A stretch of DNA of 64,000 nt, taken from assembly GCA_029238935.1 (NCBI GenBank), contig JAQZBN010000004.1:1-64000 (forward strand), read 5' to 3'. The translations under genes and the position numbers were made by a program. The notes below the pieces were generated by a model. It saw nothing but the letters and a program-made list of their open reading frames with translations, searched no databases and had not been told where the DNA came from. Source of the DNA: Herbinix sp. (GTDB lineage: Bacteria; Bacillota; Clostridia; Lachnospirales; Lachnospiraceae). Shown piece by piece: positions 1-64,000 of this stretch. Numbering within the stretch: the first letter of the stretch is position 1; every line of letters starts with the position of its first letter.

Positions 1-33
1 CAAAAGAAAACATTGATTTTCTTCCCATAAAAA

Positions 34-95
34 ATATGCTCCCTCCTAAGTGACAAGTTTTATTATTTTACTTGTCTACCTATAAGGGAGCATAT
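34..95 (-). terminator. Long hairpin terminator
   Basis: An inverted repeat whose outer arms (ATATGCTCCCT and its complement) are perfect and whose inner arms (GACAAG/CTTGTC) are interrupted by small bulges. On the minus strand it is followed by a run of six T. It would end transcription of the lipoprotein gene that stops 170 bases before it. Confidence 0.75.
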
Positions 96-263
96 CATAA
101 TAAAAAACATAGGTTTATTTATATGTTTCATCTTAGTTTCCTTTCTATTTTGTTTTCCTTATTTTAACATATAGGATGAAAATAGTACAATATATTTTGT
201 AAATTCACACTGATAAGGATCACATCATGAAAAAAGAGTCCAAGGACTCCCTTTTCCATTTCA

Positions 264-1643
264 TCAATATCCGTATCTCCGATCCAAGATACTTCCATCC
301 ACTGCATTAATTGTGAGCAGACTCGCCCCTGCGTCATAATCCCCAATAAAATCCCAAGTGGGAACCAGTGTAAATTCCTCTTGATTATCCTTATTTCTCA
401 CTCTCATATAGCCAAAACGAATTTCACTAACATTCATTACGGTTTCATCCTCGATATCGGCAAATTTAAGAAGAACCCGTTCTTTAAAAATGTTTTCTAT
501 TTCCTCATAAGACAGCAAGGCTACATTCTCTGCCAGTTTGTCCCCAAGCGTCATCGGTGAAATCCATTCAAAGTTTTCTATGCCATTATCTGTTACAATA
601 AAACGAATCTTTTCAAATCCATATGGATAAGTATTCACTTCATCTCTTGACTCATTTCCATCATAGAGGTCATAGGTTTCTAGTATCCCTCCTGCATTTC
701 TGCTGAATTTAATCTCATAACCTACATATCCATTTTCTATACCCACATTCTTTACTACTTTACGAGCCGAAAATACCGAATACTCCTGGTCTACTCCATA
801 TTGGGACAATACCTCAATACACTGAGCGATCGCTTCTTCAGAACTTAACTTGCAGATGGTCTTCCTATCCTCTATTCCAAAACCGGCTGCGGCTAATATT
901 ACATCATTCAGGTACATACCCGGCTCGGGATTATCCTTTATGATGGAAACGCCTGTATATTCTTTGCTGCTTTGTATATGAATATGACCATTGATGCCAT
1001 TGATATCGCCCTGACCTGCGAAATATTTATTTGTTAGAATGTTCTCTCCATAGGTAACCATCTTGTAATCCTGAAAGGGTTCTCTTTCAATTGTCTCAGG
1101 AGCCGTTGCAACCATCGTCTGTAGTTCACTTACTAGATCTTCATAATCGCCTTCTTTCCCTGATTTAGCCGATTCTTTTACATCCTCCCACATTTCTTGT
1201 AGCTTCGCAATTTCGTTCAGCAGCTCATCCTTGGTCATATCTTCGTATTGAATTTCTGGATATAAGGGATTCTCTCCAAAAAATATGTGGATCAGCTTTT
1301 TCGCATCCTCATCATTAAAATCCTTTCGCACTGCATTATATACAGGAACTTCGGAAACCTCCGGCAGAATAATGTCAGCATTTACTTTGATATGTAAGGA
1401 TCCGTTCCCCGATGTTATCTCGAATACACTCTTCTCAGGTGCTTTTACAGTATCCTTTAACATTTTTAATGTACTATCATTATTTGGACTAGGATTTTCT
1501 TTTTCTTTGTTATCCTTTATTACATCCTCAATGTTCTCTTTTTGATCAATACTCTCTACCGTAGGTGTAGGCTGACATGCTGATAGATTGGCGATAAGTA
1601 CACCGATAAACAGAAACAATACCGCAACTTTCCACTTAGACAT
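264..1643 (-). CDS. Secreted lipoprotein, DUF6034-like
   Basis: A 459-residue predicted lipoprotein. Residues 1-23 form a signal peptide ending in the lipobox LSAC, so Cys23 should be lipidated and the protein anchored outside the membrane. A Glu/Asn/Lys-rich linker of about 40 residues follows, then a globular domain without membrane segments. The C-terminal part (ending ILDRRYGY, preceded by a VPTWDF segment) resembles the DUF6034 lipoproteins common in Lachnospiraceae, which have no known biochemical role. The family name is from memory and moderately sure; the lipoprotein call is firm. It is monocistronic, with a terminator downstream and the remains of another gene upstream. Confidence 0.75.
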   Translation of the reverse strand: MSKWKVAVLFLFIGVLIANLSACQPTPTVESIDQKENIEDVIKDNKEKENPSPNNDSTLKMLKDTVKAPEKSVFEITSGNGSLHIKVNADIILPEVSEVPVYNAVRKDFNDEDAKKLIHIFFGENPLYPEIQYEDMTKDELLNEIAKLQEMWEDVKESAKSGKEGDYEDLVSELQTMVATAPETIEREPFQDYKMVTYGENILTNKYFAGQGDINGINGHIHIQSSKEYTGVSIIKDNPEPGMYLNDVILAAAGFGIEDRKTICKLSSEEAIAQCIEVLSQYGVDQEYSVFSARKVVKNVGIENGYVGYEIKFSRNAGGILETYDLYDGNESRDEVNTYPYGFEKIRFIVTDNGIENFEWISPMTLGDKLAENVALLSYEEIENIFKERVLLKFADIEDETVMNVSEIRFGYMRVRNKDNQEEFTLVPTWDFIGDYDAGASLLTINAVDGSILDRRYGY

Positions 1644-1737
1644 AATACATCTCCCTTCTATATAAACAAATGAATTTTGTTTAGTATAAATGGAAGATGC
1701 ATCATAGTTACATCCTATTAAGATATATTTCCAACGA

Positions 1738-1878
1738 TTATATTAACCAATACTCTTTCCCTTCGATAAACTTCACCAAGACTTGATTAAATTCATCCTT
1801 TTGGTCGTAGAAGGAACCATGTCCGCTGAACTTAAATGTTATTAATCTAATCCTCTGCAACATCAGCGTACGTTTCAT
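1738..1878 (-). pseudogene. C-terminal remnant of an alpha/beta hydrolase
   Basis: Read on the minus strand, a short open frame ends with FSGHGSFYDQKDEFN followed by VLVKFI and a stop about 9 residues later. The pattern Gly-His-x-x-Phe-Tyr-x-x-x-x-x-Phe-Asn is the usual end of an alpha/beta-hydrolase, with the catalytic-triad His in GHG. The clearly hydrolase-like part covers about 1738-1836; upstream in the same frame there is an unrelated stretch and then a stop near 1895, so the nucleophile and most of the fold are gone. It is probably the tail of a deleted gene. Confidence 0.55.
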
Positions 1879-1917
1879 TTTATTCCGTCGGATCTATTCG
1901 GTGATCACCCTGCTCTG

Positions 1918-2883
1918 TTATCTTGTCATCCATCCCTCTGGCAGAGTCGTAAGCTCTTGTCTCTTATGATACAGCTTCCCAATTTCTTCATAACGATTAA
2001 TTATATTGTCGTCGAGTATACCGTCCTGATTAGGAGATCCGTTCAAGATAAAGACCACGTTCTTCTCATTAACTTCGTTTATCATATTTAAAGCCCATTC
2101 AGAAGATTTTAATGTGCAGTTTGGATCTGTCTTTCTCCAGAACCATTGGTCCGTTAATATATTACAACATGCTCCCGGCCCTTCAAATTCATCCTCAACC
2201 TTCTGTCCAGCTGCATTTTCATAAAATACAATATCCGTATGGTTCAGATTACTTTCACAGCTGATATTCATAAGAAGGCACTTCGGTTGTAAGCTCTTGA
2301 CCAATGCATCAATCTCTTCAAACGGAAGATTCTCATAGGATGGGCCACCCCAATGTGCCTGCCAGCCATCGATGATAATAAATGGTATCTCCCCATAGTT
2401 CGTAAGTAGCTCTGTCAGCTGATGGATGATCAGCTGCTTATCTTCCGAAGTGCATTTTTTTCGTCCAATTTGATGATGTAAATCCAGCATGGAGAAATAT
2501 AAGCCTGCTTTGATACCCTCCTCACGAAATGCATCCAGGTATTCTTTTACCACATCCGTTTTCACTGTTGCATTTTTCACACAATGGTCCGTGTATCCAC
2601 TTGGCCAAAGATCAAATCCCTCATGATGCTTTGTAGTAAGGGCACTAAATTCCATTCCCGCAGATTTTGCTGCTTTTGCCCATTGTTTACAATCAAGCTT
2701 AGTCGGATTCCACATACTTGGATTAAAAGGGAACTTTCTAGGCTCTCCGTTGTTTTCATGATCATATTCCCAATCTACGATATCTCCTTCGGCAAACTGA
2801 AAGGATGCACTGTTAAAATGAATGAACATACCAAATCGCATATTAACAAAATCTTTCTGAAGCTTCTTTAAATCCAATGCCAT
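1918..2883 (-). CDS. GH29 alpha-L-fucosidase-like glycoside hydrolase
   Basis: A 321-residue cytoplasmic protein (no signal peptide) with a GH29 catalytic barrel. It has the opening FGMFIHFN (residues 17-24), the TTKHHEGF segment (83-90) with the substrate-contacting His pair, GLYFSMLD, and FIIIDGW (169-175), in which Asp172 matches the family nucleophile. Known members release alpha-L-fucose with retention. At 321 residues it holds only the barrel and lacks the C-terminal beta-sandwich of many family members. The start has AAGGAGATAAAATT before ATG. It lies downstream of, and on the same strand as, a sugar ABC importer, but a terminator separates them. The exact sugar is not certain. Confidence 0.8.
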   Translation of the reverse strand: MALDLKKLQKDFVNMRFGMFIHFNSASFQFAEGDIVDWEYDHENNGEPRKFPFNPSMWNPTKLDCKQWAKAAKSAGMEFSALTTKHHEGFDLWPSGYTDHCVKNATVKTDVVKEYLDAFREEGIKAGLYFSMLDLHHQIGRKKCTSEDKQLIIHQLTELLTNYGEIPFIIIDGWQAHWGGPSYENLPFEEIDALVKSLQPKCLLMNISCESNLNHTDIVFYENAAGQKVEDEFEGPGACCNILTDQWFWRKTDPNCTLKSSEWALNMINEVNEKNVVFILNGSPNQDGILDDNIINRYEEIGKLYHKRQELTTLPEGWMTR

Positions 2884-3096
2884 AATTTTATCTCCTTATC
2901 CATTCGTCCTTATTCTCTTAACCCAATACCTTGTATCTCCCTCAAATTGACCCTAGTGTAACAGATTTATGCTTATTTTTCAATGTTTATGTTAGTTAAG
3001 ACAATAGCCATTGGGTGCTTTCACCATAAAGGAGGGATTTAAAAACACTTGTTACGGCTTGCTGCTTTATTCCTAAAGTATTGAAAGCTGGCCAAT

Positions 3097-3127
3097 AAAA
3101 AGGTCTGGCGTGAAGCCAGACCTTTTT
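3097..3127 (-). terminator. Terminator after the first sugar-binding protein gene
   Basis: A perfect 13-base stem (AAAAAGGTCTGGC with its complement) around a 5-base loop, with T-runs on both sides. It lies 25 bases after the stop of the binding protein gene. Confidence 0.9.
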
Positions 3128-3151
3128 ACGTAGATATCTATTAGAGAGAGA

Positions 3152-4810
3152 TTACTCACCTTTCGCAGCTAAGAATGCTTCTAACTGAGCATTTGCATCA
3201 GTTACTACTTTATCAATACCATTATCCTTTAATTTCTGTAAGAACTCTGGTAATTTTTCATTCGGATCAACAGTACCGGTATTTAATGCCAGTGCATACT
3301 CTGCTGCTACGTTTGCTAAAGCACCCATTTCTGTTTCAAAAGCCTTAGAATCGAATGCCCAGCCTAAGATCGGAATTCTACCAGCAGAACCATAGTAAGC
3401 TTTGAACTTCTCTTGAAAGTCAATTCCTTGACCTTTTTGAGGTGGTAACTGAGTAATGTTACCCATACCATTGGTCCAAGGTTGGTAGTCATCACGTTTG
3501 TCTGTAAATACTACTTCACCATCTTTCATATTATAATGAACACCCTCAACACCAAAATCAAGCAGTGTAAAGAGGTACGGATCGGTATTTAACAGATTTA
3601 GGAACATCATAGCACGTTCCGGATTCTCGGAAGCGGTAGAAATAGCCATCATAGCACCTTGAGAAGAAGTGGTATCAACATAAGCAGGTGTACATTCAAC
3701 CATGGCAACTTCAATCTTACGTTCACTGGATGCTTGGATTTCATAACCAAGAGCATAACTTTGTGTACCAATCAGGTAATCTCCTGTCAGCTGTTTTGCA
3801 GCACGAGCATCATTTGCCTGATTTGCATTACCCATAGCAGGATCGATATAGCCAGCTAAGAAGTATTCACGAGTCTTATCTACAAACTTCTTGTATTCTG
3901 GGGTCTCAAATTTGTTTAAAATCTTATTTCCATAGATACCTTCTGCTGCAGTATCAGTAGGATTGATATAGTGGGAAAGGATGTTATTGGTCGGAGCGTC
4001 ACCAGTTACAATAATGGAATTATTAACCATTCGTTCAAGAACAGCACCTTCTACTAATAATGGATAGAAATCAGCGCCTTCGCCTTCTTTTACTTTCTGT
4101 AAGATTTCTCCAAAACCATAGTAATCAGTATTCTTGATATCATCCACGGTATATCCATACTTTTTAAGTAAAGTAACATTGATATCCCAACAGTTCTGGG
4201 TAGCAATATCTTTGTAACCAGGAACAGCATATACACCGTATCCATCAGAACCATTAATCATGGCACCCTGAGTTAAAACTTCAGGTAGTTGTGCCCAAAG
4301 ATCAGGAGCATATTTTTCAATGAGGTTGTTATCTGGATTGTCAAGACGAACATATGCACCCTTTTTAGAAAATGCATTGTATTCATTCGCAGTCCAAGAA
4401 CATGTGAAATAAATATCTACATCATCGCCACCGTTGATTGCAAGAACAGAGTTGGTGTCGAAATCACCCCAGGTACCCCAGATCGGTTCCAGAGTAACAT
4501 TCAGTTTTTCCTTTAAGTATTCATTCGCCTTTTCCATAACTGCGCTGTCATCAGTAACGTTGCTTCCTTCGAGATACCACTTTAAGGTAACAGGCTCGGA
4601 GATATCAATTTCTGGCTCAGCTTCAGCTGTATCGGTATCTTCTGTGTTCGTATCTTCTGTGTTTGTATCCTCTGTATCTGATGTATCTGTATCAGAAACT
4701 GCTGGATCTTTTGCACCTGTGTCTGTTGAATCATTGGAATTTTTTCCACAACCAACTAATGTCATAGTTAGCATCAAGAGAGACAGAACAATCGCTAAAA
4801 CTTTTTTCAT
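3152..4810 (-). CDS. Sugar ABC transporter solute-binding lipoprotein (LplA type)
   Basis: A 552-residue extracellular solute-binding protein. The start is placed at MKKVLAIV, where AAGGAGG lies at the right distance; an in-frame ATG 14 codons upstream has no such site. Residues 1-20 are a signal peptide and LVGC gives the lipidated Cys21. A Thr/Asp/Glu linker with the repeat TEDTN follows, then a large two-lobed binding domain (EPIWGTWGDFD, GYGVYAVPGY) typical of the LplA/LipO group served by YtcP/YteP-like permeases. It captures a saccharide outside the cell and passes it to the permeases encoded just upstream. The ligand is unknown; the nearby GH29 gene points to a fucosylated glycan, which is inference. 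Confidence 0.9.
   Translation of the reverse strand: MKKVLAIVLSLLMLTMTLVGCGKNSNDSTDTGAKDPAVSDTDTSDTEDTNTEDTNTEDTDTAEAEPEIDISEPVTLKWYLEGSNVTDDSAVMEKANEYLKEKLNVTLEPIWGTWGDFDTNSVLAINGGDDVDIYFTCSWTANEYNAFSKKGAYVRLDNPDNNLIEKYAPDLWAQLPEVLTQGAMINGSDGYGVYAVPGYKDIATQNCWDINVTLLKKYGYTVDDIKNTDYYGFGEILQKVKEGEGADFYPLLVEGAVLERMVNNSIIVTGDAPTNNILSHYINPTDTAAEGIYGNKILNKFETPEYKKFVDKTREYFLAGYIDPAMGNANQANDARAAKQLTGDYLIGTQSYALGYEIQASSERKIEVAMVECTPAYVDTTSSQGAMMAISTASENPERAMMFLNLLNTDPYLFTLLDFGVEGVHYNMKDGEVVFTDKRDDYQPWTNGMGNITQLPPQKGQGIDFQEKFKAYYGSAGRIPILGWAFDSKAFETEMGALANVAAEYALALNTGTVDPNEKLPEFLQKLKDNGIDKVVTDANAQLEAFLAAKGE
4635..4679. repeat. Three 15-base tandem units in the lipoprotein linker
   Basis: Three nearly identical 15-base units code for TEDTN/TEDTD in the linker between the lipid anchor and the binding domain. 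Such units can change in number by replication slippage. Confidence 0.8.
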
Positions 4811-4840
4811 AAAAAATGCCTCCTTATAAAATTTTATATG

Positions 4841-4866
4841 TAAGCGGCTCATGATAGCAGCCGTTC
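4841..4866 (-). other. Small hairpin between permease and binding-protein genes
   Basis: CGGCT and its complement AGCCG flank a short loop just after the permease stop and before the ribosome binding site of the binding protein gene. There is no T-run. A hairpin here could protect the downstream message or weaken read-through, as in other binding-protein operons; this is inference. Confidence 0.35.
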
Positions 4867-5805
4867 TTACCCTTTGACTGAGCCAATGGTGAGACCTGAT
4901 ATAATATAACGCTGGAAGAAAGGATAGGCACAGGCAATTGGTATTACAATCAGTACAACGAGAGCCATACGCAAGCTTTCCTGTGGCAAATCACTCATAA
5001 TTTTTGCAGCCTCCACTCCAATCATAGAGCTATTTTTAACCAAGAAGTCTACCTGATTTTGCTGCTTCATTAGTAGATACTGCAACGGAATAAATTTTGC
5101 ATCCCTAACATATAACATTGCAATAAACCATTCATTCCAAAAAGCCAATGCATTGAGCAGGGCTATCGTAGCAATACCAGGCTTGGAGATTGGAACAATA
5201 ATACGGAATAATGTGTTATACTCTGCACTGCCATCAATGGCTGCTGCTTCAATCAACTCAACTGGAACGGAACTCTGAAAGAAGGTTCTCATTACGATGA
5301 TATTAAATGGATTTACTAACATCGGAACAATCAGAGCAGCGTAATTATCACTTAACCCCAGCATATTCTTACAAACCATATAAGTAGGTGTCAATCCGCC
5401 ACCAAATAATATCGTAAAGAAGCAGAAGAAGGTAAAAAACTTACGATACTTAAAATCCTTACGGAATAATGCATAAGAATAGAGAATACACATCAGTACA
5501 CTAATAATGGTACCTAATATTGTGATAAAGAAACTATTAAAATACGAACGCCAAAGCTGGTCTCCTAGTTTAATGACATACTGATATGCTTCTAAGGACC
5601 ATTGTGCTGGTAAAAATGAAAATCCAACCTCACGAATGCTGCTTTCCGAAGAAAGCGATATGATAGCTACAAAGATAAACGGTATTACGCACAATAAACA
5701 AAACAAACCAAGAATGATATTAATAATGATTTCAGCTGGAATGCTTACTGCATTGAGGCGTTTATTGGATATGCGGGTTGCGGGAAGAGTAGAATTCTTT
5801 GACAT
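4867..5805 (-). CDS. Sugar ABC transporter permease (LplC/YtcP type)
   Basis: A 312-residue inner-membrane permease with about six membrane segments. The cytoplasmic coupling (EAA) loop reads EAAAIDGSAEYNTLFRII and is followed by PISKPGIATIAL, as in the CUT1 MalG-like subfamily. It ends with the typical GLTIGSVKG tail. It pairs with the permease encoded 74 bases upstream and with the lipoprotein downstream. No ATPase gene is present in the cluster, so a shared MsmK-like ATPase from elsewhere must energise it (known for this type of system). Confidence 0.93.
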   Translation of the reverse strand: MSKNSTLPATRISNKRLNAVSIPAEIIINIILGLFCLLCVIPFIFVAIISLSSESSIREVGFSFLPAQWSLEAYQYVIKLGDQLWRSYFNSFFITILGTIISVLMCILYSYALFRKDFKYRKFFTFFCFFTILFGGGLTPTYMVCKNMLGLSDNYAALIVPMLVNPFNIIVMRTFFQSSVPVELIEAAAIDGSAEYNTLFRIIVPISKPGIATIALLNALAFWNEWFIAMLYVRDAKFIPLQYLLMKQQNQVDFLVKNSSMIGVEAAKIMSDLPQESLRMALVVLIVIPIACAYPFFQRYIISGLTIGSVKG

Positions 5806-5879
5806 TATTCAAACTTGTATGTTGTATTGCAGTGCAATACTTCCATACGCTCCTTTCTTGATTACATCATTTAAAACCT

Positions 5880-6845
5880 TTAGAACAAACTGCTATCTTC
5901 ATCAATCTTACGAACAATCCTGTTAACGATCATAATGCAAATAAATCCAACGATATTCTGTACAAGACCGGCTGCTGTACTCATACCAATATTACCGGTT
6001 GCCGTCTGTGCTCTATAAACATAGGTATCTATAACCTGTGTAACCGAAAATAGAGTTCCCGAATTTAACGGAACACTGTAGAACAGACCAAAGTCAGAAT
6101 TAAAAATCTTTCCTACGTTCATGATTAAAAGAATTACAATCATAGGTTTTAAATGGGGCAATGTTACGTAACGGATCTGCTGCCATTTGCTCGCTCCATC
6201 AATGCTTGCTGCTTCATACTGAGAAGCATCAATACCAGTAATTGCTGCGAGATATAAAACAGTGGAATATCCAATATTTTTCCACAGATTACATATGGTC
6301 AAAATGATCGGCCAGGGACCGGGGGTATTATACCAGTTCGTTGCCTCCATCCCCCAACTCTTTTGAAGATGAACAATGAGCCCTCTCGTTGGATCAAGGA
6401 ATGCCAGCAGAAAATAACTTGCTACCACCCAACTTAAAAAGTAAGGGAAGAACATTAAGGTCTGATAAGTTTTTGCAACAAACTTCTTGGTGATTTCATT
6501 TAGCATAATTGCAAACGATACGGCTATTACTAGTCCAAGGGCAATCCAAAGTACATTATAACCAATGGTATTACGTATCATCTCCCATGAATCAGATGTT
6601 TTGAATAGGAATTCAAAATTCTTTAATCCTACCCATTTGCTATGTAGAATATTATTGATCAACGATGGATCCTTGGTGTAAATTTTATAGTCTACAAATG
6701 CAATTGAAATGCCAAACATCGGCAGATAGCGCAGAAGAATAAGCCAAATAACGCCTGGCAGAACCATTGTAAATAAAATCAGTGTTTTTTTCTTTTTTGC
6801 AAATCCCTTCGAAGGCAACTTTGTCATAGTCATAGATTTGGGCAT
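5880..6845 (-). CDS. Sugar ABC transporter permease (LplB/YteP type)
   Basis: A 321-residue membrane protein, first gene of the importer operon. It has a basic N-terminus (KGFAKKKK), then a first membrane segment leading into RYLPMFGISIAF, and a coupling loop YEAASIDGASKWQQIRYVTLPHLKP, the MalF-like half of a CUT1 importer. The C-terminal tail NRIVRKIDEDSSLF is typical of the YteP group. It forms a heterodimer with the product of the next gene. Confidence 0.93.
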   Translation of the reverse strand: MPKSMTMTKLPSKGFAKKKKTLILFTMVLPGVIWLILLRYLPMFGISIAFVDYKIYTKDPSLINNILHSKWVGLKNFEFLFKTSDSWEMIRNTIGYNVLWIALGLVIAVSFAIMLNEITKKFVAKTYQTLMFFPYFLSWVVASYFLLAFLDPTRGLIVHLQKSWGMEATNWYNTPGPWPIILTICNLWKNIGYSTVLYLAAITGIDASQYEAASIDGASKWQQIRYVTLPHLKPMIVILLIMNVGKIFNSDFGLFYSVPLNSGTLFSVTQVIDTYVYRAQTATGNIGMSTAAGLVQNIVGFICIMIVNRIVRKIDEDSSLF

Positions 6846-7068
6846 ATATGATATCCTCCCTTTTTCAGTCGCTGAACAATATGCAAAACGCCTAAAAATA
6901 CTGTCAACAGCGATAACTTTTTATGAATATCTTATACATTTATAGCTTGTTAGTCATTACACTAAGTTGTTGTTTTTTGATTACAATTGTTATTTTGTTA
7001 CAACTGGCACAAAAATAGAATAATTATCAGCACTAAGTAATATGTTTGTATTTTATTGCGACAAAATA

Positions 7069-7103
7069 CCCCCAATGTTAGTCACTTAAAGACTAACACT
7101 AGG
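7069..7103 (-). terminator. Hairpin, possible terminator upstream of the importer operon
   Basis: TGTTAGTC and its complement around a 7-base loop, extended by CCCC/GGGG after a short internal loop. On the minus strand it is followed by TATTTTG, a weak T-run. It would insulate the importer operon from transcription coming from the right. Confidence 0.5.
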
Positions 7104-7119
7104 GGTATCTTTATGCTTC

Positions 7120-7209
7120 TTATCGAGAGCTTTTATTACATCCGTACCTTACAACAAAGGAAACCCTCTCATCTTTAATATAATAATTAAAATAGAGATT
7201 TCCTTCCAT
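7120..7209 (-). CDS. Possible 29-residue small ORF
   Basis: An ATG-started frame beginning MEGNLYFNYY and ending NKSSR stops 17 bases before the hairpin at 7069-7103. No good ribosome binding site is visible and a stop codon lies three codons before the ATG. It could be a small protein, a remnant or chance. Confidence 0.2.
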   Translation of the reverse strand: MEGNLYFNYYIKDERVSFVVRYGCNKSSR

Positions 7210-7346
7210 TCCATCCTACTCATTCATATTCTAATTCGTAAAAAAATCATCCTTGAAATAAATATAATCCTAAGATTAGCTATCACAATCTCATCCTCCA
7301 ATGATGTTTAAAATAGTCAAATCGGAACAAAGCATTATTTAGATCA

Positions 7347-7389
7347 TAAAAAACGTGCTCCCCACAGTTTTCACCTGGGAGAAGCACGA
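7347..7389 (-). terminator. Terminator after the DUF368 gene
   Basis: CGTGCTcCCCACAG and CTGGGaGAAGCACG pair with small mismatches around a short loop; six T follow on the minus strand. It lies 15 bases after the DUF368 stop. Confidence 0.8.
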
Positions 7390-7403
7390 CATTCATTCAA
7401 AGA

Positions 7404-8267
7404 TTAATCATTAGAAAACTTCGCTAAGGACGCGATGGATAGGTAACCTAATATAAAAGTAACAATGGAGATTAAGATGGATGCAATCCACCATCTCATA
7501 TTAGCATCTGCAGGAATTGCAGGTAAAATTTTATCGCGGAATATTTCAGAAGTAGAACCCAGTACAAATCCTATAATAATGCAATAGGTTTGATGAGGAA
7601 ACTTATTCATCGTCCATTCAATTGGTTTTGTAATTAGGAAAATACCGATTAAGGTAGATACACCAATAATACCGATATAGACAACATTAAACTCTTTGAT
7701 TGCGAATAACATGGAATCATACATTCCAAGAACCAGAAGCATATGGGAGGTACTGATACCGGGAAGCACCAATGCCAAAGCAATTATTACCCCTGTTACT
7801 AAAAGCATAATATAATGTGTAATTCCCGAACCCGTGCTGACTTCAAAGTTACCAACCGGAATAAAACCGATTGAAATTACAATTACCAAACCCAAAATAA
7901 AATAAAGAACTGATGATCCTTTCAGTTCAGATTCTTTTGTCTTCTTATATAAGGCTGGAATACCGCCGATAACAGCTCCTAAGAAAAAGAACGACACAGG
8001 CATTGGAAACTTTTCTAATAACCATGATATAACAAATGCTAAAGAACCAATCCCTATAGCGGAACCGATACAAAACTTTACAAGAAAAATCATATTGCCC
8101 TTGATGTCTTTTAAGAAATTACTAATAGAACCGATCAGTTTATCATAAATTCCTAATAGAATAGCCATGGTTCCTCCACTAACCCCCGGAACGCTCATGG
8201 ACGACCCTATGATAAATCCTTTTAACATAATCATCAAATCACTTTTTAACTTACCTTTCATCTGCAT
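7404..8267 (-). CDS. DUF368 family membrane protein, polyprenyl-phosphate translocase
   Basis: A 287-residue polytopic membrane protein (about eight hydrophobic segments) of the DUF368 family. It carries the family's repeated signature: GSSMSVPGVSGGTMAILLG near residues 17-35 and the second-half counterpart ALVLPGISTSHMLLVLG near 164-180. DUF368 proteins (PopT) were shown to move undecaprenyl phosphate back across the membrane so that cell-wall and glycan synthesis can reuse it. The start at MQMKGK has no convincing ribosome binding site close by; AAAGGAG lies too far upstream, so the N-terminus is not certain. It is monocistronic between two terminators. Confidence 0.88.
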   Translation of the reverse strand: MQMKGKLKSDLMIMLKGFIIGSSMSVPGVSGGTMAILLGIYDKLIGSISNFLKDIKGNMIFLVKFCIGSAIGIGSLAFVISWLLEKFPMPVSFFFLGAVIGGIPALYKKTKESELKGSSVLYFILGLVIVISIGFIPVGNFEVSTGSGITHYIMLLVTGVIIALALVLPGISTSHMLLVLGMYDSMLFAIKEFNVVYIGIIGVSTLIGIFLITKPIEWTMNKFPHQTYCIIIGFVLGSTSEIFRDKILPAIPADANMRWWIASILISIVTFILGYLSIASLAKFSND

Positions 8268-8439
8268 ATATGATACACCAACCTATAGCACGTGTACCTT
8301 TACTCCTTTCAGTCATAGTTTCAATCCTCATTTACATTACCTATAATATACTATGTAAAATTGTCCTTGTAAAGAACTTCCACCTCCGAGGGACCCATCT
8401 TTCGAAAATCTTAAGAAATCTCCCGCTTTCCCTGCACTT

Positions 8440-8479
8440 AAAAAGAGCTTAACCCCTCCCCCGGTGTTAAGCTCTTTTT
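8440..8479 (-). terminator. Terminator after the first chemoreceptor gene
   Basis: A perfect 14-base stem (AAAAAGAGCTTAAC and complement) with a 12-base C-rich loop and T-runs on both strands. It lies 55 bases after the chemoreceptor stop. Confidence 0.9.
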
Positions 8480-8534
8480 ATCATCAGAAGTTTCCTTCTA
8501 GATTACAATAAGATTAGAATGTTGAAAACTCAAT

Positions 8535-10655
8535 CTATTCTACTTTAAATTTCTCCACTGCATTTCCCAATTCACTAGCGTCCTTATCTAATTCCTGTGA
8601 CAATTCGTTTAGTGTTGTGATGGCATCTAGCTGATGATTTGTAATATCAGAAACTGCCAAAGTCGCAGCAGCCGTCTGCTGTGATACCGCTGAGATATTC
8701 TCAATGGCAGCCAATGTTCCAGTTCTTGCTGAGACAATAACCTGTACACTGTTTAATATCATTGCAACATTATCAATTAATCTCTCTACGTGATGATTGA
8801 TATCAGTAAAGGAAGCCTCTGTGTTGTTAACTGCATTCTCTTGCTCTTTTACCACACCATCTGCTTCCAATGCTGTTAGTACAGCATCCTTGGTTTGCTG
8901 TTGAATATCTTGAATTAATACCTCAATATCACGAACTGCTTTTACGGATTGATCTGCCAGCTTTCTAATCTCTTGGGCAACTACATTAAAACCTTTTCCG
9001 GCTTCCCCTGCCCTAGCCGCTTCGATGGACGCATTCAAAGAAAGAAGATTTGTTTGATCCGCGATTGCATTAATTGTACCAATGATTTTATTAATAGATA
9101 TCGATTTTTCCTGCAGGGTTTCGATATTGTTAATGATACGGGTTGTGATCTGCGTTGTTAACTGAGCTTTCGTATTTAATGATTTAATTGATCCAACGCC
9201 ATGATCGATACTAAACTTTGTTTCCTTTGCAATACTGCTGATTTCGTTTGTTTTCCCGTTTACAATCTCAATCTTTTCAGATAAATCATCCATCTGAAGC
9301 AAACATTTTTCAGAATCCTGAGCCTGTTGATCTACACCCATCTTGATTTCATTGATAGAATCAATGATATTTTTCGTTGCCTCTGAAAAGAGTTCAGAAG
9401 ATTCCTTAACCTTAGTAGAAGAAATTGTAACGGAAGAGCTCTGGGTCAATACTTTCTGTATTAAGCCCCTCATGTTCTCCATCGTACTGTTAATGCCTTC
9501 CGCTAATAAGAGGAACTCGTCCTTACGTCTCATCTTTAATTTTATTGTAAGATTTCCTTTTGAAACCTTTTCTAATTCTTTAATTATATATCTTATCACA
9601 TTCTGAATTCCTGCAGAGATAAATCCTCCGATAAGAATCGCGATGATACAGGATAAAATCACAAGTAAAAATGTAATTTTCTTAATTCCATCAACCTGAT
9701 CGAGCATTGTCGCCTCAGGAATTAAAGAACAAATTACAACTCCGGAATCACCGACTTTTGAATAGAGGTAGAGATATTTCTTACCATTATAAACTTCTTC
9801 GGACACTCCGCTTTTATCGGATGATTTCACGGAAGACTTGTAAAACTCCTCATTTACAAATAATTGTTCCGACTTTTCTTCTAAGGATGAGTTGAACAAT
9901 TCTCTGCCATCTTCTGTGACAAATCCGACGATGCTTCCCTTGCCAAAATCAAGACCATCAATAATACTTTGTATTGTTTTAACATTGATATCAAGCATAA
10001 TAACAGCTTTTACATTACCAAAACCAGATACATAGCGGATTGCATAATCAGTAGCAGGTAAGCCAAGCTTCTCATCAAATTCCTTATCATAACCTACCCA
10101 GTACTTTGCTGTAGGCAGCTCCGTTAATTTTTTACCCTTTTCCGAATCAAGAAAACCTTGATACAGATTGTTATTGGACTTTTTATAGGTTGATGCTGTT
10201 AAATCTACTTTAGATGAAATAATATGTATATTACTTAAGAATTGATCCGTCGATTGCTTTGTTGATATCATATTTCTGATATCATTAAACGTTAAAACAT
10301 ATTCCGAGGAATCAGCTGCTATGAAACCGGAGAAAAAGTTTTGGACATTTTTATCCATCATATATTCAATCGCAGTGGATTTGGTCGCTTCCATTCCGAA
10401 GCGAATATATTCACTGGTCATCTCAATCGATTGTTTACTCGATTTCTTATAATTGTCTATGATGGCCTTAGATGCTATACTATACGATACTGCTCCGATT
10501 GTAATAACAAAACAGATTGGTATGATAAATGATATAATAAGTTTCAAACTGATACTATGGTACCATTTAAAGGTCTTTGAAAGTTCATTTTTTTGAATTT
10601 TCAAGTTCTTCATCTTACGAATAAGATCTAGTATTTTGTTTTTCCATATGATCAT
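8535..10655 (-). CDS. Methyl-accepting chemotaxis protein (Cache type)
   Basis: A 706-residue transmembrane chemoreceptor. A cytoplasmic N-terminus of about 35 residues precedes the first membrane segment ([20 protein letters not shown]). An extracellular sensor of about 270 residues follows, with a Cache-like layout, then a second membrane segment ([18 protein letters not shown]), a HAMP linker and a long coiled-coil signalling domain. The hairpin tip reads [20 protein letters not shown], the CheA/CheW contact region. The start is well set by AAGAGGAGG before ATG. No chemotaxis kinase genes are nearby, so this is an orphan receptor; its ligand is unknown. Confidence 0.93.
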
Positions 10656-11048
10656 AAAAAGCCTCCTCTTAGGTGAATACAGTTAACATTTTTTACTTTT
10701 GTCACTTATAATTCAATACTCTAACTCCTATACATACATTTATATAGTACCATGTTTAAAATATATTACAACATAATTTTAATATATTTATCAATTATTT
10801 TATCAAATATATTTATGTAAATTTAGATCTATAACTCCGATCACCTATAGCCATAAATTTATAATTCGATAGTCCTATATTTTGTATATGATATATTAAT
10901 ATATTTAAAATATTTTGTAGTATTTTGTTATATTTTAGAACTTGAATGTTTTTACTTTTGATAACAAGGATTTATCTTTTGATAAAATAATATTATCATT
11001 TGATAATTTAATGATAAATTAATAGTCAGGTAAGTGAATAGGAATCGC
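10656..11048. other. AT-rich noncoding region
   Basis: About 390 bases, very rich in A and T with repeated TATTTAAAATATTTTG-like stretches. It should contain the chemoreceptor promoter on the minus strand, but so many TATAAT-like words are present that none can be picked out. No gene is seen. Confidence 0.5.
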
Positions 11049-11089
11049 AAAAGGTGAACAGAAGTTTTACTACTTACTGTTCACCTTTT
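11049..11089 (-). terminator. Terminator after the APH-type kinase gene
   Basis: A perfect 13-base stem AAAAGGTGAACAG and complement with a 15-base loop, starting right after the kinase gene stop. The minus strand continues with TTTT. Confidence 0.85.
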
Positions 11090-11091
11090 TC

Positions 11092-12009
11092 TTAGTTTAT
11101 GAATTCACTGCACTTAGTTAAGTAGGCGGCAACCGCCTTATCAGTATCATTATATTGAAAGTATTTCATAAGTATCAAAGGTTCTAATCGTAATATATCA
11201 TAAGCTATCATCTCAGATAATGGTACGTTATCATCTGTAGCATTTGGAATTAGTCTTAGGTTAAAATCTGAGTATTTACTGGTTATATACTTTGAATAAG
11301 TTTTAGGTACAAACATTGACATTCCAAAGTCTATGATCGCATTGATGTGAATTTTCTTATCTTCACCCATCCTCCCCATAACATTACCCGAAAACAAGTC
11401 GCAATGGAATAAAACCGGTTGCGTAATATCCCTTATCTGAGAAATTGCTTTATTACAAGCATCAGCCACAATCCTATGCCCGACTCCAAATACATCCAGA
11501 GACTGGCAATCCTGCAATAGAAGATCGGTGATGTGGATTAACGCGCTTCTCCAGTTTTTATGTTTTCCGATAAAGCCACCTTCAAAGGTATCACCATAAC
11601 TTTCACTTGTTATTGATGATATTTTATTATAGATTTCTTCAAACTCCTTATCAATCACTCGTTTATTATCAGCTTCAAGGTCGAATTTTGATATAATATC
11701 TCCTTCTATAAACTCTTCCATCAACCATGAGTTTTGATCTTCTTGCAAGCGATAGCTCATTACCTTAGGCACGGGTATCTGCTTTTCCTTGCATAAGTTC
11801 AAAGCCGCTATTTCTTTTCTTATTTGATATTTATGTAATCTCGGAATCTCTATCTGCTTTTCTATTTTTACAAACAAAGCTTTATCCCATACATCTGTTA
11901 CTACTCGAACTGTTTTATTTGTTCTACCGTCTGTAATTAACTTGTATTCCAATAACTTTGCCTTATATCCGAATGTTGACCTTAACGCTTCCTCTAAGAT
12001 TTCTCGCAT
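11092..12009 (-). CDS. APH-fold phosphotransferase
   Basis: A 305-residue cytoplasmic protein of the aminoglycoside/choline kinase-like fold. An N-terminal lobe with FVKIEKQ (ATP-binding Lys near 49) is followed by a linker motif WLMEEFIEG, the catalytic-loop motif HCDLFSGN (202-209) with the base Asp204, and INAIIDFG (222-229) with the metal-binding Asp227. These residues are intact, so an active kinase is likely. The family phosphorylates aminoglycosides, macrolides, choline, fructosamines or sugars; nothing in the context fixes the substrate, and resistance should not be assumed. Alone between two terminator-like hairpins. Confidence 0.82.
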   Translation of the reverse strand: MREILEEALRSTFGYKAKLLEYKLITDGRTNKTVRVVTDVWDKALFVKIEKQIEIPRLHKYQIRKEIAALNLCKEKQIPVPKVMSYRLQEDQNSWLMEEFIEGDIISKFDLEADNKRVIDKEFEEIYNKISSITSESYGDTFEGGFIGKHKNWRSALIHITDLLLQDCQSLDVFGVGHRIVADACNKAISQIRDITQPVLFHCDLFSGNVMGRMGEDKKIHINAIIDFGMSMFVPKTYSKYITSKYSDFNLRLIPNATDDNVPLSEMIAYDILRLEPLILMKYFQYNDTDKAVAAYLTKCSEFIN

Positions 12010-12163
12010 ATTACTCCCCCTTACGTAAATAATACAGAAATTCTTAATCCTTTATTATCATAATAATATCATATCATACAAAAAATATTTGGTAAACTTT
12101 GGATTTTATGTTCGTTTAAGTGTTTATTTACTAATAACCGCTCTATAGCTTTCTTAATATATA

Positions 12164-12200
12164 GCAAGAGCCACAGTGCTATACTATGGCCTTTGTTTTA
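12164..12200. terminator. Hairpin between chemoreceptor and kinase genes
   Basis: AGAGCCACAGT and ACTATGGCCTT pair around GCTAT, followed on the plus strand by TGTTTT. It lies about 90 bases past the second chemoreceptor stop, so it may end that minus-strand transcript, though the better T-run is on the plus side. Confidence 0.5.
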
Positions 12201-12287
12201 TGGATCTTAAAATCAATCAATATTATATGATTCATATACCCCAAAATTATACTACATATTTAAGCGGGAAGCAGCTATATGTATACA

Positions 12288-14345
12288 TCATAATTTAAAC
12301 TTACTTACCACCTGATCCAGATCATCCGACATCACTTTTTCTTTCTCTACAGCCTTTTCAATATTCGCAATCTCTTGTGATACTTTCTCCATATTCTGAA
12401 TGATGTTAGAACTGCTTGCTGCTGTACTTTCTGCTTCAGCAGCAATTCCTTGTATTGCCTCGGTGACTTCATTCATGATTCTTTCGATATTACCCGTCAT
12501 GTCTGAAATCTTTGTGGCAGTCTCTTGAATATGCTTTGCATCCAATTCGTATTGGTTACCAACCTCCACAAAGGTTCTGTAATCCGGTGTAACCACCTCT
12601 TGAATAAAGACTAACAGCTGTTTCGCATTTTCCATTAGATGAGAAAATGCATTTTCTACTTTATCCGTAGTGTGGGTGATCTCTTTTACTGTATTAGTGG
12701 TCAGTGAAGCCAGCTTTCCTATTTCCTTCGCTACTACTGCAAATCCTTTGCCTTGTTCTCCTGCTCTGGCTGCTTCTATGGAAGCATTCAAGGATAAAAG
12801 ATTAACCTGCTCAGCAATACGAGAAATGGTAGAGGCCATAATGCCTATGGACTCCACAATCTTAGCTTCCTCCATACTCCTATTCAAATTTTTCTCGTTC
12901 TCAGTGGTTAAGATCATCGCTTGCTCAAAGGAGGAAGTACTTCTTCTTTGTACTTCAGTAGCTCTACCCTTAATTGCAGTTGCCATATCATAGCTGTCTG
13001 CAGTTTCCTGTGAAAGGATATTAATGGATGCATTTACTTCCTCCACAGATGCATTTACTTCCTCTGTAGCAGCACTAGAACTCATCATATCTTCATTAAT
13101 ACTCTTTATAGCATCTTCAATCGTATCATAATTCACCGTCAAATGATTGGTTGTATCTTCCATCTGCCGGCTAACAATTGTTATATTCTTTGACTGTTCT
13201 AAAATCATATGAATTACAGATTTATTTTGTACCAGCATTTTATTCAGAGCCTGGCCCATTTGTCCAAATTCATCCTTAGAATCTATCGAAATCTCCTCCG
13301 TTGTAAAATCGCCATCTGCCAAACGAAGCGCAAAAGAATTTACCTTTTTTATGTTTTTTGTTAAGTATCTAACCTGTAATAAGATGATGACCATTAACAA
13401 AAGTAAGGATAGGAAGCTTATGCTACCTAATTTCAATAATAATGCCTTTAAAGGTTGATTGATCTCAGATTCCGGTATTTGAATCATAATCTTCCAATCA
13501 TGATCCTCCACATTACTAAAGTAGGTATTATAACGTATCCCATCCTCAGTAACATGCCCTTTCCCGTTTTCATCTTGTATCAAGGTCTGTCCCATGGAGT
13601 TAAATGTTTCATTTTTATCCTCTAAAATACTTGCATTCATCACTTTCGATGGATCCTCATGGGTAATATAGATACCGCCTTTGGTATATAACGAAACTTT
13701 CCCTTGTTCCCCAATGATAAGACTGTTAATCAGTTCCTGAATAGAGGTTATATTCATATCAACTGTTACAACACCGATAAATTCATCGTTTGAATTATAC
13801 ATAGGTACTGTACAGGTTGACATCGTTACATTTAAGGTAGGATCAAAATACAGTTCCGAAAAAACTGGTTCTTTCGAGTCTTTCGCTGCATTTTTATACC
13901 AGTCATAATTAAAATAGTCATACTCTTCATTACTGTAATCATATGTAACAACCGAAGCGTTTCCTTCTTTATAAATATAAGGCCCTACATACTTTTCCTC
14001 TTTGTTATATACAAACGGTTCAAACCAAATTCCGCTGCCATAAGCTAAATCATTTTCAAAAATAATCTTACTAAGAATATCCTCATACTGTTTTAGTGTC
14101 AACGTCTGATACGTCAACTCCACATTACGTGCTATTTGAGACGCCATCGTTTTGATTTCATTCGTTCGAATTAAAATTTCATTTACCTGAGCCTCTAATT
14201 CTGAATTCATGTTCAGTTGAATTTGTTTCTCAATCACCGCTTTACTGCTGACATAACTTACTGATGATAGAAGAACCAATGACAGTAAACTTACTGATAA
14301 CAATATTGTAAGCATTTTTGTTCCAATCTTTCTAGCCTTCATCAT
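12288..14345 (-). CDS. Methyl-accepting chemotaxis protein (dCache type)
   Basis: A 686-residue chemoreceptor when started at MMKARKIG, where AAGAGGGGG precedes ATG; the open frame runs 52 codons further upstream but those codons are AT-rich and lack a binding site. The first membrane segment is near residues 10-32, followed by an extracellular double-Cache-like sensor ([18 protein letters not shown], then [22 protein letters not shown], then VVTVDMNI), which resembles amine/amino-acid-sensing domains. A second segment ([17 protein letters not shown]), HAMP and the signalling coiled coil follow; the tip is [20 protein letters not shown]. Residues [18 protein letters not shown] mark methylation and packing heptads. 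The ligand is unknown. Confidence 0.92.
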
Positions 14346-14506
14346 TATTATCCCCCTCTTACGTAACATTTTTTTATAATGATAAAATAACATGTTCGAA
14401 TTTCTTTCTATTATACTATAATAATGGAATAATAGAAATACTTTATTGCCAAATTGTATGTAAAATATATATTTATTAATATAATTATTAGAAAATAGCA
14501 TAAAGA

Positions 14507-14610
14507 ATTGGACAAAAAACTTAATACTATCTCTGTTCCGTCACTCGCTATGGTAGATTTAATAAGCTGAAGTTTCCTGACAAAGTATTGAGATATATGA
14601 TCAGTCCAAT
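14507..14610. repeat. Paired inverted 7-mers in the chemoreceptor leader
   Basis: ATTGGAC (14507-14513) and GTCCAAT (14604-14610) enclose about 90 bases in the leader of the second chemoreceptor gene. On the minus strand they could close a structured RNA; I do not recognise a riboswitch class, and a chance repeat is possible. Confidence 0.25.
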
Positions 14611-14619
14611 GGCAGGATA

Positions 14620-14651
14620 AAAGACCGTGAGCACCTAACGTCACGGTCTTT
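14620..14651 (-). terminator. Terminator after the XRE-methyltransferase gene
   Basis: AAAGACCGTGA and its perfect complement around a 10-base loop, followed on the minus strand by TTTTAT. It lies about 155 bases after the stop of the XRE-methyltransferase gene. Confidence 0.75.
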
Positions 14652-14805
14652 ATCATAATTTATATTAATTTTATCGATTTATTAGCGTTTCTTGATGTTC
14701 CTCAACTAATCATACTCCATATTAGACCCAGGAGCTTTAAGCTCTATTATAGTAATGAAACATTGTGGTGGCTTTCTCAAGTCGAAATATTATGTGATAT
14801 CAAAA

Positions 14806-15921
14806 CTACTTTCTGCCATAAGTTATCAGTAGTCCATGTACTTTTAAAAATGCTCTTTTCTTTGTCATCTTCCGTAAATAATCCGACATAGCAATATGCC
14901 TTTTGATATAAGCTTCAGCTGAGGATCGATCTACTCCTCGATTCATAAAAAACGCTATCCTATGTTCTTGCTCTGATGGATTAAGTGGTTCATCAAGTCC
15001 ATGAATTTCAATAAAATCTTGAACCATTTCATCGTAATCGTTCATCTCGGGACTTACATACATGACTTTATCATTCATTCGAATATCAATATCATGTAGT
15101 CCTAGTTTCTCCATATAAAAGGGTAAACGCATTCCAATCGCGTAGTCTCTTCCTTCACATTCCAACTCTTTCCTCCATACTTTATGAAAATCAAATGCAG
15201 TACACAGATAATCATAATCCATCCCGTCGAGGTAGATCCCATCATTTTCAAACTCACGATTTACATCTACACAAGCAACCAATCCTCCCTCTTTCACAGA
15301 AGCTTTCATTTTTTTCAATACTTCGACCGGACGGTTCATATGACGCAACCCCACTTGGCATAATGCCAAATCATAGATCCCATCCGGCTCCAGTGTATAC
15401 AGATCGGATACGATAAATGTAACTTCATAATTGGTATTTACAAATTCTTGTCTTGCCTTATTCGTATAATAATCGTTATCAACTCCGGTATATGTACTTC
15501 CTTCCGGCAAGATCTCAAGTAGTTGTCGTCCTAAATAACCCTCACAACAACGAAATTCAATTACATGGATTGGCTTATCTATGTTCCAAACATTCCTCAC
15601 GAGAAATTCTAGATAGTCATCATTCCAGAAATACTTTCTATTTTTATATAACTTGTCCGCTTTTCCGTTTAGATTATCATGATTATCGGTATCTCTTGGT
15701 ATGTATTCACTATTTCGTAAGGGTTTCAACCCTAACAATTCATCTACTGATACTTGAAAATATTCTGCTATCTTAGGTAACAAGGCGATATCCGGCATTG
15801 TAATGCCTGTCTCCCATTTACTTACTGATTGAAAGGATACCCCTAGTACATCCGCCAAATCTTGTTGACCAATGCCCTTTTCTTTTCTCAGTTCTACAAT
15901 CTTAAGCTTTATTGTCCCCAT
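14806..15921 (-). CDS. XRE-type DNA-binding domain fused to a methyltransferase
   Basis: A 371-residue protein starting at MGTIKLKIVE, where AGGAGG lies seven bases upstream (an ATG seven codons earlier lacks a site). Residues 5-62 form a Cro/C1-type helix-turn-helix (QQDLADVLGVSFQSVSKWETG). After a charged linker, residues about 95-300 form a class I SAM-dependent methyltransferase: HVIEFRCCEGYLGRQLLE (motif I region, less Gly-rich than usual), YTGVDNDYY (acidic end of strand 2) and YDLALCQVGLRHM (motif IV region). The substrate is unknown. The fusion suggests a regulator that senses SAM or a small molecule, or an enzyme that controls its own gene; this is inference. Confidence 0.82.
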   Translation of the reverse strand: MGTIKLKIVELRKEKGIGQQDLADVLGVSFQSVSKWETGITMPDIALLPKIAEYFQVSVDELLGLKPLRNSEYIPRDTDNHDNLNGKADKLYKNRKYFWNDDYLEFLVRNVWNIDKPIHVIEFRCCEGYLGRQLLEILPEGSTYTGVDNDYYTNKARQEFVNTNYEVTFIVSDLYTLEPDGIYDLALCQVGLRHMNRPVEVLKKMKASVKEGGLVACVDVNREFENDGIYLDGMDYDYLCTAFDFHKVWRKELECEGRDYAIGMRLPFYMEKLGLHDIDIRMNDKVMYVSPEMNDYDEMVQDFIEIHGLDEPLNPSEQEHRIAFFMNRGVDRSSAEAYIKRHIAMSDYLRKMTKKRAFLKVHGLLITYGRK

Positions 15922-16163
15922 ATACAACCTCCTAAATTTCATAGGATTATGTTAGCATAAATCTCCAGGAAAACCTATAACGCAGTATGCGAAAAATTTC
16001 GCTCAGAAGTTGAGAGCTATTATGAACTCTATTATCTGACATTTGCAATATAAGACTTAGTACCACATTGTAAATATGGCTTATCCAACAGGACCATCAT
16101 ATCCCATTCACTTGCAAATTTTTTCATGTATACATTTGTAGTAAAAATAAATTTTAAGAGAAT
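15922..16163. other. Intergenic region left of the serine operon terminator
   Basis: About 240 bases with no supported gene, leading to the hairpin at 16164-16215; the 180 bases between that hairpin and the sstT stop also hold nothing recognisable. It should contain the promoter of the XRE-methyltransferase gene. Confidence 0.4.
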
Positions 16164-16215
16164 GAAAAGAAGTGATCTGTACCAGCTGATGAAACAGCGA
16201 GCAGATCACTTCTTT
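16164..16215 (-). terminator. Terminator after the serine operon
   Basis: GAAAAGAAGTGATCTG and CAGATCACTTCTTTC pair over 14-15 bases with a 22-base loop. The minus strand continues with TTTTC. It lies 180 bases past sstT. Confidence 0.65.
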
Positions 16216-16395
16216 CAATTATGGTCCAATTCATTACAACCTGGTGCAAAACTAATTGATAAAAAATTATGCTTCTCATATTATATCAGGTTGGAATGCA
16301 ATTATTATAGTTTGGAACTATGCCTTATTATATATTATTATTTTAGGATTTACATTACATATCTTTATCATTCGTAATGCTTGTCTCTTTATTCC

Positions 16396-17625
16396 TTATA
16401 GAGGAAGAGACTTTCCGTTTTTCTTCCATACTCTAAATTCTGCTGCTGCTGTAAATAATACGTCTGTAGATGAATTTAAAGCTGTTTCACAAGAATCTTG
16501 AATAACACCGATGATAAATCCAATACCAACAACTTGCATTGCGATATCATTGGAAATACCGAATAAACTACATGCAAGAGGAATTAACATAAGTGAACCA
16601 CCTGCTACACCGGAAGTACCTGCTGCTGACACACTTGCTAGAATACTTAAGATTAACATGGTTGGTAGATCTACTGCTATACCAAGGGTATGAACTGCTG
16701 CCAGTGACATAGTTGTAATTGTAATTGCTGCACCAGCCATATTAACAGTAGCTCCCAGTGGAATACTTACAGAATAATCATCCTCGTTTAATCCAAGGCG
16801 TTTACAAAGTTCCATATTTACAGGAATATTTGCTGCAGAACTTCTGGTAAAGAATGCTGTAATAGCACTTTCTCTAAGACATTTAAATACTAATGGATAT
16901 GGATTCTGTCTAATGGTTAAGAATACAATCAAAGGATTTAAGATTAATGCAACACCAAACATACAGCTAACCAGTACAATCAATACCTTTCCATAGGTTG
17001 CAAAACCTGCAATACCTGTTTCAGCAATTGTTGTAAATACAAGGCCAAGAATACCAAATGGTGCACAGTTGATTACCCATTTAACAACCTGAGATACTGC
17101 ATCTGAAATATCAGATAATACCTTCTTGGTACCCTCAGAAGTATACTTAAATGCAATACCTAAAATAACTGCCCATGCAAGAATACCGATATAATTAGCA
17201 TTATAAAGTGCTGAGATTGGATTAGTAACTAAGTTCATTAAGAGTGTCTTTAATACCTCACCAATCCCTGATGTTACTTCTACTCCGGATACTTCTAATT
17301 CTGAACTTAAAGCTAAACTAACCGGGAAAAAATTATTAACTGCAACTGCTACAATTGCAGAAGCAAGAGTTCCCACTCCATAAAGCATAAGTACACTCTT
17401 CATATTACTTCCACTACCATTTTTAGCAGATGCCAGAGAAGACATTACTAAGAAGAATACTAATATCGGTGCAATTGCTTTTAAAGCGCCTACAAACATA
17501 TTACCCAAGATACCAATTACTGTAAATTGTGGTACTGTTATTCCTAAAATAAGACCAATCACCATACCAATTAAAATTCTTTGAATCAATCCTAAACCAT
17601 TCCATGCTTTGAATATTGACTTCAT
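16396..17625 (-). CDS. sstT: Serine/threonine:sodium symporter SstT
   Basis: A 409-residue dicarboxylate/amino acid:cation symporter (DAACS) family protein matching SstT in length and sequence. Marks include [23 protein letters not shown] near the N-terminus, a Ser-rich re-entrant hairpin, [18 protein letters not shown] near residue 260 and [19 protein letters not shown] in the second hairpin. It imports L-serine and L-threonine with Na+. It lies 66 bases after sdaAA on the same strand with a GGAGG site, so uptake and breakdown of serine are encoded together. Confidence 0.93.
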
Positions 17626-17691
17626 TTTTCCTCCACTCTTTCACCTGTTGGTTATATTGTCGTGTCAATTGTAATGTGAATCTTAATCTAA

Positions 17692-18564
17692 TTAACCGAA
17701 AATTTGTTTCATATATTTTTTTGCTGTTGGAGTTGCGGCTAACCCTCCTTCCGCGGTCTCCTTAAGTGCCGGTAGCATACTATCACCGATCGATTTCATA
17801 GCATGAATAACCTCATCTACCGGAATCTTGCTTTCAATTCCAGCTAGTGCTAATTCTGCTGCAACAAAAGCATTTGCAGCTCCCATCGCATTCCGTTTAA
17901 TACAAGGGATCTCTACTAATCCAGCCACCGGATCACATACCAGACCAAGCACACTTTTTAAAGCGATCGCACAGGCATGACCCGACATAGTCGGAGTTCC
18001 ACCGCATAATTCAACTAACGCTGCTGCTGCCATGGCACTGGCAGATCCACATTCCGCCTGACATCCGCCTTCTGCACCGGATATACTGGCTTTGTTGGCA
18101 ATTACTATGCCAAACGCCGATGCTGTAAACATTGCCATAGCCAATTGATCGTCATCCAGTTGTCTTTCTTCTGCTATAGTCATAAGTACGGAAGGCAAAA
18201 TACCACAGCTTCCAGCCGTCGGTGCTGCAACGATCTTACCCATACATGCATTTGTTTCAGAAGCAGAAAGGGCTTTGACAAGTGCTTTACCAATCATAGA
18301 TCCGCAGATTGATCGTCCTTCTTTTACAACCCGATCCATCTTATATGCATCTCCACCGCTTAATCCACTGATGGAACGATTATCCGGAGTAATGCCTTCT
18401 TTTGTACTTTCTCTCATTACTTCAAGCATAGTCTTCATTGTGCGCTTTAAGTCTTCTTCGTTCTTTTCCATCAGATTCGCCTGATCCTGCAGTGCTAATT
18501 CTGAGATCTTCATATTTTTCTCTTCTGCTAACCGGCATAGTTCTGATATTGAATCGTATTTCAT
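17692..18564 (-). CDS. sdaAA: L-serine dehydratase, iron-sulfur type, alpha subunit
   Basis: A 290-residue catalytic subunit that converts L-serine to pyruvate and ammonia using a [4Fe-4S] cluster. Starting at MKYDSISELC puts AAGGAGG at the right distance; the longer frame overlaps the end of the upstream gene. Conserved cysteines occur in AAPTAGSCGILPS and in VCDPVAGLVEIPCIKRN, and SISGAEGGCQAECGSASAM matches the family core. The two-subunit form is typical of Gram-positive anaerobes. The cluster is oxygen-labile, fitting an anaerobe. Confidence 0.95.
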   Translation of the reverse strand: MKYDSISELCRLAEEKNMKISELALQDQANLMEKNEEDLKRTMKTMLEVMRESTKEGITPDNRSISGLSGGDAYKMDRVVKEGRSICGSMIGKALVKALSASETNACMGKIVAAPTAGSCGILPSVLMTIAEERQLDDDQLAMAMFTASAFGIVIANKASISGAEGGCQAECGSASAMAAAALVELCGGTPTMSGHACAIALKSVLGLVCDPVAGLVEIPCIKRNAMGAANAFVAAELALAGIESKIPVDEVIHAMKSIGDSMLPALKETAEGGLAATPTAKKYMKQIFG

Positions 18565-18574
18565 ACCTACCTCC

Positions 18575-19237
18575 TTAAATCGCATTTAAGATGCTGACAG
18601 ATATAACATTCGGAACCTCTTGAATTATTTGTTGAATTGACGGATCAATGTCTCCATCAATTTCAATCGTCATAATTGCTATTCCTCCCTTCTCCTCTCT
18701 GTTCAGCGAAAATTTATTAATATTGATACCATTGCTTCCTACGATATTACTTACCTTTGCGATCATACCAGGGATATCCAAATGTGTGATAATAAGTGCT
18801 GCCGATTTTCCAGAAATCAACACATCCGCGCCATTAATTTTATTGATCAGTATGTTACCACCACCGACTGAAGATCCTCGTATGTTAACTATTCTTCCGT
18901 TCTCTCCTTCTATTTCAAGATCTACTGTATTTGGATGTACGCCGTCTAACTCTAAAGTTTCAAGAGTATAATCGAGCCCTTCCTCTTTGGCAATCTCTAA
19001 GCTATTACAAATTCGTTTGTCATCCGTATTCATACCAAGAATACCAGCAATAATCGCTTTATCCGTACCATGTCCTCGATAGGTCTTTGCAAAGGATCCC
19101 GAAAATCCTACTCTTGCTTTGACCGGTTTCTCACCCAATATGGAATAAGCATATTTCCCGATACGTACTGCCCCCGCTGTGTGGGAACTAGATGGACCAA
19201 TCATTATAGGACCAATAATATCAAATGCCCCCAGCAT
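18575..19237 (-). CDS. sdaAB: L-serine dehydratase, iron-sulfur type, beta subunit
   Basis: A 220-residue partner of the alpha subunit encoded 10 bases downstream. The N-terminal part (FDIIGPIMIGPSSSHTAGAVRIG) is the conserved beta domain; the C-terminal 75 residues (ITHLDIPGMIAKVSNIVGSNGIN...) form an ACT domain that may bind serine. The start has AAAGGAG before ATG. It is the first gene of the sdaAB-sdaAA-sstT operon. Confidence 0.95.
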   Translation of the reverse strand: MLGAFDIIGPIMIGPSSSHTAGAVRIGKYAYSILGEKPVKARVGFSGSFAKTYRGHGTDKAIIAGILGMNTDDKRICNSLEIAKEEGLDYTLETLELDGVHPNTVDLEIEGENGRIVNIRGSSVGGGNILINKINGADVLISGKSAALIITHLDIPGMIAKVSNIVGSNGININKFSLNREEKGGIAIMTIEIDGDIDPSIQQIIQEVPNVISVSILNAI

Positions 19238-19714
19238 AAACTGACTCCTTTCATTTGGTGATCATTGCCAATACATCCTAAATTCGCAATGTATAATATT
19301 GCTAATTTGCACTAATGCTGTATCTTTTTCACGTATTTCATTCTACATTATTAACAAAGAAAAATCAATGGTTGTTTCTGCTAATATAAATAGTGCACAA
19401 TCCAAAGGCACTCGATATACTATATATGGAAAATGTCATGGAAGTACTTTCAAAGGAGCAACTGATTCCCATTTATATCTTCTGGGCAAAATTGATCGAA
19501 TAAGGTATAACCCCTTTTATCCTGGTGGTTTCTTTTATTCCTATTAAATTTTCAGTATGTAACAGGAAAGACGAAGCATTTCTTTCATCCTGTTGATTAG
19601 CACAGTTTTTGCCTTCTGTTCTTTCATTAATATAGAATCTAATCAGCCACTTACACTAGCTAACTTGTACCTCTCAGTATAACTAATAGCTTTTTTCATG
19701 AAAGATAAGCAAAT
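19238..19714. other. Noncoding region upstream of the serine operon
   Basis: About 480 bases. The operon promoter should be on the minus strand close to 19240-19350. A short plus-strand frame at 19426-19503 reads like protein and is listed separately. No riboswitch is recognised. Confidence 0.4.
19426..19503 (+). pseudogene. Possible coding remnant of 25 residues
   Basis: The frame MENVMEVLSKEQLIPIYIFW ends AKLIE and continues upstream without ATG as HNPKALDILY, with a stop before that. The residue mix looks more like a protein fragment than chance, but there is no ribosome binding site. The parent family is not recognised. Confidence 0.3.
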
Positions 19715-19748
19715 GAAAAAACCCTTGTCCAACAGGGGATAAGGGTTT
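19715..19748 (-). terminator. Terminator after the DUF6273 gene, copy 1 of a repeated hairpin
   Basis: AAACCCTT and AAGGGTTT enclose a loop with GTCCAACAGGGGA; six T follow on the minus strand. An almost identical hairpin follows the AraC gene at 20657-20688. Confidence 0.8.
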
Positions 19749-19839
19749 CAGACTGTAAATTGATTTTTAAATTAAGGATTATGAATGATGTCCTTTATGT
19801 TGAAATGATAATTGAACTACTTGAAAAGTACCCCAAGAG

Positions 19840-20466
19840 TTATAATTCCAAGCTCAGCCACAGAGCGGGACGAACTCCGCCGCTGTTATCGCCTGTTAAA
19901 GGATGAATCGTGTTGCTGCTGTAGCGGAAGGTGCCGTTTCCCTGAATGCCTATATTGCCGTCGCCGTGGATATATACTGCTCTTCTATTGTCACGCCCGG
20001 ATGACCGAAGCCACCACCACCATACATACCCATCGAATGTCGATCTTCGCTTGATGTTGTTTTTGTCTTTCCTTTGAAACCAGTATCGTTGTTTGGCACT
20101 GCGGTTTTCAAGGTTTTCACTGCTGTCCCCGAAATATTTGCACACTACTTCTTCAATGCTAAGAAGAAATATATAATCCCGAGTATCTTCTCCGCCTCTT
20201 GAACCGTACCACTGATTGTCGTGGTTTTTGTTCCATACCGGAATAATTCTTGACTGTTCGACCGCAGTGAATTTGTTATATAACTCACCGTTAAGATATT
20301 TTCTAAGCGAGCAATCAGCCCATGTCACATCACCAGCGTAATTATTATAGGGGTGTTGTCCGATCATATATTCAGTTATAATCAATGCCGCATTGCCTTG
20401 AATATCAAGAATGCGCCAATCATAACCGCCAAATGGCACGATTGAGCCAATATTAAAATCCCTCAT
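19840..20466 (-). CDS. DUF6273-type protein
   Basis: A 208-residue protein with AAGGAGAAAGAAA before its ATG. It opens with IGSIVPFGGYDWRILDIQGN, continues with DVTWADCSLRKYLNGELYNKF and closes with WWWLRSSGRDNRRAVYIHGDG and GGVRPALWLSL. This set of Trp- and Gly-rich motifs is the DUF6273 domain, often found in surface or tandem-repeat proteins of gut Clostridia; it resembles C-type-lectin-like variable folds seen in phage and diversity-generating systems. This copy has no signal peptide and stands alone. Its function is unknown. Confidence 0.75.
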   Translation of the reverse strand: MRDFNIGSIVPFGGYDWRILDIQGNAALIITEYMIGQHPYNNYAGDVTWADCSLRKYLNGELYNKFTAVEQSRIIPVWNKNHDNQWYGSRGGEDTRDYIFLLSIEEVVCKYFGDSSENLENRSAKQRYWFQRKDKNNIKRRSTFDGYVWWWWLRSSGRDNRRAVYIHGDGNIGIQGNGTFRYSSNTIHPLTGDNSGGVRPALWLSLEL

Positions 20467-20656
20467 TTTCTTTCTCCTTGTATAACATATTTTTTTATAG
20501 TTCTGTTTCAGTGCGCTGACAAGAGCAAATGCTCATTATCTTCTCGACATATTATAATTTATGAAAGAATACCATAAGCAAGGATACAAATATAGTCTTG
20601 ATAATTTATATACCTATATTTTATATGCTTTTATAATAATCAGTTTTTTTACAGCC

Positions 20657-20688
20657 AAAAAACCTTGTCCAACAGGGGATAAGGGTTT
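20657..20688 (-). terminator. Terminator after the AraC gene, copy 2 of the repeated hairpin
   Basis: The same core as the hairpin at 19715-19748 (CCTTGTCCAACAGGGGATAA), with one C less in the left arm. On the minus strand it is followed by TTTTTTGG. Confidence 0.75.
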
Positions 20689-20709
20689 GATTTTATAGTA
20701 GTGATTAAA

Positions 20710-21531
20710 TCACAGTTTCTTTGACGAGGATGGCAAACATCCCATATGCTTTTTATAAGTCTTTGAAAAATAAGACAAATTATCAAAGCCGCAGGTGTGG
20801 GCTGCCTCTTCCACACTATATTTACCGCTTTGCAATAGCTTTTTTGCATTGTTACATCTCAAAATATTAATAAAACTTACGGTGGAGCAATCTGTAATCT
20901 CTTTAAAAAGACGGCAAAAATAATATTTACTTACCCCTGCCTCCTCAGCAATCTCTGTGACCGAGATATTTTTATTAAAATTGCCTTGGATATATCGGAT
21001 CGCTTTTTTTATTATTTCTATTTTGTTCGTTTCAAGTTTATTGGACAAAGGTGACTCCGATACAATATAGTCCCGGTAAAGACAGATCATAAAGTCGATA
21101 ATCATTGACTTTATTTTTGCTTTATAAAACGCTTTTTGAGACGTAAATTCGTCCTTGATGGCATTAAATTTATCGGTTATCAACATATCTTTAATTAGTC
21201 TTTGGAAGATAATCTCCTCCGTATATAAGCCGAAATCCTCACAGATTTTTCGGTCTATAATCAGACAATAATATTTGGACACCTCTGCTATGGTTTGTAT
21301 ATGATGAACATTATTGGAATTAATGATAATCATCTCATCCTTATTCCCAGTCATACTGCTGGCATCGGACAAAACGGTTACGGTACCTTCCACAATATAC
21401 AGAATCTCAATATTTTCATGCCAATGAGGTAAAAAATTGGACTCCATTTTATTCATCGTATCAAAATGAAAAATAACCGGAAACGAAGGGTCACGGTGGG
21501 TATGCGGTTCATAAAAATTTTGCAAAATCAT
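20710..21531 (-). CDS. AraC family regulator with cupin sensor
   Basis: A 273-residue regulator when started at MILQNFYEPH, where AAAGGGGTG precedes ATG. Residues about 20-100 form a cupin-like sensor (LPHWHENIEILYIVEG), which usually binds a sugar or sugar acid. The last 100 residues carry the two AraC helix-turn-helix motifs (ISVTEIAEEAGVSKYYFCRL and YSVEEAAHTCGFDNLSYFSK). It is transcribed away from the isomerase/dehydrogenase operon that starts at 21728, so it is the likely regulator of that operon. Confidence 0.9.
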   Translation of the reverse strand: MILQNFYEPHTHRDPSFPVIFHFDTMNKMESNFLPHWHENIEILYIVEGTVTVLSDASSMTGNKDEMIIINSNNVHHIQTIAEVSKYYCLIIDRKICEDFGLYTEEIIFQRLIKDMLITDKFNAIKDEFTSQKAFYKAKIKSMIIDFMICLYRDYIVSESPLSNKLETNKIEIIKKAIRYIQGNFNKNISVTEIAEEAGVSKYYFCRLFKEITDCSTVSFINILRCNNAKKLLQSGKYSVEEAAHTCGFDNLSYFSKTYKKHMGCLPSSSKKL

Positions 21532-21727
21532 CTTTGGCACCCCTTTGAAATAGATTGATGATACGACAGACACGCAATTAAAACATTACAATCATTTATA
21601 GATCATTTTTGCATAAAATAGCAAGATAGTGTTAATTTATAGCAACTTCATTTCTTTACTTCATCCTAGTTCGATTATACAATGAGGCTTAGAAACAAAC
21701 AACTATTTATTTGAAAGGATGGTTCTT

Positions 21728-22609
21728 ATGTACAATTTTCCAATCGGTGTCATGTTAGATTGTTTTAAGCTGGACACAAAGACCGCTATTGAAAAAGCTG
21801 CCAAACTTGGTGCCAAAGGGCTTCAAATGTATGCAACAAACGGTGAATACTCACCCGAGAATTTAACCGGCAGCAAACGAAAAGAACTTCTTGATATGGT
21901 AAAATCAAATGGTTTAGTATTTTCCGCCCTCTGTGGTGATTTAGGTCAGGGATTTGGTAACAAGGATATCAATCCAATGCTGATCGAAAAATCAAAACGC
22001 ATCATGGAACTGGCGAAAGAATTGGAAACCGATGTTATAACAACTCATATAGGCGTTATTCCGGAAGACAAGAATCATGAACGTTATAAAATCATGCAGG
22101 AGGCCTGTTACTCCTTGAGTCGTTTTGCCGATTCCCTAGACGGACATTTTGCGATTGAAACAGGTCCGGAAATCGCAGTCACCTTAAAGGACTTCTTAGA
22201 TTCCTTACATTCCAAAGGGGTTGCTGTAAATCTTGATCCTGCAAACTTTGTTATGGTTACCGGTGATGATCCTGTGAAAGCAGTTTATACGCTTAAAGAT
22301 TACATCGTACATACCCATGCAAAGGATGGCAGACGCTTAATCAAAAAGGATCCGGAAGTTGTATACGGCATCAAACAAGAAGATCCTTCCGCTGCTACTT
22401 TCCAAAGCGACTTTTTATTTGCTGAAGCACAGTTGCCATTTATTGAACTTCCACTGGGCGAAGGTGATGTTGACTTTGCAGGTTACCTGAAAGCTCTTGA
22501 TGAGATTGGTTACAAAGGTTTCTTAACCATCGAACGGGAAGTTGGAGAGAATCCTGAGGAAGACATTAAAAATGCAGTAATTTATCTTAATCGGATGAAA
22601 GGTTTATAG
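21728..22609 (+). CDS. Sugar phosphate isomerase/epimerase (TIM barrel)
   Basis: A 293-residue protein of the xylose isomerase-like TIM barrel family (AP endonuclease 2 fold). The chosen ATG has GAAAGGAT seven bases upstream; the ATG three codons earlier overlaps that site. Metal-site residues typical of the family are seen in FAIETGPE (Glu), VNLDPANFV (Asp), VHTHAKDG (His) and FLTIERE (Glu). It probably isomerises or epimerises a sugar or inositol derivative. The next gene is a dehydrogenase 13 bases away, so they share an operon; the substrate is unknown. Confidence 0.87.
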
Positions 22610-22622
22610 GAGGTAAAAAGTT

Positions 22623-23681
22623 ATGGCTAAAATTAAAGTGGGGATTATTGGTACGGGATCCATCTCCGTACAACATATAGAATCATATATCAGTAATAGC
22701 AACGTTGAACTATATGCTTTTTGCGATATCAATGAAGAACGTTTAAAATTTATGGCTGAAAAATACAACATAACACGCACCTTCACTGATATGAATGAGA
22801 TGCTCGCGTTAAAGGAAATCGACGCAGTCAGCGTATGCACCTGGAACTCCGCTCATGCTCCTTGTGCAATTGCAGCATTAAATGCAGGCAAGCACGTTCT
22901 ATGCGAAAAGCCAATGTCCGTATCCGAAGAGGATGCCAAAGCCATGAAGGAAGCTGCCGATCGAAACGGCAAATTACTAATGATTGGTTTTGTAAGACGT
23001 TACGGAAATGACTGCAAGATATTAAAAGACTTTATCCAAACCGATTACTTTGGAGAGATCTATTATGCAAAAGCAACTTATCTAAGACGAAAAGGCAATC
23101 CAGGGGGATGGTTTGGTGATAAATCCCGTTCCGGCGGCGGACCTCTGATCGATTTAGGTGTCCATGTAATCGATCTTGTAAGATATCTGTTAGGTAATCC
23201 AAAGCCAGTTTCCGTCTATGGTGCAACCTTTCATAAATTAGCGGATCGCAAAAATATCAAAGGAAAGCAGTCCTATACCTCCTCCAATACAACGGATCAT
23301 GATATCTGCGACGTGGAAGATTTAGCATCTGCCATGATACGATTCGACAATGGTGCTGTATTTACGATAGAAGCAAGCTTTAGCTTAAATCTAAAGAAAG
23401 ACGAAGGTAAAATCGAACTGTTCGGCACAAAGGGCGGAGCTAAATTAGATCCCGAACTGGAGATGTACTCAGAAGTCAATGATTATCTGGCAAATGTTAC
23501 TTTAGATGCAGAAACCTCCTTAAGCTTTGATGGATTATTTGCAAACGAAGTAAATCATTTCGTTTCCTGTATTACTGATGGAACCCCATGTATCTCCCCT
23601 GCCCAGGACGGTATTGAGATTATGGCTATTTTAGATGCAATTTATAAGTCTGCACAGACAGGTCATGAAGTTATATTATAA
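22623..23681 (+). CDS. Gfo/Idh/MocA family oxidoreductase
   Basis: A 352-residue NAD(P)-dependent dehydrogenase. The Rossmann motif VGIIGTGSIS lies at the N-terminus and CEKPMSV supplies the family's EKP motif. The catalytic-domain segment GGPLIDLGVHVIDLVRYLLG carries the usual Asp and His. Members oxidise or reduce inositols, sugar acids and other sugars. AGGAGG precedes the ATG. It lies between two sugar isomerases, as in inositol-like or sugar-acid catabolic operons; the exact pathway is not clear. Confidence 0.92.
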   Translation: MAKIKVGIIGTGSISVQHIESYISNSNVELYAFCDINEERLKFMAEKYNITRTFTDMNEMLALKEIDAVSVCTWNSAHAPCAIAALNAGKHVLCEKPMSVSEEDAKAMKEAADRNGKLLMIGFVRRYGNDCKILKDFIQTDYFGEIYYAKATYLRRKGNPGGWFGDKSRSGGGPLIDLGVHVIDLVRYLLGNPKPVSVYGATFHKLADRKNIKGKQSYTSSNTTDHDICDVEDLASAMIRFDNGAVFTIEASFSLNLKKDEGKIELFGTKGGAKLDPELEMYSEVNDYLANVTLDAETSLSFDGLFANEVNHFVSCITDGTPCISPAQDGIEIMAILDAIYKSAQTGHEVIL

Positions 23682-23788
23682 TTTTGGTTTGATGAAGCCT
23701 GGTTCTTTATGAAAGGATTTATCTATTATATAAAGTACAACATTAACTAGTTTTGTAATTACAGTTACAGTAGGGAGTTTAATAAACT

Positions 23789-24643
23789 ATGAAAATATCG
23801 GTTAGTTCATACAGTTTCGGCAATTTGTTGTACTCAGGAGAGATGACCCAGCTTGACTGTATCTCAAAGGCAAAGGAAATCGGCTTTGATGCGATTGAAT
23901 TTGTAGATATCCTTGCACCGGAAGGTGTATCCGTAGAAGAATATGCGAAAGCATTATCTGAGGAATGTAAACGGTTAGAAATGCCGGTATCCAGTTTTAC
24001 TTTTGGAGCAGACTTTCTAAAAGGGAGTGGCGGCAATATTCACCAAGAAATAGAACGGGTAAAAAAGATGGTGGATCTGGCCGAAATTTTAGGTGCCAAA
24101 TTAATTCGTCACGATGCTACCACCGGTGATGGAAGATCCTTCGATAGCATACTACCTATGATTGCGTATGCTTGCAGAGAGGTAACCATCTATGCTGCTA
24201 CCAAAGGCATTAAGACAACGGTTGAAAATCACGGTTATTTCTGTCAGGATAGTGACCGAGTGGAGAAGCTATACAATGCAGTCAGCCACGAAAACTTTGG
24301 ATTATTAGCAGACATGGGGAACTTTTTATGTGCAGACGAAGCACCGGATAAAGCGTTCGGAAGGATAGCTCCTTACGTCTTCTATGCCCATGCGAAAGAT
24401 TTTCATGTAAAATCTGCAATGCTACCAAATCCCGGAGAAGGCTTCTTCCAATCCAGGAGCGGAAATTACCTTAGAGGAGCCATCATCGGCCACGGTGATG
24501 TTCCAATTGTTCATTGCATTCGTGCGTTAAAGAGAGCGAATTATGATGGATATATTGCGATTGAGTTTGAGGGAATGGAAGATACGTTAACTGGTATTAC
24601 GATTGGATGCAAGAATTTGAAGAGGTATATAGAAGAAGCGTAA
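23789..24643 (+). CDS. Sugar phosphate isomerase/epimerase (TIM barrel)
   Basis: A 284-residue protein of the same barrel family as the gene at 21728 but only distantly similar. It has the opening KISVSSYSFG, IGFDAIEFVDIL, TTVENHGYF (Glu), LLADMGNFL (Asp), VFYAHAKDFH (His) and YIAIEFEG (Glu), which form the usual divalent-metal site. It lies 107 bases after the dehydrogenase on the same strand and ends at a terminator, so it is the last gene of the operon. Confidence 0.87.
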   Translation: MKISVSSYSFGNLLYSGEMTQLDCISKAKEIGFDAIEFVDILAPEGVSVEEYAKALSEECKRLEMPVSSFTFGADFLKGSGGNIHQEIERVKKMVDLAEILGAKLIRHDATTGDGRSFDSILPMIAYACREVTIYAATKGIKTTVENHGYFCQDSDRVEKLYNAVSHENFGLLADMGNFLCADEAPDKAFGRIAPYVFYAHAKDFHVKSAMLPNPGEGFFQSRSGNYLRGAIIGHGDVPIVHCIRALKRANYDGYIAIEFEGMEDTLTGITIGCKNLKRYIEEA

Positions 24644-24662
24644 TTATCTATAGAATCAAATA

Positions 24663-24699
24663 AGGGCTATCGATTTGAATGAATCGATGGCTCTTTTTT
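24663..24699 (+). terminator. Terminator of the sugar isomerase operon
   Basis: AGGGCTATCGATT and AATCGATGGCTCT pair around TGAATG, followed by six T. It lies 20 bases after the last isomerase gene. Confidence 0.9.
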
Positions 24700-24749
24700 G
24701 TTTGGTAAATATAAATTAATGTATTAAGATCCTTAGTCAAAACTTTATC

Positions 24750-25598
24750 TTAGTTCTCAATATAACATACCCCTACCGTTCCCGGTCCGGAATATACTCC
24801 AACTATGGCACTTATTTGTCCTACCAAATATACATTTTTTATATTTGGATTTTTCCGTAACATGTTATACACCATGACAGCTCTCTCTTCAACATTTCCA
24901 TGCACAATATAAGCATCACAATTTTTTCTTTCTGCTATTTCTTCTCCCAACTCCACTAATTTTTTTATTGCCAGATTATTTCCTCTCACTTTTCCATAGG
25001 TGTAACATTGTCCATACTCCTCGTCAAATCCAACAATAGGTTTTATGTCTAATAAATCACCGATCGTACCTGATATTCTTCCAATCCGTCCGCCCTTTCT
25101 AGCGTATTCTAAGGTGCCAAACACAAAGAAAAAATGAAGCTTACTATTCATTGCAGGCAGGTTCTTCACAATTTCATCAAAGCTTTTCCCCTCCTCAATT
25201 AATTCACCACATTTTTTTAGAAGGATTCCTTCACATACTGATGTGGACTTTGTGTCATAGACATAAGTTTTCATTCCAGTATGCTCTTCACTTATCAGTT
25301 TAATAGCATTATAGGTACCTGACAATCCGCTGGAAATTATGATGGATATGACATGAGTGTAATGTTCTTCTTCTAGTTGCTTAAATAATTTATCAATATC
25401 TTCTAACGATGGAAAAGAAGATTTTGGTATCTCATATTTCATATTATTGTATATTTCTTCTGGGGTAATATCGATCCGATCCGTATACTCTCTATTCTTA
25501 TATATAATTTTAAAAGGTAAAACACGTATATGGAATTTATCAATTGTTTCATTGTCTATATCGCAAGCCGAATCGGTTATCAACGCTATCTTCTCCAT
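24750..25598 (-). CDS. DegV family fatty-acid-binding protein
   Basis: A 282-residue DegV protein. It begins ALITDSACDI (the conserved TDSxxD), has ISSGLSGTYNA (the lipid-contacting Ser in SGLSGTY) and GRIGRISGTIGDLLDIKPI. Members bind a fatty acid; in Gram-positive bacteria some act as FakB subunits that present fatty acids to the kinase FakA. No fakA gene is nearby. AGGGAGA precedes the ATG. Confidence 0.92.
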   Translation of the reverse strand: MEKIALITDSACDIDNETIDKFHIRVLPFKIIYKNREYTDRIDITPEEIYNNMKYEIPKSSFPSLEDIDKLFKQLEEEHYTHVISIIISSGLSGTYNAIKLISEEHTGMKTYVYDTKSTSVCEGILLKKCGELIEEGKSFDEIVKNLPAMNSKLHFFFVFGTLEYARKGGRIGRISGTIGDLLDIKPIVGFDEEYGQCYTYGKVRGNNLAIKKLVELGEEIAERKNCDAYIVHGNVEERAVMVYNMLRKNPNIKNVYLVGQISAIVGVYSGPGTVGVCYIEN

Positions 25599-26035
25599 GG
25601 TTTATTTCTCCCTATATTTTTATGAGATAATTTGGTTTATTCATTTTTGATGACTTCAATACAAGCCTCTATATTTGCATTATCTAAATATAGGTTCATT
25701 ATGAAGGTTTATACCATATCATATGCTAATTATACATATGTAGTTCTCAAAACCAGATTATCACGTTTTCAATAACAAATTAATATTTCCAATATAAGTA
25801 TTCCCAATCTTTTACTGTTTTTTTAAATAGGATTATTATTAAGAAAAAAAAATCAAATATTTTAGGATAAAAACTTAGTTGATGATATTTACTTTCGAGT
25901 TTAAGCTTAATTGAGACGATCCGATTAATTTCATGTTGGCACATTATTCGGAGATTTATTCCTTAGAACAATTTAAAGATTAATATGATTATACATAGCA
26001 TTCAGCATTTTTATATGCGGAAGTATTTAAAATAC
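25599..26035. other. AT-rich intergenic region
   Basis: About 440 bases between the DegV and GH94 genes. It should hold the DegV promoter. I see no gene or repeated structure. Confidence 0.4.
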
Positions 26036-26073
26036 AAAAAAGGAACCGAACATTATTGTATGATTCCTTTTTT
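26036..26073 (-). terminator. Terminator after the GH94 gene
   Basis: AAAAAAGGAA and TTCCTTTTTT pair around an 18-base loop, with T-runs on both strands. It lies 60 bases after the phosphorylase stop. Confidence 0.8.
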
Positions 26074-26134
26074 ATGCAGCAGTCGAGGAACTTGATCCCT
26101 TAATTATCATTGAAAACCTTATAGAAAGAAGCTT

Positions 26135-28774
26135 TTAATCCTCAATCAATATATCCACTTCTTTCTCTAAATCACTGAGCTTTATCCACAATTTGTGCGC
26201 TTTTATAAAGGTATCATATATTCCTGTCAATCTTACCTGATTTATCACAAAGCTTCGCTTACCTGCCGATACATTATGATAACGGATGTGGATCAATCTG
26301 CCTTGATAAATGATGTCCATTTGATATGATGTAAATGGGATCCAGGCTGCGGGCTGGAGATAGAATCCACCATACTCCGGTTGAAAGCCAAGTACAAATC
26401 GGATAATTATTTTTAATACTACATTTGAACTTCCTGTCTGCCAATCCAGCATGGATTCCCCATCGATGTGCAGCTCTTTATTATATCCATAGGAGTTTGG
26501 CATAACATATGGGGAGCAGGAAACACGCTCGTGGGTAAACGGGAGTATTTTCATCAATTGTTCCCATGCCTTCTCGGGTTCTCCCATGAAAAAGAGTGCC
26601 ATAATACCAAAAGCAGTCGCGTGTATGTAGGTAGCGCCATTCTCCGCTGTACCCGGCGGCAACTTATATATCCGCCCTACGCCGTAGGTATTGGGTAAAA
26701 AATATGGTTCAAAGGTTTTCAGCCCATACCTTGAATCTAACCTTGAAAATGCCGTAAGTATCTCTTCCCTCATGGTGGCTCCCTTCTTATAGAACCCACT
26801 TATCACCCAAAATGCATTGGAGGTTAAGCTATCTCTGGATTTACCATCCGGATCCTGATAGCTGCCAACATAATAGGACCTGTTATCACCCCATCCGTGG
26901 ACGATTCTTTTCTCCTTATTATCGCCTTCGATCATTGCATATTTGAGAAGCCCCTCCTCAATCCTGGATAAAACGTTTTCATAAGTATGGATGATTGTCT
27001 GGTAAGTATGGTTAGTATGGGTTGTCTCTTCATGGGTGGATAGAAATCGAAGCAACTCTATCATATCCTGCAGGTTCTGATATACCTGCAAGGTTACCAT
27101 GACGGAAACACCGCTGCCAAATTCCATCTGTCCATTACTGCTTACCCCCAAGCCATCCAGTGCATCATTCCAATCTCCATAGAGAGCTCTGATGCATCCC
27201 GTAGCCGGGTCCTGATTAGCAATAAAGTAATCCATAATATGAAGCATATGTAATAAGACACTTTCTTCCTTATCACTCTTCTTCACTAAGTTCTTCTTAT
27301 CATCAAGGATCTCATAATATCCGCAGACCTGATCCAAAAGTGCAAAGTCTCCCGTAAATTTTAGATACGTGATAATTGTATTAATGACCCACGCTCCCTG
27401 ATCAATAAACTGTCTTAAATCCATGGCCGGCGTTACCATATCATTTACTGGTAAGCTATACTGTCTGGGGCATCTGCCCTCCGGTGTAATAAACCCTAAG
27501 GCTTCAACCATCTTATTTCTTGCCTGATCAGGTTTTATAAACAACATACCCTCGATCGCCTGAAAGATATCTCTGATTCCAATCAAAGATCCCAGTGATA
27601 GCTGTGCATAACCTTTAATTCCCGCACAAAACTCAACCTGCTTTTTTAGATAAGTAAAGAAATGAGTTAAGAGATTTCCGTCATAACTATTATTGATACC
27701 TTCGCCAAAAGCCACTCTTAATAATTGATTTTCCAGCGCATTTTGAACTTCATACTGATGAACCAGTTCATCAATACCGGATGCTTTTATATCACGAACT
27801 AACCTTTTATAATCCTGCGAATGCTTTGAATGAATTGAATAGCGAAAAATGGTATCTACCCGGAAGGATTTTTCAGGAGCTATCTCCAGGTGCATAAGTT
27901 CCCCTGCTATGGCTATGTCATTAAAAGCAGTGATATGTCTCTTCTCATGAAATGTTCCGGCTTTTAAAGCTATTGCCGTATGTAAGCTGCTATATACGCC
28001 TCCAACAAATTGATATCTTGAGGTCGATGCTTCCTGCTGCATAAGATGGCTCTCTTCCCCAAGCTCTATTTTCCTGTTAATAACCCCGTAATTCGTGACA
28101 GATACCGTTCTGGACAGGTCTTCGTTGATACGAAAGATAAATGTTCCTTGTTCCGGCATGCTTCCCTTTACAAATTCTGCCTTTCTAAACCATTGATTCT
28201 CAGCGTTCTCATAAATACTGGTGCATAAGTAGGGGTTGATATAACTGGAGAAGTATAATCTTTTCTTCCTTTTACTTAAATTTTGTCCCAGAATGGTGAA
28301 ATACATATGGTTTTGATCATCAATAAATACCCGAAGGGCAAACCTCATATTCATGGCTTCGGTAATATAGTAGACACAGGTTTTCGTAAAAACCGTATAT
28401 CTGTCAACTTCCTGAACCGTGCTATTTTCTATGTTCGGTACTGCCAAAAGAGAAAGTACAGAAAAGTGTTCCTTTTCCTGAAAACCGGCAAAAAAGGCAA
28501 TTTTAGGCTCCTGTCCTTCACTAGCCCGTAGAAATGGTGAAAAAAGTCCTTCATTGGCATGCATGTACCCTGAAGCATAAGCCCAGAAATTAAAGCCCTG
28601 CTGCCCGTATGGAAACCGGTTGTCTCCATCACTACGGGGTATGCATAATATGCTGCTGTCCTCCAGAAAATAAGTATTTCCAGGTAATCTGCTGCAATCC
28701 TTACGAACGGTACCTTCCTTTATCTTCTTATACTGTTCGGACAAATATTCAATATAACAATCTATATCCTTCAT
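26135..28774 (-). CDS. GH94-type glycoside phosphorylase
   Basis: An 879-residue cytoplasmic enzyme. The first 330 residues form the beta-sandwich (RFPYGQQGFNFWAYASGYM..). The alpha/alpha-toroid catalytic domain follows, with ALYGDWNDALDG, whose Asp in DWND matches the GH94 general acid, and with PPGTAENGATYIHA and DWQTGSSNVVLKIIIRFVLG as in phosphate-binding and core regions. The family splits beta-glucosides such as cellobiose, cellodextrins, laminaribiose or sophoro-oligosaccharides with phosphate, saving ATP. The sequence does not look like a standard 800-residue cellobiose phosphorylase, so specificity is left open. Start: GGAGCG before ATG. It follows a sugar importer on the same strand and may act on its cargo. 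Confidence 0.82.
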   Translation of the reverse strand: MKDIDCYIEYLSEQYKKIKEGTVRKDCSRLPGNTYFLEDSSILCIPRSDGDNRFPYGQQGFNFWAYASGYMHANEGLFSPFLRASEGQEPKIAFFAGFQEKEHFSVLSLLAVPNIENSTVQEVDRYTVFTKTCVYYITEAMNMRFALRVFIDDQNHMYFTILGQNLSKRKKRLYFSSYINPYLCTSIYENAENQWFRKAEFVKGSMPEQGTFIFRINEDLSRTVSVTNYGVINRKIELGEESHLMQQEASTSRYQFVGGVYSSLHTAIALKAGTFHEKRHITAFNDIAIAGELMHLEIAPEKSFRVDTIFRYSIHSKHSQDYKRLVRDIKASGIDELVHQYEVQNALENQLLRVAFGEGINNSYDGNLLTHFFTYLKKQVEFCAGIKGYAQLSLGSLIGIRDIFQAIEGMLFIKPDQARNKMVEALGFITPEGRCPRQYSLPVNDMVTPAMDLRQFIDQGAWVINTIITYLKFTGDFALLDQVCGYYEILDDKKNLVKKSDKEESVLLHMLHIMDYFIANQDPATGCIRALYGDWNDALDGLGVSSNGQMEFGSGVSVMVTLQVYQNLQDMIELLRFLSTHEETTHTNHTYQTIIHTYENVLSRIEEGLLKYAMIEGDNKEKRIVHGWGDNRSYYVGSYQDPDGKSRDSLTSNAFWVISGFYKKGATMREEILTAFSRLDSRYGLKTFEPYFLPNTYGVGRIYKLPPGTAENGATYIHATAFGIMALFFMGEPEKAWEQLMKILPFTHERVSCSPYVMPNSYGYNKELHIDGESMLDWQTGSSNVVLKIIIRFVLGFQPEYGGFYLQPAAWIPFTSYQMDIIYQGRLIHIRYHNVSAGKRSFVINQVRLTGIYDTFIKAHKLWIKLSDLEKEVDILIED

Positions 28775-28860
28775 ATATCAAGCGCTCCTTTATACGGTTT
28801 CAACCTGTTCATTAACAACAGAAAGCTTTGTTACACATCGTATGAAACGTAATATTTAAG

Positions 28861-28900
28861 GGGAGTATTGTTATCATATTATGAGACAACAAAGCTCCCC
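28861..28900 (-). terminator. Hairpin after the second binding protein gene
   Basis: GGGGAG and CTCCCC close a stem with an inner GTTGT/AACAA pair. The following T-run on the minus strand is weak, so it may only lower transcription into the GH94 gene. Confidence 0.55.
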
Positions 28901-28943
28901 AAAAACATCAGAAATTTATTTGCATATAACCCACCTTGCAGTC

Positions 28944-30578
28944 CTACTCTGCAATTGCTTTATACCGATCATATGCCTGGTTAACAATACCTTCCATCTC
29001 AGATATACCTAGTTCATTAATTCTACTTACAAAGGCATCAAATTCATCGATTGGTCTTGTTCCAATAAAGAATTTTAATAATTCTTCCTGTGCGTATGTT
29101 TTAATGGAACTCATCTTTACGTCATAGATATCTTTTTCTTCCGTAGTAAACGTTAATTCCGGATTAATCGGATAGAAATAATCTTTTTCAACGTATTCGA
29201 ATAATTGTCTTCTTACATCATTGGTTGCACAGGAAGCCTCCTCATATTCCGGCATCTGCCTCATACCGATCAGTGCCTGAAGTCCGTTTCCACGGATCCA
29301 ATTCACCATACCGCCTTCTGCATTTTTAACGCTATCGGTGTAATCAGGCTTGCCATCTGTCATCTGATAGCTTTCACCTTCAATACCAAAATTAAATAAT
29401 AAGGAACCCTCATCACTATAAACATAATCAAACATTTTAATAATTTCAACGGCATACTTAGAATCACTGGAAATTGCCCAACTTGCGATATTTACAATCG
29501 GGGCTTGCTGACTAAAGGTCTTTGGATCCTGCCCCTCCTTTAATACCGGTGGTGCAATAACCTGCCAATTGGTATTCGGATCATTGGCTAATACTTCTGC
29601 ATTGGTATTCATACCTGCAATATAACCGGTCCAATAACAGGTAGCTCCGCCTTTATTGTTAAATACATGAAAGTTATTCGTATCTTCACGAGTGATAAAT
29701 TCGGGATCGATTAAACCTTCCTTATACCATTTTGCCATTGTTCCCAAATATTCCTTTGTCTCAGGCTGAATCGGTGAGAACACCATTTTCCCATCCCGAA
29801 TCATCCAATAGTCTACCCACTCGTTTAATTCTATGCCCCAGGCATCAGCAAAATTCATAAAGTAAGCTTCCCACATACGATCAAGTACTAAAGGCGTTAC
29901 ATCTCCGGCACCATTGCCATTAAGGTCATTGGTCTTGAATGCAGTTAATACTTTATACCAGTCATCGATTGTCACAGGTGCTTCTAATTCAAGTTTATCC
30001 AACCAGTCCTGACGGATGCAATATCCCATTGCTGTACGGACCGCCGACAACATTGGTATTGCATAGATCTTACCATCCGGTGCTGCAGTTTGTGCTAAAG
30101 CTTCTTTATTCTCAACCAGATACTTCTTGATATTCGGTGCATATTGATCGATTAAATCATTCAAAGGCATGAATGCTCCAGACATACCATAGGTATTAAT
30201 GTCTCGTTTATCTCCGGCCATAATATCTGGCAGCTGCCCAGTAGAAATAATAACGTCAAATCGTTCGCCTGCCTGCCTACTGAAGACGGATTCAATATCA
30301 AATTCCATATTGCATCTCTCTGCCAATGCTTTGAACGACATCGTATCTGTTGTATAAATCTTATCCGGTAAACGGCTGGGTACATAAATTGATACCTTGA
30401 CCGGCTCACTGGTCTCTTCCTCCGTCGTACTCTCATTGTCCGTCGTGCTCTCATTGTCCTCCGTGGAGGAGACCTCCTCAGGATCCTTCGCCTTATCGGA
30501 TTTACATCCGGACAGCATTCCAATCGTTAGTGTTAAAACAATGAAAACTCCCATCCACCTTCTAATCTTCTTTAACAT
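28944..30578 (-). CDS. Sugar ABC transporter solute-binding lipoprotein (LplA type)
   Basis: A 544-residue extracellular binding protein. The signal peptide ends in the lipobox LSGC with Cys25. A Thr/Glu/Asn linker containing the repeat DNESTT follows, then the two-lobed domain (DGKIYAIPML, LDLNGNGAGDVTPLVL-like calcium-type loop near residues 210-225, and WAISSDSKYAVEIIKMFDY). AGAGGAGG lies before the ATG. It is the third gene of an importer cluster with both permeases upstream. The ligand is unknown; the GH94 gene next door suggests a beta-linked gluco-oligosaccharide (inference). Confidence 0.9.
   Translation of the reverse strand: MLKKIRRWMGVFIVLTLTIGMLSGCKSDKAKDPEEVSSTEDNESTTDNESTTEEETSEPVKVSIYVPSRLPDKIYTTDTMSFKALAERCNMEFDIESVFSRQAGERFDVIISTGQLPDIMAGDKRDINTYGMSGAFMPLNDLIDQYAPNIKKYLVENKEALAQTAAPDGKIYAIPMLSAVRTAMGYCIRQDWLDKLELEAPVTIDDWYKVLTAFKTNDLNGNGAGDVTPLVLDRMWEAYFMNFADAWGIELNEWVDYWMIRDGKMVFSPIQPETKEYLGTMAKWYKEGLIDPEFITREDTNNFHVFNNKGGATCYWTGYIAGMNTNAEVLANDPNTNWQVIAPPVLKEGQDPKTFSQQAPIVNIASWAISSDSKYAVEIIKMFDYVYSDEGSLLFNFGIEGESYQMTDGKPDYTDSVKNAEGGMVNWIRGNGLQALIGMRQMPEYEEASCATNDVRRQLFEYVEKDYFYPINPELTFTTEEKDIYDVKMSSIKTYAQEELLKFFIGTRPIDEFDAFVSRINELGISEMEGIVNQAYDRYKAIAE
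30424..30459. repeat. Two 18-base tandem units in the lipoprotein linker
   Basis: Two 18-base units differing by one base code for the repeated DNESTT in the linker after the lipid anchor. Like the 15-base repeats in the first binding protein, they fall in an unstructured tether. Confidence 0.75.
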
Positions 30579-30598
30579 AAAAATCCTCCTCTATTTTA

Positions 30599-31504
30599 TT
30601 ATTCTTTGATACTTCCAACTAACGCCCCACTTACAAAATATTTCTGAAAAAACGGATATATCACAATGACCGGCAAAACTGTAATAATAATCGAAGCATA
30701 CTTAATGGTAATCGGAACCGTTGCCTCACCACGGGACAGAGCCGCTGATATTTCCTGGCCTAACTGACTGGACAATATGATCCTTCGCAGCAGAACCTGA
30801 ACAGGTACTCTTGAATCGTCCGTCAGCAATATGCTTTCCCAGAAAAATGAATTCCACCGGGCGATTGCATAGTAAAGCCCAATTGCTGCCAGAACAGGCT
30901 TTGATAAAGGTACAACAATCTTTCGAAGAATTTGCCAGTCATTCGCCCCCTCCAGCTTTGCCGATTCCTCCAACGATAGAGGCAAACTCTGAAAATAAGT
31001 CCTGAGTATCACCACATACATTGCATTAATTGCAGGATAAAGTAAGATTCCCAGTCGTGAGTCCGTTAGCTTAAGGCTATGCATGACAAGGAAGAAAGGG
31101 ATCATACCACTGCTAAACCACAGAGTAAAGATTACCATCAACCCCATAGCCTTGTGCACTGCCCACCGCTTTTTCGATAACGGATATGCCGCCAGTATGG
31201 ATAACCCTATGCTGATGCAAGTTCCTGCCACTGTATAAAAAATCGTATTCAGATATGCACTCCAGATCCCCTTATATTTTACTACTACCTGATATGCCCG
31301 CAAGGTAAATTCACTCGGTAGCAGAACTACCTCATTTTTCATTACACTGGTAGAAGAGCTTAAGGAGGCCGACAGCAAATATAGGAATGGATATAATGTT
31401 ACGATGCATACAAATATTACGATTAAGTAACATACTGCTGCAAATAATCTTTCACCAATCACTTTATTATGATTCACAATAACCCTCTTTTCACTTGTCA
31501 CCAT
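30599..31504 (-). CDS. Sugar ABC transporter permease (LplC/YtcP type)
   Basis: A 301-residue membrane protein with about six segments. The coupling loop reads EESAKLEGANDWQILRKIVVPLSKP and the tail is GALVGSIKE. Its gene overlaps the end of the upstream permease by seven bases, so the two are translationally coupled and form the heterodimeric channel. Confidence 0.93.
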   Translation of the reverse strand: MVTSEKRVIVNHNKVIGERLFAAVCYLIVIFVCIVTLYPFLYLLSASLSSSTSVMKNEVVLLPSEFTLRAYQVVVKYKGIWSAYLNTIFYTVAGTCISIGLSILAAYPLSKKRWAVHKAMGLMVIFTLWFSSGMIPFFLVMHSLKLTDSRLGILLYPAINAMYVVILRTYFQSLPLSLEESAKLEGANDWQILRKIVVPLSKPVLAAIGLYYAIARWNSFFWESILLTDDSRVPVQVLLRRIILSSQLGQEISAALSRGEATVPITIKYASIIITVLPVIVIYPFFQKYFVSGALVGSIKE

Positions 31505-32406
31505 AATGTTGTACCATCTAACTTTCTCGTAATTTTATTCGCCGTTGCTACTAAGATAAATCCGACAACATTTTGAAATATGGTCAAGGCTTGCGTATAT
31601 CCATAACGATGATTTAAGATACCTTCCCGATAAACATAGGTATTAAATACATCCGCGGTTTCATAAACAGCTGGATTATAGAGCAGTATAAGCCGTTCAT
31701 GGCCCACATTTAATATGGATCCTAAGCTGATTAAAAACATAATTACGATGGTAGGTAATAAGCCCGGTAAGGTTATGTATAACATTTTTTGAAATTTACT
31801 GGCTCCGTCCATTGTTGCAGCCTCATATTGATCTTCCGGTATACCGGCTAAAGCAGCCATATAAACAATAGCACTGAACCCGGTTCCCTGCCATATACCT
31901 GTGCTGATAAATATTGTCCTGAAATATTGTGGGTACTGAAGAAAATAAACACTTTTCATTCCCAGCTTCGTAAGTAACATATTTACCAGCCCGGTAGGTG
32001 ATAGAAAGTTGATAACCATAGACATAACTACAACGGATGATATGAAAAATGGTAAATAGCTTATTGTCTGCGTTACCTTTTTAAATCTCTTTCGACGAAT
32101 TTCATTAAATGCAATCGCAAGTATAATAGGTAATGGAAAGCCAAAGATCAACCCATAAACATTCATCAAAAGAGTATTACGAAATAATCGAAAAAAATAT
32201 GGATCTTTAAATACCGCCTCAAAATTCTGCCATCCAACCCATAGACTATCCGAAATCCCTTTTACGATGTCATATTTTTGAAAAGCGATGATCATCCAAC
32301 CCATTGGTAAGTATGCAAATAGAATAAACCATACGAATACCGGTATAAACATTAGGTACAGCCATTTGTTTGCATGCAACTCAGCCCTGCATTTTTTTAA
32401 TAACAT
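31498..32406 (-). CDS. Sugar ABC transporter permease (LplB/YteP type)
   Basis: A 302-residue permease, first gene of the second importer operon. After a short cytoplasmic start the first segment leads into AYLPMGWMIIAFQKYD; the coupling loop is YEAATMDGASKFQKMLYITLPG. The tail ANKITRKLDGTTLW is typical for the group. The operon lacks an ATPase gene. A 12-base palindrome 27 bases before the start codon may be its operator. Confidence 0.93.
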   Translation of the reverse strand: MLLKKCRAELHANKWLYLMFIPVFVWFILFAYLPMGWMIIAFQKYDIVKGISDSLWVGWQNFEAVFKDPYFFRLFRNTLLMNVYGLIFGFPLPIILAIAFNEIRRKRFKKVTQTISYLPFFISSVVVMSMVINFLSPTGLVNMLLTKLGMKSVYFLQYPQYFRTIFISTGIWQGTGFSAIVYMAALAGIPEDQYEAATMDGASKFQKMLYITLPGLLPTIVIMFLISLGSILNVGHERLILLYNPAVYETADVFNTYVYREGILNHRYGYTQALTIFQNVVGFILVATANKITRKLDGTTLW

Positions 32407-32432
32407 CTGTTCCCTCCATCAACTTCTGTAAT

Positions 32433-32444
32433 TGTAACGTTACA
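32433..32444. promoter_or_regulatory. Perfect palindrome TGTAACGTTACA, candidate operator
   Basis: A 12-base perfect palindrome with a central CG lies 27 bases before the start of the second importer operon. Such sites are typical of LacI-family repressors and resemble, but are shorter than, CcpA cre sites. The palindrome is seen; the binding protein is inference. Confidence 0.45.
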
Positions 32445-32586
32445 CTTACATCATATGAAGTCCACTCACAATGCTCAATCACAAATATTCCACAATGTTG
32501 CACTATTTCTATTACTATAAGAAAAGAGATAATTCCGCAAATTGCAATCTTTCTATTTTAAACAACATATTCCACTTTGAGTTATA

Positions 32587-32617
32587 AAATATCCCCGCAT
32601 ACTTTCGCTGCAGGGAT
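32587..32617 (-). terminator. Terminator after the AraC-type sensor-regulator gene
   Basis: TATCCC and GGGATA close a stem that continues with TGCA-like pairs inside; TTTTAT follows on the minus strand. It lies 12 bases after the regulator stop. Confidence 0.7.
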
Positions 32618-32629
32618 ACATCAATTTAA

Positions 32630-34945
32630 CTATGCAATTGTATTACGGCGGTATTGAACCGGTGTGATGGAGTACTTCTCTTTGAATTTTTTGATAAAGT
32701 AATTCGTACTGCTAAAGCCAACCAAAACAATTAGCTTATCTAAGGGTATATTGGTTTCCCTCAGTAGTTTGGCAGCTTTTTTCAGCTTACAATCCGTAAT
32801 AAACTGAGTAATATTAATACCATGTTCATCCTTAAATATTCTGCTGATGTATTTAGGACTTAAGTATACCTTTTCCGAAATGTACTCTAGGGACAAGTTC
32901 TCATCAAGATGCTCCATAATGACTTTTTCAATCATTTCCACAACCGTTAAGGTCGGATTATTCTCAATCTTCCTAAGCTCGGCAAACGTATTCTCAATCA
33001 GCTTGATAAACCAAAAATAGAAATCTTCAATATTATATTGTTCATTGATATCCTTAAATAGCTGATCGTTATCACTTTTATTCTCTTTTAAGATATCTCG
33101 CAAAAAATAGTTGAAAAGGAAAACATACTTCAGCACATAACCATTCAGATCCTCCACTGAAGTGGTCAGTGTACTGGCTTCTTCCGTAAAATTCTTAAGC
33201 AGCATTTTAATCTGTTCTATATCCCTTGAAAGCAAGGCTTCGCTAAATTGCTCAAATTCAGGGTTTAGATCGTTTTTTTGTTGGATTAGTTTCTGTTCTA
33301 CTGTCTCCCAATCAATAAAGTAAGTATGCGGGAGAAAATATAAGTATTCCGATAACTTCTGCAAGTTATTGTAAGCTTTACTTGCTTCCCTTATATCTGA
33401 ATACTTACCGCTCTGCAAGATAATTGGATCCACAGAGAATTTAATTTTCATATAATCAATAAATTTAATCCTTAAGGTCTTTAATTCTTCCTTACCATCA
33501 CCTTGTGCTAATATGATCACACAGATTCTTCCGTCAAATAAATCAGCAGAGAGGCATCGAACAGAGAGGCTCGAATATTCATCAAAGAATTGAATCATAT
33601 TATAAGTCACAAGATTTCTGGTTAATTCGTCGGTATGAGTATAAATCTTCTGATGAAGTTTAATCATCAGTAAATGAATTGCATTCCCACTGTCCTTATA
33701 CCCAAGTAGCTCCAGTTTATCATCGATTTCTTTTTGGGTAACATACTTTGCTGATAACAGGTTAATGACAAAATCATTCTTCAAAACATTGATGTTTTTT
33801 AATAAAGCTTCTTCCTTAAGAATAGCAAAATCATATAATTCATCAATAGCCCTATCTATGTAATAATACTCACTTTCCCTTAATTTATTATTCAGCTTTG
33901 CTTTCTTTAACTTGTTCATGATCAGGTAAAACGGCTTATATAAAGCCTTTGCAAAGCCAAAAGACAGGATCAGTCCGATGATAATTACAATAATGGAAAA
34001 GTACACACCCCTCATCTGAATCTTTCTTATCTCATCATAATATTCTTTCGTAGATATCAGCTTTACGATTTTCCAATCATCAATACCAATTGGTTGGATA
34101 GTAACCAGATTATTCTTGATTTTGCATACTTCCTGTGAGTTATTCGGTGTAAGGCTTTCTAATAGTTTATCTTTATTATCCTTTAAAAAGGATTGGAAGC
34201 ATTCCACATTTCCTTCCATGGTAATAATATTTCCTTGAAGGTCCATGATCGCTATCGCGTCCAGTTCCCCGTTAATGAACTCTTTCAACTTCTTTTGAAG
34301 AATATCCTGGCGGATATTTATAATCACATATCCCTTAAATTTCGATTCATCTTGGGTATATAACGGATATCCTGCCGTAAAGGATATAACAGGAACCTCC
34401 CTGCTGTCATACTTTATGATACGACTGGCCATCCAGCGTTTTTTTCCTTGATACTCTGTTTTCTGCCCAAACACATCCAGAGAATTGACAACTGCTGCCG
34501 AATCCTCGCTAGTATAACTGATTCCATATTGGGATCTAATCCGAATATTATTGATTAATACATAAACTTCTATGTTCTCAACCTTCGGCACATTCTGAGC
34601 ACTGATAATCTGTAAATACTCATCCAATTCCGTTGCTATGTAATATTCATTTTTCATAGGGTAGTGTAAAAACTTCTGTATTGCTTTGTCTTTATTACCG
34701 ATGCTTGTAATCTCCATAATTAATCGATTGGGTTCATCAAATAAATCTTGATTCAACAAACTGCCCAGATGCTCTATACGATATCGTTCCAGTTTCTCAA
34801 CCTTTTCGTTATAGTTAACAGAAAACTGCACCGTTAAAAACCCGCTGATTGATAGAGCTACGATTACCACGATACCTACAAAGGATATAATCAAACGATT
34901 AAATATGGTATCAAACCGACCCCATCGATGTAAAATAAATTTCAT
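32630..34945 (-). CDS. Membrane-bound AraC family regulator with extracellular sensor
   Basis: A 771-residue one-component regulator. The start MKFILHRWGRFD is chosen for the AGAAGGTG site upstream. A first membrane segment (IISFVGIVVIVALSISGFL) is followed by an extracellular sensor of about 260 residues (Cache-like; KRWMASRIIKYDSREVPVISFTAGYP), then a second segment (GVYFSIIVIIIGLILSFGFA), a long cytoplasmic linker and a C-terminal AraC domain with LSLEYISEKVYLSPKYISRIFKD and IPLDKLIVLVGFSSTNYFIKKFKEKY. This layout is common next to LplABC importers in Lachnospiraceae and Paenibacillus. It lies 220 bases upstream of the second importer on the same strand and is its likely activator. Confidence 0.88.
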   Translation of the reverse strand: MKFILHRWGRFDTIFNRLIISFVGIVVIVALSISGFLTVQFSVNYNEKVEKLERYRIEHLGSLLNQDLFDEPNRLIMEITSIGNKDKAIQKFLHYPMKNEYYIATELDEYLQIISAQNVPKVENIEVYVLINNIRIRSQYGISYTSEDSAAVVNSLDVFGQKTEYQGKKRWMASRIIKYDSREVPVISFTAGYPLYTQDESKFKGYVIINIRQDILQKKLKEFINGELDAIAIMDLQGNIITMEGNVECFQSFLKDNKDKLLESLTPNNSQEVCKIKNNLVTIQPIGIDDWKIVKLISTKEYYDEIRKIQMRGVYFSIIVIIIGLILSFGFAKALYKPFYLIMNKLKKAKLNNKLRESEYYYIDRAIDELYDFAILKEEALLKNINVLKNDFVINLLSAKYVTQKEIDDKLELLGYKDSGNAIHLLMIKLHQKIYTHTDELTRNLVTYNMIQFFDEYSSLSVRCLSADLFDGRICVIILAQGDGKEELKTLRIKFIDYMKIKFSVDPIILQSGKYSDIREASKAYNNLQKLSEYLYFLPHTYFIDWETVEQKLIQQKNDLNPEFEQFSEALLSRDIEQIKMLLKNFTEEASTLTTSVEDLNGYVLKYVFLFNYFLRDILKENKSDNDQLFKDINEQYNIEDFYFWFIKLIENTFAELRKIENNPTLTVVEMIEKVIMEHLDENLSLEYISEKVYLSPKYISRIFKDEHGINITQFITDCKLKKAAKLLRETNIPLDKLIVLVGFSSTNYFIKKFKEKYSITPVQYRRNTIA

Positions 34946-35666
34946 TAAGAGCACCTTCTTCCTAACGGATGATGCATAACTTGTAGTAAAACCACTCAAC
35001 TCGATTATATAATAGCGGCTCTTATAATGATATGTAATAAATTCCTGATAATAGTAATATTTCCCCTTTTCTGTTTCTCTTCTATTTTACCATGAAGAAA
35101 CTGATCTGTCTCTTCTAATCCTTCTACAAATCAATAAATAGGGCAAAGAGAAACGTTTATAGTAAGAGGTACTTCCATCTATAAATGGGGTATCATGAAA
35201 TCGTTAAACCCATTGATTTTACTGAATTAATTCTAACTCTTTTTCGTAAAAGTAAAATTGTATCAACGTGCATTTAGGCGAGCTTTGTAAACTACATGGT
35301 AAAAGGGTAGGGGGTAATAATTTTTATGTATGGTTGAATTTCTGTAATTAATTTGACTTATATTCATCAAAACGTTGGTTATTATTTTTTCAATAGTATA
35401 TGTACTAACCTTAACCAAATTAATGATTTTATATAATTAAGAATAAGCATAATAGACTAATTTTATGATTGTTTACTTGAAATGTAAATAATTTACTAAA
35501 TTATGTATTAATTTATATGGTCCATTCCTTTAGAGATGGTAAACTTCCTATTACACCACTTATCAAACTTATTGAAGTACAGAACATGTGGTAAGTGTAA
35601 TAATCAGTTTTAGAAAACAAAAAAGAAAGCCCATAAAAATAAGGCTTTCCCATCTTTTTCACGTAC
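34946..35666. other. AT-rich noncoding region before the tRNA gene
   Basis: About 720 bases. The regulator promoter should lie near 34990-35100 on the minus strand. A 25-residue open frame at 35517-35594 is listed separately. No other element is recognised. Confidence 0.4.
35517..35594 (+). pseudogene. Possible coding remnant of 25 residues
   Basis: The frame MVHSFRDGKLPITPLIKLIE ends VQNMW and a stop. Its composition looks protein-like within very AT-rich DNA, but there is no clear ribosome binding site and no recognised family. Confidence 0.25.
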
Positions 35667-35750
35667 TGCAGTCGAGGGGACTTGAACCCCTACCCAGAAA
35701 CCCGGACTAGATCCTTAGTCTAGCGCGTATGCCAATTCCGCCACGACTGC
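35667..35750 (-). tRNA. tRNA-Leu (anticodon AAG)
   Basis: An 84-base class II tRNA gene. The acceptor stem GCAGTCG pairs with CGACTGC and the discriminator is A. The D-arm, a long variable arm and the T-loop GGTTCAAGTCC are intact. The anticodon stem CTAGA/TCTAG holds the loop CTAAGGA, so the anticodon is AAG, which reads CUU (and CUC/CUA if A34 is changed to inosine). No CCA is encoded. Confidence 0.93.
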
Positions 35751-35793
35751 AAAACTTATGTTGTTCACCTGTGATGTCTAGCGAACGAATCAT

Positions 35794-35822
35794 ATTATAT
35801 CAAGTTATGAAGCAAAAATCAA
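35794..35822 (-). promoter_or_regulatory. Promoter of tRNA-Leu(AAG)
   Basis: On the minus strand TTGATT and TATAAT are separated by exactly 17 bases, ending 43 bases before the tRNA. This is a good sigma-A promoter. Confidence 0.75.
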
Positions 35823-36048
35823 TACCTAATTTTAAAATCTACGGCATGTAATTTTTAGGATAATTTATATCCAATAGACCCCTAATTTCAATAGCTCTTA
35901 ATTATATCAATCTCATTTTTTTATCTTTATCTTCTACCTGCAAAATGGGACTTTTCTACTCAACCCTCAAATTTGATTCTAACATAATTACATATAGATA
36001 TATTATATATAACTAAATGAAATTCCACACTAGATAAACCTATATCAA

Positions 36049-36087
36049 TACCCGATTCATAGAAACCTCCAATCTATGAATCGGGTT
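36049..36087 (-). terminator. Terminator after the third chemoreceptor gene
   Basis: A 14-15 base stem (ACCCGATTCATAGA and complement) around a 10-base loop, 33 bases after the chemoreceptor stop. The T-run on the minus strand is short (ATTGAT), but the stem is strong. Confidence 0.7.
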
Positions 36088-36120
36088 ATATCTTTCATTA
36101 ATTAACCTGATCACTCTTTC

Positions 36121-38130
36121 TTAAATCGTAAACCTCTCAACCTGTTCCATCATCTCTTTCGTCTTGCTCGTCAATACTTGAGCAGAGGTAGAAACATCTC
36201 CCATAGAAGCATTCATTTCCTCAGAAGCTGCTGCGATCTCTTGTGCAGATGCGGACACTTCCTCCGCAATGGATGCTACCGCTTCGATCTTTTCAATGAT
36301 GCTATTCTTCTTACCATCCAATTGGAATGCGGAAGCTGTTACTGCTTCGATTTCCGGCGTTACTACATTAATTGCATCGATGATCTTCTTGTAAGAGCCC
36401 AAAGTGGTATTTAGAACTGTAATCTGATTCCCAAGCTCCTGATCTAACCCACCGGAGGTGCTTACCATCAGATTCGTTTCCTTAGATACCCCTTGAATGA
36501 TGGTATTAATCTTCACAGAGGATACTCTGGTCTGCTCGGCAAGCTTTCTGATTTCGTCCGCTACCACCGCAAAGCCTCTCCCTGCTTCTCCAGCTCTTGC
36601 CGCTTCAATTGCTGCATTTAATGATAAAAGATTTGTCTGCTCGGCTATGGTATTAATAAAATTAACGATATCATTAATCTTCTTTACATTATCTCCAAAC
36701 CCTACGATCTTACTGATAAACTCTTTAAAGGAAGTATTAATCCTATTGGAAGAATTCACGAGAGACTGCATGTTGTTATTACTGTCTTCCGCCATCGTAC
36801 TGATATTATTTGCATTTTGATCAATGTCATTGATGGAATGGACGATATTATTTAGCTCTGTGGCAAATTCATTTAGGTTCGTAATCATATTGGTCAAATC
36901 CTCAGCCTGTGCTCCTGCACCTTTCGCAACATCCTGAATTGCAGTGGTTACATTTTCTGAGGTTGAGGTCATTTCCTGTGATATAGCTGATAAGCTTAAG
37001 GACTGCTCGTCAATGCTGGAGGAGCTCTCCTTAATCTTTTGTATCATTTCTTTAATGAAGTTCTGCATTGTATCAATTGACCGTGCAAGTGTACCGATCT
37101 CATCTTTTTTATCAAGATATTTTCTTGGTACTTCTTTTGTCATGTCACCGGATGCGATTAAGCTGATATTTTCAACGATTACATGGAGACTGTTGGCTAT
37201 ATTACTGGAAATAAAAAATACAGCGGCAATCCCAAGAAATAGGAAAATGACCGAAAACACCAAAGACGAAATTCCCAATGCTCCAAGTTCGGATAATATC
37301 TCCGCCTTTGAGATAGAAACTGCAACGGACCAGCCAGTTCCCTCTACAGGAGCATATGCCGCATACTTAGCATCACCCTCATAAGTATACTCTCCTATTC
37401 CTTCTTCCCCTTGCGTCATATGTACCATGATTTCTGCCAATTTGCTTAATGATTTATCTTGCTCCGCTTCTTTGATATAATTAGCTTTGTTGGTTACTAA
37501 AGATAAATTCTTATGGGCCAGCATATCACCATTCTCATTGATCATAAATGCACTGCCGGTATCCCCGAAGCTTACATCAGTGACCAGTGGTCCAAATTCG
37601 TTTCCAGTCTTAGCAGCTATTAGCACCTGTGTGATTTCCGTACCGGACTTCATCGGTATTGCATACACTACCATCTGATTAATCGCAGAGTTATTAAAAA
37701 AGTCCTTCATCGGTTCTGAGACTGCTTTTTCTCCAGCAATTGCTTTTTGAAAAAATTCCTGATCCTTAATATCGAATTCCCTCTTGTCAGATGCAATCAG
37801 TTTTCCTTCTTTATCTGCAATACCAAGAAGCATATAGCCTCCCCTGATCTGCTGCGTTTTTAATGCTTTCATGCGTTGTTCTTCTGTAAGTTTAGGATTA
37901 CTTACCTCTTTTAATGCGAACTCCATAATTGCATAGCTTGCATTAATTTTACTTTCTATTATGTTTGCAGCATCTTTTGAAATCTGCGGAAACACCTCTT
38001 TTGTTTGTGCTATTAATGCATTCGATGATAAATAATACGATAACAATCCCAAACCCGAGCATACAATGATAATTAGTGCCCCCAAAAGTGCTATCATTTT
38101 AACTTTAATACTTTTTGTTAATAGCTTCAT
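36121..38130 (-). CDS. Methyl-accepting chemotaxis protein (dCache type), under c-di-GMP control
   Basis: A 669-residue chemoreceptor. The first membrane segment is [23 protein letters not shown]. The extracellular part is a double Cache sensor ([43 protein letters not shown]..), of the type that often binds amino acids or organic acids. A second segment ([20 protein letters not shown]) leads to HAMP and the signalling coiled coil with tip [25 protein letters not shown] precedes the ATG. The 5' leader carries a c-di-GMP-I riboswitch and terminator, so receptor synthesis should follow the c-di-GMP level, linking chemotaxis to the motile/sessile switch. Confidence 0.93.
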
Positions 38131-38200
38131 ATTTTATCCTCCACCCGTAGTATGTAGTGTCCTATGCTCTCTGACAAAAATACTTATATCAATAGAACAT

Positions 38201-38232
38201 AAAAACAGGCGCATCCTATGCCGCCTGTTTTT
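38201..38232 (-). terminator. Riboswitch-associated terminator
   Basis: AAAAACAGGCG and its perfect complement around GCATAGGATG, followed by TTTTTATG on the minus strand. It lies between the c-di-GMP-I aptamer and the chemoreceptor gene and is the likely expression platform. Confidence 0.85.
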
Positions 38233-38289
38233 ATTGAAATAAGGGAAATGTACAGTGAGCACCTGACATTTCATTATTCATTTCTCTAA

Positions 38290-38370
38290 CAGTATTGGCA
38301 ACCCAGCTGTCTTGTGTAACCACGTAAGACCTGTGGCTTTGCGTCCCTACCTTTCAATAGGTTTGCTCTG
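38290..38370 (-). ncRNA. c-di-GMP-I (GEMM) riboswitch aptamer
   Basis: On the minus strand the order GAGCAAACC, a short stem with TTGAAAGG, GGGACGCAAAGCC, a second stem (AGGTCTT/AAGACAGCT) and GGGTTGCC matches the c-di-GMP-I class element by element, including the GAAA-type tetraloop and the ACGCAAAGCC ligand pocket. It is followed about 55 bases later by a terminator and then the chemoreceptor gene, a known target class for this riboswitch. Confidence 0.92.
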
Positions 38371-38566
38371 TCATATAAATTAGATAAGAATTATTTACAC
38401 TATACATTATTCACTATATTTTCGCATTGTTTTATACAGCATTACCATATAACAAATGTGAAATAGTAAGGATATTATATAAAAAATTCACCATTATGTC
38501 AATTTATTTAATTTTTATCAATATTTTATTGTACATAATGCACAATTTTGGTACATTCTGGTAATC
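38371..38566. other. AT-rich region between riboswitch and oxidoreductase gene
   Basis: About 200 bases. It should hold the promoter for the riboswitch transcript; a TATAGT-like word is present at about 38405 on the minus strand but no -35 partner is convincing. Confidence 0.3.
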
Positions 38567-40117
38567 CTAATTTTTTCGTTTCCTTTGACATGCTACAAAA
38601 GCATCTCTCATGGCAGGATTATTGATTAAATTACCCTGATAATCAAACCTTGAGCCATGGCACGGGCAGTCCCAGGTCAATTCATTTTGATTCCATTCCA
38701 AACTACAGCCAAGGTGAGGACATTTAGTAGTTACGAAATAATATTTGTCATCATTATCACGATAAACACCCACTTTTTGTCCATCATGTCTTACAACACC
38801 AGCTTGCCCACGGGTGATTTCGCTTAATCTATCATGAGGAATCTTTAAGATCTCAGATAAAAGGCTTATGGTCACCACTGCGGTATCTTTTAGGAATACT
38901 TTACTGCCAGAGAGCTTCAATCTTCTTGGATTGAATACCTTCTGATACTCATTCTCTTTTCCTACAATCATATCGCTAATAATCATGGCAGATACCATCG
39001 AGGAGGACATACCCCATTTATTAAATCCAGTTGCTACATAGATATTTGGTGCCAGAGGGGAGTATCTTCCGATATAAGGAATGGAGTCCGGTGTAATACA
39101 GTCCTGGGTTGACCAAGTATACTTTATATGTGCTTCCGGGAACCATCTGGCTGCCGCATCCTCTATCTTCGCATAGAGATTCGACGGATTATGTTTTCCG
39201 GTGCGATGATAGCCGGTACCAAAGATCATATAGTTTTGATAAGTTCGGAAGGTATAGCCATAGGGATCTGCATCCAGATACATACCGTCCAAGGTCTTAT
39301 TGCAATTCTCCAATGCTGTCAGATAATGCCGTTCCTGATGAAGTTTTAAGAAATAAAAACCTGGTGCATTAATAAACGGATAGTGTGTTGCAATTACAAT
39401 CGACTTTGCTTTTACACGTCCATGCTCCGTAACTATGATACCATCATCAAGAATCTGCGTTACTCTGGTATGCTCATAAATCGTTAGTTTCTTAGCAACC
39501 GAATCCAAGAACTTCAATGGATGAAATTGAGCCTGACGGTCAAAACGTGCTGCAGCTTTTACCTCAAAAGGTAGCGTTGTATCCCTTGTAAAGGAGGCAG
39601 GAAGACCAAGTTTTCTAGCCGCATCTACTTCGTTCTTTATTTTCATCTCATCATCTAAGGTATAGATATAATTCGGCATGATCTGATAATCACAGTCTAT
39701 CTCTAATTGATTCACGATCTCTTCGTATTTCTCAATGGCTCGTTGGTTCGCTACCGCATACCCTCTGGCTCTTTCTTCCCCTTTGTAAGTAAGAAGCTTC
39801 TTATAAATCAAACCATGCTGTGACGTAATTTTAGCTGTTGTATTCTTTGTGATTCCACTTCCGGCTTCCTGACATTCCAGTAATACTACGGATATGCCTT
39901 TTTCTTGTAAAAGATATGATGTTAAAACCCCAGCAAGTCCTGCACCGATGACAGCAACCTCCGTGGTGATATTACCCTCCAGAGGCTTTCTTTCTAACTT
40001 TCCTCCTGCGATATTCGTATCCTGTTCGCGGTATTCTTTCTGTATCCAGAGAGATTCTCCTCTCTCCTGACCTGAACGTTCAAATGTTCCGTTTTCTTTC
40101 CATATCGTACCCATCAT
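38567..40117 (-). CDS. FAD-dependent oxidoreductase with C-terminal Rieske domain
   Basis: A 516-residue two-domain protein. Residues 53-430 form a DAO-type FAD domain with VIGAGLAG (56-63) and YIGRYSPLAPNIYVATGFNKWGM near the end. Residues about 430-516 form a Rieske [2Fe-2S] domain with C466-x-H468 and C484-x-x-H487 in CPHLGC and CPCHGS, all four cluster ligands intact. The same layout occurs in YhfW of Bacillus subtilis. It is soluble, with no signal peptide, and should pass electrons between FAD and the iron-sulfur cluster; its substrate is unknown. Start: GAGGTG before ATGATG. Confidence 0.9.
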   Translation of the reverse strand: MMGTIWKENGTFERSGQERGESLWIQKEYREQDTNIAGGKLERKPLEGNITTEVAVIGAGLAGVLTSYLLQEKGISVVLLECQEAGSGITKNTTAKITSQHGLIYKKLLTYKGEERARGYAVANQRAIEKYEEIVNQLEIDCDYQIMPNYIYTLDDEMKIKNEVDAARKLGLPASFTRDTTLPFEVKAAARFDRQAQFHPLKFLDSVAKKLTIYEHTRVTQILDDGIIVTEHGRVKAKSIVIATHYPFINAPGFYFLKLHQERHYLTALENCNKTLDGMYLDADPYGYTFRTYQNYMIFGTGYHRTGKHNPSNLYAKIEDAAARWFPEAHIKYTWSTQDCITPDSIPYIGRYSPLAPNIYVATGFNKWGMSSSMVSAMIISDMIVGKENEYQKVFNPRRLKLSGSKVFLKDTAVVTISLLSEILKIPHDRLSEITRGQAGVVRHDGQKVGVYRDNDDKYYFVTTKCPHLGCSLEWNQNELTWDCPCHGSRFDYQGNLINNPAMRDAFVACQRKRKN

Positions 40118-40288
40118 TTTTCACCTCAGGGTTAGATTTGCCAAAGCTTTATTCAATTATTCTTCACAAATTATTTTAACAGTGCGTTTTAATGATCGGG
40201 TATATTTTTAATGATTTTATAATGAAGTAATATGTACAAAGGATTACACTATAGGTGGAATTACGTTTGCTTGGGAGGAATATTTAAT

Positions 40289-40633
40289 ATGAAGGAAGAA
40301 AGACGAAATAAGAATTATGCTTTGATTATTGTAAATTGTATTGCTATAGCACTATTTATTATCTGTGAAGTGATTAGTTCTACCATATATAAGGATACAG
40401 AGTTATTGAAGCTATTATTCCGAGTGCTTTCGAGGGGATTGTTAGGTATAAATTTTATTTATAGTTCATACTATATCCTGTTTTCAAAAAAATCCTCCCT
40501 CTTAGATAGCCGTAATCAAAAGGCAAGATGGGTTAGTGGATTACTCATCGGTCTTGTTGGAATTGGTATGATAATAACTGCTATCCTTGGATATGGTGTT
40601 AACGGTGATCCCCGTTTGATCTGGTGGAAATAA
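40289..40633 (+). CDS. Small membrane protein of unknown function
   Basis: A 114-residue protein started at MKEERRNKNY, where GGGAGG lies upstream; the frame opens 19 codons earlier without a binding site. Three hydrophobic segments are seen (ALIIVNCIAIALFIICEVI; LSRGLLGINFIYSSYYILF; GLLIGLVGIGMIITAILGYG). A basic start suggests an N-in orientation. No family is recognised. Confidence 0.65.
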   Translation: MKEERRNKNYALIIVNCIAIALFIICEVISSTIYKDTELLKLLFRVLSRGLLGINFIYSSYYILFSKKSSLLDSRNQKARWVSGLLIGLVGIGMIITAILGYGVNGDPRLIWWK

Positions 40634-40635
40634 AA

Positions 40636-40656
40636 AGAGCCAGTGCATGGCTCTCT
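40636..40656 (+). terminator. Weak hairpin after the small membrane protein gene
   Basis: AGAGCCA and TGGCTCT pair around a 5-7 base loop right after the stop codon; the T-run is poor. Confidence 0.4.
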
Positions 40657-40715
40657 ACGGTTTCATTAATGATGTATTAAATATTAGCATTACATGATTT
40701 TGGGCAATAAAAAAA

Positions 40716-40787
40716 CTCCCCGAGTAGGGCTCGAACCTACAACCCCACGGTTAACAGCCGTGTGCTCTACCATTGAGCTATCGAGGA
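40716..40787 (-). tRNA. tRNA-Asn (anticodon GTT)
   Basis: A 72-base tRNA gene with acceptor stem TCCTCGA/TCGGGGA, discriminator G, anticodon loop CTGTTAA (anticodon GTT, Asn) and T-arm GTAGG-TTCGAGC-CCTAC. No CCA is encoded; seven T follow at once on the minus strand and probably help terminate. Confidence 0.95.
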
Positions 40788-40990
40788 ATATGTTAGTAAT
40801 TTTAATACATACGACGACTTACTACAGTCTCCTACGAAGGGGTTCCCTTTCATAATCTGTGCAGGAATAATAACAGATAGTAACAAAACACGAATTTTAT
40901 CATTCCCGATATAAGCAAAATTATTCTTTATTTAATACAGAAAAATAATACAGTTTAAATAGAAAATATAACGCTATTTTAATTTTTGTA

Positions 40991-41019
40991 TTGAAATTAC
41001 AAATTCAGTATGTTATAAT
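40991..41019 (+). promoter_or_regulatory. Promoter of tRNA-Leu(CAG)
   Basis: TTGAAA and TATAAT separated by exactly 17 bases, 54 bases before the tRNA gene. Confidence 0.8.
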
Positions 41020-41073
41020 AAATTTCGTTCCGTATGGATACAAGTATCGTCCGTACGAGACTATGCCAGATAA

Positions 41074-41157
41074 GCAGTTGTGGCGGAATTGGCATACGCG
41101 CTAGATTCAGGTTCTAGTCCGGGTAACTGGGTAGGGGTTCAAGTCCCCTCAACTGCA
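41074..41157 (+). tRNA. tRNA-Leu (anticodon CAG)
   Basis: An 84-base class II tRNA closely similar to the Leu(AAG) gene at 35667. The acceptor stem is GCAGTTG/CAACTGC with discriminator A; the anticodon loop TTCAGGT gives CAG, reading CUG. No CCA is encoded. Confidence 0.95.
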
Positions 41158-41168
41158 TTACTAAAAAA

Positions 41169-41209
41169 CAAGACTTCCAGAGTTTCATTAACTTTGGGAG
41201 TCTTTTTTT
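41169..41209 (+). terminator. Terminator after tRNA-Leu(CAG)
   Basis: AAGACTTCCAGAGTT and AACTTTGGGAGTCTT pair around TCATT, followed by seven T. Confidence 0.9.
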
Positions 41210-41289
41210 GCCCTGGAAATTCAAATGGTAGCATTTTTCAGTTAAGAATGATAGATATCGACCAGGCAACATAAGATATTATATAATCA

Positions 41290-41317
41290 TTGCATATTCT
41301 CCCAAATATTGTATAAT
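41290..41317 (+). promoter_or_regulatory. Candidate promoter of the gene at 41399
   Basis: TTGCAT and TATAAT separated by 16 bases, about 80 bases before the start codon. Confidence 0.5.
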
Positions 41318-41398
41318 AAGATATGGGCTTATATCCCAATAATTTATTACAAGTGCTCAATTCGTTTCTTAGTATATCCATAACAAAAGAGGTATTCT

Positions 41399-41950
41399 AT
41401 GTTAGATATGTTTATTAAATGGTTCATAAATCTTAATGGAGGAGAATATATTGATTTTGCTATGCTGTCTCTAACTACTCTAGGCGGCTGTTTTGGACTA
41501 TATCAATGGTATAGATCAAATTGCATAAAAAGGGCAGAATATATCGGAAATTTACTAGAAAAACTCAGAACTGATAAAGTATTCATCGAAATATTGTATA
41601 TGTTCGACTACAATGAAGTATGGTATAATTTGGATTTCCATAAGGGTGATAATGGATTAGAACGGAAAATAGATGAGGTCCTATCCTATTTTTCATATAT
41701 GTGTTATTTAAGAAAGTCTAGAATTATTAACACAAACGATTTTAAATTTTTCAATTATGAGATTTTAAGAATTTCTCAAAGCGAATGTTTCTGCAAATAT
41801 TTGTATAATCTATATCATTTTTCAAATAAAAACAATACAATTATGTCGTTTCATTACCTATTTGAGTACTGTATTAAGAACGAAATCATCCCTAAGGAAA
41901 TTAAACAACTAAACTATTATCCTAAAAAATATAGATACCTAAACTTTTAA
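41399..41950 (+). CDS. Hypothetical protein with one membrane segment
   Basis: A 183-residue protein with AAAGAGGT before its ATG. Residues about 18-38 (FAMLSLTTLGGCFGLYQWY) form a membrane anchor; the remainder is a soluble, Tyr-, Phe- and Asn-rich helical domain. The gene is very AT-rich, more so than neighbours such as the ATPase gene at 44772, and lies directly after a tRNA gene, which fits acquired DNA. It resembles in layout the single-pass phage- or island-borne proteins of the DUF4760 kind, but no family can be claimed. Confidence 0.6.
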   Translation: MLDMFIKWFINLNGGEYIDFAMLSLTTLGGCFGLYQWYRSNCIKRAEYIGNLLEKLRTDKVFIEILYMFDYNEVWYNLDFHKGDNGLERKIDEVLSYFSYMCYLRKSRIINTNDFKFFNYEILRISQSECFCKYLYNLYHFSNKNNTIMSFHYLFEYCIKNEIIPKEIKQLNYYPKKYRYLNF

Positions 41951-42010
41951 CAAACTTCTTATATAAATTAGCATACATAAAATCAATATCAGTAAATACG
42001 GAGGAATTTA

Positions 42011-42628
42011 ATGTCTACTTATATATTACCCTTAGGTATTAGAATACCAAATGATGATGAGTATCCCAGTACTTATAATGTAAAAGAGATAAATAATAAA
42101 AGGAATATGGCAAATATTATCGAGGGATATACATTACAGAAATCTGAAGACCAAAAGTATACCCACTATTTTGAAATTAATATTGACGGAGATAAGGTTT
42201 GGGATTTTTTTATTGCAGCAACTAATAAAATTATTGATAATATCGCCTATGGAATTATTGGTCTAAGAGAGGAAGAGCCTAAATTAAGTAGATTTACAAC
42301 AAAAGAAAATGTAATTAAAGCATTTAAAGACTATGCTTTTGAGCTAACAAACGATGGATTTTTAGAATTTGGTATAGCAAATTATGATGATACTTCATTA
42401 AATGAAATTTTTGCATCTAGCTTTAAATATATTAAAATATGGACAAATAAATTAACCTTCCTTCTTGAAACTTTAAGTTCATTTGGAATACAGCATATAG
42501 AAAATCTTCAATTTATAGATGAATTTCCGGTTGTATCAGAGGCACTTACTGATAAAGTGAATGGAGTTACTCCTTATACAGAAGTGAAAGAGATAATAGA
42601 ACAGAGATTTGAAAGTTTTAAAAAATAA
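42011..42628 (+). CDS. Hypothetical protein
   Basis: A 205-residue soluble, acidic protein with GGAGG before its ATG. It begins YILPLGIRIPNDDEYPSTYN and has the segment YTHYFEINIDGDKVWDFFIAATNKII. There is no signal peptide, membrane segment or nucleotide-binding motif. It lies 60 bases after the gene at 41399 on the same strand and is similarly AT-rich, so the two may be an acquired pair. No family is recognised. Confidence 0.6.
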   Translation: MSTYILPLGIRIPNDDEYPSTYNVKEINNKRNMANIIEGYTLQKSEDQKYTHYFEINIDGDKVWDFFIAATNKIIDNIAYGIIGLREEEPKLSRFTTKENVIKAFKDYAFELTNDGFLEFGIANYDDTSLNEIFASSFKYIKIWTNKLTFLLETLSSFGIQHIENLQFIDEFPVVSEALTDKVNGVTPYTEVKEIIEQRFESFKK

Positions 42629-42701
42629 CATAACACATGATATCTTTATTAAAATGATTTTTTCTTGACACATACTTCACTCAAATACATTAAGTAAAAT
42701 C

Positions 42702-42730
42702 AAAGCTTTCAGAGTTATTAACTTTGAAGC
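42702..42730 (+). terminator. Terminator after the hypothetical pair
   Basis: AAAGCTTTCAGAGTT and AACTTTGAAGCTTT pair with a one-base mismatch or bulge around ATT, followed by ATTTTTTA. Confidence 0.75.
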
Positions 42731-42832
42731 TTTATTTTTTATTTAATTTTTTGACAACTTCTTTACTTCTTCCTTTACAATCAAAAATATTTTTTACATT
42801 ATAACCTACAAGAAAATATGTTCGGCATCACC

Positions 42833-42861
42833 TTGCCTAATAGTTTTTGTTGTTGTATAAT
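42833..42861 (+). promoter_or_regulatory. Candidate promoter of the TerB-ATPase-helicase operon
   Basis: TTGCCT and TATAAT are separated by exactly 17 bases. Transcription would start near 42868, giving a leader of about 145 bases. Confidence 0.6.
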
Positions 42862-42903
42862 ATAGTAAATTTATTTTTAATTAAATTCCAACCTCTCAAC
42901 GCT

Positions 42904-42927
42904 GATCAACCGGTTATACCGTTGGTC
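42904..42927. promoter_or_regulatory. Inverted repeat in the leader of the TerB operon
   Basis: GATCAACCGGT and ACCGTTGGTC form an imperfect inverted repeat (one extra base, one wobble) around TAT, about 36 bases downstream of the predicted transcription start. It could be a repressor operator or an RNA hairpin. Confidence 0.4.
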
Positions 42928-43014
42928 AACTTGATGAGTTCCTTCATACAACAAATACACGTACTGTTTTCCACTTGCTTAATCTTTTATTATTACTTAC
43001 AGGGAGGTGGTTAG

Positions 43015-44769
43015 ATGAGCGAATCAATCAATCACGAGCCATATAAAATTCCGGCTAGAAACTCAAACAAAGCATATGAAGCCGGTTTCCAATTATCCGA
43101 ACTCGCTTCAAATAAAAAAGCACCTGACTCTGTTTCTTTTGAGCCACAATTCTTTGCCGAGATTGAAATTGACAGTGCAATAAACACCTCATTTAAACCT
43201 GCACCTGTTCCTCCTCCAACGCATCCGGCAATGGACGAAAAACGCAGGATATTTAAGTCAATGAGGGAACTTTCCTGGTCCAATCACTCCAGTTCCTATC
43301 AAAATGCAAATTTTTATAATAAGCAAATGCAAAATGAAAATTCACGAATTTTCTATAAACAAGCAGTCTTTATGAAAGACTTTGAGGATGATTTTACCGA
43401 GACTTTTCCATTTTCAGCCTACTTTCCCCATTATCAATTGATGAGCTACGAACAGCTCAGGACCTATTTTACCTGGAGGACAAAGGTAAGAAATGGCTAC
43501 ATCGGGGAGACTTCTCTTTCCTATGTGTTTGTTTATATTTATGAGTTACTGAATAATATCGGTGTAAATGATCCTGCTGACGGACTGAATGAAATGATAT
43601 CTTTTTGGAATGTCTATAAGTTTTATGATACAACGATTGAGAAATATCTGTTGAAATGGATCAAGGATTATTATATCTACTATCGGCTGCCGAAGCCCTT
43701 TCAAGAATTCCTATGTGAAAACAGATTGCAAAAATACTATTCGAATATTGTAGAGTATGAACCGGATGTAAATTTTGATTTTGAATATGTAAGCGATCTA
43801 TCAAAATATAAAATCAAACAATCCTCATTTTATAATGAGCAAACAAACCAATTGATCAGAGATTGTTATAATTTTGTGCTAAGCAAATTAAAAAACCTAT
43901 TAAAAGATGTGGGTATAGAATTTAAGGACTTAATTCTACAACCCTCCAAGAGCAAATCTGTTTGGACACCCTTTCGAGGAGCATTATTTTACTCAACCTT
44001 ACAACAACCGGATAGACAGGTAGTTCTCTCAGAAAATGAAGTATATCTATGTAGTCAAAATACATGGTATCTCGGTACGATTACTACGTTAGAAAGTGGC
44101 AAGCATCTGATCGGTTACATTTTAAAGCACATGGAAGCAGTTTTGCGGAAGATTACAAATTATAAGAAAAAACTGTCTGCCAACCTTAATGCAGTCAATG
44201 ACGAAATCCAGCAAAAGTTCAGTGCTGCAGGAATTTCTCTTGAAGAGGTAATCACAGAAGCTGTCCAAGAATTTTATAGAGAAAAGAATAAAATCGTTAT
44301 ATCGGTGAGTGCATCCGCCCTAGATAAAATCAGGTTGGATGCACTGGGCACTCAGGAAAAGCTGATTGTACCTGAGAATGATAACATTATTCTGGATTTA
44401 GGTTCTTTTATGGAAGCTTTACCCATGAATGAAGAAATGAAGGAACCAAAGGAATCCACTTTTCAGTCTGAAGACAAGGAGATGGACATACCTACTTTGG
44501 CTCCCTCTCATTCCTCTGCTTTCACCGATGGTTGGACAAGCTTAAAAAAAGCTTTAAGCGAAACCGAACGAAATGCGTTGTCAGCCTTGTTACAAGGTAA
44601 CAAGGATATCAAGCAATTTGCAGATAATCATGGGGTTATGCTTGAAGTGCTGGCTGACAGTATTAACGAAAAAGCGTTTGACCATATAGGTGATAATATT
44701 CTGGGATTGGATGATACTATGACCTTATATGACGAGTATAGAGAAAAAATAATAATAATGGTGGAATAA
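43015..44769 (+). CDS. TerB-N / TerB-C domain protein
   Basis: A 584-residue soluble protein, first gene of a three-gene operon, with GGGAGGTGG before the ATG. After a 75-residue Pro-rich start, residues about 90-300 match the TerB-N domain (SYEQLRTYFTWRTKVRNGYI, YVFVYIYELLNNIG, YLLKWIKDYYIYYRLP). The final 100 residues (LSETERNALSALLQGNKDIKQFADNHGVMLEVLADSINEKAFDHIGDNIL) match TerB-C. TerB-N/TerB-C proteins are known from predicted stress-response and phage-resistance neighbourhoods, where they occur with DUF2791 ATPases and superfamily 2 helicases, as here. Its biochemical role is unknown; it may be a metal-sensing or scaffolding subunit. Two bases separate it from the ATPase gene. Confidence 0.85.
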   Translation: MSESINHEPYKIPARNSNKAYEAGFQLSELASNKKAPDSVSFEPQFFAEIEIDSAINTSFKPAPVPPPTHPAMDEKRRIFKSMRELSWSNHSSSYQNANFYNKQMQNENSRIFYKQAVFMKDFEDDFTETFPFSAYFPHYQLMSYEQLRTYFTWRTKVRNGYIGETSLSYVFVYIYELLNNIGVNDPADGLNEMISFWNVYKFYDTTIEKYLLKWIKDYYIYYRLPKPFQEFLCENRLQKYYSNIVEYEPDVNFDFEYVSDLSKYKIKQSSFYNEQTNQLIRDCYNFVLSKLKNLLKDVGIEFKDLILQPSKSKSVWTPFRGALFYSTLQQPDRQVVLSENEVYLCSQNTWYLGTITTLESGKHLIGYILKHMEAVLRKITNYKKKLSANLNAVNDEIQQKFSAAGISLEEVITEAVQEFYREKNKIVISVSASALDKIRLDALGTQEKLIVPENDNIILDLGSFMEALPMNEEMKEPKESTFQSEDKEMDIPTLAPSHSSAFTDGWTSLKKALSETERNALSALLQGNKDIKQFADNHGVMLEVLADSINEKAFDHIGDNILGLDDTMTLYDEYREKIIIMVE

Positions 44770-44771
44770 AG

Positions 44772-46088
44772 ATGGCGAATCAAGTACCGTTGCGAATAGC
44801 AAATATTTTAATAAATGCACTGAAAGGTGGCGTTGTGCCCCGTGTTGGTCTGGAGTATATTACCGTGGGACGAACGCAGGAAATTGCGGCAATTTTACAT
44901 GATATTGATATGATAACGGCGGGCGGAGCATCGTTCCGCTTTATTGTAGGTAAATACGGTAGCGGAAAGAGCTTTTTACTGCAAACCATCCGGAATTATG
45001 CTACTGCAAAAGGCTTTGTCGTAGTTGATGCTGACCTTTCGCCTGAGCGACGCTTTGCAGGAACCAAGGGTCAGGGGCTCGCCACCTACAAGGAGTTGGT
45101 TCAAAACCTTTCCACAAAGTCAAAGCCAGACGGCGGTGCTTTGCCGCTCATTCTGGAAAAGTGGATCTCCGGTATTTTGTCCTCTGTTAAGACTCAAACT
45201 GATGCAGAGGGTGATGAATTTAACCTTTTAGTAGAAAAGCAAATCTATGCCATGACAGAAACCCTGGAAGGAATGGTCAACGGCTTCGAGTTTGCTAAAG
45301 CCATAGTCACCTACTGGCGTGCTTACCGCGAGGATGATGCTGCTATGAAATCCAATGTTTTAAAGTGGTTCCGAGGTGAATACACCTCCCGCAAAGAGTC
45401 CAAAGAGGATTTGAATATTAACTTTATCGTCACTGACGAAACCTGGTACGATTTTTTAAAGGTTCTTGCAGTTTTCTTGGTGAATGCCGGATATAAGGGG
45501 ATGCTTGTGATCATTGACGAGCTGGTGAATATTTTTAAAATTCCAAACTCTATCACTAGGCAAAATAATTATGAGAAGATTTTGACCATGTACAATGATG
45601 TTTTGCAGGGAAATGCAAAACATATCGGCTTTTTAATGGGCGGTACTCCGCAGTGCATTGAGGATAAATATAAAGGTGTTTTCAGTTATGAAGCCCTGCG
45701 TTCCAGACTTGCGGAAGGTCATTTTGCTACTGACAATTTAAAGGATTTGTCTGCTCCTATCATACGATTGCCTATGCTCACTCAAGAAGAGATGTACGTT
45801 CTAGTTGAAAAATTACGTGACATACACTCTCAGCTTTACAATTATGAGCCGTCAATCGGTCATGACGAACTGGTTTATTTCCTTACAGTAGAATATAACC
45901 GGGTAGGAGCCAAAACCCATATTACACCTCGAGAAATTATCCGTGACTTTATCGAGTTGGTGAATATCATTCATCAAAATCCACAGATCAGCGTAGCAGA
46001 GATTTTAGGGAGCAATAACTTCCAGATGGCAAAGGGTGGAGTAACAGAAGAAGAAATTCACGCTGATTTTCTGGAATTTGAGGTATAA
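44772..46088 (+). CDS. BrxC/BrxD-type P-loop ATPase (DUF2791)
   Basis: A 438-residue ATPase. The N-terminal VVPRVGLEYITVGRTQEI leads to Walker A GKYGSGKS (60-67), and Walker B is MLVIIDEL (244-251). GFLMGGTPQCIEDKYKGVFSYEALRSRL contains the sensor and arginine-rich region. The C-terminal THITPREIIRDFIELV is typical of the DUF2791 family that includes BrxD of BREX systems. Here no BREX methylase, phosphatase or PglZ gene is present. It sits two bases after the TerB gene and about 95 bases before the helicase gene, so an ATPase-helicase complex recruited or regulated by the TerB protein is likely. The gene is more GC-rich than its neighbours to the left. Confidence 0.88.
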   Translation: MANQVPLRIANILINALKGGVVPRVGLEYITVGRTQEIAAILHDIDMITAGGASFRFIVGKYGSGKSFLLQTIRNYATAKGFVVVDADLSPERRFAGTKGQGLATYKELVQNLSTKSKPDGGALPLILEKWISGILSSVKTQTDAEGDEFNLLVEKQIYAMTETLEGMVNGFEFAKAIVTYWRAYREDDAAMKSNVLKWFRGEYTSRKESKEDLNINFIVTDETWYDFLKVLAVFLVNAGYKGMLVIIDELVNIFKIPNSITRQNNYEKILTMYNDVLQGNAKHIGFLMGGTPQCIEDKYKGVFSYEALRSRLAEGHFATDNLKDLSAPIIRLPMLTQEEMYVLVEKLRDIHSQLYNYEPSIGHDELVYFLTVEYNRVGAKTHITPREIIRDFIELVNIIHQNPQISVAEILGSNNFQMAKGGVTEEEIHADFLEFEV

Positions 46089-46184
46089 GTAGTTTGCGAA
46101 TATGCTTATTTCTACCAGTTAAGTACTCTGGACTAATTTTAACAGATAATTAATATGCCGCTGTAATGGCAAATGGAGGCTAAT

Positions 46185-48386
46185 ATGGATGTTTTTAATC
46201 GACTTGCCCCTTTCATACAGGATTTTATTTATCAAAGTAATTGGGAGGAACTGCGTGGGATACAGGTGGCGGCTTGTGAAGTGATTTTCGACAGTGACGA
46301 GAATCTTTTACTATCGTCCGGTACAGCCTCGGGTAAAACTGAAGCGGCTTTCCTGCCGGTACTAACCGAGCTTTATCAGAAGCCTTCACGATCTGTTGGT
46401 GCGATGTATATATCTCCTCTGAAAGCACTGATCAACGATCAGTTTAAAAGGCTGGAGCAGCTTCTTATGGATTCTAATATTCCGATATGCAAGTGGCATG
46501 GGGATGCATCAGTAACGAAAAAGAATGATCTCATCAAGCATCCGCAAGGAATTTTACAAATCACCCCTGAATCCCTAGAAAGCCTCCTTACCAATAAACG
46601 CGGTGCTTGTCTGCAGCTTTTTTCCGACCTAAGATTTATTATCATCGACGAGGTACATCAATTCATGCGTGATGTGCGAGGTGTGCAGCTTCTGTGTCTG
46701 TTGGAGCGGTTGCAAATTCTAACAGGAAATATCCCTAGGCGTATCGGGCTTTCCGCTACCCTTGGAGATGTATCATTAGCTCAAACCTGGTTAAACACAG
46801 GCTCCGGTCGTACCTGTGCTGCTCCAATCACGGAAGAGGGAAAAAAACGCATTAAGCTGCATATTGAGCGTTTTGTTAATCTCCATGACCAGCGCGATGT
46901 GGCTAACAGCGATGCCAGCGACAACACCATCGGTACCGGCGGTGATATGGGTAATCGGGAGCATTATGAGTATCTTTTTAAGATGACTCTGGACAAGAAA
47001 ACCATCATCTTTACCAATAGCCGTGAAGAAACCGAGTATGTTATTGCTAATTTAAAAGAAATTGCGATCAAGAACAAAGCTCCGGATGTGTACCGAGTAC
47101 ATCACGGTAATGTTTCTGCATTAATCAGAGAAAATACAGAGGACGAAATGAAATCTGCTGACGAAAAGATTGTCACAGGCGCTACGGTGACGCTGGAGCT
47201 TGGTATCGATATTGGATCCCTGGATCAGGCAGTTCAGGTTGGTGCACCTTTATCAGTCTCTAGCTTTGCACAACGCCTAGGACGATGCGGCCGCCGCGGA
47301 CAGATACCACAGCTTCTGTTTACCTTTGTAGAGGATATTCGGATCAATTCCGCAGATACCTTAGGACCGATTAACTGGGACTTTATCCGGACCATCGCAA
47401 TTATTGAGTTATACACAAAGGATCATTGGATCGAACCGATCTATCCGCATCACCATGCTTATAATCTATTATATCATCAAACCATGAGTCATCTAAAAAG
47501 CAGTGGCGAGCTTTCCCCAGCAGGACTTGCTCAGACTATGCTATCCCTAGGTTGCTTTCAGCATATCTCACAGAATGATTATAAGCATTTACTAACTCAC
47601 CTCATCGATATTGAACAATTGCAACGTACCGAACATGGTGGACTTATCATCGGTCGTGAAGGGGAAAAGATTGTTAACAATCATCATTTCTTAACGGTAT
47701 TCCTAGCACCGGAATATCTACTGGTAAAGGATGAGAACCGAACAATCGGTACAGTAGATAAGGTATACCCGATAGGTATTCGCTTTGCCCTTGCAGGTTT
47801 GACCTGGGAGACGGTTGACGTTAACATAAAATCAAAAGTTATCTTTGTAAAAAGAGTGCCGGGTATTTCCGTGGTCGACTGGAACGTGGATTTTGATGCT
47901 GAGCTACACACCATTCTGGTACGTAAAATCCGCAGCATTTTAAAAACCGATCTACCATATCCTTATTTAAGCGAACGATGCCGTGAGAGATTAATTCAAA
48001 TACAATATATTGCACGCAACAGCGGCATTTTGGATTCATTAATTACACCGCTTTCTGATAAAAAATTCGCTGTATTTCCATGGGTAGGAACACGTCAGCT
48101 GCTTACACTGCATTATGCGCTGATGAGCAGAAAAATTAAGAATAAGCTACCTTGGATCACTTGTGTATATCTGGAGGTGAACTTTAACGGAACCGCGGAG
48201 GAGCTTGAGAACATCATAAAGGATATCTTACGTTCCGATTTAGATTTATACACTCTACCATTACCGGATAAGATTCAAGTCGACGGAAAGTATAACGAAT
48301 TTATACCAATCGATCTACTGCGAAAGCAATTTATAGAGGATTTCTTGGATTTTGAGGGACTGAGAAATAGTATTATCATAGATTAA
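46185..48386 (+). CDS. Lhr-like superfamily 2 DEAD/DEAH helicase
   Basis: A 733-residue helicase. The chosen start MDVFNRLAPF has GGAGG five bases upstream; the ATG four codons earlier overlaps that site. Motif I is SGTASGKT (45-52), motif II DEVH (155-158), motif III SAT (190-192), and motif VI QRLGRCGRR (363-371), all intact. The C-terminal half resembles the Lhr/BrxHI accessory region (VDVNIKSKVIFVKRVPG). Lhr-type enzymes move 3' to 5' on single-stranded DNA or RNA:DNA. It is the last gene of the TerB-ATPase-helicase operon and probably acts on invading or damaged DNA. Confidence 0.9.
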   Translation: MDVFNRLAPFIQDFIYQSNWEELRGIQVAACEVIFDSDENLLLSSGTASGKTEAAFLPVLTELYQKPSRSVGAMYISPLKALINDQFKRLEQLLMDSNIPICKWHGDASVTKKNDLIKHPQGILQITPESLESLLTNKRGACLQLFSDLRFIIIDEVHQFMRDVRGVQLLCLLERLQILTGNIPRRIGLSATLGDVSLAQTWLNTGSGRTCAAPITEEGKKRIKLHIERFVNLHDQRDVANSDASDNTIGTGGDMGNREHYEYLFKMTLDKKTIIFTNSREETEYVIANLKEIAIKNKAPDVYRVHHGNVSALIRENTEDEMKSADEKIVTGATVTLELGIDIGSLDQAVQVGAPLSVSSFAQRLGRCGRRGQIPQLLFTFVEDIRINSADTLGPINWDFIRTIAIIELYTKDHWIEPIYPHHHAYNLLYHQTMSHLKSSGELSPAGLAQTMLSLGCFQHISQNDYKHLLTHLIDIEQLQRTEHGGLIIGREGEKIVNNHHFLTVFLAPEYLLVKDENRTIGTVDKVYPIGIRFALAGLTWETVDVNIKSKVIFVKRVPGISVVDWNVDFDAELHTILVRKIRSILKTDLPYPYLSERCRERLIQIQYIARNSGILDSLITPLSDKKFAVFPWVGTRQLLTLHYALMSRKIKNKLPWITCVYLEVNFNGTAEELENIIKDILRSDLDLYTLPLPDKIQVDGKYNEFIPIDLLRKQFIEDFLDFEGLRNSIIID

Positions 48387-48461
48387 CAAGCCATGAAATA
48401 ATGAAATTGTATTTTAGATTTTATTTACAGAAATAAATTCCGTAGCTATAATAATTAAAAC

Positions 48462-48657
48462 AAATTGAAGAAGCAAGTAAGTCATGAGTGAAAGTTACAG
48501 AGAGCCGGAGACGCTGAGAGCCGGCACAAGTAGCGAATGTTCTGAAAATCCCTTCCGATTGGCAGCTCGAACACAGATTGTTTAGTAGAAGCTGACGTTT
48601 TTCCAACGTTAAAAGGAACGCATATAATAGTATGTCGTAAATAGTGATGATAAAACT
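48462..48657 (+). ncRNA. T-box-like leader lacking the T-box sequence
   Basis: The stretch has the landmarks of T-box stem I: GCAAGTAAG, AGAGAGCCGG (from 48499), GCTGAGAGCCGGC, then a specifier-type segment GAAAATCCCTTCC, then AGTAGAAGCTGACG and AACGTTAAAAGGAACG as in stem II/III. A terminator of the T-box kind follows. The expected GGGTGGNACCGCG, which pairs with the tRNA end, is missing; GTGATGATAAAAC stands in its place. ATC (Ile) would be the specifier if the alignment is right. It is either decayed or works in another way. Confidence 0.6.
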
Positions 48658-48658
48658 T

Positions 48659-48691
48659 AACTCTCGTCGAATTTACGACGGGAGTTTTTTT
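48659..48691 (+). terminator. Terminator of the T-box-like leader
   Basis: AACTCTCGTCG and CGACGGGAGTT pair over 11 bases with one G-U pair, followed by seven T; CTCGTC..GACGGGAG is the usual T-box terminator wording. An upstream GTCGTAAAT (48634-48642) can pair instead with ATTTACGAC (48671-48679), giving a competing antiterminator. Confidence 0.85.
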
Positions 48692-48735
48692 ATTATTAAT
48701 TCCTATCAATGCAACGGACAGGGGAGGTGATTGGT

Positions 48736-48852
48736 TTGGTAAAAACCAGTATGATTTTGACTCTTATGAATTCTGAAGTCTGCTTCATCAAGGAACAGAC
48801 AAAACATAACCATATAAGTGCATCAAATAAGGAGAAATCATGTCATATATAA
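48736..48852 (+). CDS. Possible short ORF behind the T-box-like leader
   Basis: A TTG-started frame of 38 codons beginning LVKTSMILTLMNSEVCFIKE has GGGGAGGTGA upstream. It overlaps the start of the hydrolase gene by 13 bases. It could be a leader peptide, the start of a gene deleted after the leader, or chance. Confidence 0.25.
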   Translation: MVKTSMILTLMNSEVCFIKEQTKHNHISASNKEKSCHI

Positions 48853-49880
48853 ATCCAAACGAGATCGATAAAATATTAGATGATATAGAATTTAGCGGTT
48901 CTGTACATATTATGAGAAATAGTGATATCTTATATCACAAAACTTCAGGGTGGGCTGACTATGAAGCTCGTCACCCTTTTACGGATGGTACTACCCTTGA
49001 ACTCGCATCCTTATCGAAGCAATTCACGGCAACTGCGGTAATGACATTAGTCGAGGGTGGGAAATTGCTGCTCGATGATACTCTGGATAACTATATCCCT
49101 GAATATGAATTTTCTAATTATATCACAATCAGACATTTATTAAATCATACCTCAGGTATTGTGGATTACAGCGGTGAAATCTTGGTGCCAAAAGCAAAGG
49201 AAAGACGTGAAAAAGAACTCGGAAGAAAACTTAACAGTTCTTTCGAAGTCACAGAATGTATCAATTCATTATGCAAAGCTTATACTGTGAACGAATGTTT
49301 AGAGTTAATCAAAGGTAGTCCTTTACATTTTAAACCCGGAGATGGAACAGCCTATTCGAATACGAATTACCATTTCCTCTCTGATATCATAGAACGAATT
49401 ACGGATATGTCCTTTCATGAATACTTAATCACTAATATATTCAAGGTTTTAGGAATGCACAATTCACACGCAAGCGGATTACAAGCTGATGCGAAAGGAT
49501 ATGCGAAAGATGAAAATGGAACGATGTTTGATTGTGGAAGGCATGGTATGCGAAGCGGTGATAGCGGAGTTGTCTCAAGCATGAAAGATATGATATGTTG
49601 GTGTTCTGCTATATTAAATTCCCGCCTATTACGTCAAGAAAGTTGGAACCAATGCTTTCAGATCATCAATGACAGATATGGAATGGGATTTCAGAAATTC
49701 GATCATTGGATTGGACACAATGGTGGAATGCCCGGGATTTCTACAAGAGAAAGATTACACTTACCAAGTAAAACAGCAATTTTAGTTTTATCCAATACTA
49801 CAATTCCGCATCACGATATAATAAATGAAATAATGCAATGTATCAAGATTGACGGTAATACTAAATCGATAAATCAATGA
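48840..49880 (+). CDS. Serine hydrolase, beta-lactamase class C fold
   Basis: A 346-residue protein of the penicillin-binding/AmpC-like serine hydrolase family. The catalytic SLSK motif is at 57-60 (LASLSKQF), YSN occurs in GTAYSNTNYHF, and HNGG near residue 310 replaces the KTG box. All three catalytic positions are present, so it should be active. There is no signal peptide, so a cytoplasmic esterase, peptidase or amide hydrolase is more likely than a wall enzyme. AAGGAG precedes the ATG. It lies behind the T-box-like leader, an unusual arrangement. Confidence 0.88.
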   Translation: MSYINPNEIDKILDDIEFSGSVHIMRNSDILYHKTSGWADYEARHPFTDGTTLELASLSKQFTATAVMTLVEGGKLLLDDTLDNYIPEYEFSNYITIRHLLNHTSGIVDYSGEILVPKAKERREKELGRKLNSSFEVTECINSLCKAYTVNECLELIKGSPLHFKPGDGTAYSNTNYHFLSDIIERITDMSFHEYLITNIFKVLGMHNSHASGLQADAKGYAKDENGTMFDCGRHGMRSGDSGVVSSMKDMICWCSAILNSRLLRQESWNQCFQIINDRYGMGFQKFDHWIGHNGGMPGISTRERLHLPSKTAILVLSNTTIPHHDIINEIMQCIKIDGNTKSINQ

Positions 49881-49901
49881 TGTTCTTCCTATCATTTTAA
49901 T

Positions 49902-49934
49902 AAGGCAAGCGGTCATATGTTACCACTTGCCTTA
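49902..49934 (+). terminator. Hairpin after the serine hydrolase gene
   Basis: AAGGCAAGCGGT and ACCACTTGCCTT pair over 12 bases with one G-U pair around CATATGTT. The T-run is poor. Confidence 0.6.
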
Positions 49935-49977
49935 TCGTAGATAAACTCTGTTAATCGTACCTTACCAAAAGAAAGAG

Positions 49978-50163
49978 ATGAAACATTTGAAAAAGATATT
50001 AATTAGAACACTTATCTTTACATTATTAGTGCTAATAATCGTTATTACTGGACATGCTCTATTTCCGAGAACATTGAAGGTTTCCACCGGAATCTCTGTT
50101 TGGATGGGTTCTGTCATAGGAGATTTTCTAGTGCAACTATATTTATACCGAAAGAAAAAATGA
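49978..50163 (+). CDS. Small membrane protein
   Basis: A 61-residue protein with a basic start (MKHLKKILIR), a clear membrane segment (TLIFTLLVLIIVITGHALF), a second, weaker hydrophobic stretch (VWMGSVIGDFLVQLYLY) and a basic end. The site AAAGAAAGAG before the ATG is weak. It is probably real because of its composition; no function is known. Confidence 0.5.
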   Translation: MKHLKKILIRTLIFTLLVLIIVITGHALFPRTLKVSTGISVWMGSVIGDFLVQLYLYRKKK

Positions 50164-50203
50164 TATCTCTGATATCAGCTTCTTAACATCCTTACGTTGC
50201 TTA

Positions 50204-50710
50204 CTATATAGCCTCATCACAACTTAACAGCTCTACTCTGGTTGAGACTCCTTTGAGTGCAATTTTGTGTATCGGCTCACTTACCGTTGTACAGCAATCC
50301 GATAATATCTTTACACAGTATTTTTCTGCTTCTTTCGAGATAGCAGTGAAAACAACACAATTCTGTGTCATCATTCCACATACTAGAATTTCTTCTACTC
50401 CACGCTCTGATAAAACTTCTTCTAGGTTTGTCTTATAAAAGCTATCTGCATTTGTCTTAATCACCTTTTTAGCATTGGGAGCAGCATGTAATATTCTTGG
50501 ATGAATTTCTATACCCTCTGTATCTTTATTAAAAAATGGTGAATTGAACTCTGATACATGTTGAATTAATATAACAGGGACGTTGCTAGCATTTGCTTTT
50601 TCTATCGCTTTTTCTATATTATCTAGAGTAGTTTCCGTATTCCATAGTGGAAATTTTCCGCCAGCAAAATAATCGTTTTGAATATCAATTACTACTAGTG
50701 CTTTTTTCAT
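50204..50710 (-). CDS. Isochorismatase-like cysteine hydrolase
   Basis: A 168-residue cytoplasmic hydrolase. The catalytic triad of the nicotinamidase/isochorismatase family is visible: Asp9 in VVIDIQNDYF, Lys85 in VIKTNADSFYKT and Cys118 in CGMMTQNCV. Family members hydrolyse amides or vinyl ethers, including nicotinamide; the metal-binding pattern of true nicotinamidases is not evident, so the substrate is open. GGAGG lies before the ATG. It is monocistronic. Confidence 0.87.
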   Translation of the reverse strand: MKKALVVIDIQNDYFAGGKFPLWNTETTLDNIEKAIEKANASNVPVILIQHVSEFNSPFFNKDTEGIEIHPRILHAAPNAKKVIKTNADSFYKTNLEEVLSERGVEEILVCGMMTQNCVVFTAISKEAEKYCVKILSDCCTTVSEPIHKIALKGVSTRVELLSCDEAI

Positions 50711-51027
50711 AATTTATAACCTCCAGAATTAACATCAATCCATGTTATGGAAGTATACTATTCCATACATATCATTCCTATTGTAGCAATTAAGCTCATG
50801 AACTACTGCTGAACTCATATTAACACGAATTATTGAATAATAAAATTACCCACTTTTTTGTGTGTATTCTATATTATGTATTCTACGTCATGTATACTAT
50901 CTGATGTATTCTATATGGTGGCTTGGTCATAATGCATTGCTGATCATTAATCGATGTATCGGAGGACGAAAAATTAATATGTCCAGTATGGCTGAAATCC
51001 AAAATATACAAAGGCTTACGGATGAAA
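50711..51027. other. AT-rich noncoding region
   Basis: About 320 bases with repeated TATGTATTCTA-like words at 50868-50910. It should hold the hydrolase promoter on the minus strand. It also contains the 27-residue frame listed below; nothing else is seen. Confidence 0.35.
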
Positions 51028-51062
51028 TTAACTTACCTTACTCTCTTTATAAAAACTCGTAA
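50979..51062 (+). CDS. Possible 27-residue ORF or gene remnant
   Basis: A frame beginning MSSMAEIQNIQRLTDEINLP has GGAGG 13 bases upstream, rather far. It runs into the end of the convergent membrane protein gene. The residues look protein-like, so it may be the start of a gene cut short here. Confidence 0.3.
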   Translation: MSSMAEIQNIQRLTDEINLPYSLYKNS

Positions 51063-51465
51063 CTACTATATACCCAAACATCAGTTGAAATAAGGACAGT
51101 ATGTTCACATCATACGTCAGCAAACTCCATAATGGTTTTGTAAAAAAATAGAGCAAAAACTTATTGGGAAAGTATATTGAAAAAATACCAATAGAGCAAT
51201 ATAGAGATGGTAATCCTAATAGAATAAATTTAGGAAAATTTATTTTCCATGTTCCTTCGCTTCTAATTTCCTTCACTAGATATTCTAGACCTAACAATGA
51301 CCCAAGTAATACATTAATCAGGACAATGGCAGATAAAAGATATAAATTCATGTGAAAGGTTTCATTAAAATAACTTTTCGATAATTTTGTAATGTATACT
51401 CTAAGTAATACTATTACTAGTATAATTGCCATATTACAAAGATACTTAAGCCACAGTTTTCGCAT
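51028..51465 (-). CDS. Hypothetical membrane protein
   Basis: A 145-residue protein with four hydrophobic segments (AIILVIVLLRVYI; LYLLSAIVLINVLLGSLLGL; FILLGLPSLYCSIGIFSIYF; LSLFQLMFGYIVVTSFY) and a GAGGAGG site before the ATG. No family is recognised; it stands alone. Confidence 0.65.
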   Translation of the reverse strand: MRKLWLKYLCNMAIILVIVLLRVYITKLSKSYFNETFHMNLYLLSAIVLINVLLGSLLGLEYLVKEIRSEGTWKINFPKFILLGLPSLYCSIGIFSIYFPNKFLLYFFTKPLWSLLTYDVNILSLFQLMFGYIVVTSFYKESKVS

Positions 51466-51638
51466 CCTATGCTCCTCCTCAATTCCACTTAATGTTTTTG
51501 TACGTTACCCTTTATTTTAATCTCATATTATATCAATTTTCATATTTTCACCAGTCCAAACTTCGTAAAACATTAATACATAAGCTTATATGATCAATAT
51601 AATTCTCAAAATGAAAGATGCTTCTTCTTCATACTAGG

Positions 51639-51986
51639 TCAGTTAGCATTACTGCTTTTCCTTTGCTCATTGATATATTCACGCCCTACTTCCTGCATAA
51701 TTTCTAAAGCCTTAATTACTTTATATCCCCTGTCTTCAGTTAAAAAATACTCCACCTTTAAGGGATAACCTGGATACTGTATTTTATCTACCAGTCCAAA
51801 CTCTCTTAATTCATTCAGTTGTTGTAATAACATCTTCTGACTTATTCCCTTGATATCTTTTTCTAACCCAGACAAGGAGGCTTTACCATGATATTTTAAC
51901 TGCCAAAGTATAACTGTTTTCCATTTTCCTTTTAATATATCGTGTGTAATTTCTAATGGGCAAGTATATTCTTTCCGAAGCTTCAT
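51639..51986 (-). CDS. HxlR family transcriptional regulator
   Basis: A 115-residue winged-helix regulator of the usual family length. It has the conserved N-terminal Cys (EYTCPLEITHDILKGKWKTVILWQL) and the recognition region KDIKGISQKMLLQQLNELREFGLV followed by the wing YPLKVEYFLTEDRG. Some members (HypR, QorR) use that Cys to sense electrophiles; whether this one does is unknown. It is transcribed away from the DUF4116 repeat gene 360 bases to the right. Confidence 0.92.
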   Translation of the reverse strand: MKLRKEYTCPLEITHDILKGKWKTVILWQLKYHGKASLSGLEKDIKGISQKMLLQQLNELREFGLVDKIQYPGYPLKVEYFLTEDRGYKVIKALEIMQEVGREYINEQRKSSNAN

Positions 51987-52345
51987 AGGATTTCTTACTC
52001 TCCTTTTGCAATTATGACTTTTATTTTACTTACAGTATATATTATACCTTTCAATAGAGCCTAGCAAATAATATTATTAATAGCCTTCCCTTCCATACAT
52101 ATGATCATTTTATTTTCCTAGATAAAAAGTACTTCAAATCAAAAATTTGAGTTTGGAAATATTACATTTTATAATTCCAGTCGTTTGATTTGATAGACAT
52201 TAAAAAATTTTCCTACTTTATAGACCCACATACAATATAGTGATATAATCATTCTACTTATGATAACTATAATATCTACCTAATCGTATTAAGATAAATC
52301 ATATGAAACATAACCTCTGAAACTACCCTGGGTGAAAGGAACCTT
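51987..52345. other. Divergent intergenic region
   Basis: About 360 AT-rich bases between the HxlR gene (leftward) and the DUF4116-MoxR-VWA operon (rightward). Both promoters should be here. No clear operator is seen. Confidence 0.35.
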
Positions 52346-53146
52346 ATGGAGAACTCAAAACTGCTTGAACTGATTAAAAATACTCCCAATGCGATTTTCT
52401 CTATCCCAAATCCTACGGATGAGATGAAGCTAATTGCACTTAAAAACAACGGACTTATGCTGGAATATATTAATCCTCCAACAAGAGAAATGCAAGTGAT
52501 TGCACTAGAAAACAATGCTCGTGCAATTAAATTCATCCCTGATCCGACGGAAGAAATGATGATTAAAGCAATCCAGGGCGGTTGGACCAACTTAGAGTAT
52601 ATCAAGAATCCAACAAATAAAGTTCTTGAATTGGCAATAGGACAAGCTGGTTGGGCGATCAAGTATGTGAAGGATCCCAGTGAGGAATTGCAATTATTAG
52701 CAGTAAGAATCAATTATGATTCGATCAAGTTTATCAAAGATCCTACTGAGAGGACACAGCAAGAGGCTGTTTCCATCAATTATGAAGCCCTGCGATTTAT
52801 AAATTCACCTACTTATGCGACGGAGCTAGCTGCGATCAAGAACAACGAGCGGGCTATCAAGTTTATTAATGATATCGATCGGAATAAAATATTAGAATTT
52901 CTAAGAATAAATTTTCTCGTGATTAAATATGTGATGTATGATATTTCGAAAGAGGATCTGGAACAGGTATTAAAAGAAGTCTTATCAAAGGAAGACGTTG
53001 AAGCAACTTATGTTAGAGATTTCTTAAATTATAACACGATTGATGATAGTTACATCAATCGAATGGATAAGATCCTGTTGATTTACACATACGGAAGTAA
53101 AAAGGCTAAAAGAATCGCTGTCGATGAAAAGCTAAAGATAATATAG
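52346..53146 (+). CDS. DUF4116-type repeat protein
   Basis: A 266-residue soluble protein. Residues about 15-180 hold seven tandem repeats of 23 residues with the pattern (Y/F)I-x-x-PT-x-x-x-x-x-x-A-(I/V)-x-x-N-x-x-(A/L)-(I/L)-x, for example KFIPDPTEEMMIKAI. This matches the DUF4116 repeat, predicted to form a helical solenoid for protein binding. The last 85 residues are not repetitive. AAAGGAA precedes the ATG. It is followed 10 bases later by the MoxR-type ATPase, so it is likely an adaptor for that machine. Confidence 0.8.
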   Translation: MENSKLLELIKNTPNAIFSIPNPTDEMKLIALKNNGLMLEYINPPTREMQVIALENNARAIKFIPDPTEEMMIKAIQGGWTNLEYIKNPTNKVLELAIGQAGWAIKYVKDPSEELQLLAVRINYDSIKFIKDPTERTQQEAVSINYEALRFINSPTYATELAAIKNNERAIKFINDIDRNKILEFLRINFLVIKYVMYDISKEDLEQVLKEVLSKEDVEATYVRDFLNYNTIDDSYINRMDKILLIYTYGSKKAKRIAVDEKLKII

Positions 53147-53156
53147 GAGTGGAACA

Positions 53157-54284
53157 ATGAATTTTATAGATACCTTAAAGAGTATTGAGTTAGTACTCTC
53201 CACGGGAGAAGTCCCTTTAATCGTTGGGGAGAGCGGCATAGGAAAAACTGCGCTAGCCAAGGAAATTGCGAAAAAAAATGCTTGGAGTCTTATTGTTATC
53301 GATGGAAATCTCCTAAAAGAAGGTGAAATCGGTGGACTTCCAACGATAGAAACTTATGTAGGAGTCAATGAGAAGGGCGAAACTCTGGAAAAGAAAACCA
53401 CCGTATATGCGGTTCATAATAAACTAAGGGAAATTGACGAAGAGCTATCCAAGGGGAATACGGTTCTTTTATTTATCGACGAGATCAATCGTTGTGAACA
53501 TACGGTACAGCAGGAGCTGATGAATCTTATATTAAATAGAGAAATTAATGGTTATAAAATATATGAAGGTGTTAGAATCCTGGCTGCTATGAATCCTTCC
53601 GGCAAATATGGCTCTGATTTCGATTACCAGGTTGTGGATATGGATGCAGCACAAGAAAACCGATTTGTATGGTTGTCGATGGAGCCGGATTACTTGCAGT
53701 GGCTTGATTGGGCAGTCCATGCAGAAATCGATCAAAAGGTGGTTGATTTCATCTCAACCTTCCCGGAATATTTACATAAAACAAACGATGATGATATCAG
53801 AGCAACCCCCAGAAGCTATGAACGAATTTCTAAGGCTTATAAGATTTACAAAGAACAGACAGACTCCATCCCCAGATCCATCTTTATAAACGTGGTCAGA
53901 GGAAATGTAGGTAAATTCATTGCACAGGAGTTTGTAAGCTTTGTTGAGTCGGATTATAGCCCACTACTATCCTATGAGGATATCTTCCTCGGGGAATCTC
54001 TTTCGGAAACTCTGATGGATAAAATACAAAAAGAAAGTCATACCAGACTTTATTTAGCCTCTAAAAACATATTAAAGCGGTTAGAAGAAACGATTAAGAT
54101 TGATTCTAACGAAGCTACCGGTTTCATACATCGATTAATTGAATTCTTAAAATTATATCCGGTAGACCTAAGAGTCGGAATCATGAAGGATACCAAGAAT
54201 AGCTTTCCAAACGTCTATCAGTATGCCATCGAAAATGAAGCTTTTGTAGAATTGTACTTTGAGGCATACTCTTATATTCATTAA
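53157..54284 (+). CDS. MoxR-type AAA+ ATPase
   Basis: A 375-residue AAA+ protein. Walker A is GESGIGKT (24-31), Walker B is LLFIDEIN (104-111), and ILAAMNPSGKYG contains the sensor 1 Asn. ATPRSYERISKAY is the sensor 2 region. MoxR ATPases act as chaperones that load metals or remodel targets with VWA-domain partners; such a partner is encoded downstream. Ribosome binding site AGGAG. It probably forms a hexameric ring that acts on the VWA protein. Confidence 0.9.
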   Translation: MNFIDTLKSIELVLSTGEVPLIVGESGIGKTALAKEIAKKNAWSLIVIDGNLLKEGEIGGLPTIETYVGVNEKGETLEKKTTVYAVHNKLREIDEELSKGNTVLLFIDEINRCEHTVQQELMNLILNREINGYKIYEGVRILAAMNPSGKYGSDFDYQVVDMDAAQENRFVWLSMEPDYLQWLDWAVHAEIDQKVVDFISTFPEYLHKTNDDDIRATPRSYERISKAYKIYKEQTDSIPRSIFINVVRGNVGKFIAQEFVSFVESDYSPLLSYEDIFLGESLSETLMDKIQKESHTRLYLASKNILKRLEETIKIDSNEATGFIHRLIEFLKLYPVDLRVGIMKDTKNSFPNVYQYAIENEAFVELYFEAYSYIH

Positions 54285-54610
54285 TATACAATTCATATTT
54301 GGCACCTATAAATACTGGTTTCACTACTAATTTGATAACTTTGCTCTGGAGCCAGCAACTATTCTTTACAAGAAAAATCATCTTACGATTGATTTAGCTT
54401 ATTATGTTTATTTAGCCTATAATTTAACTTTACTTATTATATTAATTATAGCTTATTATGCTCATGTTCTTATGTTAAGTGTAGTTTGTTATACTAAGAT
54501 AGCTGTAGGTAGACATAAGATAGGAAGATTGTAAAACCACTTTCAATTACCAATCCATCCTCTTTATCAAATTATATTCTACCCACATCATCACGGACGG
54601 AGGTTTACCT
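54285..54610. other. Gap inside the MoxR-VWA operon
   Basis: About 325 bases, strongly AT-rich, with repeated TTTAGCTTATTATG / TTAGCCTATAATTT words. A 67-codon open frame without an ATG at its start (54331-54534) would read as a hydrophobic segment. No terminator is seen. Confidence 0.35.
54331..54534 (+). other. Open frame without start codon, hydrophobic
   Basis: A stop-free frame reads FDNFALEPATILYKKNHLT and then a 30-residue membrane-like stretch (LAYYVYLAYNLTLL..). There is no ATG or ribosome binding site near its beginning; it may be a remnant or a by-product of the AT-rich repeats. Confidence 0.2.
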
Positions 54611-56032
54611 ATGGAAACTTATTTTGATCACCAAGCCAATGAGTTATTGGATAAAGCATATAAGATTATTCAATCTGATCGAGAACAAAATCAAACCAAC
54701 AGAAATTCCAAACTAACGATCCCTGCTGATTTTGCGAAGGAATTTTACAGTCTAATTGATAGAGTTACTCTTAGCCTAATGGAAGATAAAGATAATTTCT
54801 ATGGGTACTTTGTATTTCAAATATCAAGAGATATTCGATTTGATATCAGCAGTCCAACTGCTGTCAATTTCATAGGCGCTAGCTATGTGATCTATTATAA
54901 TCCGATCCTTTTTCTTAATCTTACGATGAGACAGATGGAAAGTTCCATGAAGCATGAGATACTCCATATCGTATCCATGCATCTGAAGCGTGCGAAAGAG
55001 TTTCAGAGAAAATACTCTAATCTTGCCATCAATATGGCAATGGATATCGTCGTAAATAAATACTTAAACCACCTGCCACCCTACGCTACTACTTTGGAGT
55101 GGGTCAACTTACATTACAATTTAAACCTAGAACCCTATGCTTCTTTTGAATATTATGTGGAAAAGCTTCAAGCTGCCATAGATCTGATTGACGATGATGA
55201 AAATGCATCTGAGGATGATAATAACGACGAAAATAACGATGATTGCATAGAAACCATAGAAACTGAGTACAATGCAGCTAAAACCCATGCTATTTGGAGT
55301 GAATTAAACGATATCGACGAAAGTACATTGCAGCTATTTACAGAAAAGGTAATTGAGGCTTCCGAAAAGGGTGAAATTCCAACTTATCTAAAAAATATGA
55401 TATCCTCTCTAAAAAACTCCAAGGGTGAATTGCCATGGAATTTATACTTAAAACGATTGATGGGAACAGTTGAGAGCAATAAAAAGAAAACCGTGACTAG
55501 GCGGAGTCGAAGGCAGCCCGACCGATTGGATCTTAGAGGTGAACTTAGAAGTCATAAAGCAAATGTCATTGTTGCTATTGATATTAGCGGAAGCATAAGC
55601 GATGAAGAATTTAAGCAGGCTATGAAGGAAGTCCTGGCTATTGTAAAAAACTATAATCATGAAGTGACTGTTATAGAATGTGATAGCGATATTAGACATG
55701 TATATAAAGTAAAATCGATAAAGGATATCAAGGATCGAACCAACAAAAGAGGTAGTACCAGGTTTAGCCCTGTCTTTGAATATGTAAACCACCATAAAGG
55801 GAATTTACTAGTATATTTTACCGATGGAAAAGGGGAAGAAAGGCTTTCTATCCTCCCCAGAGGATATCAAATATTATGGGTTATCTCCGGAAGAGGAGAC
55901 AAACTTTCCTTAAAAGAACCTTATGGTGCAGTAAAAAAACTAAGTCATGTTGAAATAAAAGAAGATATCTTAGATAGTACTGATGTTGCAAGTGGTGGCT
56001 TTTCAATGAATTATCAAGAAAAAATCATATAA
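54611..56032 (+). CDS. VWA-domain protein with HEXXH metallopeptidase-like domain (DUF2201-like)
   Basis: A 473-residue soluble protein. Residues about 35-160 form a metallopeptidase-like domain with H115-E-I-L-H119 in MKHEILHIVSMH, a likely zinc site. An acidic linker (about 193-212, DDDENASEDDNNDENNDD) leads to a helical middle part. Residues 315-470 form a VWA-like domain with the MIDAS motif DISGS (324-328), ending in a Gly-rich tail. The combination matches DUF2201-type predicted metallopeptidases, which usually pair with MoxR ATPases as here. The target and proteolytic activity are unknown. GGAGG precedes the ATG. Confidence 0.85.
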   Translation: METYFDHQANELLDKAYKIIQSDREQNQTNRNSKLTIPADFAKEFYSLIDRVTLSLMEDKDNFYGYFVFQISRDIRFDISSPTAVNFIGASYVIYYNPILFLNLTMRQMESSMKHEILHIVSMHLKRAKEFQRKYSNLAINMAMDIVVNKYLNHLPPYATTLEWVNLHYNLNLEPYASFEYYVEKLQAAIDLIDDDENASEDDNNDENNDDCIETIETEYNAAKTHAIWSELNDIDESTLQLFTEKVIEASEKGEIPTYLKNMISSLKNSKGELPWNLYLKRLMGTVESNKKKTVTRRSRRQPDRLDLRGELRSHKANVIVAIDISGSISDEEFKQAMKEVLAIVKNYNHEVTVIECDSDIRHVYKVKSIKDIKDRTNKRGSTRFSPVFEYVNHHKGNLLVYFTDGKGEERLSILPRGYQILWVISGRGDKLSLKEPYGAVKKLSHVEIKEDILDSTDVASGGFSMNYQEKII

Positions 56033-56212
56033 ATGATTACTTCGCTTCAATTTTTTGATCTATTAATAAAACAAAAAACCCGGACATGTAGGATTTTACT
56101 ACAATATCTTATTCACTTTTATTTTCTAACTTATTAAAAATAATTATAGTGCAATATATCACGGGAAATATGAAACCAATTAGAAGTGCATACGTTATCA
56201 AATCTATTTGTC

Positions 56213-56256
56213 AAAAAAGGTGGCATCCTTCGTTTCTGCAACTTAAGATGCCACTT
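56213..56256 (-). terminator. Terminator after the histidine kinase gene
   Basis: AAAGGTGGCATC and GATGCCACTTT pair over 11 bases around a 19-base loop; on the minus strand six T follow. It directly follows the kinase stop. Confidence 0.85.
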
Positions 56257-56258
56257 TA

Positions 56259-58061
56259 TTACATTTGACGATTCGCCGGAATCTTTATCTCCACCGTCGT
56301 CCCAACATGATATTCACTTTGAAATGATATCCCATAGTTCGTTCCGTAATATAATTGAATACGATCATTGATATTCTTAATACCATAATTAATACCTCGA
56401 TTATTTTGAACATTCCCTGCCAGGATCTGCTCCAGCTTGTCCGAAGTCATACCAATCCCATCATCCGAAACACTTAGTACAATATCCTCATCAACAACAT
56501 TACCGCTGATGACAATCGTTCCTTCCTTTATTTCCTTTCCTTGAATACCATGGATAATTGCATTTTCCACGATTGGTTGTAAGATGATTTTTAGGATACT
56601 AAATTCTAACAAATAGTCATCGATATCAATGATAAAATCAATCTTATTTTCAAAGCGGATATTTTGAATGTTAATGTAAGCTGATGCATGAGCAAGTTCA
56701 TCTTCAATCGCAATGACTTCCTTGCCTTTGCTTAAACTGAGTCGATAAAACTTTGCTAAGGCTTTGACAGAATCTTCGATTTCCATGTACTTCTTTTCTT
56801 GCGCCAAATAAACCACCATGTCGAGAGTGTTATATAAAAAGTGCGGATTGATCTGTGCCTGCAATACCTTGAGTTCATAGTTCTTGACTTCTTTACCATG
56901 CTTAAACTGTTCCGATAACAAGAGTTGGATCCGGGAAATCATGTAATTATAATTTTGTATCAACTCACCAATCTCATCCTTCGTCTTTGATTGCTCCAAT
57001 GGGGATAAGACCCCATTATGAACGTTCCTCATCTGATTAATAATCAACGTTATTCTACGGGTGATACTGGTTGAAATCAGGTAAGCCAGCAGATACACAA
57101 TTAAGGATAAAACAACTGCAGTAAATATCGTTTGTACCAGCATCATCTTACTCTCAGAGAAGATCTCATCATAGGGTAAAAAGGTTACCATATACCAATC
57201 TGTTTTATCGATCAGCTGACTGCGGAAGAATACCTTCTCTCCTTCTGCCGTAGTTGTAATTGACCATTCGCTATCTTCTGCCTGCTTCATCACAGTGTCC
57301 GCGTCAATGTAGGGTCCTAATAATCCGTTGGAGGAACAGACCGGGACACCACTCTCTGTTTGAATGTAGGTCACGCTGCTTTCCACAGTATCTGCATTGG
57401 ACATGATTTCAAGTAGCGCTTTCGTATTGATATCAATACGTATCAGTCCGATCGACTTGGAGTAATCCTTCCGACTTAGAAGAAATGAAATAACTGATAC
57501 AGTTTGATCCGCTACTTTCTCTCCCTTAAAATAAGCAGAAGGACAGAACAGGAATCTCTTGTTCCTCTCTTCTAGGATATGATACCACTCCGTTTTTTGG
57601 ATATCCTTCAGATTATATAAATGGGTCTTCGTATTATCGGACTCGTTGGCATAAATTAGTCCATCCTGAACATAGAGACGAATTTTATTCACCACCGTTT
57701 TATCTTCCAAACTATCCAGAAAAGTAGTCAAACGGTTCATATCATCCATCTGAGTAAATATATCCGTATCCGAGGTTGTTTTATTAACAATTTCAATCAG
57801 ATTCTCATCCTGTACAATGACATTCATTGTATTTCTTACCCTGAGCAGACGATCGGATATAAATGCATATGCCTGACTATAACTTTTATCAGCAGAGAAC
57901 AACGTTTTTTCTTGCAATGTTTTTGAAAAACTGTGATAGGTCAGGGACGAGAATATCAGCAACGATACAATAACAAGAAAGATATAAGTCAAAAGCAGTT
58001 TTTTCCTAAGCTTTAAATTAGTATATAAATAAAACAGTTTCTGTAAAGGGCTATTTTTCAT
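56259..58061 (-). CDS. YesM-type sensor histidine kinase
   Basis: A 600-residue membrane kinase. It has a first membrane segment near residues 21-43 (LLLTYIFLVIVSLLIFSSLTY), an extracellular Cache-like sensor of about 250 residues, a second segment (VQTIFTAVVLSLIVYLLAYLI), HAMP, then the His_kinase domain with QINPHFLYNTLDM (phospho-accepting His) and the ATP lid NAIIHGIQG..LSVSDDGIGM..GINYGIKNIND. The gene overlaps the response regulator by 11 bases and has AAGGAG inside it, so the two are translated together. It probably senses a saccharide or its binding protein and drives the adjacent importer. Confidence 0.92.
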   Translation of the reverse strand: MKNSPLQKLFYLYTNLKLRKKLLLTYIFLVIVSLLIFSSLTYHSFSKTLQEKTLFSADKSYSQAYAFISDRLLRVRNTMNVIVQDENLIEIVNKTTSDTDIFTQMDDMNRLTTFLDSLEDKTVVNKIRLYVQDGLIYANESDNTKTHLYNLKDIQKTEWYHILEERNKRFLFCPSAYFKGEKVADQTVSVISFLLSRKDYSKSIGLIRIDINTKALLEIMSNADTVESSVTYIQTESGVPVCSSNGLLGPYIDADTVMKQAEDSEWSITTTAEGEKVFFRSQLIDKTDWYMVTFLPYDEIFSESKMMLVQTIFTAVVLSLIVYLLAYLISTSITRRITLIINQMRNVHNGVLSPLEQSKTKDEIGELIQNYNYMISRIQLLLSEQFKHGKEVKNYELKVLQAQINPHFLYNTLDMVVYLAQEKKYMEIEDSVKALAKFYRLSLSKGKEVIAIEDELAHASAYINIQNIRFENKIDFIIDIDDYLLEFSILKIILQPIVENAIIHGIQGKEIKEGTIVISGNVVDEDIVLSVSDDGIGMTSDKLEQILAGNVQNNRGINYGIKNINDRIQLYYGTNYGISFQSEYHVGTTVEIKIPANRQM

Positions 58062-59637
58062 TTTGATATGTCTCCTTATACATCGTCGGGGTCATATCGA
58101 TATTTTTCTTAAATATCTTCGCAAAATACTGACTATCACTAATACCCACCAGTTCTGCTACGTCGGATATCGTATAGCTTTTATTTTTAAGAAGTTCTTT
58201 CGCCTTCTCAATGCGAAGATTGGTAATGTATTGATTGATTGTTTTACCTGTTTCCTGTTTAAACATCGAACACATATATGCCATGCTTAAAAAGGTATAC
58301 TCGCTGATTTGTTTTACAGATAAATTGCCATCCCAATAATTCGAAGCGATGTAGTTTTTTATTTGCAGGACTTTACTTGAATTGTCCCTCTTTTCGTTAC
58401 GGTAGGTAAAGAATGCCTCCACTTGCTCTACGATGTAAGTTTCCAATTCGAATAGGGTATTGAATTTAATCAGAGTCTGCCATGATTGATTATAATCACG
58501 GGTTTCCAAAAATCCATCGATGTATAACTCTCTGGACGTCTCATATAACTGTAGGAGCATTCGGTAAAAATAATTTTTAATATTGCTAGCCAAGGTATTG
58601 GTATGTAAGGATAATTCTTTCACTAGATTATGAATAAGAACGATTGCCTGCTCCTCACTCTCCTGCATAAGGCTCTTCTGAAACTCTTTGATTGGATCAT
58701 CCAGAAATAGATAACTATCCCCTTTTTCACAAGACCCAAAAAGCACTTGATTATAACCAGTAAAGAACATTTTTTGTAAGGTAAGAACTGCAGACCGATA
58801 GGATTCCGGCACACTTCCTATCCCGCTTACCTGTTTTCCAACCGCTACAAAATAATTGATATCCTGCCAAAGCGGTGTCAAATCTGAAAATATCTTGATT
58901 AAATGCTCTTTTTTTAGAAGATTCCGATCTTTTACCGGACTTGCTATGTGCAGCAGAATATAATGATCGTCTTTCACCGTAGGTATGCCTACCAGTCGAT
59001 GTTGTTCAAGGTGTTCCATAAGCTTTCTCATGGTCTCTTCCATCAACGCAAAAAAGATATGGTTTGTAATATTTTCTTTCTTGATTAATTGTATTAGGAT
59101 CGTAATAAAGTCAGCTTCCGGACTAATCCCAAGCAGAGTATAATCAAAGGGCTGCTGATAATCATGGTATTTTGCTATCATTTTTAATGCAATTTCATTC
59201 TTTAAAAGAGGAAAGTTTTTTGCCAGACGTTCCTGTATCTCAGCTTCTTCTCTTCTTTTACTCTCACTCTGTACCATCTGTATCGCTTCCATAAGGACTT
59301 TTTCCAACTCATCATAATCGATCGGCTTTTCAACATAGCTAAGAGCACGCAACTGTATTGCGGATTTTAAATACTCTTTTTCCGAATACCCACTCATGAA
59401 GATAATCTTGACATTCGGATCCTCCTCACGAAGTTTCGTAGCCAATTCGATACCATCCATACGAGGCATTCGAACATCCGTTAATACGATATCCGGATGA
59501 TACGTCGATGCAAGTATTAATGCATGCACTCCGTCATCTGCCTGCTCAATCATGGAGATGTCTAGATTTCTTTTATTAATATTTCGAATAATCCCTTCTC
59601 TGGATATTACCTCATCATCTACCACCAATAGTTTCAA
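58051..59637 (-). CDS. YesN-type response regulator with AraC DNA-binding domain
   Basis: A 528-residue regulator. The start is set at TTG (LKLLVVDDE): a strong promoter ends just upstream, and the ATG codons further up lie in or at its -10 box. The receiver domain has DDE and the phospho-acceptor Asp in DIVLTDVRMPRMDG. A long middle region is followed by an AraC domain with LSVKQISEYTFLSMAYMCSMFK and YTISDVAELVGISDSQYFAKIFKK. It forms a two-component system with the kinase gene and should activate the importer transcribed in the opposite direction. Confidence 0.9.
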   Translation of the reverse strand: MKLLVVDDEVISREGIIRNINKRNLDISMIEQADDGVHALILASTYHPDIVLTDVRMPRMDGIELATKLREEDPNVKIIFMSGYSEKEYLKSAIQLRALSYVEKPIDYDELEKVLMEAIQMVQSESKRREEAEIQERLAKNFPLLKNEIALKMIAKYHDYQQPFDYTLLGISPEADFITILIQLIKKENITNHIFFALMEETMRKLMEHLEQHRLVGIPTVKDDHYILLHIASPVKDRNLLKKEHLIKIFSDLTPLWQDINYFVAVGKQVSGIGSVPESYRSAVLTLQKMFFTGYNQVLFGSCEKGDSYLFLDDPIKEFQKSLMQESEEQAIVLIHNLVKELSLHTNTLASNIKNYFYRMLLQLYETSRELYIDGFLETRDYNQSWQTLIKFNTLFELETYIVEQVEAFFTYRNEKRDNSSKVLQIKNYIASNYWDGNLSVKQISEYTFLSMAYMCSMFKQETGKTINQYITNLRIEKAKELLKNKSYTISDVAELVGISDSQYFAKIFKKNIDMTPTMYKETYQNEK

Positions 59638-59680
59638 CAGACAACCCACCCCTTCTATCTCTGCAACTAAGTACATTTTC

Positions 59681-59709
59681 ATTATAGAAAATGTAAGAAG
59701 CTGCGTCAA
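59681..59709 (-). promoter_or_regulatory. Promoter of the two-component operon
   Basis: On the minus strand TTGACG and TATAAT lie exactly 17 bases apart. Transcription would begin about 37 bases before the TTG start of the response regulator. Confidence 0.8.
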
Positions 59710-59794
59710 GGACACGGAGCCTTCCTTAGGCAGAAACAAAATAAATTACACAAAAACAAAAAAATCGTCCATTCTGATCTGGTAATGCATTTGC

Positions 59795-59800
59795 TATAAT
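59795..59800 (+). promoter_or_regulatory. -10 box of the third importer operon
   Basis: TGCTATAAT is an extended -10 element 44 bases before the first permease gene. No good -35 box is visible, which fits a promoter that needs the AraC-type activator. Confidence 0.5.
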
Positions 59801-59843
59801 CGGCATGCAAGCAAAAAAGATGAAACAATAAGGTGGAGGATAA

Positions 59844-60773
59844 ATGAGACAAGGAAAAAGAAAACTCTTTATAAAAAGAGTAATCGAATACAGAGAACTG
59901 CTTTTTATGCTGTTACCAGCCATTCTATTTTTTACGATTTTTAGTTACCTTCCCATGCTTGGGATCGGAATTGCATTTCAAAGGTATACCTTTGATGGAG
60001 GCATTTTTCATAGTCCATGGGTTTGGTTTGATAACTTTAAGTTCATGTTTTTATCGGGAGATATTTTCAATGTAACAAAGAACACATTAGTGTTTAATAT
60101 TTTGTTTATCCTTGTAAATAATTTCATCGAGATTATCTGTGCTATTATTCTGGCGGAGATCTCCAACAAGCATTTTAAAAGAATTACACAATCGATGATG
60201 TTCTTACCCTATTTTATATCTTGGGTAGTAATTGGGGCGTTTGCCTATAACGTGTTAAATTTTGAGTCCGGATCTTTTAACACTCTGATGAAGGCGTTAC
60301 ATCTTGCTCCTTTTGATTTCTATAATACCCCAAAGATATGGATACTGATCATTGTCCTCGTGTGTGCCTGGAAGAATATCGGTTATGGAACCATCATCTA
60401 CTTATCGGCTGTTATGGGTATTGATGGATCCATGTATGAATCTGCAGAGATCGATGGGGCTAATATCTTCCAAAGAATTCGTCATATTACCCTGCCAAGT
60501 CTTACCCCTACGATTGTTATTCTAATTCTGCTATCCATGGGAAGTATTTTCCGGGGTGACTTTAGTATGTTCTACCAGGTAACCGGTAATAATGCCATGT
60601 TATATTCAACAACCGATGTTATTGATACTTATGTAACCAGATCCCTCGTCAGCTCTTCCGAGTTTGGAATGACAGCTGCTGCCGGTCTCTATCAGTCGGT
60701 ATTGTGCTTTGCTATTATCATGATTTTTAATGCCCTGGTAAAGCGATATGACAAGGACTATTCTTTATTTTAA
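59844..60773 (+). CDS. Sugar ABC transporter permease (LplB/YteP type)
   Basis: A 309-residue permease, first gene of the third importer. After a basic start the first segment leads to SYLPMLGIGIAFQRY; the coupling loop is YESAEIDGANIFQRIRHITLPSLTP and the tail NALVKRYDKDYSLF. GGTGGAGG lies before the ATG. Its stop codon overlaps the start of the next gene by one base, so the two permeases are made in equal amounts. Confidence 0.93.
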   Translation: MRQGKRKLFIKRVIEYRELLFMLLPAILFFTIFSYLPMLGIGIAFQRYTFDGGIFHSPWVWFDNFKFMFLSGDIFNVTKNTLVFNILFILVNNFIEIICAIILAEISNKHFKRITQSMMFLPYFISWVVIGAFAYNVLNFESGSFNTLMKALHLAPFDFYNTPKIWILIIVLVCAWKNIGYGTIIYLSAVMGIDGSMYESAEIDGANIFQRIRHITLPSLTPTIVILILLSMGSIFRGDFSMFYQVTGNNAMLYSTTDVIDTYVTRSLVSSSEFGMTAAAGLYQSVLCFAIIMIFNALVKRYDKDYSLF

Positions 60774-61675
60774 TGATTGGAGTGATGAGAGTGCGAAGAA
60801 GCGCGAGCGAAAGACTTTTTAATATCATTGGTTATACCATATTAGCTACATTGGCAATCATAGCTGTAATTCCATTTGTAATGATCATTTCCAGCTCTGT
60901 AACGGCAGAACATACCATACTAAAATACGGCTATTCGTTAATCCCTAAGGAATTTTCTACGCAAGCCTATGAAAAGATCTTTGGTTTTCCGGATGATGTA
61001 TTACGAGCTTATGGAGTAACCATAATAAATACCATCCTTGGCACCGCCATTGGTTTATACTTAACCGCCATGACAGCTTATGTCCTATCCAGGAAGCATT
61101 TTATTTGGAGACACAAATTTTCCTTTTTCTTTTACTTTACTTCCCTTTTCAGTGGTGGAATTGTACCCTGGTACATTCTATGTGTTCGCTATCTGAATTT
61201 AAAAGATATGCCTCTGGTGGCTCAGATAGCGCCTTATCTTCTATCCGTATTTAACATCCTGATTATTAAAAGCTATATGTTGTCCATTCCGGATTCCTTA
61301 TCGGAAGCAGCAAAGATTGATGGTGCCGGAGAATTTCGGATCTTCCGGCAACTGATGCTGCCCTTATCCAAACCCGTTCTGGCCTCGATAGCTTTGTTTA
61401 TTGCGATCGGGTATTGGAATGACTGGTACTTATGTTTTATGTTTGTTGATAAAGCAGAAAACTACTCTTTACAGTTTTATCTTTACAAAATACTGAACGC
61501 CGCAGAGGCCTTGGCACGAATCTCCAGTCTTTCCGGTTATCATGTGGGTGAGATGCCGAAAGAAAATATTAAGATGGCTATGGCAGTCATTGCAACCGGA
61601 CCAATTGTCTTATTGTATCCATTTTTACAAAAATATTTTGTAAAGGGATTGACAATTGGCGCAGTAAAAGGATAA
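60773..61675 (+). CDS. Sugar ABC transporter permease (LplC/YtcP type)
   Basis: A 300-residue permease with six membrane segments. The coupling loop is SEAAKIDGAGEFRIFRQLMLPLSKP and the tail GLTIGAVKG. It starts inside the stop of the upstream gene (TAATG), a sign of coupled translation; an ATG four codons later with GGAGTG close by is a less likely start. Confidence 0.92.
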   Translation: MIGVMRVRRSASERLFNIIGYTILATLAIIAVIPFVMIISSSVTAEHTILKYGYSLIPKEFSTQAYEKIFGFPDDVLRAYGVTIINTILGTAIGLYLTAMTAYVLSRKHFIWRHKFSFFFYFTSLFSGGIVPWYILCVRYLNLKDMPLVAQIAPYLLSVFNILIIKSYMLSIPDSLSEAAKIDGAGEFRIFRQLMLPLSKPVLASIALFIAIGYWNDWYLCFMFVDKAENYSLQFYLYKILNAAEALARISSLSGYHVGEMPKENIKMAMAVIATGPIVLLYPFLQKYFVKGLTIGAVKG

Positions 61676-61725
61676 TACCAATCAATTGGTTTATCAAATA
61701 TAATGTAGTAAGAGGAGGAAAGAAA

Positions 61726-63351
61726 GTGAAAAATGCTAAAAAAATGTTCAGTGTAATCATGGTAATTTTACTGGTCGCAGTTTTACCATTGAGTGCATGC
61801 AAAAAATCAACATCAACCGATGACACCTCTGAATCAACATCAAGCGAAACACAAGGTACTACAGAAAGCAATAATACTGACACTACTGAGGGTACTACTG
61901 ACGATCCCATCCAAAAAGAGCTAGATAAGGGTCACGTAACTCTGATCGGTTATCAATTTGGTGATAATTCTGTCGATCATGATGTTGTATTAGCTAAGCT
62001 AAATGAGATGTTAGAAGCTGATATTAACACTACCATTGAAATCAGAGGAATCCCCTGGACCGATGCAGAAACCAAGTATAAATTGATGTTTGCATCCGGT
62101 GAAGAATTTGACTTCTGCTATTCCGGATCTTGGATCGGCTTCAATTCAGTAGCCACTACCAACGGATACATGAGTATTGACCTTGATATGGTAAAGACCT
62201 TCGCTCCGGATACTTACGCTGCGACTTCCGCAGATCGTTGGAAACAGGTTACTGTAAAAGGAAATATCTATGGCTTGCCTAACATTAATCCTAAGATTAA
62301 GAATGTTCTTGCTGTATTTCGTGGAGACCTCTTGGACAAATACAATATCACGAATATTTCAAGTCCGGATGATTTTGTAAACGCCTTATTAACCATCGCC
62401 GGCGGAGAAGATGAATTATTGGCATGGAATGTAGGAAATGCAGAGCAAAACGGCAGAATGAGAGGAACTCTCTATAGCCAGGCTAAGAATTTAAAAGATG
62501 TCATTACCGGTGTGCCTCTTCTATGTGTGGATATGTTAGATGATTCCTATCAGATCTTCAAGATTTATGACGATCCCGATTACTTAAAATACTTAGAAAC
62601 CACGAAGATATTAGCCGATGCCGGCGTTTGGTCCAAGAGTGCTCTTGCCAATGCAGATTCTGATGAAAATAATTTCATGGCAGAAAAATCTGCATGTTAC
62701 ATTGCCGATGCTTTTGATACTTTTAATAGAAATGATGCAACCATGAAGGCACTGAATGAAACCTACGCCAACCGATATTTTGAAGTAAATCCCGGTTACA
62801 AAAAGATTCCCGAGGGTGGTAACATGTCTATGATCTCCATCAATGCGAAGAGCAAGTATCCGGAACGCGTTATGATGATGTACAATTTATTCGAAACCAA
62901 CAAGGAATACTTTGATCTCATCAACTACGGTATGGAAGGAACTCACTACGAGGCAGTTGGAGAAGACCGTTTCAATGCACTGTTACCAAAATATAATGAT
63001 TTTGGTGGATTTACCTTAGCATGGGGTACGAATAATGCTAATTTATTAAGACAGAATGCAACCGTACCTCAGGAACAAGTGGATGCATACAACAAGTCTC
63101 TTGCCACCGACTCCATTGAAACACCTCTGGCTACCTTCACCTTTGACGATACCGACTATAAGAATGAGATCGCTGCAATCACTAATATTGTTGAGACTTA
63201 TATGATACCAATCGAACTTGGTCTAACTGATCAGGCAGAAGGTTTAGAGAAGATGAAGCAAAAATTAGAAGTTGCCGGTATTGATAAACTATTAGCCGCT
63301 GTTCAGGAACAGTTGAATGCTTATGTAGCAGAGTATAATAAGAGTAACTAA
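61726..63351 (+). CDS. Sugar ABC transporter solute-binding lipoprotein (LplA type)
   Basis: A 541-residue binding protein that starts with GTG behind AGAGGAGG. The signal peptide ends in LSAC, giving lipidated Cys25. A Ser/Thr/Glu linker (STSTDDTSESTSSETQGTTE) precedes the binding domain (GNIYGLPNINP; CYIADAFDTFNRND; YGMEGTHYEAVG). It is related to the other two binding proteins of the window but clearly divergent, so another ligand is likely. It is the last gene of the importer operon and again lacks an ATPase partner nearby. Confidence 0.9.
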   Translation: MKNAKKMFSVIMVILLVAVLPLSACKKSTSTDDTSESTSSETQGTTESNNTDTTEGTTDDPIQKELDKGHVTLIGYQFGDNSVDHDVVLAKLNEMLEADINTTIEIRGIPWTDAETKYKLMFASGEEFDFCYSGSWIGFNSVATTNGYMSIDLDMVKTFAPDTYAATSADRWKQVTVKGNIYGLPNINPKIKNVLAVFRGDLLDKYNITNISSPDDFVNALLTIAGGEDELLAWNVGNAEQNGRMRGTLYSQAKNLKDVITGVPLLCVDMLDDSYQIFKIYDDPDYLKYLETTKILADAGVWSKSALANADSDENNFMAEKSACYIADAFDTFNRNDATMKALNETYANRYFEVNPGYKKIPEGGNMSMISINAKSKYPERVMMMYNLFETNKEYFDLINYGMEGTHYEAVGEDRFNALLPKYNDFGGFTLAWGTNNANLLRQNATVPQEQVDAYNKSLATDSIETPLATFTFDDTDYKNEIAAITNIVETYMIPIELGLTDQAEGLEKMKQKLEVAGIDKLLAAVQEQLNAYVAEYNKSN

Positions 63352-63360
63352 ATCGGGTAT

Positions 63361-63409
63361 AAAAAAACAAGAACTATTGCTGAAGGACAGTAGTTCCTGT
63401 TTTTTTTGT
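63361..63409 (+). terminator. Terminator of the third importer operon
   Basis: ACAAGAACTA and TAGTTCCTGT pair with one mismatch around a 14-base loop, followed by eight T. Confidence 0.85.
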
Positions 63410-63545
63410 TTTCTTTTTGTTTATCGCTTTCTTTTTTGTTATCTTTTCAAATTTCATTATCTCTCTATCTTTTTGTTTGCCTTTTTATAGATCTTTTATT
63501 TATCTAATCATCTATCTTCTTATATATCCTCTTTTTTCTTTTCGA
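63410..63545. repeat. Pyrimidine-rich tract
   Basis: Over about 135 bases the plus strand is mostly T and C, with repeated CTTTTT and ATCTAT words. It lies between the convergent importer and GyrI-like genes and includes the last codons of the latter. Confidence 0.6.
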
Positions 63546-63987
63546 TCGGAATCCATATCTCTACGATGGAGCCTGCCTCACTACCATGAAAACGTTCATC
63601 ATAAAATTCCACACAGTAATGAGAATTTCCCAGCGTTCTCTCCGAATATCCCTCCTGATTTGAATGGACCCACTCATTCATCGCATTATTTTCACTATCA
63701 TAACCATTGGCAACATACACATCAAACGAGGCATACTTTGAGGATGGTATTTGATATATGGTATATGGAGCATCCACAGGATCCTCTGAGACAGCGAAGC
63801 CGACATGTACGGTACTGGTATCACCGTCATATAATCTTATTTCATAACCATGGTCTGATAATTTATTCTTAAGCGGTGTTTCCTTGTTCAGCTGTTCAAA
63901 GGTGTTCCACACCTCCCACGTTTTATTACCATCCCCGGAAACCCCTGCAATCCGTAATGTATCACGTTTTATTATTTTAGGATTCAC
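63520..63987 (-). CDS. GyrI-like effector-binding domain protein
   Basis: A 155-residue protein beginning with GTG; GGGAGG lies 10 bases upstream, right at the window's edge. It is a single AraC-effector-binding/GyrI-like domain: KRDTLRIAGVSGDG at the start, then APYTIYQIPSSKYASFDVYVANGYDS, and VEIWIPIEKK at the end. Such stand-alone domains bind small hydrophobic or cationic compounds, and some hydrolyse cyclopropanoids. There is no DNA-binding domain. The upstream context is outside the window. Confidence 0.85.
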   Translation of the reverse strand: MNPKIIKRDTLRIAGVSGDGNKTWEVWNTFEQLNKETPLKNKLSDHGYEIRLYDGDTSTVHVGFAVSEDPVDAPYTIYQIPSSKYASFDVYVANGYDSENNAMNEWVHSNQEGYSERTLGNSHYCVEFYDERFHGSEAGSIVEIWIPIEKKKEDI

Positions 63988-64000
63988 ATAAATTCCTCCC

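What the first reader, a model, noticed from the sequence alone, without database searches (positions are those of the whole stretch)
42833..48386. TerB - DUF2791 ATPase - Lhr-like helicase cassette
Three adjacent genes code for a TerB-N/TerB-C protein, a BrxC/BrxD-type ATPase and an Lhr/BrxHI-like helicase, with a promoter and an inverted repeat in front and a gap of only 2 bases between the first two genes. All ATPase and helicase motifs are intact. BREX uses related ATPase and helicase subunits, but here PglX, PglZ, BrxA and BrxB are absent, so this is not BREX. Associations of TerB domains with such enzymes were predicted computationally; an experimental role for this exact trio is not known to me. 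It is the best candidate for an undescribed defence or DNA-repair system in the window.
Basis: partly seen in the sequence, partly recalled or inferred. Interest (0 to 1): 0.78.

Follow-up and report, generated by a model that had tools for sequence, protein, structure and literature searches.

The report
Shango anti-phage operon in a Lachnospiraceae
The three genes are a complete copy of Shango, a known bacterial defence against phages, so the finding is real but not new; related copies add a few clues to how this still unexplained system may work.

Summary
The trio exists as described and is Shango (SngA, SngB, SngC), a known three-gene anti-phage system. PADLOC's Shango models win for all three proteins (E 1.5e-69, 4.8e-178, 3.8e-218), above BREX models; no PglZ was found in the genome.

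It is accessory: strong SngB matches in 31 of 299 family genomes, its own included; order A-B-C in 68 of 80 related loci. It lies 1.9 kb past a tRNA-Leu; in 8 relatives with the same tRNA pair no Shango gene was found in the stretch held.

Clues: SngA is less conserved than SngB and SngC in 1326 of 1326 pairs (medians 42.5, 82.6, 78.6%); SngB/SngC motifs are nearly invariant; the SngA C-terminus is weakly predicted to be a winged helix; 7 of 56 loci have a LexA/CI-like gene upstream, the window does not.

Most likely mechanism, inferred: SngB loads or gates the SngC helicase on phage DNA, with SngA as adaptor or sensor.

The parts
43015..44769 (+). sngA: TerB_N (residues 104-265) and TerB_C (419-579) protein, 584 aa
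   Evidence: PADLOC SngA PDLC03958 E 1.5e-69; Pfam TerB_N 9.6e-31, TerB_C 1.6e-16
44530..44766 (+). SngA residues 506-584: predicted winged helix (four helices, two-strand wing, helix)
   Evidence: AlphaFold2 of residues 499-584, mean pLDDT 88.2; Foldseek lists mostly LysR/ModE/MarR-type regulators, prob up to 0.92 but best E 0.17: weak
44772..46088 (+). sngB: BrxC/BrxD-family AAA+ ATPase, 438 aa
   Evidence: PADLOC SngB PDLC03959 E 4.8e-178 against BrxD 2.8e-48; Pfam PF10923 1.3e-159; Walker A codons 44949-44972, Walker B Asp-Glu codons 45516-45521 (from residue numbers)
46173..48386 (+). sngC: SF2 helicase, BrxHI/Lhr-like, 737 aa
   Evidence: PADLOC SngC PDLC03960 E 3.8e-218 against BrxHI 3.6e-115; motif I codons 46317-46340, DEVH codons 46647-46658 (from residue numbers)
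42833..43014 (+). leader: promoter-like site 42833-42861, imperfect hairpin 42893-42938, ribosome-binding-like GGGAGGTGG
   Evidence: promoter and hairpin are not clearly above chance; the ribosome-binding site was seen by eye
48659..48686 (+). terminator-like hairpin (11 pairs) followed by a run of T, about 270 bp past sngC
   Evidence: the consensus scan found 8 sites against 5.1 +/- 2.6 in shuffles
41074..41157 (+). tRNA-Leu (CAG), edge of the conserved left flank; the variable region holding Shango begins after it

Best explanation
The locus is a complete Shango anti-phage operon (sngA-sngB-sngC) carried as accessory DNA beside a tRNA-Leu in what is probably a Lachnospiraceae genome. Shown here: family membership, intact active sites, co-inheritance as a unit, patchy distribution. 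Shown by others for relatives: protection against phages. Inferred: SngB forms an ORC/Cdc6-like AAA+ assembly that loads or licenses the SngC helicase on invading DNA; SngC then moves along it and blocks or dismantles replication; SngA, with its predicted C-terminal winged helix, is the adaptor or sensor that decides where or when the pair engages. My confidence is about 0.97 for 'it is Shango' and about 0.35 for this mechanism; the figure below is a compromise.
For: PADLOC best hits for all three proteins are SngA, SngB and SngC. The order A-B-C on one strand holds in 68 of 80 loci found with SngB (partial copies counted), 56 of them with both gaps under 300 bp. Distances of the three proteins correlate (A-B 0.73, A-C 0.70, B-C 0.83; 0 of 2000 permutations reach any). 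The published Shango of Sulfitobacter faviae plasmid 4 (gene coordinates in a table passage) is, at those same coordinates, a TerB, ATPase, helicase trio in this order; by sequence I compared only its SngB, 39.5% identical. Johnson 2023 reports 10-100-fold lower plating of many, not all, phages tested and protection in liquid (passages). BrxD is classed as an ORC-Cdc6 AAA+ ATPase and proposed to load or activate BrxHI (PMC12839542, passages); SngC groups with BrxHI, DruE and DpdJ (PMC12278908, passages), which are also the next PADLOC hits here. SngB and SngC are far more constrained than SngA.
Against: No phage test of this copy exists to my knowledge. No DNA-binding or loading assay is known to me for any Shango. 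The winged-helix call has no Foldseek match at E below 0.1, and the whole SngA model has none at E 0.001. The asymmetry of conservation could be plain relaxed constraint on a scaffold protein; dN/dS of SngA stays well below 1, so no positive selection was seen. 12 of 80 loci lack A or C; 3 of these 12 (L065, L099, L111) are explained by contig ends, L063 only for its missing A. The genome is listed with 8.08% contamination, so the host assignment is not beyond doubt.
Confidence: 0.6

Rival explanations
1. SngA is the effector: SngB and SngC sense unusual DNA ends or replication intermediates and release or activate SngA, which stops the cell (abortive infection, as in Hachiman, where the helicase HamB restrains the nuclease HamA).
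For: SngA is the only subunit without a recognised engine and evolves fastest. Hachiman sets a precedent for helicase sensor plus effector (start of the abstract of PMC12278908 as listed).
Against: No nuclease or other enzyme family was found in SngA by PADLOC, Pfam or NCBIfam nor by fold search (no match at E 0.001). [quoted passage not shown]
Confidence: 0.2
2. The trio is a DNA-repair or housekeeping set, not a defence system.
For: The best solved relatives of SngC are two 'ATP-dependent DNA helicase' chains, 5v9x and 7lhl (that these are Lhr proteins is recalled), and it matches a ligase-associated damage-response helicase model at 200.5 bits against a cut-off of 850. In 7 of 56 loci a LexA/CI-like gene sits upstream.
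Against: Patchy: strong SngB match in 31 of 299 genomes of the family and strong SngC match in 8 of 41 relatives; other contigs and flanks in the genus; broken remnants in a relative, G312; phage protection shown for relatives.
Confidence: 0.03
3. A reduced BREX type 2 locus that kept only BrxD and BrxHI.
For: SngB and SngC are homologues of BrxD and BrxHI; BrxD and BrxHI form a tight dyad in BREX.
Against: Shango models score far higher (590.7 against 163.1 bits; 724.7 against 383.8 bits); the BrxD equivalog cut-off is not met (164.4 against 350); no PglZ match in the genome and PF10923 occurs only once, in SngB.
Confidence: 0.01

Closest known systems
Shango (SngABC)
   Same: Same three families, same order, best PADLOC hits for all three; same layout in the published Sulfitobacter faviae Shango
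   Different: Phage activity of this copy untested; SngA is divergent (234 bits, profile matched from position 81 to 524 of 528) and has a low-confidence N-terminal tail (residues 1-58)
BREX type 2 BrxD-BrxHI dyad
   Same: Homologous ATPase and helicase, adjacent
   Different: No BREX hit in the three flanking ORFs scanned; no PglZ match in the genome; scores below the BrxD cut-off
Druantia, Dpd and Hachiman helicases
   Same: SngC is grouped with DruE and DpdJ in published work (passages) and hits the DpdJ, DruE and HamB models
   Different: Partner proteins differ; SngA and SngB hit no Druantia, Dpd or Hachiman model
Bunzi and Dionysus (TerB-type defence systems)
   Same: Listed in reviews as TerB-bearing defence systems (passages)
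   Different: Not compared by sequence here

Membership tests
Shango | SngA: TerB-like protein | tested here: met
   PADLOC SngA 1.5e-69; Pfam TerB_N and TerB_C above cut-off
Shango | SngB: ATPase with intact Walker motifs | tested here: met
   PADLOC SngB 4.8e-178; Walker A: 7 of 8 residues identical in 52 of 52 trios, K61 in 50; Walker B D249 and E250 in 52 of 52
Shango | SngC: DEAD/DEAH helicase with intact motifs | tested here: met
   PADLOC SngC 3.8e-218; D159, E160, V161, H162 in 52 of 52
Shango | Three adjacent genes in the order A-B-C | tested here: met
   the same order in 68 of 80 related loci
Shango | Protects against phages | not testable with these tools
   Shown for the PA14 copy in PAO1 (PMC10250203, passages), not for this copy
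BREX type 2 | PglZ present | tested here: not met
   PF08665: no match in the genome at E 0.001; the genome is listed as 95.06% complete, so a gap cannot be fully excluded
BREX type 2 | BrxD equivalog score | tested here: not met
   164.4 bits against a cut-off of 350
BREX type 2 | PglW, PglX and BrxC beside the dyad | tested here: not met
   PF10923 (BrxC/BrxD) occurs once in the genome; no BREX hit in PADLOC for 3 flanking ORFs nor for 10 further window ORFs; the other window ORFs were not scanned, and PglX and PglW were not searched for genome-wide

The most novel reading that the evidence does not exclude
SngA is a rapidly diverging, winged-helix-bearing invader sensor that directs a nearly invariant helicase-loader and helicase engine (SngB-SngC), and in some clostridia the whole operon is held off by a LexA/CI-like self-cleaving repressor, so that Shango is switched on by DNA damage: a defence triggered by infection stress rather than always on.
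Probability: 0.2. Interest if true: 0.5.

Novelty: new member of a known kind. Interest (0 to 1): 0.2.

Why it matters
It removes a candidate 'new' system from the list and files it as Shango, whose mechanism is still listed as unknown in a 2026 review (PMC12926258, passages). The 52 trios give testable hints: which subunit varies, which residues are fixed, and a possible DNA-damage switch in a subset of loci.

Tried and rejected
BREX remnant: rejected on scores and absence of a PglZ match. Chance assembly of ORFs: rejected by the conserved order. Phage or plasmid origin: no SngB match in 50,697 phage records; no match in IMG/VR to six exact 8-residue patterns, which reaches close relatives only; 691 of 72,556 plasmid records hold a relative, all under 60% identity. 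A close relative on plasmids was therefore not found.

Integrated element: no repeat of the tRNA-Leu 3' end to the right of it was among the 40 matches printed, which all lay in the second tRNA-Leu gene at 35666-35751 (list cut at 40), and neither ORF between tRNA and sngA has a Pfam hit, so the way it arrived is unknown.

A fixed fourth gene: the ORFs at 41399-41950 and 42011-42628 have no hit in three libraries and no tblastn match at 1e-3 in the 80 loci. Of the 12 ordered loci with a gap of 300 bp or more, the gap gene of 4 was scanned with Pfam: HAD hydrolase, LRR/SUKH, and two without a hit. No recurring fourth subunit was seen.

Solved structures by sequence: none for SngB at E 0.001 or SngA at E 1.

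Selection caveat: the 80 loci were found through SngB patterns, which favours conserved SngB. But loci found through SngA in the genus show the same asymmetry (SngA about 40-62%, SngB 83-87% identity to the window in the segments matched), as do the dN/dS values of 9 close pairs, which share loci and are partly saturated at synonymous sites.
Full report
What is there. Three genes on the + strand, 43015-44769, 44772-46088 and 46173-48386, encode a TerB_N/TerB_C protein, a BrxC/BrxD-family ATPase and a DEAD-box SF2 helicase. The upstream promoter-like site and hairpin are there but weak.

What it is. PADLOC's best hit for each protein is the matching Shango subunit: SngA 1.5e-69, SngB 4.8e-178, SngC 3.8e-218. 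BREX models come second for SngB (BrxD, 163.1 against 590.7 bits) and SngC (BrxHI, 383.8 against 724.7 bits). The NCBIfam BrxD cut-off is not met, PglZ has no match in the genome and PF10923 occurs only in SngB. It is Shango, not BREX.

Host. Two same-genus genomes hold contigs whose lengths equal those of Lachnoclostridium records (77,392 and 49,393 bases), hence 'probably Lachnospiraceae'; a third has the length of a record titled Anaerolineaceae (100,116) and a fourth of one titled Clostridiales (13,162), so the titles do not all agree.

What is already known. Johnson et al. 2023 (PMC10250203, passages) describe the three-gene TerB, ATPase, helicase system in P. aeruginosa PA14, report 10-100-fold lower plating of many phages (not all that were tried) and good protection in liquid, and name it Shango; they cite an earlier report in E. 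coli that I did not see. The system has since been annotated in Sulfitobacter (PMC10221251, passages), Clostridium perfringens (PMC13251782, passages) and rumen genomes (PMC13356809, passages). A 2026 review lists its mechanism as unknown (PMC12926258, passages). Six searches of the held library listed no paper whose title concerns its mechanism; two searches listed all their papers (3 and 28), the other four only the first 20, and the library lacks most subscription papers and bioRxiv.

Distribution. In the family, 36 of 299 genomes (the window's own included) have an SngB match at E 0.001; 31 of these are strong (339 bits or more), 5 weak. Of the 29 other loci taken from that search (at most 1.5 kb of flank on each side), 24 show SngA and 26 SngC next to SngB, 22 both, at tblastn 1e-4. 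In the genus, 12 of 34 genomes match SngA, two of them (G312, G317) only by short pieces with stop codons. SngC has a match at 1e-100 in 8 of 41 relatives; G312 keeps only residues 391-733. A genome scan with SngB confirmed 116 of 130 candidate stretches; the best 80 were kept, mostly Lachnospiraceae, Oscillospiraceae and other Clostridia by record title, with single records titled Phycisphaerae, Anaerolineaceae and Coriobacteriia. Of these 80, 68 have A-B-C in order on one strand, partial copies counted; 56 with both gaps under 300 bp, 12 with a longer gap; 6 lack A (2 within 1.5 kb of a contig end) and 8 lack C (2 likewise), two loci lacking both.

Location. To the left of the trio lie an FAD/Rieske oxidoreductase gene (38567-40117), tRNA-Asn (minus) and tRNA-Leu CAG (plus). 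The oxidoreductase is found in 30 of 34 genomes of the genus. I fetched 20 stretches, 13 around the oxidoreductase and 7 around Shango, and scanned 19 of the 20 for tRNAs. Of the 12 oxidoreductase stretches scanned, 8 show the same tRNA pair. None of these 8 has a Shango gene in the stretch held, at tblastn 1e-15; two of the 8 hold under 3 kb past the tRNA. The first 160 bases after the tRNA differ by eye, except that L130 and L134 resemble each other. None of the 7 Shango stretches carries this tRNA pair. So the spot beside the tRNA is variable and Shango sits elsewhere in these relatives. In G302 (L135), homologues of window genes 52346-56032 lie about 3.3 kb from the tRNA, which suggests that the roughly 11 kb in the window holding Shango is largely inserted; no attachment repeat was found.

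Unequal evolution. From the 80 loci and the window I kept the 52 with one full-length ORF of each kind (51 of 80 loci plus the window; 29 loci dropped as partial, split or missing). Median pairwise identities are 42.5% (A), 82.6% (B) and 78.6% (C); A is below B and below C in all 1326 pairs. In 9 close pairs, dN/dS is 0.083-0.146 for A, 0.003-0.056 for B and 0.023-0.052 for C. SngA is thus under purifying selection, but 2- to 35-fold weaker than SngB in these pairs. The weakest stretches are the N-terminal tail (median identity 29%) and the linker 451-505 (19%); the helical part (49%) and the C-terminal domain (51%) are better kept. The three distance matrices correlate, so the genes travel together rather than being freely shuffled. 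Because the loci were found through SngB, its conservation is somewhat favoured (see Tried and rejected).

Structure. AlphaFold2 gives SngA a mean pLDDT of 82.5, pTM 0.59, with low-confidence tail and linker. Foldseek against PDB finds no match at E 0.001. The C-terminal piece alone (residues 499-584, pLDDT 88.2) has four helices, a two-strand wing and a last helix. Of the 50 hits listed (262 at E 10 or less), 48 are transcription regulators, one is Csa3 and one a predicted methyltransferase; the regulators are mostly of LysR type, with probability up to 0.92 and TM about 0.5, but best E only 0.17, and the output does not say which part of each target was aligned. I take this as a likely, unproven winged helix.

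A possible switch. In 7 of the 56 loci with at least 1 kb of DNA before SngA (L050, L055, L056, L058, L070, L072, L105), the gene just upstream belongs to one family. Two of the seven were scanned and match Peptidase_S24 (about 1e-18) with weak helix-turn-helix matches. All seven show Ala-Gly (SAG), Ser in SGxSM and Lys in KKLG by eye; that these are the cleavage site and catalytic pair of LexA/CI-type repressors is recalled. L046 has a CI-type helix-turn-helix gene upstream instead. The window has no such gene among the ORFs scanned upstream, so this concerns relatives only.

Mechanism. Published analysis classes BrxD as an ORC-Cdc6 AAA+ ATPase that may load or activate the BrxHI helicase (PMC12839542, passages), and another places SngC with BrxHI, DruE and DpdJ (PMC12278908, passages). 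With SngB and SngC nearly invariant and SngA variable, the simplest reading is a loader plus helicase engine guided by an adaptor. Shown: homology, intact motifs, co-inheritance. Inferred: loading, DNA target, role of SngA. The main rival is SngA as a restrained effector.

Verdict. Real, well delimited, and already a known kind. Interest 0.2, for the side clues rather than the identity.

Noticed in passing
window 52346-56032: DUF4116 protein, AAA ATPase and DUF2201 VWA-like protein in a row; homologues of the same three lie together in a relative (L135) near the same tRNA-Leu.
   Followed up: partly
window 41399-41950 and 42011-42628: Two ORFs between tRNA-Leu and sngA without a hit in PADLOC, Pfam or NCBIfam; A+T-rich (GC 0.288 in 41001-43000).
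   Followed up: partly
L058:7597-8172 and six other loci: LexA/CI-like S24 peptidase plus helix-turn-helix gene directly upstream of sngA in 7 of 56 loci.
   Followed up: partly
L081:11505-13043, L098:7260-8090, L051:3970-5274: Unrelated genes lodged between sngB and sngC (LRR/SUKH-like, HAD hydrolase, no Pfam hit).
   Followed up: partly
L150 (Sulfitobacter faviae plasmid) 6015-9826: By its annotation, a PD-(D/E)XK nuclease and a UvrD-type helicase gene follow sngC directly, perhaps an AddAB-like pair.
   Followed up: no
G312:C114 about 31036-32276: Remains of a Shango operon: an SngA piece with stop codons and the C-terminal half of SngC.
   Followed up: no
L130 and L134, just past tRNA-Leu: Similar sequences containing repeated GTAGCCA follow the tRNA in both, perhaps attachment sites of an integrated element.
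   Followed up: no
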